A DNA stretch of 64,000 nucleotides from Coleophoma eucalyptorum. Lineage: Eukaryota > Ascomycota > Leotiomycetes > Helotiales > Dermateaceae. Numbering within the stretch: the stretch's first letter is position 1; every line of letters begins with the position of its first letter. The stretch spans positions 1-64,000 of the forward strand of contig JALRME010000023.1 in NCBI GenBank assembly GCA_026120035.1, read 5' to 3'. Position numbers and translations under genes: made by a program. The notes below the pieces were generated by a model, which had not been told where the DNA came from, did no database searches, and saw only the letters and a list, made by a program, of their open reading frames with translations. Below, piece by piece: positions 1-64,000 of the stretch.

Positions 1-99
1 CTAACCCTAACCCTAACCCTAACCCTAACCCTAACCCTAACCCTAACCCTAACCCTAACCCTAACCCTAACCCTAACCCTAACCCTAACCCTAACCCTA
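1..99. repeat. Telomere repeat array (CCCTAA)n
   Basis: Uninterrupted CCCTAA units, about 16.5 copies, run from the first base to about 99, where the array breaks directly into retrotransposon sequence. This is the C-rich strand of a TTAGGG telomere, so the chromosome end lies to the left. The array is perfect, as expected for telomerase-maintained DNA. There is no telomere-associated spacer between it and the element. Confidence 0.98.
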
Positions 100-3000
100 G
101 AAATTTATAGATATCGAAACCAGATATAAAACTTATGATATAGAACTAATGGCTATTATATAGGCGTTTAGAACTTAGAGGCATTACCTAGCGTATAGCT
201 AGCTCCCTATTATGGTTAAGACTAATTATAACAATCTCAAATACTTTATAACAAAAAGAAAGTTGAACAATAGATAGGTACGATAGACTAAAGAACTTAT
301 AGCCTTCGACTTTACTATTGAGTACCGAGCGAGTAGTAGCAACCCTGCCGACGGCTTATTACGTAGACTAGATTATCAAATAGATTACGAAAAAGAATCT
401 ATTATATATACTCTTTAGAACAAGCTACTAATAAAATAGTTGCTAAAGATTTGTTCCTATCGTATAGCGAGGAGATCCTATTACGCAAGCCCTATAATAT
501 CGCAATTTAAGGCCTAGGAGACGAGGACTAGGTAATCCTCGGCTGGTAAGATACTAGTGGCACTAGAGACGAGAGTCTCCCGTCGTAACTATAAGCAGGC
601 GCCATCTAGCGGTTATATGTTAGTATCGTACAAATAGTGTAACGTAGTATCGGTGTTAGGGCCAGCACTAGAGCCTATTGCTAGTATAGCTAGTTGCAAA
701 TAGCGCGTATCTCGCGCCGCGGTAGTTCTTGCCGTTGGTGACGAAATAGCTTATGAACCGACCTAAGAATCCCTACAAGAATTCCTACTTATGTTACAAA
801 GTCGTAATAACTTTGTATAAAGCCGAGGTTACGAAGGTCGTTCGAGGCGAGAGAAGGCTAGAGCCACTAAGACTTGGAACCTTAATGTAAATAGCCTACT
901 ATATCGGAAAGAGTCTGTTTATATGCCGGCAGATGTAGCTATCCGGGACGAAATCCTAAAGTCAAATTATAACGACCCGTTAGGAGGCCATTTTGGCGCC
1001 AGCAAGACGCTAGAGGTACTCCGTAGAAAATATTTCTAGCCGAGTATAAAAAAAGATGTTAAGAATTATATCAAAATATACTTAGTATACTAGAGGACTA
1101 AGGTGAAAAGACACCGGCCCTACGACGCCCTAGCTTCGTTCCTTATACCCTTAAGACCGTAGGAAGAGATAATACTTAACTTTATAATAGATTTACCTAC
1201 CTTAATATTTCAAAGTAATATATATAACTCAATCTTAGTAGTTATCGACAGATATACGAAGATAGTACGATATATTCTTACAACTAAGACAATTACTACC
1301 TTTAAGCTTACTAAACTGTTTGTCAATAGGATATTCAAGGATTTCGGGGTTCCCAAAGGGATCACCTCAGACCGAGGCACTATATTCACCAGCCAATTTT
1401 AGGCCACATTATATTTCTACCTAGGTATGTAACGCTAGCTTAGTACTATATTTCATCCGTAAACAGATGGCCAAATAGAAAATTTAAATCAAATATTAGA
1501 GTATTATTTACGTTACTACTATAGTTATCTATAGGACGACTGGTCTACGAAGGTGGCACTCGCGGAGTTCATATATAATAATTTATAGTACTCAACCATA
1601 AAAACAACCTTATTTTTTGCTATATACGGATTCCACCCTACTATTGAAATCTACGTTAGGGACAACGTACCAGAAGGGGAGGCATCAGCGGCAACCGAGA
1701 GAGTAAAAGTTATCGAGGCCGAACGGGAGAAACTAGAGGTACGCTAGCGTAGTAGCGTCGAGGCCTAGAAGAAATTCTATAATAGGAAACAAATCCTAAG
1801 AACATTCCAAATAGGTAACAAAGTAATACTATTAGCTAAAAATATCAAATAGTTACGGCCAAGTAAGAAGCTATCGGACCGCTATCTTGGTCCCTTCGTA
1901 ATCATAAAGGTAATTAGGAACTACGGCTAAGTATATCGTTTATAATTACCTCCGTCGTATAAAATTCATAATGTATTTCACGTTTCGCTCTTGGAGCTAT
2001 ACTACTAGCGAGGCGATATCGATAAAGTACCACCACCTATTAAAGTCGGTAGTAATAAAGAATTTAAAGTAGAATCTATATAGGCCTACTAAGACAATAC
2101 GAATAGTCGATAGTACTTAGTACGGTGGAAGGACTACGTACCTACTAAAGATACCTAACAAAGTATAAATAACTTAGAACATACACCTAAAGCATTAGAG
2201 AAATATTATAAGCAAAGCCGCGCTACGTTACTACCGCGGAAGCGAAGGCGTAAAGTATAAAGAAGTAGATTGTATTTTATTACTAAAAGCTATATAGAAC
2301 GTAACGTTAAAGCTTCGAATGTATACCACCGTCTCTATACCTTATTCCCGATACCGTAACTCTATAAACTCCCCTCTCCCCAACCTTACTATCTAGAAGG
2401 ACCCATAGTATCATTAGAACCCTCCGACTCCTCGTCGTCGTTAGAATGGTCTCCTAGGTCGTTATCGTCAGTTGTAGTGACAAGAGGCAAGTTGTTCTAC
2501 GGTGGTTAGATAGCGTTATACTTACGAGGCAGCTTACTCACTTAGTAACGAAGGACATCCAAAATGCTATCTAGGGTATTCTACATTTAGGCTTAACCAC
2601 GAATAATCATTTGGGCTATTCCCTATGTCGTCTGTAGGGCGCGGGCCAGGCGAACATCAGCTTCAACCTAGGATATATATTGACGCTATAGTGCTTAAAC
2701 TCGGGCACGAGTAGCAATCTTTGTATTACCGGCAGCCAGGCGGGACGTAGCGGTAGCGTAGGCGAGTAGGCGGTTGAGCCTAGGAATACTCGATTGAGGA
2801 ACCTAAAGATAAGTTAATTAGTAAGAATACTAACGAAAAGAATACCTATATCGTAATAGGGCTTGTTCAACCCGCGATAGCGGTTGTATATATTCCTACC
2901 TATAGTCTTAATACATTGGATATTAGGCTCCTTGTTAATACGTTTGGAGTACCGCAAACAGTAGCGGTAAGATAGCGTCTTAGGCGCGTGCGTAGAGCGA

Positions 3001-3836
3001 GGGGCAATACTCTAACGAGCAAGAAGAGTAGATATTATACTATAGGGGTCAGTTGTACTACGCAAGTACCGTATAGTTATAACGAAGGCGAGAATACTTA
3101 TATAAGAAGAGTATTAAATGGAGGGGGTAAGAAAGCAAAAGAAAAGTTGTAATGTTTTAATATAAAAGAAAGAGGGAGGTTAGGTAGTAAGAGAAGAGCC
3201 TTTTATAGACGCTAGAAATACTATAGCCTATTTATATAATTATACCACCTAGCGACACAAAGAAATCGAAACGCTTATGGTACAATAAAGAACTAAGGGG
3301 GTGTTTGCGAGAGAACAAAGAAAACAATAAACTAGGGATCTAGAAAGGCAAGGTTGTTAGTAGCGCCGAGCAGGCGGGGAGGCAGCGGGGAGTACGTAGA
3401 GTACTAATGAGGATGAAGAAAATATCGGGAAGCCAAGTGCAAACTAAGGGCATTCAGACAAACCAGACGAAGACCCCTTGGGTTGTCACTAGTAGCCGCA
3501 CAAGCGCCACCCTAGCGGACCGCTTATGCTTCACTCCTCCAAACCTATTTCTCCGGCCAATAATAGGAATTACCTTCTAGGAGCTTGTGCCCCGACGGCA
3601 TTACGGATGCTTGGGGAATGGTCGTAAGGACACGCCCATAAAGGGGGAGGCAATATTATAGGCCTAAGCGAGGTCATATGGCATTAGCGAGCTAGGCGGG
3701 GAAACATATATATATCTTCAGCCCCCTTGGTTTAAGGATCTTCAGAGATCAGTTTGAATAATAACTACTACCTACCTGCGTATACCCTGTGTATACCCTA
3801 CTTATCTATTGCTTGTACGTCACTCTGCTTGTGACA
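100..3836 (+). mobile_element. Ty3/gypsy chromodomain retrotransposon, 5' truncated by the telomere, RIP-mutated
   Basis: Read in one forward frame, about 110-390 gives the end of an RNase H domain (YDIELMAII, then an IEYRA-type stretch and a PADGL motif). Integrase follows to about 1850: the three catalytic acids can be read in FIIDLP, TSDRGTIF and the Glu of DGQIENLNQILE. A chromodomain-like end lies at about 2090-2220 (YLVRWKDYVP). Gag, protease, reverse transcriptase and the 5' LTR are missing, because the telomere array begins inside RNase H. The frame is broken many times, mostly by TAG where Gln or Trp belongs, which fits RIP. About 2280-3480 is a non-coding or unrecognised internal 3' region. 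The element ends in the LTR at 3484-3836. It is dead. Confidence 0.9.
3484..3836 (+). repeat. 3' LTR of the Ty3/gypsy element
   Basis: The 353-bp segment begins TGTCAC and ends GTGACA, a perfect 6-bp terminal inversion typical of LTRs. A purine-rich stretch (gacgaagacc) lies just before it, consistent with a polypurine tract. No second copy of this LTR is in the window, so the boundaries rest on the terminal motif only. Confidence 0.65.
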
Positions 3837-3845
3837 CCTGACAAT

Positions 3846-4440
3846 AGCCTCTAGGGTATCCAAGCATCGGTCGAAAATATACTTCCACGCCCATACGACC
3901 TAGTGCAAGCCTACTTCCAGGGGGTCGGGGAGTCGGATGTAGGTGGATGTCTGGAGTAGGTCGTACTAGGACTTGTCTAAGACCTAGTGCTACTTGGTGT
4001 ATCGTAACTAGGGGTCTAACTCAACCATAGCTGGCTAGGAGAGTAGAGTTAGCCTACGCTACTAGACCTAGGCTTTCTACTACTGGATTTCCTACTCAAT
4101 CTTTTCGTACGAAGCTAAAATGGATAGATTAGTATTGATTTAAGCTGCCTAACGGGGAAAATCAAACCTGATGACCTCTAGGCTTGACTGTCTATGATAT
4201 AACTAGGCTGGACAGCAGTAGTGGTAGTAGTAGTAGTATTTTCATCTACTACCCAATATCGCTCCTTATCATTCTTGAACTATAATTACATTCGTACGGA
4301 AGTAAAGCTTTCTTGGTCCTTTACTCTCTGCTGGCCATAGACCTTATTTGTATGCTTTCGAATATTAGACCGATCCTAGGTTTTAAAGGGGCATTAGCGA
4401 TACTGGAATCCATCTACTACTGCGATAATTGGCTGGGGAA
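3846..4440 (-). pseudogene. DUF3505/OrsD-like gene remnant (often linked to fungal telomeric helicases)
   Basis: On the minus strand a conserved stretch can be read with RIP stops in it: VVDGFQYR, CPFKT, DRSNIRKHTNKVYGQQR and KERYWVVDEN at about 4440-4240. A second block, LRYTK.H.VLDKS and TYIRLPDPLEVGLH...VVWAWKYIFDRCLDTLE, lies at about 4060-3846. These match my knowledge of the N-terminal region of large fungal DUF3505/OrsD-type proteins (RDRS..RKH.NK..G, RYWVVDE, then a WL..TRW..YL block). Stops are TAG or TAA at expected Trp/Gln positions. The gypsy LTR lies immediately downstream, so the gene's 3' part is lost. The family call comes from motif recall and was not searched. Confidence 0.6.
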
Positions 4441-4948
4441 AGGACCTATTTACTGGTAATTTGACTGTAGTATGGTCGTACGAGCTTAGGAATAACTAGA
4501 TATAGTGATTAACCTATTTGCGTAGTTTAATTGGGACACGGTGCTTGCGACCCAAGTGGTTAGAAATTGCGACGGGGTTGACTACACACTAGTATTGATC
4601 ACCCAAACAGATAAGTACTTAAAATCCCACATTTAAGTAGACCAAATGGCTCCAAACTTAGGGAATTACCTAAGCTAGATCTTTTGATTGATTTGCCATC
4701 TTTGTTCGTACGAAATAGAGAGAGATTAAACAAATAAAATATTAACCCTAAGTTAACCCTAACTCTCGGTTGCTGACGACCGGGTTTTTTTGCTAAGCTT
4801 GCGTACTTATAATTTTTGTATGTAAAATTTTCTCGGTTGATAAACAACCGGGGGATAATAACGTTAGATAATATAGAAATCCGATCAAATTATATAGCTA
4901 TAGCACCCTTTCCGACCGTAAATCTCTAATATTATAAACAATACTAGC
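4441..4948. other. AT-rich gene-free stretch with an interstitial telomere-like motif
   Basis: No coding frame is convincing. An open frame at 4599-4847 (minus) is low complexity and includes the telomere-like bases. Two near-adjacent TTAACCCTAA units lie at about 4742-4763. The palindromic element TTCGTACGAA or close variants recurs nearby (4106-4112, 4706-4712). Confidence 0.5.
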
Positions 4949-5720
4949 TTATTCCTCGATATCCACCTTAACGTCTCTATAGTCCTCCTTAAGCTTAACA
5001 AACAAGTCTTTTTTAGGCTATAATAATAGAATAGGGTTAACAAGAACCTCTTTAGATATATATACTATTCCTTCTTTAGTTACTATAAAATAGTCTACTT
5101 AGCTCTAAGTTATAAAGTAACTTTATACTAAACACTCCTCCTAAAGCGACGTTTTATTATATTCTTTAGCCTTCCTACTATAGACGACTATATAGTCCCG
5201 TATATATAAGAGATAAATAGTAAGGAACTTCCCTACTTTATATAACAGATAGTGATAGCCAATCCAAAGCCTAAGATATTTAATAGCTAGACTATTATTA
5301 GTAGGTTTTTTATCTCGGAGGTTTTCTAGTGACTATAGAACCAATGTATCGGTATATTCTAGATAGCTCTTTAAGGTCTAGCCTATAAGTCAATACGGCT
5401 GCTTTCGTAGGTACTACTTAATACTTGTCCGACTAGGCCTAATATACGTCTGACAATACTTATAGACTATAACTTAGTAGCCTAAATTATATATTAGGTC
5501 TATTTCAAATAAAAAAATAACAAAAGACGCTAATATTAATACTTAACCTATAGAAACTTACTTACAATATAATCTTACCAAACCCCTTTTATGAGATAAC
5601 CTTTTATAAGCAAAGTAGGGTTCTGCTATAGGTGGAATGGACCATATACTGGTCCGTAAACTCCTTTTATCCTCCAAAAGGGCCTTCACATAAGAAGTAG
5701 GTTCTTGACGTCCTAGACGT
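4949..5720 (-). pseudogene. RIP-degraded coding remnant, family unknown
   Basis: One minus-strand frame reads as protein-like sequence over about 250 codons, interrupted by TAG, TAA and TGA codons. Recognisable runs include LENLRDKKPTNNSLAIKYL and VKLKEDYRDVKVDIEE before a TAA at 4949-4951. It lies directly downstream of the STAND-like exon at 5775-6335 and could be further exons of the same gene, joined across an intron with donor GTAAGT (reverse complement of 5770-5779). I do not recognise a domain. Confidence 0.35.
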
Positions 5721-5774
5721 GTGACTTTCTAATAAACGTTACCTAAAATCTAGACTTCAGAAGCGAAGTGTTAC

Positions 5775-6335
5775 TTACGAACGAAGTGATACTGCCCGGA
5801 TATTCACAACCTGAAACATTAAAACCAAGTCAGTTTTCAAGCCGCCTAATTGTCGACCGAATTCTTCCAGTTTAGGTATAACATAAGGCCATCGAAGCCG
5901 GTCTCTTGCACTTAGCACCAACTTAGTATTGGGCTTGGGAATAGTAGATTTCTTGGTACTTTTAATCTCCTACTGGAAACGAAGAAGTCGTTGAGATATT
6001 TTCTCGTCTAGATTTCTCGTGCTTCGATTCGTGATGATAGCCTCAATCCTCCAGAATAGAACCAAGCACTTGTCCGTAGTGGATCTAAGCTGGTGAAGGC
6101 CCTCTACAGAAAATAGTAATGACTTCCCTTCACGGTCAATATTCCTACTCTCGTCGTCTAGTAACGTATGAACCTGATTCATAGCACCTGTCGTTGCGTC
6201 AACACCTTCCAGGACGGCACGTACAGCCTCGGGCGCAGATCGAACTTCCGATGTAAACTTCACTAGTATCTGCGAAAGTTGAAGGCCAAATCCCGCGATG
6301 CCAATGATTGATCCCGCCGCTCCTAGAACCTCCAT
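5775..6335 (-). pseudogene. STAND/NLR-type N-terminal domain gene, RIP-inactivated
   Basis: The minus-strand frame from ATG 6335 begins MEVLGAAGSIIGIAGFGLQL, the hallmark start of fungal Helo-like / STAND N-terminal domains (PF17111-type). These sit at the front of NLR-like and ankyrin proteins involved in non-self recognition. After 121 residues a TAG at 5970-5972 interrupts the frame; the expected residue there is Trp, so a TGG-to-TAG change. The frame then continues in register (KSTIPKPN, SARDRLRWPYV, KLEEFGRQL) for about 65 codons to a good GTAAGT donor. The downstream effector/NTPase part is not recognisable. It is one point mutation from an open first exon, but further exons are heavily damaged. 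Confidence 0.75.
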
Positions 6336-6938
6336 TCTAGGCGTAATCGTTGAAAAAGCTGTTCGTTGCCAAAGGGCGTGTTCGTTGAGCGGACGACCCT
6401 TACTGCCAGCTCGGCTTAGAACTTAACACCCAAAGCGGTGAGCTGGGAATAGTTTAGGCGTTTATCACCAAGGATAATCTGATTAGGTCTTGGAGAAGTC
6501 AATGTTCGCAATTGTCAATAACTTAGCAATCTCTCCCTTCGGACTGCTCGATTAAATATAGGCTAATCCTAACCTCTACAGTACGAGCTACTAGCATCGA
6601 TGCAGATATCCCTGTAACACCAAAAGATGAGGATATGCAAGCTAATGAAGGGTGTTGCCTTTATCATATGCTTTGCAGCGGCCATCATTAGTGCTAGCAA
6701 TGTATTAAGAATGAACGGGAATATATTTTCTTTCCATCTAAAGATGATTGAAGATGCTGTAGTTATTAAATTGGATGATAACCCAACCCCTAATCACGTA
6801 ATGGACCTTTTTGTGACATCCTACTTTTGGAAGTAAGGTCATGTGATGTGAGTAGTGTTTTGAGAGTGTGAGCAGTACTACTCGCCTCAAGAAATCACTA
6901 CTCATCCTAGGATTTACTTAATATTTAAGAACATAAAG
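6336..6938. other. Intergenic, nothing recognised
   Basis: A 69-codon open frame at 6627-6836 (plus) has a hydrophobic N-terminus but no family resemblance and no splice continuation. I do not call it a gene. The rest is AT-rich with no clear repeat. Confidence 0.4.
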
Positions 6939-7126
6939 TTCCCAAGTAGATAGGAGCTTCGTGCTCAACTTCAATCATTCATTTCATACTTGAACTTGAT
7001 CTGAATCAGTTACGTGCTTCTACTATTCATTAGTACTTTATTTATCCTATAGAGGTTATATATAGAAGGAACTCGTAGAGTTCATAAGCCCCTACCTCAC
7101 TCCACGCTGAAGAAGCCTACTGTAGC
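6939..7126 (+). repeat. Repeat E, copy 1
   Basis: About 188 bp beginning gttcccaagtagatagg is duplicated with high identity at 40831-41019. No coding potential is seen. In both places the repeat lies close to a family-A LTR, on opposite sides. It may be an LTR or internal piece of a separate element. Terminal motifs are not clear. Confidence 0.7.
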
Positions 7127-7199
7127 GCCTAACTCTATTATTCCCCGGTAGCTAGGCTACTGAGATGTTTTTACATACAAAAATTGTCGGTGCGTAGCC

Positions 7200-7388
7200 T
7201 GTAAGGACATAGGTTTGATCAAAGGCAGGATAGAGGTGTTTGGGAGCACAATAACCTTATATTGACTGAATCCTATAGGTCTCGTACAAAGGACACAAAA
7301 AAGATAAAGAGGAAACAGAAGAAAGAAACTAACCCTCCCCTTTTTATGCTTCCTAGATCCAAAACCCCTCCGACTCTAGTTATACTCG
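7200..7388 (+). repeat. Solo LTR family A, copy 1 (3' end missing)
   Basis: It begins TGTAAGGACA and follows the family-A sequence also found at 39716, 40464 and 42145. It stops at about 7388, where reversed family-A sequence begins. The missing 3' end and reversed neighbour indicate insertion or rearrangement within the LTR. Confidence 0.8.
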
Positions 7389-7476
7389 TGTAAGAACCTA
7401 ACCTACCCAGTGAACAATTGGATAATTCAGGACATTGGACATGTATCACGTGACCCTAGGACAGTATACATAAACG
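7389..7476 (-). repeat. LTR family A fragment (3' end only)
   Basis: It begins tgtaagaacc, the reverse complement of the family-A 3' terminus GGTTCTTACA, and runs about 88 bp before an almost identical terminus starts again at 7477. Two inverted copies of the same LTR end therefore stand in tandem. Confidence 0.7.
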
Positions 7477-7764
7477 TGTAAGAACCTGACCTACCCAGGC
7501 TGAACAAATTGAATAATCTAGGACATTGGACGTATGTCCCGTGACCCCTGGACGGTATGCATAAGCGAGTATGAGCAGAGTCGGAGGGGTTTCGGACCCA
7601 GTAAGCATATAAGAGGGACATGTCAGAGAAATTGATTTCTTTCTTCTCTTCTGTTCTTATCTTTTTTGTGTCCTTCGTACGAGACCTATAGGATTCAGTC
7701 AATATAAGGTTATTATGCTCCCAAACACCTCTATCCTGCCTTTGATCAAACCTGTGTCTTTATA
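7477..7764 (-). repeat. Solo LTR family A, copy 2 (near full length)
   Basis: A 288-bp copy in reverse orientation. It shares with copy 1 the blocks around the shared cggataaggt/caaacacctctatcctgcc region, so 7200-7388 and this copy form an imperfect inverted repeat. Its outer end reads gtgtctttata, a decayed form of GTGTCCTTACA. The 91-codon open frame at 7427-7702 lies inside it and is not a gene. Confidence 0.8.
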
Positions 7765-8102
7765 ATACTATAACTAAACGTAATACCTTACTAGTATTAA
7801 AACAACTTATCGATATAAATAGTATCAATCTATAAGAGGTAGAATAGGTAGAACGTTAAAATAAGAGCTCTAGAAGCACCTGGATCCTCTCTATAAAAGA
7901 AAGAGTTTCTAGTATCGGATGGTAATAATGTATACTTAGTACGTAACCTAGTTACGTAGCCACATTCGTTGATAGGACATAACCCTATTTACGATATACG
8001 TACATAGAGAGAATCAACAGCCACCTACAACATACTGTATACCCTAAAATTAAAGCCTATAATGCTATTACGATGTCTACCTGTTGTAAACGTATACCAA
8101 TA
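7765..8102 (+). mobile_element. 3' end of a Ty1/copia element: RNase H tail plus LTR family D
   Basis: At about 7785-7860 the plus strand encodes LKQLIDINSINL then EVE.VER, which matches the last residues of the pol protein of the full copia element at 31300-31365. A pre-LTR segment (ctctataaaagaaagagtttc) matches the sequence just before the 3' LTR at 31497. The LTR (family D) is about 7913-8102, starting TATCGGAT (decayed TGTCGG) and ending ACCAATA. All upstream parts of the element are gone. It ends 2 bp before the LtrA stop codon. Confidence 0.7.
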
Positions 8103-8104
8103 GG

Positions 8105-9893
8105 TTATTTCTTTTTCAGAAACAATCGCCATGGGATATGATTAAGTATCAATGCTATAAATAAAACAAGAACAACAAATGGTAGAGGCCAAACACTCTC
8201 TCCAAATCTCTGTATTGCACTAGTGTGTACTATAATGGTACAGAGCATTAGTGCAATACCAAGAACGAAATTCCCAATAATCCCAGTCCACCGATGGCGT
8301 CCTACTGGTTGCTGGTCTTTCAGGAGAGATAACCAAGAAAGAATACTGATAGATATCAATACTAGCCCACCAGAGATAAAGAAATACCCGAAAGCCATTT
8401 CAAATGTCGCGTAGTAAGTATTGATAGTACTGGTTAAATCTAGCTCTTTCTCCGACTCCTCAAATCCAAAGCCGTTAAAGGTACCTGACGCCAACTTCGT
8501 CAAAAGTTTCTCTACGGCAACTTCTGTTTCATTTCTTGTTTCGTTCGAAAAAGGTGAGATTTCTGACAACAAGTGCTGAGCGTCCTCCCAGGTCTTCCAG
8601 GATGCTGGAAATGTTGAATTGAACACTTTATCGACCGCTTTACTGTATATTTCGAAAAGTTGTGCTCGAGTTGAAGTTGAAAATTTGCCGTCCAGAGGAG
8701 TATAGATATTGTTTTGAAAGTATTCCAACAAAAGATGCCAAGTGATAAACTGATTTGTACCTTCCATGAAGAGAACTAGAGAAATGTGGAATGGGAAATG
8801 CAAAAATGCCCAAATTTGCTGTCGGATAGTTCCAAAATGTTCATTTTGAATGTTATCGAAATAATTCATGTATAAAAAATACTATTTATCAATAAATAAC
8901 GTGTTTTCAATATTAGCTGAAAGAACTGTACTTACAATAATTAAGACGGTTGCTATTATTGTTCCAATTGCGTCAGAGGTAAAGCTAAAGCCTCGCTCTT
9001 CGATCTTTAGAATACGTCGGCAAAGCCCAATAATTCCTTCACCCAACTATTTATAAATAATCGGATTAGCTGATTAAAGTGTGTTATATAATTGGCCGAA
9101 AACTTACAATAATTAAGGTTAAGCATGACATTCGCTCAACTAGGCTTGTACCTTTGAAACTCAACGCTCGCCATTTTGCACCAATAGCAATATTGGCAGC
9201 AACCTCGAAAACAGAGATTACATACCAAGCGAGGTAAGCATCGTTTGAAGCATTCAAAAAGAAAGCTGGAACGAGAGAAATATATACAGCTATAGCAACG
9301 GCTAGAGAGCCTAATGTTACTAACATAGGCAATCGCGCTCTAGGATACTTCCATATAAAGAACAAGGTCGAAGCGTACTGAAAGAAGAGAATAATACGAC
9401 TCGACATTAGTAATAAAGTGAGTTGTCGATGTAATTTTTGTCGGGTTCCATCTCTAGGATTTTTCCACTGAGAACCAACAACCGCTATTCCGACCATAGT
9501 TCCAAAATGGCAAGCATGCGCAATACGTTCTACTATGCTATCAGTAGCAAATCTAACGTCGTAAAGTGTCACTTGGCCTATAATGAACTTGAATTAGTTT
9601 CTACTTTTTTAGGTAATATTGTCTACTTACACCATGTAAACCATAGAACACTAAAAAATCCAATATAAGCACTAAGAGCTATACGATAATTAGAACAGTG
9701 TGTTTGTAAAATTTGACCTAGACGTACCCTGATAGCTATTAATTTCGTGAGCCTCAATAAAGGTAGTTAGATTTGCTACAAAGAAAAGATCATAAAACAA
9801 CTGAATATTGGATGTTGCTTCGTGATGTTCAAATTGTGGATTGCTAGAGCTAGTAGAGTCGATTGTCTCAATACCCCGCGACTCATTAGACAA
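8105..9893 (-). CDS. LtrA-family (low temperature requirement A) membrane protein
   Basis: Rebuilt from five exons: 9893-9728, 9678-9631, 9571-9108, 9046-8936 and 8881-8105. Their sum is 1566 nt, giving 521 aa with every junction GT-AG and in phase. The N-terminal motif ELFYDLFFVANLTTF-type (here QLFYDLFFVANLTTF, about residues 31-45), then ALSAYIGFFSVLWFTW and TLYDVRFATDS, are diagnostic of fungal members of the bacterial LtrA family (PF06772). Many hydrophobic segments indicate a polytopic membrane protein. The molecular function of the family in fungi is not established. The gene appears intact. Its stop codon lies 2 bp from a copia LTR, so its 3' UTR must run through retroelement DNA, and a slight C-terminal truncation cannot be excluded. 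Confidence 0.88.
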
Positions 9894-11118
9894 GACTGTT
9901 TGGGTCTTCTCTAAAATATTTTCTTTATTCTGGGGAATAATTTGTTGGTTTTGCTTCTAGTTAGGTTTCGTTAGCGATTTTGATAAAATAGAAATACAAT
10001 ACCCTCGTTTTCTTACTATTGGGCTCTGGACAAAAGGAAGGTGATGGAATGGATGCATCTTGGTAGTGAATACGTAAGAGAATACAGAAATATTAAATGA
10101 AAAGTGAAAATGCCAAAGATTCGGAACGAATTGATATATATATGTTTATATATATTCTGGATCCGAGTAGAAACCTTGAGCTAAGTTCTGCAAGCAGGTA
10201 TGCTAGGATTTAGGCACTACACAGGTACAGATGGGATTCTCACTATTCTTACCTCTCTCGCTTCTATAAAGTGCAGCTACTAAGGCTGGTGCGAGAAAGT
10301 CCGTTTGCGTTTTAGGGTTAAAGTTTGTGGTAGAGAAAGGGGACCTAATTGGTGTGGGCTAATAATTATACAGCACAAAAGGCTGTTATACAAGGATTTT
10401 CACTTACGGTGTCTATTTTGACATTGGTTGGTTATCAAGTCCGCTGCATTATCACTAGAAGACTTTACTACAAGTGTTCTTCTGCTGGCATGAAAATTAC
10501 TAGGTGCATTCTAAAAGAATTGAGAATCCAAGACCTAAAATTCCTTTCCTCAAACTCATCCGAGTAGAACTATTTTCCTCTTTCACTTCTAAGCTCTTAT
10601 TCCTAAGTTTGAAAGTTTATAGTAAAGGTAGCTGAGATGATACTATTACCTTTTCAAACCTAAAATAAATCGTCACAGAAACGAAGGTTTGAAAATGTAC
10701 GCTTTCATCCATCTATGGAAGTCTTTTTATACTAACCTTAGTAACTGCACTGCACTACGAAATTCTAAACTGTTTAGTAAATTGATTTCTTAAGTAACTC
10801 CAACGATATGAGAGCATTGAAGGCTGTTTGCGGTAGGCGCCCTAGAAAACATCAATGTAGAAAGTAGTTCGGTTGATCTAGCGTCGATTCATTTCTGTAA
10901 TCAACTATGTACTAGTAGAGTTTTTCGAATATCTACGTACTACTGACTTATATTTATGAATTTTTTTGACCTCGTGTAAAATTGAAAGTTATTGTGTAGT
11001 ATCATCAGCATATTTCTCTTGAATTAAATATGCCATTAGGCTTGTTGAAGTCCTCCAAAAGGCAAATTAGATGTATTAATGTTCTGCTACTATCATCATA
11101 GCCTGACGCAGAAGGAAG
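9894..11118. other. Intergenic region upstream of LtrA and downstream of the dehydratase gene
   Basis: Contains the LtrA 5' region and the 3' region of the dehydratase gene. A 72-codon open frame at 10349-10567 (plus) lacks any recognisable feature. No repeats matching the rest of the window were seen. Confidence 0.5.
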
Positions 11119-14020
11119 TTACCAATCAATATCAGCATTGAACTCTAGAGCCATCCAAACATCCATCCCTGCGGACTTACTCCCCGCTTGCCATTTATGG
11201 TACGGATACGAGACGATGTTATCCTTTGTCCGGACAGCTTTACCATAACTATCTCTACGCCACATGCCACCATGCTCATGCAAACGTGGAACCTGCAGAA
11301 GCTCAAAAGCCTTATCCGGAAGATCATTCAGTTTTCCACCCGGAATATTCTCAAATTCAGGTCTTAAACGAGCCATCCCACCATTTCCAGTTCCAGGAGA
11401 AAGAGTGATGTGGACTTCTTCTAGAATATCATCGCTGTGGTTATGGACACCACAGTTTACTCCCTGGCCTATAATATGTTAGTGTATGGATGATATTATC
11501 TGAAGGGTATTAGTGCTACCGGCTGTCCAGAACTGGATGTGCGCAATTCTAGTTTGGTCATTGAATCGGAAAGCAAATCCAGACAAATTGTAGAAATCAA
11601 CTCCTTTGAAATCTTTTCCCCACCAAAGTTCTTCAACCTTTTTGAACTTTAAGTCATTGAGTTGGCAACCTGTAGCGGATGTATCGAAGGTCGTCTTGAC
11701 AGGAACTTCAGCTGTAGTTGAATACGTGCTCGGATTGCCGACTGGCGTGAAACGAAGGATAACAGCACCATTATCGTCGGCTTTCATTGAACCCTCTTGA
11801 CACATTATGGACGCAGCCGAAAATGGTTTTATGCTGAGCGGCTTCCTGAATCCTTTGCTATCGCCTACTGCGCCGTATATAACTTTTATACCCTCATCCG
11901 CTTTTACGCTAATGACAGAACTTGGTGGCAGCACTTCTACGGTGATGGCGTAGTGGGCTACTTCAAGAAGTGACTGAACAGCTTGCTCTGTAATATCGGA
12001 TGGGTACGGAAGGTATACTAGGCCTTCTCCTGCCCAGACTGTTGGAGTAATTGGAGACTTTGGTCCAAATTTATCGAGAGGTGTATTCTCATTATAATGT
12101 ATTGTTACTCTCGGCTGAGGCTCTTCGTAGTACCTCGCCACATTATAGGACATCGAAATGAAATCAATATTACCCTTGCCATTAAAGTCACTGGGAATTA
12201 TCAGTGACATGTCCAATCTCTGTGTAGGAGAAACGTACCCAAGAGCAATCCTGGCTGAAGACTCATCTGCAATTTTGTATTTTGCCCACAATCCTTTCTC
12301 AAGGTCGATTGCCTTGTAATACATAATACCCTATGAGAACAGTATTAGAAATACTTCGTTGGCTGCAGGAAACTTGACTCACCTTATATTCATGCGGGCC
12401 AGGTGGTGGAGGAATAGATTCACCGTCATCATCTCTATCCAGAGGTCCGAATAAGGCAAGTAAAAACTCGTCATCGCCATCACCTATTATTGTCTTTAGC
12501 TGTCCTCAATTCCTCTGAATGTGACTTTATATTAATCAAAATACTCACCATCAAAATCTGCACAGACAATGTAGTGTCCAGGACCATCACCAGTATGCTT
12601 GAGCTGGTTGGGGGTTCCATAGACGTCAAGAACTTGACGTCTCCACTCATTACCCTCCATCCCTCGATTTGTCTTAGTATAGACGCAAGCTGTTGTGCCG
12701 TGAAAGGGATCCAGCGTAGCAATATATGCGAAAGGGTCATCTCCAATTCTACCAGCATCTACACATCCGACACCCCAATGATCTCCAGAACCGGGCGATT
12801 CGGAGGTTTCTGACTGACCTGGGCGTCTAGGCTCACCTGGATGTATTAAATCTCGCTTCCATTCACCTTCATCGTAATAAAGTCGCGTTGTTCCCTCTCG
12901 GGAAGCGATGAGCATGGAATCGAGGCCGTTTGGTCCGTCAAACCTTCACGAATTGTTAGCATAGATTCCATAGGAGCAATTTGAAGAGCTACTTCTTTTG
13001 AGCAATTTCATGGATAACTGTAAAGTTTTTATCGTCGATCACGGTAGAAGGCCATTCGGTACTTGCTTAAAGTTAACTCCAAATATGATGGCATCTGTTT
13101 TGGAACCTACGCTTCGAGAAGTTTGTCCGGACACTGAAATCTAATTATTGGAATAGGAGTTGTCTGTTCAAATGGTTTGTTAGTAATAAAAGACCCGAAG
13201 GTAATGTGAACATATGAATACCTTGTCATGTGGGCCGTATACAACAGATGCTGCAATAACTTCCAAGAATGTCCTACAGAACGGTTAGTTCGATTAGATA
13301 CCGAGGAATATATGTCTAGTGCTTACTTTTGGGTGAAAAATCCAGCTTTTATACGATGCATGGCGGGCCATCTTCCTATGTACCTTTCTTTCCAGTATCC
13401 TTTATGGAGATTTTCTCGTCCAGGATTCTCCAACCAAGTCACAAAACCTCCTTTTGGGTGACATTCGAGCATGAATGGCCCATAATCATGACAAATCACT
13501 AGATCCATGAGACCATTTTGAGTGACATCCACTGCAACGACTGCAACTGGAGAGTCGAATTTTCCTATCTCGTACTTTTTCCAACCTAAATGTACATTAG
13601 TCATTCCTATAACCATAATCTTTGCTTGGATCTTTACTTCCAAGGGATTCGAGCTTTTTTGCATTAGAATCCTGGCCATTGACATGGCCATTTGATTGTG
13701 TATGGATTCCGTTTCTACCTTTACCATTTGCATACCCGTTCAGCCCAATTCCTACTTCCTTACTAACTCGCCTTCGACTATGAGACTCAGCAATTGGGTT
13801 GTCAAGAAACTCAATACGGCCGGAAACAAGACCTGACCTAGAATATATTAAATTAAATATTGACACATCAGGGATACTTCTAGGGTTGTACTCACGTAAC
13901 AACACCGGGGACTGGGTCATCTTTGCTAAAGTGGAAAGTCTCCACCCAGTAACCATCCTTACGATCGTCCTCTATGGTCGAGCTAGAAAACTTTGGTGCT
14001 TGGATATTTTTGAATGTCAT
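11119..14020 (-). CDS. Aldos-2-ulose / 1,5-anhydrofructose dehydratase-like enzyme
   Basis: Ten exons: 14020-13896, 13837-13638, 13585-13327, 13273-13222, 13163-13111, 13061-12993, 12943-12549, 12483-12383, 12330-11520 and 11468-11119. They sum to 2415 nt, or 804 aa, with all phases matching. It resembles the Phanerochaete aldos-2-ulose dehydratase (EC 4.2.1.110) in several places: a beta-propeller with a Ca-type loop ADFDGDGDDEF (about 382-392), VTWLENPG, AMHRIKAGFF, AGRIGDD, a cupin-like HNH (about 697-699) in GVHNHSDD, and LHEHGGMWRR. Known members dehydrate glucosone to cortalcerone and 1,5-anhydrofructose toward ascopyrone M and microthecin. The protein ends soon after the second cupin block, so the C-terminal lectin-like domain of the 900-aa basidiomycete enzyme is absent. 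No signal peptide is evident. It is divergent from the glucan lyase gene, which supplies the likely substrate. The exon 2/3 junction (GTAAAG donor at 13637) has an alternative farther upstream in the same phase. Confidence 0.85.
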
Positions 14021-15235
14021 TTTTGCAACTCTAGAAGATCAGGATATAATTGAAGTTGGATAAGTCGAACGAAATTATAATGTTGTCGCATTTTGGATTT
14101 TGAAGGCTCTCTATACCTACATTAGTAACACTTGGTCGCTGAAATCCGAGTTCACATGCGAACTTGAGAATCTGCTTATCCGTGCGCGTCTTAATTTCTC
14201 CAAAAGTATAAATTTAAATCTCTCATCTTGCCGCAAGCAACTTATTCTGCTTTCACACATGCATGCCTGTTTTAAGGATTAGAAATAATGCTCCGCAACC
14301 TTGTTGTTTTCTGAACTGCGCCAGCTGGGCTAAGCTGAGACACTATATAACATGAGCTATAATGAGGCGGCTAGTTACATAAAGATGTGCAGTATTTTTG
14401 TGCTAGACAAGAAACTTTTCAAGGTTTGGATTCTTATTTTTAAATATTTTGCATTTAGGTTCATTGAAAAGTACTGTTTTCGTTCAATGCATCTTTCCCA
14501 TTAAGCGAGCGGTTGAAAACAAGAATGGATTGAAAATTTACGTTTTTGGAGACGTGTGAATGCATTCTATATATGACTTTATTTTAGACATTATGTTAGC
14601 TCATACCCTGAAAATCTTGTTTCCAATACAGTTATGTAAGTTTCGGCCTGTACATAGCGTTCTGATCAGAAATTTGTAAATTCTTCCCATGATATTATGG
14701 AAAGCCACATGGATGCAATCGTGACGTAGTAGGAAACTTTGAATGATGTCCAATAAAATTGCTAGATTACAAACCTTATGCAGATACCCCGCAAATGTAC
14801 TTGGGTCTTTAGAATTCACAGGCCTGGGTCCGGGTATATTTGATACTGTGACAAACTAGCCGGAAATCCCATAGTACTCCTTCAAGGAGAGGTATGCGGT
14901 AAATGATCAGCGACACCAATACAGCGACTGCCTTGCACTATTTTGAAGTTAGTTTTTAAACCAATGAGGTCGACTTACCTTCATCAGTGAGGGAAATATC
15001 TTAGAATCACTGATGATACTGAGAACGGAAGAATGCGTTTAGATCTGCCCAGAGAAAATGGGATAGGCCTTATTAAGTCAATCATTTTCAATACGCCAAA
15101 ACATGTATATATTGCCTTATTGATATTTTCAATTTTTAATTGAGTCTTTATTTTTTCTGACTTACAATAATTATCTTTCCTACGAGCTAATACCTTTTGA
15201 TCACTACTTGTTAGGGCAAATCACTAGAAATCGCT
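14021..15235. promoter_or_regulatory. Shared divergent promoter region of the dehydratase and glucan lyase genes
   Basis: A 1215-bp region separates the two start codons and contains no convincing gene. A 72-codon frame at 14601-14819 (minus) has no recognisable content. Head-to-head placement suggests co-regulation, which is an inference. I did not identify a specific operator by eye. The final 150 bp before the lyase ATG are AT-rich with pyrimidine tracts. Confidence 0.5.
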
Positions 15236-18200
15236 ATGCCTTTCATTAACGAATTCAAGCACAGTGTGGATCACAAGGATCAAGACTTAAATAACCTGGA
15301 TGAGAAGATCAACAATCCCGAATTTGATCCTTATACTTTTGTTAAAGCTGAGGACTTTTTTGAGGATAAGGGTACTTTCAACCGTCCATTTAAGGTAGAG
15401 GAATGCGTAAAGAGTGACGGTAGTTTTGATTCAATTTTACAACGAGGCGCAATTTTTCGATTCAACGACAAGACTTTGCTCCTGGTTCAATTCATTCGTC
15501 CGAAAGTATGGCGAATTCGTTTTCACGCAAACCACTCTCATCCGTCAGAGTATAGCGACTTTAACACGTATGTTTTAATGAAATCTAAAAGCAGGCGAAT
15601 CAATTAATAATATATTTAGTCGAACCATTATCTGTGATACTCTTACCAAACTTAGGGATACTCTCGATCGCCATGAAGACATCTATTGGCGTACCAAAAT
15701 CAGCGAGACTGAGCCAAGCTACTGCCTTGAATCGGTGCAATATGCAAGCAAAGGCGATATGGATATTGATAAAGACGGCCAGTCGATAATTCGTCTCTAC
15801 ATTGAAAAAGATCCATTTCGCATGACCGCTATTCGATGCCTAGACTACACTGAATGTGCTGATACGGAATGGATGTCTCACTTCGATGCATCACAAAGTC
15901 ACCATCCGGGAGCTAGTACTGACAAGATTATCTGGAGAACAATTAAAAAGCCACTTCGATGGAAAAGACTCGGCGACAGTATAGCGACAATATTAACAGT
16001 AACCAAGCCTGGCTCTTCCAAATATATTGGTAAAATCACCGCATCCGCAGAAATGAGCTTTCATACATGATCTAATATTCAGTAGGGTTTGGAGAGCAGG
16101 GTGGCAAATCCCTCCTCAAGAAGTCGACTTATATGAACTACTTTGGTTGGTCCATTTCCTATTTCAAAATTTGTAATTGTGCTGAATATTGAAAAAAAAA
16201 AACAGATTATGATAATATGCTATATAACGGCGTTTACGGAAAAGGGCCTCTTGACGAACGAGAGCCTCTCTATCATTCCGAGCCATTCTGGATTGAATTA
16301 AACAGGCACCAAGGCATGAAATCAAAAGTTGCAACCTTTATTGATAATTACTCTCAAATTTGCCTAGATTTTGGCAAGACGAACACTAGAAAAATTCGAA
16401 CCGGTGTCCGATTTGGTTCGCTACAATATTATGTCATAGCAGGTGATGATGTGCCTGACTTGATCAAGCTATACACTTCCATGATCGGCCGGCCACATCT
16501 AAAGCCTCGCTATGTTCTGGGTCACCACCAAGGATGTGAGCACTAAATACATGACATACGACGAGAAATATAAATCGCTAATGAATTAAGGCTATGGGTA
16601 TGACACTCAAGAAAAAGTGTTGAAAATAGCTGAAAAATATCGACAACGACAATTTCCGTTAGATGGTATGCACATAGATGTTGATCTACAAGATAATTAT
16701 CGAACCTTCACCACATCGCCTCAGAATTTTCCCCAAGCGAAAGAGATGTTCACTACTCTTCGTAAAATGGGAATTAAGTGCAGTACGAATATCACCCCTG
16801 TAATCAAGAACGAAGATACTGCTCAAGGAGATTATAAGACTTTGCAAGAAGGATTGGAACAAGGGTATGTGGAACTCTTGATATCTCCAGATAAAAATTG
16901 ATTAAATATAGTCTATTTATCAAAGACGTACGAAAGACCTCGGATCTTCCGTGCCAGGCCTCTGATGTTCGTTATATTCATTACGTAAACGGGCAACGGG
17001 TTCGTATAAATCCCAACGACTTATCCAAAATGGACTGGAGTAGCAATACAAACTACATTGGAGATTATGCAGACCATAACTAGTGAGCATCTTTGAATTG
17101 GTACAGTGGGGATTTCTGACACCAAATCTAGCCAGTTCAAAAATATCTATAACAGTGGCAGAGAATATCATGGAGGGGTATCATATGGAGAAAATCTAGG
17201 AACTCCGGGCTTCTACCCAGATCTCAACCGAACTGCGGTTCGCAAGTGGTGGGGCCAACAATATTCTGATCTGTTTGATAAAGGTCTTGAATTCGTTTGG
17301 CAAGATATGACATCGCCATGCGTGAATATAGCATATGGTGACATGAAAGGGTTTGTTACATTGGTTGAAATTCAATAGCCTCATAGCTGACGAGCCGAAC
17401 AGGTTTCCATTCCGATTGATGATAAACTCTGATGGATGGAGCCAAGAGGCATCTCGAAAACACAAAAAGACGGCTATTGAGATGTGGTCGCTGTACAGCT
17501 ATAATCTCCACAAAGCAACTTTTAAAGGCCTGGAAAAGTTACCACAAAGAAAGGGCAAGAGAAACTTTATTATTGGCCGAGGCAGCTTTGCAGGAATGCA
17601 CAGATACGCTGGCCTTTGGACAGGTGATAATGGTTCTACGTGGGACTTTTTCAGGATATCCGTTGCACAAGTCCTTGCGGCAGGACTCTCAGGTGTTTCA
17701 ATCACAGGCGCCGATGTGGGAGGATTTATGCCGTCGCAAGATCCTGCTACCCACATCAATGATCGATATGCAGACCCGGAACTTTTAATCCGTTGGTATT
17801 GTGCTTACTCAATGCTTCCTTGGTTCAGGTAAAAATTAATTGCAATCTCGCAAAACTTCATTGATCACTAACAAGCACTAGAAATCACTACCATGGCAAA
17901 GTTGATGCAGGTATGAAATGGTTTCAAGTAAGCTCCCGGTTCGCAGTTTCACTTTTATAAGTCACTTACAGTATGTTAGGAACCATTCGTATACACAGAG
18001 CATTTTGAAAAGAATCAGGATACGCTCAAAGACCAAGAATGGTTGTATAGATCAGTCGAGCCTGTTTGTCGCTATTTTATTGAACTTAGATATACACTGC
18101 TTCAGCTTTTATACGATGCAATGTTCGAGAATCAAATAACTGGCCTTCCTATTGCGCGAACACTGGTAAATCTTAAGACTTCCAAGTCCTGCATTTAAAC

Positions 18201-19278
18201 TAATTCTTTTCAGATTGTCACAGATACTCTTGATGATTCACTATTCACTGATTCAAGTGAATTTCTGAATAATCAGTATATGGTCCGCCAAGACCTACTG
18301 GTGTGCCCGATCATGGATCCTCAAGTTCGCCCAGATAGCAATGTGACTAGCAGTCTTGGTAAACGAGACATTTATCTCCCACAACCAAACAAGTGGTATG
18401 ACTTCAACTTGCGAAATATGACAGACGGCTCTTTGGGAAAGCCTCTGACTGAAGTTCGAGATGGTGGAGAGACCGTCGAATGGGATGGGTCCATTAATAG
18501 CGATATTGAGCATATTCCGTATATTACACCTATGTTCGTGAGAGCAGGTAAGATACAATAATAGAGCCTTTAATGAGGTAAATGAGCTAAAGATGAATAA
18601 AAATTAGGCGGAATAATTCCACAAATTCCTGTTCGTCAATATATTGCTGATGCCGAAAGACCTGGTCCTGTTACTCCAATAACAATTCACGTATACCCAG
18701 GAAGATCCAATGTAAGCACGCATGAATTAGGGGAGGTGGTGGAAATACTAAATTATGATAGACATACCGAATGTTTCTAGACGATGGGCTGAGTAGAAAG
18801 AGTGCTCCTGTAGAGTCTCTTTCAGTTGCAGCAGCAACCAGTGGACAGATTCAAAACAAGTCACTTCAAGATATTCAAGCGGCCTCGGAATACCGTGAAG
18901 TTGAAATCAAGCAGACATGGACTGTAAGTTATTACAACCACTTCGTACGCCAACAAAATAAAAACTAATCGATGTCTCCCCATTCAGCCTACTCTGAAAG
19001 ATAAGACAACCACCGGAAAAAAGCTTTCTGGTTGCCGATATGTCACAGTAAAGACTTTGCATGATGGTTATAATATAGATAACATCATTAAAGCCATCGG
19101 AAAAACGTACGAGGTTGTTCTATGGCATTCCGTTGGGGTGAATATGGACTCTGTCCATGTTAAGCCAGGATCTGAGTTGCAAATTCGTACAAACTATGCT
19201 GCCCGCGCTACTGTTGTAACTATTCCTGTCGAGCCTGTTGGGGATATTTCTATTGACTGTAGTTTCAGCTACAGTTGA
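15236..19278 (+). CDS. Alpha-1,4-glucan lyase (GH31), 1,5-anhydrofructose-forming
   Basis: Fourteen exons: 15236-15567, 15620-16029, 16086-16145, 16206-16535, 16591-16864, 16912-17039, 17107-17350, 17403-17828, 17882-17927, 17980-18165, 18214-18547, 18608-18711, 18762-18923 and 18988-19278. They total 3327 nt, or 1108 aa, all in phase; Morchella lyases are about 1070 aa. Shared landmarks with those lyases include MNYF, LDEREPLYHSEPF, IDNYSQI, MFTTLRKMGIKCSTNITPVI, GVSYGE and FYPDLNR. The GH31 nucleophile motif FVWQDMTSP gives Asp about 578, and GADVGG gives Asp about 697. The QDMT form (rather than hydrolase WNDMNE) marks lyases. The enzyme cleaves starch or glycogen from the non-reducing end by elimination, releasing 1,5-anhydro-D-fructose. 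There is no signal peptide, so it is probably intracellular and acts on glycogen. The exon 6 donor (GTAGCA at 17040) is weak; without that intron the frame hits stops, so this junction needs RNA evidence. Confidence 0.92.
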
Positions 19279-19539
19279 GAAATATCTGACATGAAGGGTC
19301 ATATTCCTGAGCTTGCTACTCGTTGATACAATGCATTGATAATTTATTGCGCTCCATCTGTTTGAATAGCTTACACCGTAGCTATATAGTATTTGTGCAA
19401 TCATTTCAATTGTATACGGTTATTAGGCTCGTCATATGACAGCAGGAAATTGGCTTGTAATGATGTGATACTACGAACTTACCCTCCTCTGCCTCCACAC
19501 TTACTTGATTTTTGGCCTTTTATTACAGCTGAAAGTAAG

Positions 19540-19716
19540 TATCGGAATGTGATTCAGTCAGATGTTACATATAGTATCATTAGCGAGGGAGGTTCTTATA
19601 CTTACCTCTCTTGCCTCACAATCTCTTCAATATAGATGAACGAACTACTTATGAATCCATTTTGTAACTGAATTGACTTGCTAGTCACTTATTACGTTAC
19701 CTGGCGTAAACCAACA
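19540..19716 (+). repeat. Solo LTR family C
   Basis: Begins TATCGGAATG (decayed TGTCGGAATG) and ends GTAAACCAACA. It is flanked on both sides by GTAAG, a perfect 5-bp target-site duplication. It sits between the convergent glucan lyase and laccase genes. Relatives are at 23691, 34410, 39698, 51372 and 51691. Confidence 0.85.
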
Positions 19717-19977
19717 GTAAGATATACCAACAGTAACAATAATATTATTCCCATTTTGAGGAAATAGCTTCGTCACAGACTGCCTGGACTTATGTTTATA
19801 TCTGAAGCCTTCATTAGTGAGACAATATGAATATCGCGAGGAACATAGACATTATTGAATGTGAGATAGTATTCAATAGCTTGGACAGAATGAAATTGAG
19901 ATCCGAAGATTATCATTAGGTAGTTGAAAGTAAATGATAAAGAACTTTGATAGTATCTAATAAATCTGGGGCAGCAT

Positions 19978-22114
19978 TCAAATCCCGGATTCGTCCTGCA
20001 ATGCGCCTGCAGGTGTATTAACTGTATCATAATATGTCGTCCATTCATCGCATTGCTTGTTGATTTTGGGCAAAACTTTATACTTCTCTAATAGAGGGGC
20101 AATTTGATGAGGCATTTCGATAAACTGTAGTGCCATGCCAGAAGAAGCATGCCAGGGATTATGGCAGTGCATCAACCAAGTCCCCGGATTATCAATTTGG
20201 AATGCTATCATCACATACCCGTTTACATCTAACATCACGGTGTCTCGTCGAGCTGGATTTCTCAAATTCAGCTCCACTGCTGAAGCGTTGAAAGGATCAG
20301 AACCTTGGGCAAGAATGACAAAATCATGACCATGAAGATGCATCGGATGGTTTGCTCGGAAAGGTCTGCGGTCGGGAATGTCCTGTGTGTAGTTTGACTC
20401 GATGAGATAGTATACCCAGTCATCTTGCGGATAGTCCAGGAGTATCGGAGCATAGGCTTCTGGAAAACTACTTCCTGTAGTATCATTATTATCATTAACG
20501 AGTTTTAAACTTGGCTCACTCCAGTTCAAGTAAAGTGAAGTATTCGCCAGGATCCATTTGTGAAGTGGCCCGTTTAAATCTGAGATGTTTGGATAGCCCT
20601 GCAACGCTATATAGAGATAATCTTCGGGAGATACGTTGTTGATAGGAGAACCCACAGTCCTTGGTACCACTGGGATAAGTGATGTGGCAGGTGGATCGCG
20701 GCAGCCGAATAAAGCCTCGTTATTTTCTGTTTTAGGTGTATGCGGAATTTCTGTGTAGTTTTCATCATAGCTAATTATTCCTAATGTTGATATGGCCGAA
20801 ATGTTTTGGCAAGGCCTGGCATGCATCCAGAAATTTGTGCCGTATTCAAATGATGCATTTGCCTGAACAATGATGTCATATCGTTGACCTAAAATTTTTC
20901 CATATTAGAGTTTCATCAATTATAGAGTGGAAGCTTGCTTAACTTACCAATGGCCACATTAACTGTGCTTGTAATGTATGGCTCAATGGCCACAAAATCG
21001 GTACCAACGACAGTGAAGTTGTGACCATCAATCCAAAATTTAAACTGCGTACTAACTCCAGTATTGACTAAACTCATTTTATATGTTTTTCCACTTTCGA
21101 AATTGACTGTATATCGTTCTTGTATATCCGTGCATGTCGTATCTGGACTACAATTAAAAACTCCCTTGCCATTCATGAGGTACGAGTCTGGATTCGGCGG
21201 TTCACCCTCAAGTTCTTTGTGATAGACTGATGATGCTGGTTTATGTAGCCAATCCGTAATAAGAATAGGTCCAATGTCGATATCATAATCCATGTTCGTG
21301 GGACCATTAAACTTCATAGCTCCTATGAACAAGATTAAAATTACAAAGGTTGTTAAATGTGTCAACATAAGCTCACCAACTAGTCCGTCGGGATCTATAA
21401 AAGTTCAGCATTAGTTAGCATTAAATGAAAACAGACTTACATTGTAGCCCAAAATGACTATGGTACCATGAAGTCCCATATTGTCTTACTCGGAATTCAT
21501 ACGTATGTACAGATCCTGGCTATGCTACGTTAGTATTCTTGCTCTCTTTTCAACCATAATAACCAGACTGTAATAGGGCACTGAGTAACCCCTGGAGTTC
21601 CATCTTCCCAATTCTCGTCAAGCATTCGGACACCATGAAAATGTATAGTCGTTCCGTTATAGTTCGTTAAATTATTGTATAGGTTTACTCCTAGGACGAT
21701 GGTTTAGTACGTGCATGTTTTTCACAGTTACATTTACTTACGAACTTTATCTCCCCAGTTTGCTTCAATGACGGGTGCTGGATATTGACCATTTATAACC
21801 ATGGCAGGTTTCGAAACTCCATCAGGAGCTATCTGCATATTTGTAGCAACGAGATCAAACTGTTCAGTAACATGAATTGGTGAGTGATTACTTCTTATAC
21901 GTTATGTACAACTAACAACTCTGATGATGCCCGTGAAGGGCGTAACAACCATATAGTCTGTGCTGATGTCGTAATCTCCCCATGCTGATCTATTTGCTGA
22001 CGAGTGATTTGGAGGATGTGGAAGCTCGCAACCACAGTCGCATATTGCTTTGACCGTTGTTATTGAAAGAAATAGTAAAATCGTAAAAGTAATCCTACAA
22101 AACATGACGAACAT
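19978..22114 (-). CDS. Laccase-like multicopper oxidase, secreted
   Basis: Seven exons: 22114-21920, 21859-21742, 21690-21569, 21519-21441, 21394-21377, 21322-20948 and 20888-19978. They sum to 1818 nt, or 605 aa. A hydrophobic N-terminus ([14 protein letters not shown]) is a likely signal peptide. All four copper motifs are present: HFHG (about 121-124; usually HWHG), SWYHSHFG (about 163-169), HPMHLHGH (about 483-490) and [12 protein letters not shown] (about 543-554). The residue ten after the T1 Cys is Met, as in low-potential multicopper oxidases; Leu or Phe is usual in high-potential laccases. Many N-glycosylation sequons fit secretion. Two donors, GTTGTT (intron 1) and GTCTGG (intron 3), are non-consensus but give the only in-phase joins. 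It is tail-to-tail with the lyase gene. Substrate is unknown; candidates are phenols, and possibly reductone-like pyrones, as inference. Confidence 0.9.
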
Positions 22115-23059
22115 TTAGGTATAGCAATTATTCATGACCTACCTAGCAGAAGACGAATATATAGATAAAAGATTGGGATTTTAAGAACTGGGGTATCTCG
22201 AAAGAAGGTAAATGGCTTATTAAGTTTAATGGTATCATTTTACCAAATATGTGGTTTTAAATATCTTCGGTAGGCAGATGAATGGCTGTAATCAGCTTCC
22301 TCGGAAACGTGGCCCATAGAAAGGGGTGGAAATTTTAAGTTTCTCAACCTTCTCAGTCAAGCGAGAGTAGAGTTTGGAAGACTTGCAATTTCCTATGAAT
22401 ACTCCTTAGAAGCCGCATTCTTGGATGATAAATTGATATCCGCGAAGGAAATCTTAAAAACTTTGAAAGCCGATGGAAATGCGCAAATTTTAGCCTGAGG
22501 TTCAAAGAGAGGCAATGCAACTCCCGTTATTAGCTGGCTAAATCCGATTCTAAACCAAATTATGATCATCCGTGCTTTTTTGCCTTTTCCCAATGCATTC
22601 CTCCTAATGCAGAATTTCATGAGCTCAATAAAGTTTATGAGACTAGGATGCTGGGAGCGGTGTCAAGTCTACATTAGCATTTTGCGCTTTATCGTGGGCC
22701 TGAACAAATTCACTACCTAGTTCCCGAGTGATAAAAAACTACAAATATTAGACTATTACTGATATGCAAAAGTTCACAGAATGTTGAACGTCTGGATTTA
22801 AGAATGAACGATATGATTATGAACCCTTTGTTAACAATACTCCTTACATTCTCTTAAAAGACTGCTTATTTTGGATAGAAAATTAATTACCCAAAGGCTC
22901 GATAATATTTCAGAAGCAAGTCAGACATACAAACTAGTCGGACACTTGAAACGACATCTAAAACCATGATTTGTACATTGTTATATCTTAATTACTTTAT
23001 AATAAAATTTTGTAAAATTTGACATATAAAAGTCTTCACCCTTATGTTCAAGAAATGAC
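22115..23059. other. Intergenic region upstream of the laccase gene
   Basis: Laccase promoter side. A 75-codon frame at 22393-22620 (minus) is not recognisable. No repeat shared with the window was seen before the family-D LTR start at 23060. Confidence 0.4.
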
Positions 23060-23575
23060 TGTCGGAATGGTATTTGTTGGTTGATCTATATACCTCTTAT
23101 TTCAACTGTAATAGACAGGTCAAAATGGTAAGGTAAAAATACAGATGATGATTCTAAGTGAGTAGGTGTGATGGAGGTCATATAAATACCGCTTCTGGGT
23201 ATCGATTCGACCTCCGTAGCAATACAGTTGTAGTGTTTGCATCCGAGCGCAAACACGGGAACAAGCAAGTGGTATAGCGATATTCCAAATGTATGCACAT
23301 ATAGGTGGTTTAGCGATATACCAATATATGCAAGTGGTGTAGCGATGTTACCTTACGTGCAGGTGGTATATCGATGTTCCAACATATTACTCATATTTTT
23401 TATGTGACTGAATCACATGATCTATCATGTAACCATATTTGTGTAAGGGGTATATCCCCCCTTTTTTACTTTACTTTCGATAAAGACAATAAGAACTACC
23501 TACAACACCGTATACCCTGTAATTGAATCCTGTGATACCATTACGACTTCTGCCCGTTGTAAACGTATACTAAAA
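23060..23575 (+). repeat. LTR family D, split by an LTR family B insertion
   Basis: TGTCGGAATGGTATT at 23060-23074 continues after the family-B LTR at 23385 (tattactcatat) and runs to about 23575 (aaacgtatac, with a decayed end). The rejoined order matches family D at 7913-8102 and the reverse copy at 25068-25255, including the shared block ctacctacaacaccgtataccc. Confidence 0.65.
23075..23384 (-). repeat. Solo LTR family B, copy 1
   Basis: A 310-bp LTR bounded by TGTTGG and CCAACA. It contains several degenerate units of roughly 30 bp built on a gtggtatagcgatattcc core. It was inserted in the older family-D LTR. The internal open frame at 23086-23298 is LTR-derived. Confidence 0.8.
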
Positions 23576-23690
23576 ATAACATAGGTCCTAATTATATATA
23601 ATAACCTTCAAGTTACTGTTATTAAACTATTCAAGAGAACGTAAAAAGGAAGGACTATTTAGACCCTAATATGTTTATCCTACGGACTAT

Positions 23691-23850
23691 TGTTGGTTTA
23701 CGTGGGTAAAGTAAGACTCTACTTATAGATCAGTAGGTATAAATTCATTCATAAGTGATTTTTAGAAGAGAGTGTGAGAGGGAGGTATACCTGCCCCGCT
23801 AAGAATACTGTGACATGTGACTAGGTGTCGTGAGGTAAATCATACCGACA
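23691..23850 (-). repeat. Solo LTR family C
   Basis: Starts TGTTGGTTTACG and ends ATACCGACA in reverse orientation. It is flanked by ACTAT on both sides (23686-23690 and 23851-23855), a perfect 5-bp target-site duplication. Confidence 0.85.
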
Positions 23851-25067
23851 ACTATATATTATATCATCCAAGATTGAACAAGATAATTAAAAATTGATGA
23901 AAAGGTCATATTTAAAGAACTTTAAATAAGTTATATTATGAAATGATGAAGATATCCTGTATTTCCTAGGCAAGTTGCTTGTAACGGTGGAAAATTTACT
24001 TCGTTTGAAGGTCTTACTCAGAGGGTTAGGATTGGCTGTAGTAAGCCTAGCTATAATGTACGTACCTCTCGAGAGTTTATAGATATGTCTAATTAAGCTA
24101 TTTCAGATGTAGTTATAACTAGCTCATAGTGTTAGCATTGTTAAAATAGGAGTAAAGGCTATAGAGTACTACAACGTGTCCTACTCGCTTATATGTCCTA
24201 GTCACTTATTAGTCACGTTATACGTGGTCGTCTGTCTTGTGTTTGTAATATTTCTATAATATCAAGTTAAGTCTTCTATAAGAAGGTAGGACTTTTTGGT
24301 TATTAAGTCCGTAACTAAACCAAATATAGTAATAACATACTAAATCACAAAATATACTGAGACTCACCTATTTCAAAGATATAGGGAAGCTGTAGTGTAT
24401 TATATAGTAAAGGGCTAAAGAAGCTAGAATTTACCGCCAAAATTCCTCCCTTACAAGTGATGAATATATATATATTATTGTGTGGTGATCACGTGTAGTC
24501 ATAGGTCCCACATGTGATTTCCTCCTTTACTCCTAGTTATTAAAGGCAGGCTAAAGCACTATCTTCCAAGAAATTTAGGAGTCTTAGAGTAGTAAGTCAA
24601 TTTTAGGCGTATTTTTAAAGAAGTTCAATAGGAACAATAAGATATTTTTCTACTATTAGGTTCTTGTTATCACACAAATCATCATCGACTTACGGATGGA
24701 ATGATCGGACCATGGAAATCGAGGACGTCGACCAACCAACCTACCTCCTTCGTAGCTCTTCTTTAGTTATATCGTTATAGGAATCATTTAGTTGAGACTC
24801 CTAACTACTTGTGTCTTTGTTGTATATTGTCGTATCCCGAGAGAATGAATTGAACTACCTTAAACCACATATCACCATTTACAATACGTCGCGCTACCTC
24901 TTCCTAGTAGTCTATTGATATCCCTCTTTAACAAAGTAGTATGTTATAGAGCCTATTGGAGCACAGGGGTATAACACTTGACTGCTTAATCGACTATATA
25001 CTTTAGAGCCCGTTGGAGCATAGGGAGTATAGTTCGTAGTGTTCTAATCTATACGTCCATTGATTAA
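23851..25067. other. Repeat-derived non-coding DNA
   Basis: No reading frame of note. A pair of related segments near 24944 and 25002 share a gagccYRttggagca core. Stop-dense, AT-rich and RIP-like throughout. I could not assign it to an element. Confidence 0.4.
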
Positions 25068-25255
25068 TATTGGTATACGTTTATAACGGGTAGACCTCGT
25101 AATAGCATCGTAGGCTTTAATTATAGGGTATATAGTATGTTATAGGTGGTTGTTAATTCTCTATATACGTCTATCGTAAATAGGGTTATATCCTATCAAC
25201 GAATGCTACCACGTGATTGGGTCACGTGCTAAGTATATGTTATTACAATCCGACA
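25068..25255 (-). repeat. Solo LTR family D, reverse copy
   Basis: Reverse orientation, from TATTGGTATACG (decayed TGTTGG) to ATCCGACA. It is about 188 bp and aligns along its whole length with the family-D LTR at 7913-8102. A family-B LTR starts 5 bp further on. Confidence 0.75.
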
Positions 25256-25480
25256 GTTCTGTTGGAATATCGATATATCTACCACCTACACGTGAGGTCA
25301 CATTGTCACGCCTCATGTAGGTATTGGTATATCGCTACGCCACCTGTAGGTGTATACACTTGGAATATCGCTATACCACTTGCTTGTTCCCGTGTTTGCG
25401 CTCGGATGCAAACACTACAACTGTGTTGCTATAGAGGTCGAATCGATACCCAGAAGGGGTATTTATAAGACCTCTATCAC

Positions 25481-25785
25481 TGTCGGTATATCATTATTGG
25501 ATCTCGATCTCGACCTCGATCGAACACTCGTTCGTACTTACTACAAACACCACCTGTTTGCAACTACGTAGTACTACGAACAAGAGGTCGGATCGATGCC
25601 TACATTACGTAGCATTACGAACGGAGGTTGAATCGATACCTATTCTGGTTGTTCTACAAACAGATGAAGGTATTGATAAGACCTCCATCACACTCACTTA
25701 GAACAGAGAAAAAAAGGGATATACACATTTTACCTTACGCATTTTGACTGTTATTGGTATAGCTGAAATAAGAGGTATTCTAATA
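25481..25785 (+). repeat. 5' LTR of the copia element
   Basis: Begins TGTCGGTATATC and ends GGTATTCTAATA (decayed CCAACA). Same length as the 3' LTR. The downstream leader starts ctgattagtgcatagatcagg, a possible primer-binding region; a related leader occurs at 40183. Confidence 0.9.
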
Positions 25786-26489
25786 CTGATTAGTGCATAG
25801 ATCAGGAGATACGTACTATCCCTCCGTCAGTTGTGAATGAGTTATTCGATACTACCTTTCGTCAGTATCGGGTTTGAAGCTATTCAGAGCTGGCTCGGTG
25901 AATACCTACCTCTGTTGAAGAGAGAGTAGTCAACCTCCCTAGACCTAGTAGTGCGACGTACCCTTAATTGAACTACGGCCCTTACGAACCCAGGAGGCAT
26001 TACTTTGCTAAGTTATCATTAGCTTCATACATCTCTGGTAGGGACGGCTTCCGATCTAATCCAGAGAGCTGAAGTTGTATTGCGTCAAAAGGACCTTACG
26101 AAAGATCGAACGAACGAATAAACCAGAGTTGGGAATAGCCTCAATTTTGGACGAGAAAATCTTGAACGAATCACCTCAATTTCGGTACAAACGAGACCTT
26201 ACTTTCCTCTGTTTGACTCCGAATTTGACTCCAAATTACCCCTCTTCTCTCAAACCGGAAAGCGTTTGTCAATCAAGAAATCCCTTATAGCAAACGCATA
26301 CAAATCATCTGATCCTTCAAACGAACTACGGTCCGAAGGAAGGATACTTTATAGTCATTCTCTTATCAAATTCTTAGTACAAAACACTTATTTATTCCCT
26401 CCTTCGACATCAACACATCAACCTATATTTAATACCTTTACCTTTATACCTTCACTTATTTAATACGTTTATTACACCTTTAGCTTCGA

Positions 26490-27960
26490 TGGCAATCTTT
26501 AGAGATGTCTAGTTTTGGGAGAACTAGTACTCCACCTTTACACTAGTCGACCAAGAATACGTTAATTAATTCATCTAATTTAGGTTGGATCAATACGTTA
26601 GGGAAGGCCTTATAGATTAATTACTCTAGTATACAATATAGGATGACTTTACTAAGTTCTCTTTAGAAGATCTAAAAGAGATATCAATAGCCTCAATTCG
26701 ACCTATCTATATTGAATTCCTTCGTCGAGGTATATAGATGAAAAACAAGTCTAAGACACTCATATACGCCGATTTGATCTACGAATTGCTTCAGGAAGAG
26801 GAGCCATATATATGGACAGCCGAAGAGTTTCTGATAGCGCAAAGTTAGATTCCAAAGGAAGGATGGCTCTCAAATCGACTCGAAAACCCCCAAGCACTAG
26901 CTATTCTAGTGTCTGTACGTACGACACCTACTATAGCACCCGTATTGTCGATAGCTCCTATAGCATATAGATCGATAGCACCTATGGTACCTAGATCTAT
27001 AGTACCTATGGTATATCCACTAGTACTAGCACTAGTATCACTATACCAACCTCACCTAGTGACCTCAGTAGTTACTAACTACAGCAAGAAGATCACCTAT
27101 GCTACTAAGCAAATCGAGGGTGAACTTAAGTTTGATAGTACTAATAGCTTCGACTATAAGCTAGAGATCTTCCTAGATATATATGATCGATTAGGAGTAC
27201 CACCTAAAGCCTACATTAGAGTATTACCAGCTATACTTTCAGGACTAGCGTTAAGGTAATACTATAATACCAAACTGGCTCTCCTTACTTTCGACCAAGC
27301 ATATATATACCTACGTAATTTTTTCGAAGGCCTAATATTATAGACCTAGACACTAGATGAATAGAACAGCCTTACGCTCTAGAAAGTCATAGATGATAAT
27401 ACTAGTATATCAACCAAGAAATACCTTTAGATTCTAGTCGACAAATTGTTAGAATTATAATATAGTCTTATACCTAAATTACGTATATTATTATTCCTTA
27501 CAACCAAGGTACTAACATTATATAACGGTATTCCTACCTATTAATTCGCCCTATCCAACCCTCCTCGAGAGCTAGGACCTTTGATTAGCCTTATGCAATC
27601 ATCAATTAATATATAGAAGGATTAGTATCCTAAACTAAAGGCTTAAGCATTCAATACGGATGCGAACGAGGATACAGAGGTATACTATATAGATCGTAGA
27701 TACTATAATTCTCGACTAAAGCAAGCTAGATTCCAGCCTAGTTTTCGACGAAAGCCGTAATACTATATATATCAGAAAGAGAACTATCGATCGTATCGAT
27801 ACACTAAGGAAGAATAGGATAAAGCAAGACAGCGATTTAGGGACAAAATGGTATAAAAACCTAACTTTGAAAGTAAGCGTTTCGATACTCGATTTCGTCA
27901 ATACGTCACTAAATGTGAAGGCAATAATATCGAAGATATAAACGAATTTGAACACTCTTT
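26490..27960 (+). pseudogene. Copia gag remnant
   Basis: A plus frame reads as Gag. The longest open part is 26909-27259: it starts with Thr/Pro/Ile-rich repeats (IAPM, SIAPI) and continues into KKITYATKQIEGELKF and a DYKLEIFLDIYDRLGVPPKAY motif. Later parts include PPRELGPLISLMQSSI and a basic QARFQPSFRRKP stretch. TAG stops at Gln/Trp positions break the frame about a dozen times. Confidence 0.75.
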
Positions 27961-29800
27961 CTAGGCACTCTCGATCGATATCGAATCATAGGATCCTCCT
28001 ACACCTAATCTTGAGCCTACATCCAATACTATGGTTGTAGCTTAATATTATATATCATACGGTTAGGCTAATCAGGATATTATAACTGATATAGCCTTAC
28101 ACCTAGCTAATACTGTATTTCTATATGGCCTCCACTTAGATCGATTTAACCCACCCGACGGGGTAAATCATCAACCAGTCGAGGATCCCTTCACCTATAC
28201 ATTATAGGCTCGATACACCTCTAACAAATTCCTAGGTATTATGATTGATATAGGAGCCTCCAAACGATCAACCGTAGGGTATAGGTAATACTAGGCATTC
28301 AAGAAACTCACTAGTATAGACCTAGATACCTCTATATATGGTGATATCAATATACAATTTGGTATAGGTACTACATCTTTAGTTGGATCTATTAACGTAA
28401 CTATACCTATTAGAATAATCACATTCCATATAGTCGAGGTCGATATACCATTTTTATTATACCTAGCGGATATAGACAATATATAGGTATACTATAACAA
28501 CCTAAAAAACATACTTATTATACCAACTACACAAGTGCCTATTATACGACGTTTTAGGCACTCATTTATACTATAGAACATATCTTTGGAAATATATCTT
28601 ATAGGATCTTTTTCACTTGTAGACCCTTGTTTTCTAACCTTCGCTGAACTACGTCGGCTCTATAGGCGTTTCGGTCACCTATCTATGGACAGACTATAGC
28701 GAGTATTAGAGCGAGCTAGGCATAACGTCGAAAAGTCGACCCTATAGCACCTAAATAGATACTACTACTACTGTCAGATCTATAGAAAATTACCTAGTAG
28801 ATTTCGTTTTATATTACACGATAATGTTTAATTCAACTATATTATTATTATAGATATTATATATATCGATGGTACTCCTATACTTTATATAGTCGACGAA
28901 TACACTCGTTTCCAAGCTGGTAGATGGCTATAGAGCATTACAGCTAAACACATATAGGACTATCTTCGTGTATACTAGATCGATACCTATTTAGGTCTAC
29001 CTAATTTTATTACATACGATGCTAGCAAGAACTTCGTAAGCTAGGAATTCAAGTATTACGCCTCTGACTTAGGTATTACAACCAAATCAGCGCCTATTGA
29101 GGCACATAATTCGATCGGACTAGTCGAAAGATACTATAGACCCCTCCGACGTATGTATCGTATTATCTCTATAGAGCTCCTAGATCTAAGTAAGGAAATA
29201 GCTCTATAGATGGCTTTTAAAGTATTGAATAATACAGTAGGTCCGAATGGCCTCGTTCCTATATTACTAGTATTTGGAGCGTATCCACGGATGAGCGAAT
29301 CAGATGCCCTAAATCCTACAGTAGCTCAACGTACGAAAGCCCTCAAAAAGGCAATAGACGAGATTAAGAAATTACGTACTAAACGCCAGATTTCGGACGT
29401 ACTTCAAATGCGTAACGGCCCCTCCACGGCATCCGTGTACGAATTACCCCTGAATTCACCTATGTTGGTATAGAGAGAAGGTCCAACTGGCCAACCTGGA
29501 TTTTGGGCCGGTCCTTATACCCTCCTGAGCCTACAGGACGAATCGTGTACCGTAAAATTGCCTCACGGGCCCACCCAATTTCGAATCACATCGGTCAAGC
29601 CTTATTTGACGAATCCAAGCAATATTGATACTAGAATCGATACTCGAATCGATACTACAGTTACGCCTATAGTGCTACCACCTCAATCTATTGATACTAT
29701 AGCACCTATAGCACCGCCTCCAAAGAGACCTAGGGGAAGACCACGCAAATACCCTATTAACCAAGCTGATATCTTAATTCATATCTAGGATAATACTATT
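27961..29800 (+). pseudogene. Copia protease-integrase remnant
   Basis: A protease-like GIMIDIGASK lies at about 28235-28265. The GAG-pre-integrase motif LRRLYRRFGHLSMDRL is at about 28646-28695. Integrase core follows (IVDEYTRFQAGRW, ITYDASKNFVS, then IEAHNSIGLVERYYRPLRRMYR), so the acidic residues can still be read. The open piece 29210-29473 is the integrase C-terminal part, and 29558-29788 ends in an AT-hook-like RPRGRPRKYP. Stops are TAG. Confidence 0.8.
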
Positions 29801-31369
29801 TAGAGCACTCCGTCATTCGTAGTTTCCCGCCAAAAGGAGGTCGAAGGACTAGTTAAAAAGGGTGTATTCCAGCTCGTTGACGTTAAGCATATACCATCGA
29901 ACATCCGAGTATTCAACTCTTGATTCGTCGATAAAGTCAAGAATCCCGGGTCGAAGGAAGCTTACGAGAAGTCAAGATTGATAGTACAAGCATATAACGA
30001 TACTCGTAAAGATCTTATGCTCACCCAATCGCCTACAATTCAGCGAATGAGCCAGAGACTCATTCTTAGCCATACGGTAATGCTCTAGGATAAAAACATA
30101 CACCTATTCTTACGTGATATCTCATAAGTATACGTTCAATCGAAGACCACCCTAAATAGAGACTTCTACATCCGAGCACCACGCGAGCTTTGTATAGCAA
30201 TGGATGCGGATGTAGGCTCTATTATGAAAGTTATTCGACCCTTGTATAGTATTCCTAAAGCTAGAAACCATTGGTTCAGCATATATCACAAACACTATAT
30301 TTAGGAGCTCCATATAGCCCAATCTACGTACGATTTATGCTTACTATATATCAATTCGCCTGACGGAGCACTTAGAATAGTAGGCTTACAAACTAACGAC
30401 ACCCTATTCCTAGCCAATGAATCGTTCGCTATTATAGAGTAATTAGCAGTCGATAAAGCCTAATTTCCTACAAAGGACCGTGAGCAATTGACACCTAATC
30501 ATCCAATCAAGTTCAATAGTAGTATCATCAAATTGGTAGGAACCGACATCTAATTAACTTAGGAACGCCATTATAAGAACCTCAAATTGGTTAATATCAA
30601 GGAGGTTATATCAAGTACCAATTCAAGAGGCACCGTACGCTCTACCCTTACACCAAAGGATCAATACGTTGCTCAAAGAGCCAGAGGTGCTTATATTACC
30701 TCTATATATCAACCAGAGGTATCGTTTGACCTCTCTGTTGCTACCCAGGTGGTCAACCCTATAGAGAACGATACCAAGCTGCTTAATAAGCATATTCAGT
30801 AGCAATTAGATAACTATACCAGAGGTCTTACCTTTGTCAAATTGGACCTATTGACACTCAAATTGGTCGTATTTACTAATGCATCCTTTGCTAATAACAA
30901 GGACCTTAGTTCCTAGATTGGGTTCGTATGTATGCTTGCAGATACTTAGAATAGAGCCAATATCATTCATTAGAGCTCGACCAAGTACAAGAGGGTTATA
31001 CGTAGTGTTCTTGCCTCCGAACTATACGCTATTATTTATGGATTCGACATCGGTACGGTACTAAAATCGATAGTCGAATTACAGCTCAATATCAAGTTAC
31101 CACTAGTCTTATGCACGGATTCCAAATCGATATACGAATGCCTCGTCAAGCTGGGAACCACACAAGAAAAGAGGCTTATGATCGATATTATATACCTCCG
31201 TCAGTCGTACGAAAGACGGGAAATTGCCGAAATCAAGTGGATTGATGGTAGTAACAACCCTACTGATTCTATGACCAAGAGTAATCCTTCATTAGCTCTA
31301 AAGCAATTGATCGATACGAATCGAATCAACCTACATAGAGTGGAATGGGTAGAAAGAGTAAGTAGTTAA
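29801..31369 (+). pseudogene. Copia reverse transcriptase-RNase H remnant
   Basis: Reverse transcriptase motifs include FVDKVKNPGSKEAY, SRLIVQAYND and a catalytic box read as QTNDTLFLA. The usual form is QTDDTL, so one catalytic Asp has become Asn by G-to-A, consistent with RIP. RNase H follows, with SELYAIIYGFDIG, LCTDSKSIYECL and IKWIDGSNNPTDSMTK. The last open piece (31178-31369) ends at a TAA just before the 3' leader. Confidence 0.85.
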
Positions 31370-31496
31370 AAAAGGGGATAGTACGTATACTTTACCTCGT
31401 ATATAGCACTCGGTATTAAACTTAATATTCTTATTTTACTTCGAATTTGGGTCTTTTGGAACACATGGATTCTTCTCTATAAAAGAGAGTTCCCAG

Positions 31497-31801
31497 TGTC
31501 GGTATATCATTATTAGATCTCGATCTCGACCTCGATCGAACACTCGTTCGTACTTACTACAAACACCACCTGTTTGCAACTACGTAGTACTACGAACAAG
31601 AGGTCGGATCGATGCCTACATTACGTAGCATTACGAACGGAGGTTGAATCGATACCTATTCTGGTTGTTCTACAAACAGATGAAGGTATTGATAAGACCT
31701 CCATCACACTCACTTAGAACAGAGAAAAAAAGGGATATACACATTTTACCTCACGCATTTTGACTGTTATTGGTACAGCTGAAATGAGAGGTATTCCAAC
31801 A
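31497..31801 (+). repeat. 3' LTR of the copia element
   Basis: Begins TGTCGGTATATC and ends GGTATTCCAACA. It is almost identical to the 5' LTR, so insertion was recent or both were mutated alike. Followed by the ATCAC target duplicate. Confidence 0.93.
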
Positions 31802-31897
31802 ATCACACTCACTTAGAATAATCATCTATGTTTTACCTTATCATTTTGACCTGTCTATTACAGCTATTGAAATAAGAGGTATATAGATCAACCAACA

Positions 31898-32414
31898 GGT
31901 TCTTTTATAAACAAAAATAGAATATATTTTTACCTGTGGAACAATAAAACCTCCGCTAAACGATACTATTTCGAAAGATTTCTTAGTCTGTCTCTTATGA
32001 GACAGTATATACAATCAGCAATATAATCATAGCTGAAATTAAAAACCACATTAGTGAGAACGTATGATACTTGATTCGTAACATTTACATTGTTAAATTC
32101 AGGATGTAAATATTACACATAGAGCCACCAGGTAACTACCAATTGATTCGCGATATGCCATATCTGTACCATTAGCCTACCGCACTATGTTAAGCCAAGT
32201 GTATAAGTAGAGCGATACTTTTGAACAACGTAGAACGTCTTCAAGCGAATGGATACGTCAATCGGCTTTTTTTTTTCCGCATGTAACCAAATAAATTATC
32301 TTGAAACGAAATCTTCATGGAATAGATGAATATGATTAATCTCTACAAACTATGCTTTTCTTTATACAGAAGTGATTGATTTTAAACACCTAATCATATG
32401 CTTCTGATTCGAAA
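31898..32414. other. Intergenic region downstream of the aquaporin gene
   Basis: AT-rich, no coding frame, no shared repeat. A T9 tract lies near 32268. It should hold the 3' UTR of the XIP gene, whose stop is at 32415. Confidence 0.4.
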
Positions 32415-33422
32415 TTACTTGGTACGGCTAACGGATTCGTGACTAGTAGAGTCGTCCACTTTGGCTTTCTGGCCGGTAGGAATATACCAATAGAAAAATC
32501 CATTAATAGCAGCTCCCGTAATATCACCGGCCCAGTTGATATAGTGATAATGGAGATCACCGCCCGCGGCCATTAGCCCAAAACACCTCGCAGGGTTTAC
32601 AGAGGCACCAATATAACCATTTCTCACAAAGCTGCTACAGAAAGACACGAGCGCGACTGAAAATCCGACAAGGATTGGCGCAAGAGATGGTCCCACAACA
32701 AGTCTCTGTCGTGGATCAAGACCCACTCCGAAAGCAAGATACACAAGGCAGAGCGAGCAGAGGGTTTCGATTACGTAGGCAGATGCTGGCGATATTAGAG
32801 CCGGATCCATGTAGCAACCTCCAAGATTCTTGATAGGAAGAGGACGACCACCGAGGGCGGCGCGAACAAGAAATGAGCCAATCACTCCTCCGAGGAGCTG
32901 AAACGACACATAAAGAACCATTCTAGGGAAAGTTGCCAGGCGAGCGAAGAATGTAGCAATAGTGATAAGCGGATTGAGGTGTCCGCCGGAGACGGGACCG
33001 GAGACATAAATAAAGAGTGAAAGACTTATGAATGTCTCCGTGGCACCTATCAGTGTTGGAATAAAGCCACGGAGACTGAAAGCATCATAGAGTTGAGCTA
33101 CAGCAAGCGTTGTAAGACCACTGAGAAACACAAACATACATGTAGCCCAGCATTCGTAAAGAGCTTGCTTCCATAATTCGTGCCCACGAAAAGATTGCAA
33201 GGAGAAGCTTTCTCTCCACGTAATATAGGGTGAAGCATCGGGAGTTTGGTGGAGAACATGATCGCGGCCTGGAGTATTCTGTGTCACAGCAAACTGCTGG
33301 TTTCCACCAATTCGACCGGCAAACGGTCTTGATATTACATGAGTAAAATGGCCATGACCGAAGGAATGGCCTCTTTCCTCATCAATGATGGTAGCAGGAT
33401 GTTTAAATAATAAAGCTGCCAT
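32415..33422 (-). CDS. Aquaporin of the X intrinsic protein (XIP) type
   Basis: A single 335-aa exon. The MIP fold is clear: six hydrophobic segments and two half-helix boxes, SGGHLNPLIT (NPL at about 150-152, replacing NPA) and ASVNPARC (about 274-280). The Cys after the second NPA (NPARC) together with an altered first box is the published signature of the XIP subfamily of plants and fungi. XIPs often pass uncharged solutes such as glycerol, urea or H2O2, or metalloids; the exact substrate cannot be read here. A long cytosolic N-terminus of about 85 residues is His/Gly-rich at its start. ATG at 33422 is the first of the frame. The gene is intact. Confidence 0.9.
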   Translation of the reverse strand: MAALLFKHPATIIDEERGHSFGHGHFTHVISRPFAGRIGGNQQFAVTQNTPGRDHVLHQTPDASPYITWRESFSLQSFRGHELWKQALYECWATCMFVFLSGLTTLAVAQLYDAFSLRGFIPTLIGATETFISLSLFIYVSGPVSGGHLNPLITIATFFARLATFPRMVLYVSFQLLGGVIGSFLVRAALGGRPLPIKNLGGCYMDPALISPASAYVIETLCSLCLVYLAFGVGLDPRQRLVVGPSLAPILVGFSVALVSFCSSFVRNGYIGASVNPARCFGLMAAGGDLHYHYINWAGDITGAAINGFFYWYIPTGQKAKVDDSTSHESVSRTK

Positions 33423-34409
33423 TTATAAGAAATAAAACGAAGAAAACTGAATACTATAAGAATAAAATAATAATAGAAATTCAAAATGTGTGTCCGATAT
33501 TGGCGTATTTGAAGTTTCTCGGGAATAAAATGAAATCTATCTGAGATTGAAATAATACTTTCAAGGGAAGATACGGCCACCTTAATATTAGTCACAAACC
33601 GAAAACACCCTCAAGTTAAAAACAGGACCATGGCTTGAGATTTAGCTGGTTGGTAGAATGAACGATGTGTAGTGAACTTCAAGGATACACTAGGACTGAA
33701 GACGGATGTCGCCTCCACATTTTCAAACTCTAATTGCTCATGCTCTGCTTCGTTTTCAGAGATAATTGATCGTTCAAGCAAAACAAATAGTCTGGTTTCG
33801 TTTTGAAAGTTTATTCAGTTTCGACCCCTATTCGATATTTTTCTGCTTTCGATTCAGTGAATATTGCACAATTCTACCCAACGGAATGACACAATATAGA
33901 CGAGAATAATCTTAACCTGGCAATTTTAAGCGAAATACTAGGCCAGTGAGAAATGTTTCAGTCTTTAGAACGCGTTTTTAAATTCCAACTAGTGTAGAGT
34001 TATTGTATGTTATAGGAATGGCCGACCTCGTGTAGCACAGGAGCGGCGGGGCGTTTGCAATCGAGTCCCCTCTACATCGATTTTTAGTCATGATTGAGTG
34101 CACTCAGGAGTGCAGATGTAGGCATAACTGAATGGACACATAGGATGGCAGTATGAATGACTTACCCAAGGCTCGATTTAGAGATCCAATCCAACTAACT
34201 CAGCCCCAGACCAGGTGATTAACCATAATCAATATTGAAAAATATCTGGATTCCGCATTAAACTCTGGGCTTATCTAAATTAATGATTTTTAGAACTCGG
34301 TCCCATCGACTAGAATGTTTCTCTTATTGAAGATTTAAATTTTCTCACATTTCTTCATTCAAATCATCATTATCATTAATTATACCATACTTAGCGACTC
34401 TACGGTACT
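33423..34409. other. Intergenic region upstream of the aquaporin
   Basis: The promoter side of the XIP gene. No convincing frame; the 86-codon frame at 33335-33595 overlaps the XIP start and is a shadow. It contains a tRNA-like patch at about 34023-34080. Otherwise AT-rich. Confidence 0.4.
34023..34080 (+). other. tRNA-like or SINE-like patch
   Basis: GACCTCGTGTAGCACAGG resembles the 5' end and A-box of fungal tRNA-Trp, and AATCGAGTCCCC about 25 nt later resembles a B-box. It is too short and poorly paired for a functional tRNA. It could be a tRNA relic, the head of a SINE, or chance. Confidence 0.25.
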
Positions 34410-34585
34410 TCTCGGTTTACGTCAGGTAACTTAAGATTTGACTAGTAGGTCAAAACAGGTGTAAAGTTCATTCAGAAGTAATAGATAGATTTTCATTGAA
34501 GAAAGTGTGAGGCAGAGAGGATAAGTACCCCTCTGGTTAAGAATACTGTAGTACAGAGCATCTAATATGTGGCACACTGGAAATC
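34410..34585 (-). repeat. Decayed solo LTR family C, reverse copy
   Basis: Starts ctcggtttacgtcaggtaac, and shares with other family-C copies the blocks gactagtagg, a tgaagaaagtgtgaggcagagagg stretch and aagaatactgtagtac. Ends are uncertain; no target duplication was found. Confidence 0.55.
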
Positions 34586-34834
34586 CAATAAACTTAAAGT
34601 ATCAAATGCTACTGATTTCCATTTAGAAAAAACTTCCCTTCAAAAGAATATACAGTACAAGGTGTCTGTCTTAAAGAGAAAACAATAACTAGTATTTAGT
34701 GGGAGCTGATCGATCGATCAATCAATTATGTTCCCAAGAAAGTAAATATTTAATAGTATCCATATCCGAAAGGAAGGAAAAAGTTTTTGTAATCAAAGTC
34801 AAAGAAAACCCTAATGAATTCTAATTCAATGTAA

Positions 34835-35152
34835 TTGTTGGTTGATCTATATACCTCTTATTTCAATAGCTGTGATAGACAGGTCAAAATGGTAAGGTAA
34901 AAATTAAGATGATTCTTCTAAGTGAGTGTGATAGAGGTCTTATAAATACCCCTTCTGGGTATCGATTCGACCTCCGTAGTAATACAGTTATATATAGTGT
35001 TTCCGCCTAAGCGCAAACACGGGAACAAGCAAGTATTATAGCGATATTCCAACTCTATACACCTATAGGTGGCGTAGCGATATACTAATACCTACATAAG
35101 GCGTAACGATGTTACCTCACGTGCAGGTGGTAGATATATCGATATTTCAACA
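34835..35152 (-). repeat. Solo LTR family B, copy 3
   Basis: About 318 bp from TGTTGGTTGATC to ATTTCAACA in reverse orientation. It closely follows copy 1 at 23075, including the gcgatattcc-type subrepeats. It lies about 125 bp past the stop codon of the ENA gene. Confidence 0.8.
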
Positions 35153-35277
35153 TTAAGCATTGGAAGTATATAATCCAAAATAACATGACAAGTATATGTA
35201 TAGAGAGATATGTATATGTAGAGATATATATTTGTCCGTCCCTTGATTTTGATTTTCCTTGGTGAAATATAGTTATC

Positions 35278-38200
35278 TTACTCCCGTCTCCTTGTCGCTG
35301 GTGCTGAGCTCAACACCGCCGATTCGACCACTCTGTCCTTCGCAAGGTAGTTTGAATCCACACTTCCAGAGCTTAATCCAGTGCTCCTACGTGCCAGTCT
35401 CTTGATAGAACCAGTTCTAGTCTTATGTATGTGGAAGAATCCCTGTCTTAGACCTAACTTCCTCTTTTCATTCTCCTCAAACCGCTGCTCTTCACTATGC
35501 TCAAAAAGGCCATAACATCTCTTGATAGCTTTCCAAGCCTCAACGCCAATAACGAAAACAATCATGCCGCCAACAGATAGTGACCATTCCCAACTGATGC
35601 CAATGTGCTTGAAGACCTTGGTATTCAATCCGGGGATGTACACAGCTGGGAAAACGGAGAGAGCACCAATAATGACGGCAAGGAATAAGAACTTGTTCTC
35701 GTAGACATCCTTGAAGAATGGAAATTTGCTCTCTGATGTTGGATCTAGACGGAACATGCTGCGACGGATAGACTTGAATTCCCAGGCTGAGATAAGTATT
35801 ATCCAAGTCAATTCAGCAAAGACAGCTGCACGTGCTTTGAAGACCGAGTTACAAGATTCGCTATAATCGCGATTGCAGTCTTCACCAAGCTTTCCCTTGT
35901 AAGCACCATAGATGATGATGATGAATGTAAAGAGCGTACAGACACCCATAAGAATACCATAGATAACCATGTCGACGAGAATCTGGATTGTAAAGACACC
36001 ACGTTTAGCATCATGAGGTGGTCGTCTCATGATATCTGAGCTCGCCTTCTCTCGTCCAAGTCCGAAAGCAGGGAAAGAAGATGTAATCATATTGATCCAG
36101 AGAATCTGCAAAGGACTAAGCGGGAAGACGGAAGATTTATTATGGTCCTGAAAGCCAAGCCCGGCGATCAAAAGGATAACTTCGCCGACGTTAGAGCAGA
36201 GCAGATGGAGGATGAATTTCTGGATATTGTCGAACATACGTCGACCTTCCCGGACTGCAGATACGATACTGTTAAACTTGTCATCTGTAAGCACAATCTT
36301 AGCTGCTCCTTTAGCAACATCAGAGCCGGCCATTCCCATTGCAATACCAACATCTGCTGAGCTTAGACTAGGTGCGTCATTGACGCCGTCACCAGTCATA
36401 GCCATAAAGTGGCCGCGGCGACGGAGGGCCTCGATCATACGGGTCTTGGTGTCTGGAGCGCATCGTGCAATAACAAGAGGCAGCTCGGGCATAGCATCAA
36501 TTTCGGCGATAGTCATGCTATCAAACTCGGTGGCTTTCTTAACAATAGATTCAGATATATCCTTTGGAAGAATATTAAGGTTTTCGGGAATAATGCCAAT
36601 TTCTTTAGCAATTGCTGTAGCAGTTGCTGGGTGATCTCCCTATTATTCTTTTAGTTGCTTCTAAATTATATAGAGTTGTTGTGGATAAAGACCTACTGTA
36701 AGCATATGCACCTTGATACCCGCTCTTGAACATTCTCGAATAGCGTCTTTAGTCTCCTCGCGTGGAGGGTCATAGATACCAACCAGTCCAAGAAGAGTCA
36801 GATTTTGTTCAACCTCCTCTCTCAGTTTATGTTCCACATCATCCTTGCAGTTTGAAAATTCGCCGTCCCAGGTTCTCATAGCAACCGCCAGGACTCGTTG
36901 ACCTTGGCTAGCAAATTCATCCATCTGCTTGATTACTTTCTTCTTCAGACTATCGGCTATAGGTTCACTGTTTGAACCGCTACCAACAGAGGAGCAAAGA
37001 TCGAGGATACGCTCTACTGCACCCTTAGTGAAAATAAAGTTGGTGTTACTTTCAGGCTCCTTATAGACCACAGTCATGCGCTTGATACTACTATCAAAGG
37101 GGAATTCAGAAATCTGTTTCCAACCCTGAGATTCTAACCATTTCTTTCCATATTTGAATCGATGTGCAAAGACTTGTAGAGAAATTTCTGTTGGTTCACC
37201 AGTAGTTTGCCACTTCTTGGCCTGGGTGCCTTCAACTTTCTCCTGGGCCACGGTTGCTAGGTTGCACAGTGCTGTTGGCTTCAGAAAGGTTTCCAGGTCC
37301 GGGGTAAGCACAGCTTCTTCGTCTTCTAATGTTCTCTTGCCCTCCAGCTCAATATCTTTTTTAACTTCGTCAGCTGGTACATCGAACTTGAGGACAGCAG
37401 CACCCTTCTGATCGGCATAGTCATATGTCTCATCAGGCTTTGCCTCTTGAGACGCCGTTTCAGATCGTCGGGTGACATTTCCTTCGGTTGGATTATTTGG
37501 ATCCATAGAATTATTAACAGTAAATATACCGACTTTTGGAATCCAGACTTTCTTTACAATCATAGCACCTTGTGTGAGCGTACCAGTTTTGTCTGAACAA
37601 ATGTTGGTAACGCCCCCAAGGGCCTCAAGTGCTGATAGGTCTCGGACGACTACATTTGCCTTTCGCATAACAGTCATTCCGACAACCATTGTAATTGTAA
37701 GTACCCTTTTTAATGAGTCAGTAGGTAATTCAATGGGAATAGGTTGAAGGAATAGGAAAATTTACGCGATTAATGATTCGGGGATAATGGCAATTCCAGT
37801 AGAAATAGCATAAATGGCAACCTCATCAGTCTGAAAGAATCATGATTAGCCAGATTCTAATTCATTATCCAATTAATAAAATAAGGGTTAAGTACTACTT
37901 ACGACATCGAAGCGGTTGACAGCGAACACAATAATAGCAAGTAGGATTGCACAGCCAAACAGAATATAAGCGACTTTGGACAACTTCCGCTGGAGCGGGG
38001 TACCTTCAGTAAGACCTAAAAACTTTCCGGCGAAGTCGTATATTCGAAGGATAAGACCTTTTGCGGGCTGGATTTTACCGTATTTCTTAAAGTTCATTGA
38101 TCGTCCCGGCTTTCGAATTTTCTTAGTAGTTGATCTAGCGATCTTACCAACTTCTGTATCCATACCAGTAAAAGTAACAATTCCACGTCCGCGGCCTTTT

Positions 38201-38962
38201 GTCACCGTAGTTGTAGCATAAGCCATATTAAATCGATCTCCAATACCAACTTCTCCCTCTTCTTTGGCTAATACATGATGGCCAGGAATTAGGATACTAT
38301 TTTCGACGATCTTCTCTACAGGTTCAGCCTCGCCAGTTAGTGACTTCTCATCGCATTTAAGGTTCATAACTTCAAACATTCGGAGATCCGCCGGAACAGT
38401 ATCCCCAGTCTTAAGAATTATAATATCTCCTGGAACAACACCTGCACTAATTTTAGGTTAGTAATATAAACCAAGGAAGAGATAGGACTGTACCTAGGAA
38501 TAACATCGACTTGACCATCACGGAGTACTGCAGCGCTAGGTGCTGAGAGTGCCCTCAAAGAGTCCATTTTCTTCTCGGCCTTGAATTCCTGGAAGAATCC
38601 AATAGCCACATTGAGAATAATGACTGCCACTAGGACGCCTCCTTCAGTATAATCTTGAACTCCAAAGCTTAAAGCCATAGCAAAGAAGAGAACCTATCGT
38701 GGTTATTTAAAGTGCTATTAATAGCATCAGGAAAACTTACTAGAATCATAGCATTACTAATTTGCTTCATAAAGATTTTATACCCTGCAATTCCTTCTCC
38801 ACCTTGCAATTCATTAAGTGGATGTTCGCCCTGGATTTCTTGCACCCTTCGAGCAGTTAAACCAGTTTCTGTATTGGTTTCTAGTTGCTGGGCAACATCT
38901 TTAGCAGAGAGCAGAAATGGATGCTTCTCAGTTCTGTGCTTGGTCTGGGCCTTGGATGGCAT
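35278..38962 (-). CDS. ENA-type P-type Na+/Li+(K+) exporting ATPase (class IID)
   Basis: Six exons: 38962-38741, 38693-38494, 38446-37903, 37830-37766, 37705-36697 and 36639-35278. They sum to 3402 nt, or 1133 aa, all in phase. The order is the P-type one: an N-terminal cation domain (TARRVQEIQGEHPLNEL), TM1-2, the actuator with LTGEAEP, TM4 with IPESL (about 338-342), the phosphorylation site SDKTGTL (Asp about 382), MTVVYKE/FTKGAVERI of the nucleotide-binding domain, TGDGVNDAPSL, then six C-terminal membrane segments. IPESL in TM4, rather than IPEGL, distinguishes ENA pumps from SERCA-type Ca2+-ATPases. It exports Na+ or Li+ at high salt or pH. The basic C-terminal tail is rich in Ser/Arg. 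Looks intact. Confidence 0.92.
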
Positions 38963-39697
38963 AGTGAGGTGTAGTAGAAAAGATTACTAGATTATCCAAA
39001 GAAGTGGTAGCAAGGTCTGGTTTTCTTTATCGGGTAACAATAGGAAGTCGTCGTTTTAACGAAGCTGATTCTATCTTGACGCTGAGGGTTATGTGGGAAA
39101 GGCATACATATATGGACACCTGGCCGAGGAAGGTAGCGAGAGAGGTACTAGAGAAAAGTAAGGAACACACTTATTAGGGAGCTAGGCTACTAAGAGGCAC
39201 AAAATGCGCGACGTCTCCGAAGAATGGATAAGAATGATAAACCTTGGTACAAACTCAGAATGATGAATCAGATAGCAAAATTGTTAACTGAATGTTATAA
39301 TAAGCTAATCTAGGGCATAAAATCGAGGTGCTAAGGCGAAAAGGTTACTATAGGTAGCTAGGAATTGAGAGTTTGAAAGATGAGTACTACTTCTTAGCAA
39401 TAGTAGACTTTAAAGCTATACTATTTTCCCGGCTCTGGAAAGGTAGGAACTAGATCAAATGTCAATAGAAATGATCTCCTTGATCATGAAATGTTTTAGA
39501 AGCTCCTAATAAGACCAAGCGAGATGCAGAGAAAGGTAAATTGCATGCGGAATCTAGAGAAAGGTAAAGTGCATGCGGAATCTAAAGAAAGGCCAAAGCT
39601 CTAGGATTATGTATAGATATATCGAAATTTTATAGCCTTTCTAATCTCTAATAAATAGAATAGAGTATTTTGAAATTATAATTCATCATTCTAATAT
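38963..39697. other. Upstream region of the ENA gene with a 28-bp tandem repeat
   Basis: Holds the promoter of the ENA gene. A tandem repeat at 39528-39592 has a 28-bp unit of the form agagaaaggtaaattgcatg, 2.3 copies. No open frame is worth calling. Confidence 0.5.
39528..39592 (+). repeat. Short tandem repeat, 28-bp unit, 2.3 copies
   Basis: Units at 39528-39555 and 39556-39583 differ at one or two bases (aaattgcatg versus aaagtgcatg); a third partial unit (aaagaaagg) follows. Each unit holds the palindrome GCATGC. Confidence 0.8.
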
Positions 39698-40345
39698 TGT
39701 CGGAATGTCATTTTATGTAAGGACACAGGTTTGATCAAAGGCAGGATAGAGGTGTTTGGGAGCACAATAACCTTATATTGACTATATCCTATAGGTCTCG
39801 TACGAAGGACACAAAAAAGATAAGAAGAGAAGAGAAGAAAGAAATCAATTTCCCTGACATGTCCCTCTTATATGCTTACTAGGTCCGAAACCCCTCCGAC
39901 TCTGCTCATACTCGCTTATGCATACTTTCCTGGGGTCACGTGATATTTGTCCAATGTCCTGGATTATCCAATTGTCTATTCTGAGCAGGTCAGGTTCTTA
40001 CGATTTACGGGTTAATCACAAGACCTAGTCACATGTCACATACGGTATCATTAGCGAGGGAGGTACTTATACCTCTCTGCGTTAAACTCTCTTCAATACA
40101 GATGAACGAACTACTTATGAACCCATTTTGTACCTAAATTGACTTACTAGTCACTTATGACGTTACCTGACGTAAACCAACTCTAATAAGTAAGCGCGCA
40201 CAGATCAGGATGCATGTACGTATTGCTACTTACACTATAGTAACTTACGAAAACTAATCTGTTGAAGAGAGCTTGATTGACTCTTGAGGAACAGCAGTGC
40301 GGCGTATTCTTAACTGAACCACGGCACTTGTGAGCCTCTATGGTT
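39698..40345 (+). mobile_element. Copia element relic: LTR family C plus leader, split by LTR A
   Basis: Family-C LTR begins at 39698 (TGTCGGAATGTC), is interrupted at 39716-40002 by a family-A LTR, and ends near 40182 (GTAAACCAACT). The following 160 bp (ctaataagtaagcg..agatcagg, then tgttgaagagag..cttaactgaaccacggcac) resembles the leader after the 5' LTR of the copia element at 25786-26000. So this is the 5' LTR and leader of a related copia element whose coding part is gone. Confidence 0.65.
39716..40002 (+). repeat. Solo LTR family A, copy 3
   Basis: A 287-bp copy from TGTAAGGACA to GGTTCTTACG. It is flanked by tttta / attta, a 5-bp duplication with one mismatch. It is nested in the family-C LTR. 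Confidence 0.9.
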
Positions 40346-40463
40346 TGCTATGGTGAAATGGTATGCTAATTCATTTATTTCACACGCTAATATTACCGGG
40401 CGGTGAGAAAACTACGGTACTAATTCATTTAAAAGAGGTAACGTGATTTATAAGTGAGTGGGC

Positions 40464-40740
40464 TGTAAGGACAGAGGTTTGATCAATGGCAGGATAGAGG
40501 TGTTTGGGAGCACAATAACCTTATATTGACTATATACTATAGGTCTCGTACGAAGGACACAAAAAAGATAAGAAAAGAAGAGGAGAAAGACACCAATTTC
40601 CATAACATGTCCCTCTTATATACTTACTAGGTCCGAAACCCCTCCGACTCTGCTCATACTCGCTTACGCATACTATCCTGGGTCACATAACATATGTCTG
40701 GATTCCCAATTGTCTATTCTGAGCAGGTCAGGTTCTTACA
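40464..40740 (+). repeat. Solo LTR family A, copy 4
   Basis: A 277-bp copy with intact termini TGTAAG and CTTACA, a perfect terminal inversion. Flanks tgggc / taggc form a 5-bp duplication with one mismatch. It lacks a short block near ggattatcc compared with copy 3. Confidence 0.9.
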
Positions 40741-40830
40741 TAGGCCATATAAGCGAGTGGGCCACTTCCCACCAAAATACCCTCTTTTTACTTTAACACT
40801 ATATTATATTAGTATTACCTTATGGAATTT

Positions 40831-41019
40831 GTTCCCAAGTAGATAGGAGCTTCGTGCTCAACTTCAATCATTCATTTCATACCTGAACTTGATACGAATA
40901 AGTTACGTGCTTCTACTATTCATCAGTACCTTGCTGATCTTATAGAGGTTATCTATAGAAGGAACTAGTGTTGTTCATAAGCCCCTACCTCACCCCACAC
41001 TGAAGAAGCCTAAGGTACA
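40831..41019 (+). repeat. Repeat E, copy 2
   Basis: Matches 6939-7126 over its whole length, from gttcccaagtagataggagc to the tgaagaagcctaaggt end, with few differences. Both copies lie close to a family-A LTR. Confidence 0.75.
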
Positions 41020-41799
41020 GCCCAGAGGCAACAGGACGTAACAAGTCCGAAGCACACATGGCAGTAAAAACAGCATGCTATTCCCCTCTCGCACACCCAA
41101 GAAGACAACCACCTGCTCCGTCCCAGACATCACAATCACCATAGAGCGTTCCTACATAGCGGACTTCTACTAAGGTTTCGTTGCAGTACAATTGGCGGGC
41201 CCCTTTAAGCAGAGCAGCAGCAGACTACTTCTTGCGTGGACGATAGACGCCCAGAGCGATCCTCTTCAGCAGTCGTGGGCCATCTAGCTCCGAACCGTCT
41301 CGCTTTCGCTTGCCGGCGGGTTCTAAGAGAGTATCGAGGCCCCAGAGGTCCTTCCTGAGAGTTGACCGGAGGTTGCGGCGACTGAGGCCATCCTACACAT
41401 TGTCGAAACTGTTGTTCTACTAGTTGGTATACGCACGATTGACCGTCCACATGCTATGGTTCCGCTGACTGGTCATGCACTGATATCCACGTCGATTCCT
41501 CGGCCTCTTCACTTGCTTCCTAATTGACTTCGAAGCAGGCAATGGAAGCTGCAAACTTAGTTTTTACTATAGTGATGAGAGCGCTACCCAATGCAGCATG
41601 GTTTTTTGTCCAATGCATACGTCTAGGCCTAGATAGGTCTAATTGTGAGGAATAGAGCACTGTGATTGGCCTTTGATCTAAATGCGGGCCTAGTTCACCT
41701 CAGACACCCAAGAATGCTCGCCCAATCAGACTCCCGGGTCGGGCACAGCTTTTGCTGCCCCAATTTCGCCCATGTAGTATAGGGTATAGCACTTAACAT
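41020..41799. other. GC-richer non-repetitive patch, unassigned
   Basis: Base composition is clearly higher in G+C than the flanks. Open frames exist (for example 41205-41450, minus), but none resembles a family I know. It could be the remnant of a gene that was captured with the ankyrin fragment next to it. Confidence 0.35.
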
Positions 41800-42144
41800 A
41801 GCTCTGTAGGACTGCTATATAGAAACAGCCGTTGGAGCCCATTAAAGTCTTCTGGTTTAGATGCCCCTTTATCAATAAGAGCTGCTCCGCCACTCTATGT
41901 CCATTAAGTGCTGCAAGTTGTAAAGCAGTGTCTGACAGTAATTGTTATGTTTTGAGTCGAACTCAACACTGCCAATGTCTAGTAGCTGTTCCAAACCAGT
42001 ATGGCCGTTCTCAGAGGCCGACGACATTGGAGTCTGATCGTCATTGTCCATCGGATTGGCCTTAGCCTTAACTAGGTCCATAAGTACTTTGAATATTTCG
42101 AGGTGGCTATTCGCAGCTGTCCCATGGATCGGTGTCCAGTTGTC
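41800..42144 (-). pseudogene. Ankyrin-repeat protein fragment
   Basis: The minus frame reads DNWTPIHGTAANSHLEIFKVLMD, a stretch ending DDQTPMSSASENGHTGLEQLL, then, after a frameshift, TALQLAALNGHRVAEQLL. These are ankyrin-type helices (TP..A..NGH...LLL). The open part is 41872-42081. The upstream side is cut off at the family-A LTR starting at 42145. It is a remnant of a larger ankyrin gene. Confidence 0.65.
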
Positions 42145-42415
42145 TGTATGGATACATGCAAATCAAAGGCAGGATAGAGATGTTTGGGAGCACAATAACC
42201 TTAGGTTGATCCGAATCTTATAGGTCTCGTACGAAGGACACAAAAACGATAAGAAAAAGAAGAAAGAAAGCAATTTCCATGTCATGTCCCTTTCATATGT
42301 TTCCTGGGTCCGAAACCCTTGGCTCATACTCGCTTATGCCTCGTGCCATTGAATCACGTGACATATATCCTGGATTATCCAACTGTCCAATCCACAAACA
42401 GGTCAGGTTCTTACA
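42145..42415 (+). repeat. Solo LTR family A, copy 5 (decayed)
   Basis: Starts TGTATGGATACA, a decayed TGTAAGGACA, runs through the shared aaaggcaggatagag block, and ends GGTTCTTACA at 42415. No target duplication was found. It separates the ankyrin remnant from the mariner remnant. Confidence 0.8.
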
Positions 42416-42417
42416 TC

Positions 42418-42665
42418 GAGTATATTTGGAGGGAACTTAAGTCTATTTTATATAGACAGAATTCCTATATCCATCTATTGAAGAATAACGAGGCTGATAT
42501 TAATATATTAATTGATTGGATAAAGTAGATATAGGATGCTATTCCGTAAGCTCTAACTGATAAGCTTATCTTATCTATACCAAAAAGACTACGAGTACTG
42601 TACTACGAAAAGCAAATGGATAGTATACTGAATACTAAGATTCATATCGAGGCTTTTAAATAAAT
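42418..42665 (+). mobile_element. Tc1/mariner-type transposase C-terminal remnant
   Basis: The plus frame reads YIEYIWRELKSILYRQ, then ILIDWIK, then DAIP, ALTDKLILSIPKRL and VLYYEKQMDS. This matches the C-terminus of Tc1/mariner-class transposases (IE.IW..LK..I, then W..IP...KL..S.P.RL). TAG stops replace Trp or Gln codons, as in RIP. The catalytic DDE part upstream is missing. Confidence 0.65.
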
Positions 42666-43546
42666 ATCTTTATAGTCCTTAAAGTAGGCTTATAATCAAG
42701 TATTGTATATAGGGTAGTATATAGAGGTACTGGCGGGGTAACACAAAGATTTTCAGAACCTCATTTTACGTGATTTGCGTTCTCTCCTTCAAATAGCCTC
42801 TCAAACGAGATTAGAGCGATAGGTAAGTGACTAGCAGTTATAATAACGTCGATTTGATGTCGATTCGCACTTTGATCGGTATCGTGGACCTTGAAATGCG
42901 TGATCGAGCGTCGGACCGATCGCGACCCTTAGCAACCTGCTTACTCGATACTAGACTGCACGTGTATAAGAGCTACATCAATTATTGTACGGAGTACTCG
43001 CAGAAAAGTTGTACGAGGTAAATTACCTCTACCAAGACTATTAGTGTTCAGCTGCTTTCAATGTGGCAAAGATAACACTACATCAAGATTGGTGCCGCGC
43101 CTGCCCAGAATTGTCCAGGCTTGGTACCACTGGGTTTACTCTACAGTCGACCTCTAAGAGTCTATCAAGAAAGTTTTTCGCTTCTGCCCAGACTTCCTTA
43201 GGCTTCGTATTACCACCCCTTCTTCGCTTGGTACTGAGGGGTTTACTCTCCCATCTCCCTCCAAGAATTACCAAGACAATTTCCACGACCGCCTAGACTT
43301 GCTCAGCCTTGATCTTATATTTAATTGTGTCGCCTTCAACCCACGTGGGTGAACGCTGTGTCCTGTCTCGTCAAGGGCACATCGGACGGAGCTATCTCTT
43401 GTTTCCTTATTCTCGACATCCTCAACATGTCTGTATCTCACAATGGTATAAGTAATGATCGTCCTCAATCTTCCCTTCCCACTCTCCTGGGAAAGGGAAC
43501 ACTATCGACAAGACTATCCAACCCAAAGAAAAGATAAGCCGCAAGG
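42666..43546. promoter_or_regulatory. Upstream region of the PHO89-like gene
   Basis: No gene seen. Open frames at 43063-43296 and 43325-43537 do not resemble known proteins. It carries a CACGTG palindrome at 43342-43347 inside CCCACGTGGG, about 200 bp before the ATG. Confidence 0.45.
43340..43349. promoter_or_regulatory. Possible Pho4/NUC-1 binding site (CCCACGTGGG)
   Basis: A perfect 10-bp palindrome with core CACGTG lies 200 bp upstream of the phosphate transporter start. In Neurospora and yeast, the phosphate regulators NUC-1 and Pho4 bind CACGTG in promoters of high-affinity phosphate transporter genes. The match and placement are seen; regulation by phosphate is inferred. Confidence 0.5.
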
Positions 43547-45794
43547 ATGGTGATGTCCGAGTATACTTACGTTTTTGCCTTTGGCACAATGTTTGCGCTT
43601 CTTGAAGCGTTCAACAATGGTGCAAGTACGTCCTATATCACCTACTTAGTGCTATTCATAACCTGACCCTCGTTGAGATGATGTGGCTAACGCCTGGGCA
43701 ACCTCTGTGTCCTCTCGGTCCGTCACATATCGTCAAGCCATGGTTCTGTGTTTGGTCTTCGAGATGACGGGTGCTTTGGCAGTTGGTGCTCGAACCGCCT
43801 CTACAATTAAGAACGGCATGTGAGTTAATTCATAAAGGATAGCCGAGAGCATATTTGCTAACCGCGAAAGTATCCCCATTTCCGCATTCAATGGCAATGC
43901 GGGTGTGCAGTTGCTGGCTTTTGCATGCTCTTCTGCAGGAGCGGCTATCTGGGTAATGTGGTGTACACGCAACTCGGCCCACGTTTCATCGACATACTCG
44001 TTGGTCTCATCCATCGCTGGTGTGGGAGTGGCCGCTGTAGGCGCCCACAACGTCGAATGGGGTTGGAGTGGCGGATCCGGGTTGGGTGCAATCTTTGCTG
44101 GCCTATGCATGGCCCCCTGCATTGCTGCAGTCTTTGGGGCAACCATTTTTATGCTCATTAAGATGGTTAGTGACGTTGAATTACTCTCATCAGGTTCAGT
44201 TTGCTAAAATCGTTTAGGTGGTTCACGTTCGGAAAGACCCGCTGAAGTGGGCAGTCTTTACCTCGCCCGGCTTTTTCTTGATTGCTGGCACCATTTGCAC
44301 GCTATCTATCGTCTATAAAGGTTCCCCGAATCTTGGTCTCGACAAACGTCCCGCCTGGTTCATTGCCAGTGTTACTCTCGGCGTTGGGTTCGGGCTGTTC
44401 ATCCTATCGGGCTTGTTTTTTGTCCCATACGTCCACTGCAAAATCATCCAGAAAGATTATACCCTCAGGCTCTGGGATATCTGGCAAGGACCTGCGCTCT
44501 TCGCGAGGGAGCCACCTTCAGACGCGTCAGAGGCTCGTGTCCCCAACTATGCCGTCGTTCAGCATGGTGGTGACGATGACGAGGACAATGGAGCGTTGAC
44601 GGTACCACGAAAGGAGCAGACGAAGGATCCGGAAGCTATTGAGAAATCACCTTCTAGCAGTGATAACGACGTCCCCGGTGAAAAGAGCAGGCTCGCTACC
44701 AAATCACTCGCCCAAATGGAAGATGCCCTTGCCCATGGAGACCCTCAAGCTCAGTATCGCTTGCTTCTCAAGCGGGCCGAGGCAAAGCACCATGCGGAGC
44801 TCCGAAAGAAGAAAGGCCCTCTTGGCTGGGTAAGTTGCTTTTACAACTCTTCTAGACCATGGTTACTGACCATGCGACTCAGGCGATGCGTGTGCTTCAC
44901 AACCACCCAATGGGTGCTGGCTCAATTTATGAGCTGCATAATCTGAGAGTAGTTTGTATACGCTTGCCTGCATATCTTGTCATGGCCTTATTCTATGGTA
45001 AGTATTCTCTGTCTGCAAACACTTGTTAGAGATATCATACCAGACAAGCTGACGACTTGAAGGTCTTTACTACGATATTCATCGCGCCCAGGTCGGAATT
45101 CTGGGCACTCCTGAAGGCCGCCGCATGGACAGGGTATACTCCCACGTGAGTGCACAAAGAGTTCTCTACAGTGTCTTTGCAGGTTTACTGACCGTTAGAT
45201 AGGCCACGAAATATCAGAACGAAGTCGAATATCTCTATTCCTTTGTCCAGATCATTACCGCCTGCACAGCGTCGTTTGCTCACGGAGCAAACGATGTGGG
45301 AAATGCTGTCGGCGTCTGGGCTGGCATGTACGGCGCATGGCGTACCGGAGAGACCGTGGCCTCCAAAGAAGAAGTTCCCCTTTGGCAGATTGCGGTAATG
45401 GCCCTCACAATTTGCATTGGCTTCATTACATGTGGATACGTGAGATAACCCGCCTCAATGCACTAGTCTTTCAGTCCACTAATAGCAAAGGCAGAACATC
45501 ATGAAGGTGATGGGTAATAAGCTAACCTACCATTCACCCTCGCGTGGGTCATCGATGGAGATGGGTGCGGCCATTACGATCCTTATCTTCTCCCAGTATA
45601 AACTGCCTGTATCAACGTCTATGTGTATCACTGGTGCTACAGTCGGAGTCGGTTTGTGCAATGGTACGTTCAAGGCGGTGAACTGGCAGCGGGTAGGCTT
45701 GCTTTTCTTTTCATGGATTATGACCATTCCGATTGCGGGCTTGATTGGCGGTGGTCTTATGGGCCTTGCCGTGAATACTCCAGGTTTTTCATAG
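43547..45794 (+). CDS. PHO89/PHO-4-type sodium-dependent phosphate transporter (PiT family)
   Basis: Eight exons: 43547-43625, 43678-43819, 43871-44165, 44218-44829, 44883-44997, 45063-45145, 45203-45439 and 45495-45794. They total 1863 nt, or 620 aa, with all junctions GT-AG and in phase. Both PiT signature repeats are present: FNNGANDVANAWATSVSSRSV (about 22-42, split by an intron) and SFAHGANDVGNAVGVW (about 466-480). Hydrophobic N- and C-terminal halves flank a long charged cytosolic loop (about residues 255-375) with acidic and Ser-rich parts. The role is Na+-coupled phosphate uptake at the plasma membrane. The neighbouring CACGTG site suggests phosphate control. ATG 43547 is chosen as the first in frame. 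Looks intact. Confidence 0.92.
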
Positions 45795-47645
45795 ACACAA
45801 AACTTCAACGGGCTTTTGTATTCCTTCGGAGGAACTTATTGTTATATTGTTTCGGCTCTTCAAGTATATTAAACCGATTTCTAGTCACAAGCACAATTAC
45901 CACAATACAAAACAAACCCCGTGTTATATTTTATCCCGGATACATTAGCTTTAAGCGTATCAACCGAAGTATAGTAAGAAATAACAGCAGGTCATATGGC
46001 CCCTATCCTGCTCCTTGCCTTGATTTGGTTTGCTCAGCTCTGCCTGGTGGGCTTGCTTTGTGTGGTCTTTTTTGTTGCCTTGCTAGCTTTACATGCATAG
46101 GCTCTCTACTACTATATAAGATCGCTACTGTATGCTTGGTATTTTCTAACATATATCGACCTACCGAAGTAGTTGAAGGTTGGCTGTCGATGCTAATTTT
46201 ACCTTATAGAATGTCTTCAAATGGCAGCAGGTTGCTCAGTTGGATTCACCTTATTACGACCGATACGTGCTATCTTTAGAATTTTTCTACAGGTAACAAT
46301 TGGTCTCGCGGGACGTTGCGAATCTTGAACAGGTATAGTTTCTTCTTTCTGCTGCAGGCATCTTTAGAACTTTTTAAAAGTCCCTTTTCTTCTTATACCT
46401 TCCTTTTGCGCTTTAAGATTCGCTCAATCAAGTCACTCCTCCGAACTTCTTTATCAACGTTTTTGCAGACCTAAATAATTTTACACGACGCTGACCTCCT
46501 TTTCTGTCATTTATGAAATTGACGTGGTATAGCCTTCCTCTTAAGTCTCGACCTTCATACCCAAGCAGTCTGACTTCCCCGCCTTCTTCAAGATCTGATA
46601 AAGGCTCTCAGGACTTCTCTTTGTCAGCTGGGTCATTGTCTAATCTCGACGGCGCTGGTGTGTCTCCATGGCAGTGACGTTTACAATGAGGTTTTCGAGC
46701 GCATACATTGACGCGAATAATAATGGTCGAGCAAAGAGAGAGACGAGCTGAAGTGATCAAGACTGCGAAGGAGACAGAGGTTCGAGCGAAGGTGCTCGAT
46801 TCAATACTATCCGTGATCGAGAAGGGGACGAACACGACCAGTTACCGACCTGTCCGCCTGTTGACTGTTAAAATGTTTACACCACCCTGCTATAAGGCCA
46901 AAATCATAGGTATGACTTACATATCGTATGCTTACATTGACCCTTATCTTAAAAGGCATGCGCGGGACGGTGTACCAAACTCATTAAATTACAAGGCTTT
47001 GGCTTCGGCAGATATTGCTCAAAACAGGGGATAATGCCCGGCGATTTGGCGATAGTTCACTAGTCGCAACTCGATTCCGGTAATTTACACATATCGACCC
47101 TGTCTCTATGGTCAATTTCTTGCAAAGCTCCGAAAACATGGCAGAAAACATAGAAAGAGACCTCTTGATGTATCTCATTCCGATGCTAGTTGCATATGAC
47201 CCTCTGGTAGCCGCTGACGCGTATATAAGTCTCACTGCGCACGTGGAAGGGGTATAAATTAATAAACCCCAAAGTAGAAGGTCAAAGTAGCCACGGTCTA
47301 TGAGGCTCAACGCCACTCGCAAATAGCTCACCCACGTGCTTTATATATTGGCAGTTTATATCCTTATCGTCGGACTTACTACCTTTCTTCCCCTGCTCTT
47401 ACTACAAGAAAGGTGACGTTTCCCTTGCTTTTGCAGGGCAATGTAAAGCTTAAGGTGCATTTTCGTGGTAAATTTTACCGAAAGCGGAATTTGGAATTGT
47501 ATTGGTTATGAGTGTACAGACCAAGTCAGCCATATGTATTTCTATCGTATCGCATAGCAAATAAATTATTCAAGCTTTTCAGTCTTGGCAATCTTCTTCA
47601 TTGCCTTCGGATTACCTTACCAATCCATTTCTAATCACTGTTACA
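45795..47645. other. Gene-poor stretch with unassigned open frames
   Basis: An ATG at about 46515 starts a Ser/Pro-rich frame of about 55 codons, and a second frame at 46708-47034 reads MVEQRERRAEVIKTAKE and onward. Two joined exons are conceivable, but I found no family resemblance and no clear splice pair. The region 47040-47400 has a cluster of minus frames without features. I treat all as unproven. Confidence 0.3.
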
Positions 47646-48695
47646 ATGGCAATCATCTCAACTCTTGTCAAGCTCGCCTTAGTAGCTACTGCAACACTCA
47701 AGAATGTCCAGGCCACAACCGTCCTTGCCTACGACGAAATAGTCGGTTTTGACGCAGCCGTTCCAGATGGTACCGAAGGTGATCTGTACACTGCCTACCA
47801 GCCATACCTCTACGTTTACAACGGATGTGTCCCATTTCCTGCTGTCGATGAGGCAGGTGATGTTAGGTACGTTGTTATACATCTCCTAGAGCCAAACTAA
47901 TTGATCTTAGTGGAGGTCTCCCAATATCTGGCCTTGATGGAAACACAGACTGCACCAGCTCTACGGGGCAAGTGTATGCTCGCGCTGCTGCTTATGGAGA
48001 TTACTATGCCATCATGTACTCCTGGTAAGCAAAGTCACTCAATCTACCTCAGGATAGCCCTCCCTCCTCGGCAGTGGCCTTGAGATCGCTAACGGATAGT
48101 CATTTATCATCATCTGAAAATGACATAATATTGCTTTCGTGATAACTATCCGCTGGCCACTACCGTGGAGAGTAATCTCGATACGGTTGTAATTCAGAAA
48201 ACCCTTTTCATAATTTTTCCGAGATTACTTTTATCCTGGATGACTTGACACTCCTTACTCCATTTACCTCAGGATTGAATTTGAACTGATAATTCCTTCA
48301 GGTTTATGCCCAAGGACGAGCCATCCTTCGACCTTGGCCACGTCTACGATTGGGAAGGTGTAATCGTTTTCCTCAGCGACTCCAGCTCCACCACTGCTGA
48401 TAACGTTGTCGCTATCTGCCCCTCTCGCCATGGTGATTGGGCCTGCACTACCGATGACATCAGTGATTATTTATCTGATACACATCCTTTAATTGAGTAT
48501 ATCAGCTACTGGCCCGTCGACCACACCTGCTACGTCACTACGACTGTTGGAGGAATGGAACCGCTTATCGCTTATGAGGACCTAACTGCCGCAGCGATTG
48601 ATACCCTCGATAATTATGACTTTGGAAGTGCTGATGTTAATTTCTGCCTTACATTTGAGGACAACTTGGCATCCGCTCTAGCTACTTTTGATTAA
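47646..48695 (+). CDS. NPP1/NLP-family secreted protein (necrosis-inducing-like)
   Basis: Three exons, 47646-47866, 47911-48024 and 48302-48695, total 729 nt (242 aa). A hydrophobic N-terminus indicates a signal peptide. The conserved early Cys pair (about 61 and 88), a SW-F/M-P-K-D block and the signature heptapeptide place it in the NPP1 family (PF05630). The heptapeptide reads GHVYDWE (about 124-130) where cytotoxic members have GHRHDWE, so two conserved positions differ. In known plant-pathogen families such changes accompany loss of cytolytic activity, so this copy may be non-cytotoxic. Intron 2, 277 nt, is unusually long for this locus. No disabling break is seen. Confidence 0.85.
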
Positions 48696-49600
48696 ATAGA
48701 TCTTAGATACTAAGAAATATAGAGCTTAACATTTTGTTGAAAGAAAGGGGTCATATGATCACGCGACAGGCACCTACATGTAAATAGACCGACAGGCAGT
48801 CCTTCACCTTCATTCTACAATGTCAATGTCAATGTCAATACCCTCAATTCTCACCCTCTCTATTGATCCCTTGCATCGTTGCTCGCAACACTTTTTATTG
48901 AACATATTCTATCTACTAGTAACACTTTACATATTATATAATATTCTTCATTTTAAGCGTGTGCTTCTCTTAGCTTAATTCATACACTTATTTGAAAGTA
49001 ATACATGAGTAAAGCTATAAATTCCAAAGAATGAGATCTCACTATTACTCTATTGCTGTCGATAATAGTAAGTGCCAGCGCTGGTTCAGGTCTGACAGTT
49101 AGTTGAACGGTTTCTGTATATGTATATTGAACAATCTGTGCAAATGTCTCTACCATATGGAAAACCAAAGAATATACTAGAGAATTCATATGACCTGTGC
49201 ACTTCAAGTATTTACACCTAATGTAAAACCAACGGTCGCCATATAGCGGCGGAAACAACTTTCTCGAATTATACAACATTCCGTCGGCTAAACGCAGCTT
49301 TATAGCTATAGGTAGATTCTTGGTATCAATTAAATCTCTAGTCTTCTCTCTTATGACTCAGGAATTGGCCCCGGGAAGTACACTATCACAGACATAAACG
49401 TCCACTAGAGCGTTACATATGCAGGAACTACTTGACCTCTGTCCAAAGTAAAGACAAAATCATCACATTTGATGAAGATGCTTCGAAGCTAATAATGCCA
49501 CTGCCAATGTGGATACACTAAGAGATTTTTCCCGTTTTCGATTCGACGTACTAGTTCGTACAGCCAGACGACCACAATTAATCTTTTGCCCGACTCTGAA
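48696..49600. other. Intergenic, nothing recognised
   Basis: Contains a TGTCAA microsatellite (three units near 48821-48838). A frame at 48980-49279 (minus) shows no feature. It probably includes the 3' UTR of the NLP gene. Confidence 0.4.
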
Positions 49601-49619
49601 TCCATTCATTTTCTTTGTT

Positions 49620-50762
49620 TTCGGCCTCCTGTTTGACCTCGACTAGGTCGATGGTTTTGCGAAAGGGCTATGATAACCATTTTGGATGAAGCGAACTCAA
49701 GATAAGGGTCCATCTTGTAGCTCGCGCACGACCTGGTGCAGGGCACTTGTTGAACCCAGTGTGCTCGGCTTGTACTGTTTAGACCCACAGAATTGGTGCC
49801 CAAAGTTTTATTTGTGCTGCTTATCCTGGACCGAGATGCTCGATCGCTGCTACGTGAATTGCGTTACGAGCTCGAGAAACTCTAACAATAGCCCATGTCA
49901 TCTCGTCCAACGACTCCTCCGCTATTCCGAGAAAATTAAATAAAGAGGGCTTTAGAGAAAGCTACTCCTCAACTTGAGAGACTGGGTGACAAGAACAGCG
50001 GACGCTGCGCCACATCAACTAAGTGAATAACTATCACAAGGGGTTAGAGGAACAAACGCTGCGGCTATCTTTTAACTTGCTACTTATCGTATTTTATCCC
50101 TTATCTATTGTAGACCCTTTCCCATGCTTCAATATGGTTTCAATCAGATGGGCAATTTGGGTGCTCCTCCTAAGGATTTCGCCATTGCCTACAGCATTAA
50201 TAGGAGATAGGCATATTGTAGAGGTTGAGTCGCTATGTTTTATACCTGCACCGGTGACAGTGTGCTCTACACTCCCTTGGTTGTAATTATTAGTAAGGCA
50301 AAATTCTGCGCAGTCGTGATATATTACATCGGGTGGATTCCTATAGCCGTTGGGATCATTTTGAAGTATGCAGATTCCCGTCATCTGTCTGAAATGTCCC
50401 TTTCTACTACGACCTATGGCTGCGATTATTACTTCTGCTACGACAGGATATTCTTAAATATTAACTCCGGTAATTTTGACTAGCGTCTAGAATTTGAAGG
50501 GAAAGGGTGATGAAGCCTTGGTTAAAATCTGTACAGACGTAGCACAATATGAGCCGAAGCGCCTGTGCTCGGCTACCAGAGCGTGGCCATCGAGATCACC
50601 CACAACCACCATTATGGCAGGCCATTCATTTCGGATTGCCTTTGCCTGCTCTGCTGTGCGAACTAATGTTGCCAGCTCCTAGCCCGGATGCACCTTGAAG
50701 ATGAGATTCACTGTGTGGCCACCGATATAGCCCGAGGCACCCGTGATGAATATTGATGGCAT
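49620..50762 (-). pseudogene. NmrA/epimerase-like NAD(P)-binding reductase, broken
   Basis: From ATG 50762 the minus strand reads PSIFITGASGYIGGHTVNL, a Rossmann GxxGxxG start, then a TAG at 50679-50681 followed in register by ELATLVRT. Later pieces, TGICILQNDPNGYRNPPDVIYHDC and HLIETILKHGKGS (open part 50094-50384) and LGTNSVGLNSTSRAHWV (about 49805-49750), match the mid and end of fungal atypical SDR/NmrA proteins (GTGIL, GGNQRS.., GTNSR..A). Several frame breaks and stops separate them. The gene is dead. The protein would have been a cytosolic reductase or epimerase of unknown substrate. Confidence 0.7.
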
Positions 50763-50875
50763 AATACCACAAAGACCCTAAGTGAAATGATCTTTGTTGG
50801 TACATGTTTCTCCCGAGAATCTTCTTGAATCAGTGTCGTGAAGTAGATTTCAGCTGCCCTAGTAAGACTCACCTT

Positions 50876-51124
50876 TTAAGAGTTAGACCTCGCCTCTATT
50901 TTTCGTACAGCATTGTGGGGTGGATTATTGTCAACGAGTTTGACCACATTATCCGTAGCAAACGATACTAGTATATCGACATTATTGGTCAACTGCCAAA
51001 GACTTAATTCCTCTTTCGTTAAGATTAATAGTGCTTCTTCGCCTGATGTGGAGCTCTTGAGGAGATCGCTTAATATGATTGGGTGTGAGATTCTCCCTAA
51101 TCCGTCATACGCAAATGCCTCCAT
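50876..51124 (-). other. Unassigned 82-codon open frame
   Basis: Reads MEAFAYDGLGRISHPIIL and onward with mixed charge and a plausible fold, but no family I know. It lies about 110 bp upstream of the broken NmrA-like gene in the same orientation and may be a relic or chance. Weak support. Confidence 0.25.
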
Positions 51125-51371
51125 TAGGTGTCGAGAGGTCTAAGCAACCAACAAATCAAACAGCAAGCAAGCAAGCCATTGCACTCCTCTTTGCTAGCTG
51201 GAAGTTGGTGGTCAAACTTTTTGAGAACTGTTCTCGAGTTTGTATCTTGTTGAGAATCCCATGCCACGAAATAGTTTATCACTTGCATGGGTCCTGAGAG
51301 TACGGTACACATTGGCAAAACCCACATCAAACCTTCCTAATCTAGCCTAAAATTAGAGGCATATTTGAACC

Positions 51372-51570
51372 TGTCGGAATGCTATTCACAACAGGTCAGT
51401 ATCACGAGACCTAGTCACATGTTACCTACAGTATTCTTAGCGAGAGGGGGTACTTATACCTCTCTCTCTCTCACTCTCTTCAATCAACAATCTAATATAT
51501 TACTTCTTAATTGAATTCATACGTTTTGACACGCTAGTCAAGTACCTACGTTACCCTACGTAAACCAACA
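51372..51570 (+). repeat. Solo LTR family C, well preserved
   Basis: A 199-bp copy from TGTCGGAATG to GTAAACCAACA. It is flanked by GAACC on both sides, a perfect 5-bp target duplication. It is the best-defined member of the family in this window. Confidence 0.93.
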
Positions 51571-51690
51571 GAACCAGAACGTCGTTTAATATACCTATTT
51601 AGTAAATAGTAGATATCATAACTGGTCTTTTATACTTAATATTAAAGGAAAAATAAACTTAAGTAGAGGCGAACGTATCTTTAACGATGT

Positions 51691-51835
51691 TGTCAGAATG
51701 TTGTTTACAGGTCATCACGAGGGAGGTATTTATACCTCTCTCACACACTTTTCAATACATCACTGATGAATGAATACAACAAGTGCTTATAAGTTGAATC
51801 AGTAGGTTATGGACGTAAACCAACAGATAGTAACT
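51691..51835 (+). repeat. Solo LTR family C, short variant
   Basis: Begins TGTCAGAATG and ends GTAAACCAACA; 145 bp, with an internal deletion relative to the 199-bp copy. The block gagggaggtatttatacctctctc is kept. No clear target duplication. Confidence 0.75.
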
Positions 51836-51891
51836 CATAATTCTTATTTCCTTTTAGTAGAGGTAAAGAAATAAAGGTTAATTTTGGAATA

Positions 51892-52117
51892 TCGTTATAC
51901 CACCTACACGTGTTTGGAACATCATTACACCACCTGTATGTTCCTGTGTTTGCGCTCGGATGCAAATACTATGATTTTATACAACGGAGGTGGAATCGAT
52001 GCCGAATAGGTGTATTTATAAGGCCGCGATCACACTCACTTAGAAGAATCATCTACATTTTTACCTCACGATTTTGACCTGTCTTTACAGTTGAAATAAG
52101 AGGTAGGCCAACCAACA
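51892..52117 (+). repeat. Solo LTR family B, copy 4
   Basis: A 226-bp copy beginning TTTTGGAATATCG (decayed TGTTGG) and ending CCAACCAACA. It is flanked by GTTAA on both sides, a perfect 5-bp target duplication. One internal subrepeat unit is missing relative to copy 1. Confidence 0.85.
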
Positions 52118-52479
52118 GTTAAGCTTGGAATCTATTTATACTATGAATAGGTTTGTAAACTAAGACTACGTATAGAAATCTTTTGTCTATGGAAAAACCC
52201 TATTTACACTATAAGTGGAGGATGCTAAGGCTAGATTTTCAGAGTAAGCCTTAACGCTTTATAGTACAGTCTCAAAGATACGGCTTCCCTCCCGTATGAG
52301 AGACAAAGCTCCCGCATAATCACGGTAAAGAGTAACCTTATCCACGAGAAGATGAATTTGACACGTCCTCTGCCTTCCGAGGTCCTTGAAAAATAGGCGA
52401 ATAAATCTTAAACTTCTCAAACATAGCTATAGCTCTCTGTCCTTCCTCTTCGGTTTCTATCAAAACGTCAGTAAAAAGC
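52118..52479. other. Intergenic, nothing recognised
   Basis: No coding frame and no shared repeat. Lies downstream of the broken SDR gene and may hold part of its 3' end. Confidence 0.35.
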
Positions 52480-53312
52480 ATACCTTTTCAGTTGTTAAGA
52501 CGACTACATACCGACGTTAAGACTGCCGGTGTCTATAGCACCAGGGCATATAGCCATGCAGAAGATGCCTTTCTCACGTTATATGGCGCTAAACTTGGCC
52601 ACAGCCATATTAAGAGCTGCCTTACTCATTGCATAAGATGTGGCTTGGAATATATCGGCCTTGAGTGTCATCTCAGGGTCCCCGTGGAGATAGCAATCAC
52701 TTTCTTTGCTCGATCTCTTAAAATCAGGGGCATGAAAATATTGAATAGATGGACAGCACCAACGGCATTGATTCGGAAGTGATCAATCAAATCTTGTTCA
52801 AGAGCTCCTGGATCGCTGCTCCTGTGGAGGAATTAATCTCAAATCAACTATACTAGCGAGAATTACCACTTTGCCTAGAACTTACAGAATATCGAAGCCA
52901 ACCAAAGCAGTCTTTGCTTGAAGTGCAGCATTGGCTATGATATAATCAAGGGTACCATTCGTATTCTCAGAAATATACTGAGCTGCTTTCTGGGAAATCT
53001 TTGATTCAGTTTCGACCTCAGTTTTGTTGACCACTCATTAGCTTACCTCCAATGCCACATAGTCCGTGGTATTGGCCTGAATAATGTGAATATTTTCCCG
53101 GCCTATTTCAGCGGCAACCTTAGACTCAGTGGCTACTTTGTCGCGGACGAGGCTGAAGACGGTATTGGCTGGGTTTTCAGACAGCTGGCGGACGAACTCG
53201 AACTAAATGATCGATTTTGTTTATCAGTTACGAGTCCTGTACATGAAACAGAATAAGAGCGTACGGCAATGCCACGAGAGACTCCGGTAATCACGTAGGA
53301 AGACATCGGCAT
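52480..53312 (-). pseudogene. Short-chain dehydrogenase/reductase, recently broken
   Basis: From ATG 53312 the frame reads SSYVITGVSRGIAFEFVRQL (the usual Rossmann GxSRGIG; here Ala replaces the last Gly), then SLVRDK and IQANTTDY. Introns, for example GTAAGC..CAG at about 53051-52993 and GTAAGT..CAG at about 52887-52823, splice in phase to ANAALQAK, DHFRINAVGAVHLFNIFMPL and KKVIAISTG. There one base is missing at about 52680. In the shifted frame YAMSKAALNMAVAKF (the YxxxK active site) and ICPGAIDTG follow, interrupted by a TAA at 52579-52581. So one deletion and one stop disable an otherwise complete fungal SDR. Confidence 0.8.
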
Positions 53313-53791
53313 GGAAAATTTATGATTTATAATCAGAGATTTCGAATTTATGAAAACTGAGATTGATCCTAGGATGATTTTAAGACGTCGTTCTGAGAAT
53401 TATTGAACCTAGAAGAGTAGAAATAGCGCATGTATTTATATCGATTTAAACCTTTCCTTGGAGCATCGTTGGCTCGCTTTTCGATTTCGAATCCGCTCCT
53501 TTTCGTGACGATGTTAGATGGTCAGTATGTAGATTAATTCTCTTAACCGAGGGTCTACTTTAATTTGCGAAGACACGGAAAAGTTGCCGTTCTTCTAAAA
53601 GCGGAAGAGAAGCGAGCATTAATAATAAGAAATCGCGCTAGAATGCATTACCCCCTCTAACCAACATGTAGCACATTTGTCATCTCTTATCTCTAGGAGC
53701 GAAAAGAAATAAATGGCAACTTCTTTGTTGATGCTTAACAATTCTCAACTTACACAGTCAAGAAGTCAGAGAAGATACAAATTAGTCCACA
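53313..53791. promoter_or_regulatory. Divergent intergenic region between the SDR and Zn2Cys6 pseudogenes
   Basis: A 479-bp region separates the SDR start (minus) from the transcription factor start (plus). In many fungal clusters a regulator sits head-to-head with an enzyme gene, so this could be a former shared promoter. No site was identified. Confidence 0.35.
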
Positions 53792-55680
53792 ATGCATACG
53801 AATGAGTGCTGGACTTGCAGAGGTACTGTCCCTGTCCATCTAGAGGCCAATTACTCAAGCGCTTCAGACTCCAGAGCAGTTTGCAACCGTGTACGCCCAC
53901 GTTGTTCGAGGTGTGCTAAGTCTAATAGACCATGTCAGTATGGGTTGCGGCTGTCATAGCCAAAGGCTACCAACACGAAACGAAGCTTGACCCATTCCAT
54001 TCAGGATGTATTTTAGACTGCAAAAGGGTTCTCCCGGACGGACGAGCTTTGTAAATGCTATATCATGGGATATCCAGCTCCACGATTACCTTCGGATGAA
54101 TCAAGGTTTACTCACTCACGGAATTACACATCACACAACTAATACTTCAGCCATAAGACTTGATAGTCACGAGGGATTTGTCTTTCAAAGACTCGATCTG
54201 CCTGTGGCGTTATCATGGCTCCCAATCAACCTAGTTTCTGAGGAAAGACAACTTCTTGATCACTGTAAGTATATTACTACCTGTAGAATTTCATCAAGCT
54301 AACACATGCAGTTCTATATACCGCATCTTCCACTCTGGCCATTTCGAACCTAACAAGAACGAATTTTTGAGTCTCTTGATGTGTCTAGCTCTTTTAGGTA
54401 GTTCACCGTCCTCTATAGCTGTGTTACAATCGGCTTTGGCGCTATCGTCATTTCACCGGCATGGTCTGCAAGCAGACGTTTTTCGGTTCAAAGCGCGCGC
54501 TCTCCGCACATTGATCACATCTTGCAACCACTGTATTGAAAGTGCCACGGTAGTTCAACATATTGAGGCTAGTATGATACTGTGCCACCTTGAGGTATGT
54601 TCGAGCTTGGGTCAATATCTTCTTTGGAACAAACACTCACTAGCGCTCAAGATGCTCGGAATGCCAAATGCATTACCACTGTGGTTCTGTAAGTGATTTG
54701 TGGTCTATTTATTTCTACTTGCTTGGCCTAGAACGATTTATTCTGTCTATTGTGTTAGTTCTTCTTCTACCTTTTAATAAAATGGGCGGCCTTGATTCTT
54801 CAAAGACATTGCTAAATTGGATTTTGGATTCTAGGCCATTTGAGTGAAGCTAAATATTTAATCGACAACGTAAGTGTTGACTGTCAAAGTTATCAAGCAG
54901 AATTTTCTAGACTTCAAGACTGGGTAGAGTATCATATGGTCATGAGCCGCTTTAGTCTCCGACACTGGTATATAATTGTTCAGCCTATTAAATTAATTAG
55001 AAATTGCGTATCTGGGGAACAAGGAACTTGCCTATCACAAAAGTTTAGGATGAAGAACATGAAACTTCATGTGTGTACTTCATTTATCTAACATGAGATA
55101 GGTTAAAGGTGCATCATACTTTCCACATGAAATTCTTCGACATCTCTATACCACGTTTGAGACGATCCGAAAATCAACAGACTCACTATACCACAGCGAC
55201 GAATACGAAAATTCCTTGCGTTGCCTCGAAAGCAGGATAACCAATATGGTCCCGTTGGCACCAGAAGGCATATCTGATACTATGTCCGGCTTCAGCACAA
55301 CCTGGGTTGCTACAATAGAGCTTTTCAAACTAGCTGCTCTAATTTACCTCAAGAGAGCATCGCGAAACTTTTCGGGAATCTCCCGTCAGATTGACGCAAT
55401 GGTTGAGAGGGCCTATGTACTTCTCGACAACTTAAAGGCCTTTAATCTAGCGTTCCCACTACTGATTATTGGATGCGAAGCTCGGACAGATGAGCAGAGA
55501 ATGAGAATCCTCGAGCATATTGAAAGAGCAATGAAGGAGCTTGCATGAACTACAGAATATTCTTCAACCAATGTGGGTCCAGGCCGACCTTGCTGTTGAT
55601 TATGAGCTAGACTAATCGAATACGTTGGACGCTGTGATAAGCTCCTACCGAATTATGCCGATTTTTGTATAATATAGGAA
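53792..55680 (+). pseudogene. Zn2Cys6 fungal transcription factor, RIP-like stop and frame breaks
   Basis: ATG 53792 begins HTNECWTCR. After an intron with donor GTACTG (53823) the frame continues VCNRVRPRCSRCAKSNRPCQYGLRLS, a zinc binuclear cluster. A TAG at 53957-53959 then interrupts where LSW is usual (TGG-to-TAG). Downstream blocks FVNAISWDIQLHDYL, ALALSSFHRHGLQADVFRFKARAL, SLGQYLLWNKHSL and the C-terminal IIGCEARTDEQRM match the fungal transcription factor domain PF11951. The first exon junction also drops the usual RxRKVKC segment. A TGA ends the last open part at 55546-55548, followed in another frame by a plausible C-terminal tail. The gene is not functional as read. Confidence 0.75.
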
Positions 55681-56887
55681 CTTCTCAGATTTGGAATACA
55701 ATAGATTAAGCTGCGCACTGGGTACCCATGGGCTGGTTTTTCAGTTTCTACCCATATGGTCTGGTTTTTGGAAAGATTGAAAATCTACCTACTCGTTACC
55801 TGGTCTAGTTAGTTAATTATTAGTTATACATATAAGTAGGGAGAGATTAGTAATCAAGAGGCACTATTAAGAAGAGTATGGTATTGAAAAGTCATTACAT
55901 TTCTTCTATGAACCCCCTGAATAAAGACCATATTCTCTCGTGCAGCTACCCCTATAATCCCCCCGTTACAGCGTAAATAGGTTCGTGGCCCCTACAAAAA
56001 ACATCTGTGCATAGGCTTGACACGCGAGCTCATTTATAGCGTAAATGGGTTCCAGGGTTACCCGCTTCCGTCCGCGATAACTCTCTTAACCTAAGACCTA
56101 CGAAGAGATCTTCTATGGGTGAAAGATAGCCTATTACAAGGGCTTTCGAATGGTATAATTACTAATCGTAAAAGTGGCTTTGTTCTTGTTCTATTATAAG
56201 AAGGTCTTAAGTTGATCGTACTCTGAAGATTTCGAGATCTCGCTTCGACTTTTGAACTACCTTTCTTCTACCTCTACTTATCTTTTGCTTTCTAAGTAAG
56301 CGTAATACAAGGAAACCTACTAACTTAAATAGAGTACTATATAGGAACTTTAAAATTAAAAAAGTCCCATCGAAAAAGTTGATTTATTCTCGAGTTATTT
56401 TAAAGGAAGAAGATCGACTTAATTTCAGTATAAAGCTGAACCCATTGGCGCGAAGCGCAAGCCACCCGGCTAGGGCCGTGTAGCGACGTAAGGAAGGGAG
56501 AGAGTGGAGATGGAGAGAGGGGATATAGGAAACATATTAATAAACTTGTTATATAAAGTCTATTATTTAATTGGGATTTTGGAGAGTAATACCTAGAACT
56601 TCTATTACCTGTAGTTACCTGATATCTAGCTCCTAGAAGCCCCTCCTTACCTAGCAGCTATAAGAGCATATTACGAATTGCTTAAAGGTATAGGGCGTTA
56701 CATATGAACTATACTACTATCATTCTCACTTAGTCTTAGAACATGTGAGAAATTTATACCGAACAGAATACAAACTTATACCTATCTCTTTTAAATATTA
56801 GATAAGTACACTTGACAATCGTTAACTACTAAACCCCAGAATTCAATATTGGGTCTTAAGAGCAAAAATAATTCATAACTAATAAAC
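55681..56887. other. Repeat-derived stretch, unassigned
   Basis: A pair of similar segments near 55975 and 56038 share a cagcgtaaatRggttc core. A promoter-like tatacatataagtagg at about 55827 resembles an LTR TATA region, and the sequence is RIP-like and AT-rich. It may be a dead LTR element, but the termini could not be fixed. Confidence 0.35.
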
Positions 56888-59581
56888 TTAACGCACCCAC
56901 TATTACACAAGTTAGTAAATATTTGCCTTCGAGGAGAGTATTCACTTACAATTCTCTTTGTAATATAAATCATTGCACCAATAAACTTAAACCCAGACAA
57001 CCATGCTACACTCCACAACACAACCTTCAAATAGATGATAACATGTTGGGTGGGTGTTCCTGCCTCCACAACCTGGGTTTGAACCGCCAATCTATTTAGG
57101 CCCCCTGCATTCAGCACAATTGCCACAAGGGAGGCATTACAAAACATCCATGCCAGAACGACATAACTTCTAAACGCTGCATAATCATCCTGGGCTTTGA
57201 GTTTTAAGTCTTGCTCGCTTGGTTCTTTAATGACTATTACTTCTTTACTAGAAATGTCTTGGAGAGCTTCGTCATAGATTCTATTGAGGTCGCCAAGACC
57301 CAAGTTTACTTCGACATTGCCGTCTTCTTTGGAGTTGACGGATATTTTCTTTTCTTCTTTCGGGGCATCTCGAGTTCCCCATGTGACATCGTGAACATTG
57401 CAAAAGGCGTAGACGTTGATTACATTTGTGTAGGTAGGCGATAGGATGAGGTATTGGAGGGACTTAGTGAGTTATTGTAAATAGATGATCGGGGAGGGAA
57501 AGGAGTTTGGCTTACAGATGTCACAATGTGCCATGGGTCCATGAAAATTATTGAGGCTACTATCCATAGGATGTAGGTTGACAGCAATGAAACGATCAGG
57601 GTGAAGAAGATTTGATTGGAAAGCAGTGCTGTCCAGACAAATTTCTTTTCGTCCGCTAACTGTTCTTGAACTGACCGGATTGTAATGAATACGGAAGCAA
57701 ATAGCATATACCTGTTGGAAGTTAGCAACCCGTTCTTAGGCTTCAAGGTAGATATAAAAACCCCATTATTGCACCCCAAGTCCAAGCCATAGACAAATAG
57801 AATCGAGTTGTACCTTCTGGACGATTTCCAAATGATAGTACAAAGCAAGTAACCAAGGAACCTAAGTATATCCACTCTATAATCACTGATAATATTTGTC
57901 CAGGTCGGCCAAGCAATTCTGGCTGGGCTAAAGAAGTTGTGAGGATCTGGAACACAAGGAAGAAATTCCCTACAGCAAACCAGGCAAAGATCATACTAAC
58001 GAATTGGAACAAAAATTCCATCATAAATACAATCTTTCTGGCCATAGAGTGTCTACTGCGAAAGACTTGGTAGAAATGGGTAAGTGCATATACAGCTGCA
58101 AAGAACGACCCATTAAGCCATCGACGGCGTTGCTTGACCAAGTTTGACATCTGGTCTGGAACATCGGTCTTTCCTGTCGCAGATTGGACGTACGTTAGGA
58201 CCCAAGATTCATCTCGTTTAGAAATGAGTTCGAAGCAGAGGATTCGATCCTCAGCAAGGTACATATTCTTGGTAAAAATATCTGCACTAGCATGGGCCTT
58301 CTCACCATAGAAGTACTTCTGAAGTGGTCCTTCGCCTCTCGAGTCGTTTTGGAGAGCCTTGAATCGGTAAGCTGAAAATGCACCAGGAAGCACAGAGATG
58401 AACCCAAAAGCTGACTCCATGGGCTTGTCCAGAATGTTACTCATTTTGTACTCAAAGTTCTGGGTTGCGACAAGTGGATTTTTCCAAAGATTTGATCCAT
58501 ATCTTCCCAAATCTGCTTTGATCTCTCCACAAGCACCGCCACAATTCTTGTCTAACTCAAATGCTCGGTATAACTGGTAGATAGACTCTGGTCCTGGCTC
58601 CGTTCCAGCATCTAGAAGAACTACTACTGAAGATATATCTCTGAAAAGAGCCTCCCCAAAGGCCTGGAGTGCCCATCGATGCGAGTTGATTTTCTGTTGG
58701 TTCTTCTCCTTTAGGCAGAATATCATTTGCACTGGCGTTGTCCTGCTGTCACCTGGATGAGTTTCTACGACTCCATTCTTAACAATAATACCCACTCTAG
58801 AGGTATACTCGAATATGTGTGCCTGGACAGGTTTCCCATTAATGGCTTCTTTCCCGTTCAAGATATCCGGTTGATAGACCCCTAACGCTGTAAGAACTGA
58901 GGCGGTTCTTGGATTAAGCTGTTTCCTTCCATCACTGACAACTAAGACCACGATTTTCTTCCAACCATCTATTCCAAATGAACCCCCGAGCTTGCCTTTT
59001 CCCTGACACATATAATCGATATTTTTAAACACTCCTGCCATTGTATTTGCAAAGAGGACATCGTCTTCGTTGTACATTGTTACTACAATCAATAATTCGG
59101 TTTTTCTTGGTGTCGCAAAGAGCTGTTGGCGAAGAGTAAATTGGTCATTTGTGAACTCGGCTGGATCGCACGTTGCAGCTGTGTATCTTGTGTGTGAGAA
59201 TTCGTCTGGCTCAAGCGGATTCGTGGCTGGAAGGCGCTTGCCAAGTTTTGGCGGTATAGGACAATTGAGGACCAAATTCCCAAGAAAAAGCGGAATGCTG
59301 ACATATGGCGTCCCTCGATGTGCATGTCCATTTTCACCTGCACTGTATTGACCTGGACCCATATATTGAAGGATAGGAGCTTGGGATTTAGCTTCCTCGT
59401 ATAGCTCTTCATGTGTGGGTATTCTGTGTAATAGTGGAATATCCTGGGTCGAACTTTGAAATGGGTCGTAGGCTGGAGCTGGCCTTTGAGCTTCGGGATC
59501 TTCATTGTAGCCACCATAGCTCCCCGATGGGAAGTCTGAATGAGGTATATGTTGATCGTTTAGATCTGGCATATATGGCAT
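56888..59581 (-). CDS. Chitin synthase, division 1 (class I/II type)
   Basis: Four exons: 59581-57762, 57711-57516, 57462-56950 and 56899-56888. They total 2541 nt, or 846 aa, all in phase; the last exon is only 4 codons. The N-terminus is Pro/Tyr-rich. The catalytic part contains [14 protein letters not shown] (about 161-174), [61 protein letters not shown] (about 442-448) and QRRRWLNGS (about 484-492). C-terminal membrane segments follow. Features in the LAEDRIL region favour class I or II over III. It makes cell-wall chitin from UDP-GlcNAc at the plasma membrane. An intron with GTAAGC..CAG lies directly upstream of the ATG, so a 5' UTR intron is likely. Gene intact. Confidence 0.92.
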
Positions 59582-60349
59582 CTGACAACAGCGTTAATCA
59601 ATGTTTTCGGTAGATCCATGCTTACCATCTCAATACCTGTGTATATCGTCGAGCCATCTTGTCACACTACCAGGACAAGTAGCGCTCTAGTATATTATGA
59701 ATGAGCCCTAGGAAATATAGAAAAATGAAAAGAGCCTAATGATATAGTACAAGTGGTTTTGGACAGAAAAGATGAATATCGACAGAATAACAAGTCGAGC
59801 AGTAACAGTTGTAGTTGAAAGAGATCCCTTGACTCACATGCGGCTGAGTATGAGGGCGAGATCAAAATTGAGACTTTGAACTACTGCAAGACGCTATGGC
59901 TGAGTGGAAAAAGCAGTACCAAGGCGGTCATAGGCGTCCTATAAATTTCAGCTCATAATCCATTTTACTGCGCCCAGAAGCGCCACACTTCAGGACGCTA
60001 TAAGACTTCATGAACAAGAACTCCTAATGAGATAACTTAAAATTAGTTTTATCTTCCGGCTCATTCAGCTCTGCCCTAGAAGGAAAATTAGCAGCGCGGT
60101 TCTCGGCTCCCTAGGCCATCCCGACTAAGCATGCCTGGTTTAGGTAGACTTCCTTTTTACGGTTTGGATATGTTCACTTTAATCAAGAGCTTAACTTTTT
60201 GTTTGCAGCAGAATTGCGAGTTCAGGTTTAAAGTTAAGCAAGGTATGTCTTCCTCGTTGAGCAACCAGATGGTTTTCTATAGTATACAACTTTAGCTTAA
60301 TGAGAATAGAGTTCAGGAGTTACTCACAATTAGCCATATTGAGGACCAA
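59582..60349. promoter_or_regulatory. Upstream region of the chitin synthase gene
   Basis: Contains a probable 5' UTR intron (donor GTAAGC at about 59624, acceptor CAG just before the ATG at 59581). An upstream ATG at about 59656 would run into a stop after splicing, so it cannot extend the protein. No other gene is seen. Confidence 0.45.
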
Positions 60350-60813
60350 GTTGTCAAGTTTATTTTCGTCGATAGTTGGCATATGGGTTACCTATCTCTC
60401 CTGGTCTATAAGAGATACCAAGTGTTCAACTTTGCTACATCGGTTATTATGGTGGATTATGTCCTCGTGAGAAGCACTATTATTGAGGCCATACTTTAGA
60501 GTGCGCCCATGTTGTAAAGCAAGATGAAGGGTTAGAAATCAATTATCATTCTCAGCGTGGTCGCACTTTTTAACTTTGTACTATCGTCGGATTTGGTTAA
60601 GGCAGGAATGTTACCTTTACCATCTAAATACGTTTGCAGGGTGTCTAGCGTCGATGTCAAGGCAAGGGAGCTGAGCTTAGGCAGGGAACGAAGTAAAGCT
60701 AGTGCAATAAGATAACGAGAATACCAACATACGGCTCGGGGCTGTACGACTCCGCCTATGTACGGGAGTTTTTCTTTCAACTTGGCTGCCAGTGCAAGGC
60801 TCCCCAGCCGCAT
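60350..60813 (-). pseudogene. Unassigned leucine-rich remnant (F-box/LRR-like)
   Basis: The minus strand has an open piece (60532-60813) with YLIALALLRSLPKLSSLALTS-type leucine spacing. Downstream there is a frame KVEHLVSLIDQER and MPTIDENKLDNLVLNMANCE with an internal TAG. The style is that of fungal F-box/LRR proteins, but no F-box was seen. Treated as a degraded gene. Confidence 0.35.
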
Positions 60814-61637
60814 CCTATTAGGTGGCGTTCATAGTGATGGACTCTAGTTTTCAGCTCCTGCTTGGCTTGCATAGCCATTTAACTTACCCAATTGAACACC
60901 TCTTAACTGAACCATCCTTCCAAATTAGTTACACACTTCTTGATCAAAAAGTGACACAATGTGACCAAGGTTTAATCGCAATAACATCCCTCATCAAAAG
61001 AAACCCCGAGGTTCTGATCGAACATATTAGCACATGTATCATCCCTATCACATGACACATGCAGTCCCGCCTCTTAACACCATTCACCGCGGCTTGTGCG
61101 GGAGTGAAATGTTACACATTTCAGCTGCTGCGATATTCTTCCCATCATCTTGCCTGCCAGACTTGATTTCTGCTCTGTTTCTGTGCTCAAGTCTGAAGCA
61201 TCCATAGGCCCTAGAATACCTCAAAGATGGACATCGAAATGCCGTTGACAATCATCAGAATCGACTGAACACGCCAAAGGAGAGATCGGTACCACAGAAT
61301 AATGAAGCGGAACAAAGAATCAGGTCAAAACTTTCAAACTATTACAAGACGGCGTTGAAGCTATACAGGCCCCAGGTTACGGAACCTGATTGCTGGAACA
61401 AACCACAGACATAGCAACAAACTTGATCGACCTGTCTAGCCTATCGTATGCGACCTGCAACAGCATTTTGGGTGGCCTTTTTTAGGCCGAATGCTACAAC
61501 TGTGAGGTCGGCGATCTGAAATCCAAGTCTCCGTGCGAGACGTTTTCTTACATGAAGTGCCAGTAACAGGAGAATTTCTCATGTATGGTCAAGGGGCATG
61601 TAAATATCTCAGAAATACAGATGAACTGCAGTGAAGC

Positions 61638-61870
61638 TCAAGTTACCTCCGACAAGTTCATAGGTACACAAGACCTCTTTGGTGACCTGTAGTATATGTG
61701 GTGCAATCTTGCGAAGTCTTGGATGGCCCTTTCAAATGGTGTCTTCCCTGCGTAGAGGTCGGTGGCGTCGGAACGTTCTATCAAACTTATACAGTACAAG
61801 ATTGCACTTGTGAACAAGAAAGCCATGCAGTACCAAAGTCGAGACTGGAACATGTCCGTTTAAGATGTTA
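61638..61870 (-). pseudogene. Possible ankyrin-like fragment
   Basis: The minus frame reads DATDLYAGKTPFERAIQDFARLHHI, resembling part of an ankyrin repeat (GKTP...A). It is short and lacks further repeats. The opposite strand is also open, so strand assignment is uncertain. Confidence 0.25.
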
Positions 61871-61889
61871 CTTGGAGAACAAAGTATAT

Positions 61890-62600
61890 TTAACTCGCGA
61901 TATGGGAATCGTCATGAAAGCGAAAGACAAGACCCTGCAGATCAGCCAGACTTTGAAGAGTTTAAGTGCAGATGAAGACAAACAACTCGATATAATCATG
62001 CACGTCAATCTTGAGATTACCATATTAGAAGACCAGCTCCACCGTTTGAAGCCGGAAATAAATAAATCAGTGTTGCACATCTCGAAGACTATCGATAGCA
62101 TATAAAAGAACTTAGCTGAGAAGAATTCTGAGCTGGAATTAGTGTAAAAGAATAGGCAAGACTTAAAATATGAGGTTTCGTTGATAAGTGACAAACTTCA
62201 AGGGAATAAGGGAGATAGGAAGTTACTCAAAGTCGTACATCACGATCTGATACGATTCTATCGTTTCCGCCAATACGGTTAGTTCCGAGTTGTTGGTTTG
62301 GGGGCAGCAGTTGCTTTTCCTTTTGTTGGGTTACCTCTAGCCGTAGCAATGGAGCTTGGAAATCTGTAAGTAGTGCCCCGAGGCACGTATTCTCATGTGA
62401 CGATACTGCTGTATATATGGACTTAAAAAGAGAACTCCGAGAACGTTAAGATACGATCAATAAGCAGAATGAGGCGCTACAGCGTCAGAATTGCAAGCTT
62501 GAGACCAGAAGATCGTTACTATCTGTGAGCCGTTGCAAAGTCAAATGAATTCTATGCTATGTATTAACTAAAAAGACTATAATTCAGTGATTTTTTGATA
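61890..62600 (+). pseudogene. Coiled-coil protein remnant with a hydrophobic segment, unknown
   Basis: The plus frame reads a heptad-rich stretch (KAKDKTLQISQTLKSL, then INKSVLHISKTIDSI) to a TAA at 62103-62105, then KNLAEKNSELELV and LQGNKGDRKLL in the same register. It then reaches a hydrophobic VGLGAAVAFPFVGLPLAVAMELG. Later text INKQNEALQRQNCKLETRR continues the coiled coil. The stops suggest decay. I do not recognise a family. Confidence 0.4.
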
Positions 62601-62650
62601 AACTACAGAATAGTTGCCCTAATCAACCATAAAATTGCGACTCATATAAC

Positions 62651-62772
62651 TGTTGGAACATCGATATACCACCTGCACATGAGGTAACATCGTTACACCA
62701 CTTACATATATTGGTATATCGCTACGCCACCACCTATATATGCATACATTTGGAATATCGCTATACTACTTG
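62651..62772 (+). repeat. Truncated LTR family B, copy 5
   Basis: Begins TGTTGGAACATCG and keeps four of the ~30-bp subrepeats (cgatataccacct, cgttacaccactt, cgctacgccacc, cgctatactactt). The rest of the LTR is missing after about 62772. Confidence 0.8.
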
Positions 62773-64000
62773 TGTTACTGCACTTTGCTCTTCAACGTAA
62801 TCGCAATATCTCTCAAGCCTTGAGGGTAAAAAAATGCTGGCGCTATTACCTACAGCATATCTTTATGGTGCGGGTGCTCAGCGGTGTGGTCTTTCATCCA
62901 ATGTCACAATATAGGTACTATGCTAAAAATGAAAAAAAGCTACACAGCGCTCTTGTACACTGAGGACACTCAATCCTAGATCGTGTTCGCCTAGAGCAGG
63001 AAGAGCATGATTGTGGTTGGAAATCATCTTACCCTATTGCAAAGTGACAAAGGATATCATGGTGGCACTGTGCGCTGGATCATGGAAATATTTGCATGAA
63101 TGGTAATCTACTTTGAGATGCCTGCCAGTAGAAAAGGGGTGATTGTGCGGTCTAACCTTCGAGAGCCCAGAAGAAACATCATTAGATTAAATAGAATTTG
63201 CAACCAAACCTATCAAACAGGTGCCACGCATCTTTAGAATATTTCTACTTGCACTAGTTGATGGTAGAATATCCAAATCTAGGGTTCTCATGTTAGCCCA
63301 AATATCTGGACCTAAGTATCAATAATCTGGGAACTTACAAAATATGGCTATGCCTAACCTAAGTCGCTGTACACTTTTCTGTATAGCATTCACATATTCC
63401 TCTACTGATCTGATTACGTCTGAGCTATTTAAGTATGTCTCTTTATATGTAGAGATACGGTTGACAGCCTTATACTCCTCAAATCCAATGTTACCTAGGC
63501 CTTGAGGTGCCGTAAACTTAAACTGACGCTTCGAATCTACTATGCTTAATCTTTATCATGATGTACCGCGCGAAATCGATCGCTCGTCTCATCCGCTTCG
63601 ACGACTATTTCCGCAAGGCGTTTCGCGAGCTCAAAATTGCGTCCCTCAACAGCGCCTCCCAGCGCACTTCCAGTGCACAATATTGATTATAAGGCGGTCT
63701 TCATTTGGCCAGAGCATATTAGACTCAGCATTTACGAGCTCTATTATATTGTTATATTTGAGACTACCATTGACGAGTTTTTGAGACCACTGACCAATTG
63801 TGATTGGCTCGAAGTCGAAGCCACAGAGGTCGCACACGCTGCTTCTCATATCTTGCAGTAGTCATACAGCCGATCTCAGGTGCGAGACTTGTAGGATCGA
63901 ATTCTGGCTAAAAATCTATTTTCGGCATGAATAGTGCATGCAAAAACTTTGTATAATTCGAGGTCGGTGTCCTTGAGAATATTCTCAGAATCTTTCCACT
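62773..64000. other. Gene-poor right end of the window
   Basis: Open frames at 63542-63784 and 63637-63861 (plus) and 63646-63849 (minus) overlap and do not resemble a known family. No repeat shared with the window. A gene extending past 64000 cannot be excluded. Confidence 0.35.

Follow-up and report, generated by a model that had tools for sequence, protein, structure and literature searches.

A head-to-head gene pair for an alpha-1,4-glucan lyase and an aldos-2-ulose dehydratase-like protein in Coleophoma eucalyptorum: a predicted route from glycogen to pyrones

Pyranosone dehydratase is an enzyme of the aldos-2-ulose dehydratase (AUDH) kind, and pyranose 2-oxidase together with aldos-2-ulose dehydratase is said, in the title of one reference, to form the route to cortalcerone. 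Yu et al. reportedly described in 2004 an anhydrofructose pathway of Pezizales (Anthracobia, Morchella), which comprises glucan lyase, anhydrofructose dehydratase and ascopyrone tautomerase. The gene pair described here is predicted to carry out the same reactions, from glycogen through 1,5-anhydrofructose to ascopyrone and microthecin, and its lyase is nested with Morchella Q9UVZ1. However, the Pezizales pathway is known as purified enzymes, whereas here the genes are a linked, co-inherited pair found well beyond Pezizales. Among wood-decay basidiomycetes, adjacent genes for pyranose 2-oxidase and pyranosone dehydratase have been suggested as a route to the pyrone antibiotic cortalcerone in the part of the article consulted (PMC4256170). 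The resemblance lies in two adjacent genes, the second of which encodes a dehydratase, and in a suggested pyrone antibiotic made from sugar. The first enzyme differs, being here a GH31 lyase predicted to act on glycogen and in the basidiomycetes a flavin oxidase acting on glucose.

The two genes lie in the window, the whole 64,000-nucleotide stretch of DNA analysed (Table 1). Their models end in stop codons at 11119 and 19278, and as 1,215 bp separates the two ATGs, the genes are divergent and head-to-head, in agreement with the earlier note, which had a lyase and a dehydratase gene facing each other across 1.2 kb. The note's placement of the pair near a telomere is likewise borne out: the telomere repeat at the start of the contig puts the pair about 11 kb from the chromosome end. 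The claim that both frames are open throughout holds after removal of the introns, in models that are predicted, with splices not derived from transcripts. All 23 predicted introns of the two genes are GT-AG; 22 of them span 47-65 nt and one spans 178 nt. The Pfam E-values obtained on single exons exclude chance for both genes.

Table 1. Coordinates of the gene pair and associated features in the window
Feature	Position	Strand	Description
Telomeric CTAACC repeat	1..99		Tandem repeat, 16.5 copies, 100% matches; contig begins here
AUDH-like dehydratase gene	11119..14020	-	746 aa, 11 exons; spliced model with one terminal stop
Dehydratase exons 1-6	14020-13896, 13837-13764, 13585-13327, 13273-13222, 13163-13111, 13061-12993	-
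Dehydratase exons 7-11	12943-12549, 12483-12383, 12330-12239, 12190-11520, 11468-11119	-
AUDH cupin domain region	11137..12054	-	PF18637 matches; carries His-x-His-x6-Glu-x-His
Intergenic region	14021..15235		1,215 bp between the two ATGs; GC 36.7%; presumed bidirectional promoter
Alpha-1,4-glucan lyase gene (GH31)	15236..19278	+	1,114 aa, 14 exons; spliced model with one terminal stop
Lyase exons 1-7	15236-15567, 15620-16029, 16086-16145, 16206-16535, 16591-16864, 16912-17082, 17132-17350	+
Lyase exons 8-14	17403-17828, 17882-17927, 17980-18165, 18214-18547, 18608-18711, 18762-18923, 18988-19278	+
GH31 TIM-barrel region	16593..17835	+	PF01055 matches; FVWQDMTSP and WTGDNGSTW inside

It should be mentioned that both models were corrected. 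Alignment revealed one surplus residue at a tandem acceptor in the first lyase model (1,115 aa), and the first dehydratase model (762 aa) retained an in-frame 48-nt intron, a stretch missing from 11 aligned relatives. The corrected models differ from the first ones by one residue for the lyase and by 16 residues for the dehydratase. The homologue searches, PDB searches and alignments used the first models; the trees and distances were built on the corrected ones.

Matches of PF01055 and PF21365 to the lyase exons exceed the curated cut-offs, and Glyco_hydro_31_2nd matches a single exon with an E-value of 7.4e-31. We take FVWQDMTSP and WTGDNGSTW to contain the nucleophile Asp and the acid/base Asp, respectively. 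W-Q-D-M-T and G-D-N-x-S-T-W are invariant in all 10 aligned lyase rows, and WQDMT is present in 119 of the 120 lyase homologues considered (the best 120 of 459). The gene is single-copy in the genome, where three of seven distinct own-genome GH31 loci show WNDMNE, WIDMNE or WIDMSE instead of WQDMT; the motif pattern was not found in the remaining four. In the lyase tree, the window protein is nested in a 46-row fungal clade with Morchella vulgaris Q9UVZ1 (SH-aLRT 95), and five own-genome GH31 frames as well as the red-algal lyase fall outside this clade. Each own-genome locus is represented by its longest open frame, and the frame of L004 (334 aa) is assumed to be its GH31 frame. The exact positions of the hydrolase and red-algal branches are unsure since these are saturated, the long ones reaching about 9-10. 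The lyase thus shows no grouping with the own-genome GH31 frames, where the earlier note had held a grouping with GH31 hydrolases to speak against a lyase.

The single-sequence PDB search gave its top score, summed over four stretches, to a hydrolase, maltase-glucoamylase, with the red-algal lyase in fourth place; the profile search placed the red-algal lyase 2x2h second. Many sources also call the homologues alpha-glucosidase, and this includes UniRef for Q9UVZ1, which we take to be a characterised lyase and which appears in the homologue list as 'alpha-1,4-gluc...'. These scores and names would suit a GH31 protein that is an alpha-glucosidase or transglucosylase and hence forms no 1,5-anhydrofructose. 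However, the WQDMT motif and the nesting with Q9UVZ1, apart from the own-genome GH31 frames, make such an assignment highly improbable, and the protein is likely a glucan lyase belonging to the Morchella-type clade of fungi. With the red-algal lyase 2x2h it shares the GH31 domain and FVWQDMT, but the algal sequence is remote, and its saturated branch does not fall within the clade of fungal lyases.

The second protein is, by its sequence, a relative of aldos-2-ulose dehydratase over both domains. PF18637 (AUDH_Cupin; E-values of 8.8e-54 and 2e-43) and PF22301 (AUDH_beta_propeller; 3.4e-31 and 3e-15) match single dehydratase exons above their cut-offs, so that both AUDH domain types, beta-propeller and cupin, are present. 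A PDB search with the 762-aa model returned the Phanerochaete chrysosporium AUDH (4a7k, E-value of 4.3e-106) as the sole matching sequence. With a match over both domains, it is not an unrelated FG-GAP/cupin protein, an outcome that the earlier note had named as one that would refute its reading. The P. chrysosporium enzyme (PDB 4a7k, 4a7y, 4a7z) has the same beta-propeller and cupin with the metal motif kept, and residues 8-757 of the 762-aa model align with residues 19-732 of its chain. The Phanerochaete chain, of 900 residues, runs about 170 beyond the match, whereas the window protein stops at this point, like eight of the nine aligned non-rotifer relatives (within some 20 residues). The cupin sequence H-x-H-x6-E-x-H is presumably the metal-binding motif. 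All 12 aligned dehydratase sequences carry its four residues unchanged (655, 657, 664 and 666 as numbered in the initial 762-aa model); these also align with 4a7k, and the pattern is present in 64 of the 72 homologues tried. The retention of presumed catalytic and metal residues, as claimed earlier, is borne out by the WQDMT and GDN motifs of the lyase (10/10 rows) and by this cupin motif (12/12). Only one AUDH-cupin locus was found in the genome, and the dehydratase is single-copy. Taken together, the two-enzyme reading of the gene pair is supported, and from it we infer the catalytic chemistry.

To evaluate linkage elsewhere, same-contig placement was inferred from equal size of contigs, among the matches listed. 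The contig table held the best 120 of 459 lyase homologues, one of which lacks a contig (119 contigs used), and the 82 dehydratase homologues minus 10 propeller-only rows (P0193-P0202). For 17 of the 20 species named in both lists, the two homologues are on contigs of identical length, giving 18 pairs, against a chance expectation of 0.78 pairs (all rows of the 20 species, 40-Mb genomes; 0.52-1.04 for genomes of 60-30 Mb). Ten of the 18 shared contigs are shorter than 400 kb. In the other three of the 20 species the listed matches do not place the pair on one contig. Two species have consecutive locus tags, OQA88_11655/11656 and DL765_009769/009768; adjacency outside the window is read from these two pairs of tags only, and the divergent orientation is known for the window pair. 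As a control, none of 83 chitin synthase contigs (120 rows listed) matches either list in size, and two further chitin synthase rows above 10 kb (P0226, P0246) have no size match among the 119 lyase contigs; the small overlap in species between the lists makes this control a weak one. NCBIfam gave GH31 models only, far below cut-offs, on the Kalaharituber lyase and no match on the dehydratase of the same fungus. The lyase-dehydratase pairing, conserved in other ascomycetes by this contig comparison, thus appears general among them. The view that these enzymes come mainly from Pezizales, basidiomycetes and red algae is too narrow, as relatives of both span several ascomycete classes. No prior description of the linkage was found in the open literature, subscription papers being mostly outside the scope of the search.

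The partner of the dehydratase bears on its substrate. In Phlebiopsis gigantea and several other wood-decay fungi, the pyranosone dehydratase gene adjoins that for pyranose 2-oxidase, according to the portion of the article consulted (PMC4256170), and by analogy the present enzyme could act on glucosone (2-keto-glucose), its linkage to the lyase being indirect. However, here no pyranose 2-oxidase lies beside the dehydratase, whose neighbor on one side is the lyase, and the lyase is the recurrent companion of the dehydratase in ascomycetes. An exon-wise six-frame search, which can miss spliced genes, found no pyranose oxidase above the family cut-off in the genome; TIGR02462 gave one match of 23.8 bits (cut-off 544.9), on a different contig from the pair. 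The same search found none above cut-off in 14 control genomes, so its power in fungi is not gauged. We regard action on glucosone as quite unlikely, and 1,5-anhydrofructose would be the substrate.

We propose that the adjacent divergent genes probably constitute a two-gene pathway from glycogen via 1,5-anhydrofructose to ascopyrone M/microthecin, as far as sequence evidence can indicate. Glycogen, for which a glycogen synthase is encoded in the genome, would be cut by the lyase into 1,5-anhydrofructose, and the dehydratase is predicted to turn this sugar into the antibacterial pyrones ascopyrone M and microthecin. The common 1.2-kb region would drive both genes; a motif scan of its 1,215 bp found two CreA-type matches and no AmyR- or stress-type motifs. 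Both models lack a strongly hydrophobic stretch at the N-terminus, so both enzymes may be cytosolic; this site is uncertain, as a secretome table of Morchella importuna, in the part of the article available, includes GH31 proteins named alpha-1,4-glucan lyase (PMC8185036). The pyrone product could serve chemical defence or competition once glycogen is spent.

The same enzymes would also be needed if the pair were catabolic or protective, with the dehydratase clearing reactive 1,5-anhydrofructose that arises as a by-product or as an intermediate in fuel use; the pyrone would then be a dead end and not a defence compound. Ten neighboring frames (a multicopper oxidase, an aquaporin-like protein, a P-type ATPase, a chitin synthase and six without match) were scanned and include no recognised small-molecule exporter and no regulator of the pair, which is consistent with such a role. 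We consider it unlikely, given that fungi convert 1,5-anhydrofructose to ascopyrone and microthecin with antibacterial activity, as stated in the part of the article consulted (PMC12441222), and that a place near the telomere would suit an accessory trait more than housekeeping. A membrane-like gene at 8108-9956 might be a small-molecule exporter or a regulator of the pair.

The shared history of the two genes was evaluated with a lyase tree of 45 of the 120 listed homologues and a dehydratase tree of 46 of 82. The lyase and dehydratase distance matrices correlate with r of 0.77, and none of 9,999 permutations was as high. The two gene trees have 11 of 16 splits in common, against a mean of 0.36 and a maximum of 4 in 500 label shuffles. 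The common splits include one in which the window and the desert truffle Kalaharituber, a Pezizomycete, come together, and also two separate Tricladium copies. Raw identity of the window AUDH is slightly higher with Lepidopterella (66%) than with Kalaharituber (64%), yet the tree joins it to Kalaharituber. The matching splits indicate that the two genes are inherited together as one unit, which may, on these sequence comparisons, pass between fungal classes. The window chitin synthase has its best-scoring named matches in fungi such as Mollisiaceae and Acephala (Leotiomycete), while the lyase and the dehydratase both group with Kalaharituber, which would suggest transfer of the pair into this genome; one marker is not enough, and this is not claimed. 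Tentatively, and at somewhat less than even chance, the pair could be an antibiotic cassette of two genes that is mobile in ascomycetes, kept together and passed on as a unit, partly between classes, among Pezizomycetes, Leotiomycetes, Dothideomycetes and Sordariomycetes. Part of this picture is that the oxidase pairing in basidiomycetes and the lyase pairing in ascomycetes would place the same kind of dehydratase with two unrelated first enzymes.

If the proposal is true, the dehydratase step in the anhydrofructose pathway, known from purified fungal enzymes, would gain an assigned gene and a native substrate, and the prediction would follow that every ascomycete carrying the pair forms ascopyrone or microthecin out of glycogen. 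What has been an obscure side branch of glycogen breakdown would then be a widespread trait with genetic linkage, open to detection by searching genomes, and a single enzyme family would have been taken up next to unrelated partners twice, once in each of two fungal phyla.

The gene pair lies back to back about 11 kb from the contig start, where a tandem repeat scan found a CTAACC array of 16.5 copies; the window is the beginning of contig C17 in a genome of 45.26 Mb and 101 contigs. All 23 introns of the two gene models have GT-AG borders, each model carries one terminal stop in an otherwise open frame, and the two ATG codons are 1,215 bp apart. The divergent pair near a telomere that the earlier note had described is thus real. 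In the whole-genome search the dehydratase is single-copy, with 8/8 matches within the pair locus and one locus with an aldos-2-ulose dehydratase (AUDH) cupin in the genome. The lyase is also single-copy, 11 of its 21 genome matches being in the pair locus and the other 10 being GH31 relatives with 26-40% identity.

Features of the gene pair and its surroundings in the window
Feature	Position	Strand	Description
Hydrophobic frames	8108-9956	minus	adjoin the dehydratase gene; resemble one multi-exon membrane protein
Dehydratase gene	14020..11119	minus	11 exons, 746 residues
Lyase gene	15236..19278	plus	14 exons, 1,114 residues
Multicopper oxidase gene	19981-21404 (exons)	minus	Cu-oxidase_2, laccase/ascorbate-oxidase-like; tail-to-tail with the lyase gene
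141-nt direct repeats	23231-23371 / 34995-35135		83% identical, 11,764 bases apart; flank the 300-nt repeats
300-nt direct repeats	25478-25777 / 31494-31793		98% identical, 6,016 bases apart
Short frame	30974-31366		between the 300-nt repeats; RNase-H-like appearance, no Pfam match
Aquaporin-type MIP gene	32418-33422	minus	
P-type cation ATPase gene	36664-37761	minus	
Chitin synthase gene	57746-59593	minus	

The multicopper oxidase gene gives no sign of belonging to the pair. Pfam at E 0.001 yielded no match for the two frames scanned among the hydrophobic ones. The 300-nt repeats and the frame they enclose are possibly a young LTR retrotransposon.

The minus-strand protein contains an AUDH beta-propeller and an AUDH cupin domain, and the single PDB sequence that it matched is the AUDH of Phanerochaete chrysosporium (E 4.3e-106). 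The cupin residues H655, H657, E664 and H666, numbered on a 762-aa first model with a 48-nt intron unspliced, are invariant in 12/12 aligned rows, and the residue pattern is present in 64 of 72 homologues; the gene is thus dehydratase-like and keeps its metal residues, as had been claimed. An AUDH-type protein is also recorded from the bdelloid rotifer Adineta vaga (P0190; query coverage 97%, identity 37%). A fully supported branch separates P0190 and a relative, P0192, together the chosen outgroup, from the 45 other rows, and transfer into animals is possible on this sequence record. Proteins of about 420 aa (P0193-P0202), including bacterial ones, Streptomyces among them, have the AUDH propeller but lack the AUDH cupin domain.

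The plus-strand protein belongs to family GH31. Maltase-glucoamylase is the top PDB match in single-sequence comparison, where the red-algal lyase comes fourth; with a profile of ten fungal sequences that lyase rises to second. In the tree, the protein falls in one clade of 46 fungal rows (SH-aLRT 95) that includes Morchella vulgaris Q9UVZ1, which we take to be a characterised lyase. The red-algal lyase and the frames of five GH31 loci from the same genome lie outside, on mostly saturated branches. As far as sequences can tell, the tree is more telling than the PDB ranking on the identity of this protein, and its grouping with Q9UVZ1, apart from the five own-genome loci, supports the proposed glucan lyase. 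The motif WQDMT occurs in 119/120 homologues among the matches listed. Three of the seven distinct own-genome GH31 loci have WNDMNE, WIDMNE or WIDMSE, and the other four have no match to the motif pattern; we take these motifs to carry the nucleophile and the acid/base.

Homologue records give the size of the longest contig holding each protein, and equal contig size under the same species name was taken as one contig. When 119 of the 120 listed lyases (the best 120 of 459) were compared with 72 of 82 dehydratases, at least 18 lyase-dehydratase pairs were found on identically sized contigs, and a shared contig is inferred for at least 17 of the 20 species named in both lists. Chance matches expected over all rows of these species number 0.78 for genomes of 40 Mb, 1.04 for 30 Mb or 0.52 for 60 Mb. 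These are minimum counts, since another 339 lyases lie outside the listed matches. Consecutive locus tags occur in Cercophora (OQA88_11655/11656) and Monosporascus (DL765_009769/009768). Colletotrichum tofieldiae, Elsinoe australis and Peziza echinospora are in both lists with no matching contig, which may reflect different assemblies or real separation. The pair is more general than the earlier note could see.

Lyase distances correlate with dehydratase distances across the window and the 18 pairs (r 0.77, a value reached in 0/9,999 permutations), and the two trees have 11 of 16 splits in common (mean 0.36, maximum 4, in 500 label shuffles). Such agreement is partly expected from descent in related species; therefore the cross-class cases are the telling ones. 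The window groups with the Pezizomycete Kalaharituber pfeilii in both trees (lyase 96/97, dehydratase 87/99). The Leotiomycete Tricladium varicosporioides has two pairs on two contigs (P0006/P0128 and P0034/P0139), each placed congruently: copy 1 with the Dothideomycete Lepidopterella (84/82 and 87/85), copy 2 inside a group of Sordariomycetes (100/100 and 88/86), the class of Thelonectria and Monosporascus. Some caution is needed: in the lyase tree Kalaharituber sits on a long branch, only 5/16 forks of the dehydratase tree are starred, and by raw identity the dehydratase closest to that of the window is from Lepidopterella. Judging from the trees, the pair is inherited together, and the cross-class placements suggest either movement between classes or parallel loss of old duplicates.

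Compared with the pyranose 2-oxidase/pyranosone dehydratase pair of wood-decay basidiomycetes (PMC4256170), the ascomycete pair has the same kind of dehydratase but a different first enzyme. No report of lyase-dehydratase linkage was found in a search of mainly open-access literature, which is not proof of novelty. Going by a study's title, an anhydrofructose dehydratase, an ascopyrone tautomerase and a lyase have reportedly been purified from Anthracobia melaloma.

The reaction predicted for the lyase is the elimination of 1,5-anhydrofructose from glycogen ends, and the dehydratase would form ascopyrone M and microthecin from that product. A glycogen synthase gene is present in the genome; therefore the fungus can probably make glycogen. 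No strongly hydrophobic stretch was found in the first 46 residues of either model, so both enzymes are predicted to be cytosolic, acting on stored glycogen rather than external starch. The cytosolic site is not to be taken for granted, because a Morchella importuna secretome table includes proteins named alpha-1,4-glucan lyase (PMC8185036). Glucosone is a less likely substrate, since no pyranose oxidase exceeded the family cut-off in a genome search that could miss spliced genes. Fungi convert 1,5-anhydrofructose to ascopyrone and microthecin, with antibacterial activity, according to PMC12441222, and both are also named as products in PMC2974679. The pair is predicted to be a conserved, co-inherited two-gene route from glycogen to pyrones, with a putative role in defence.
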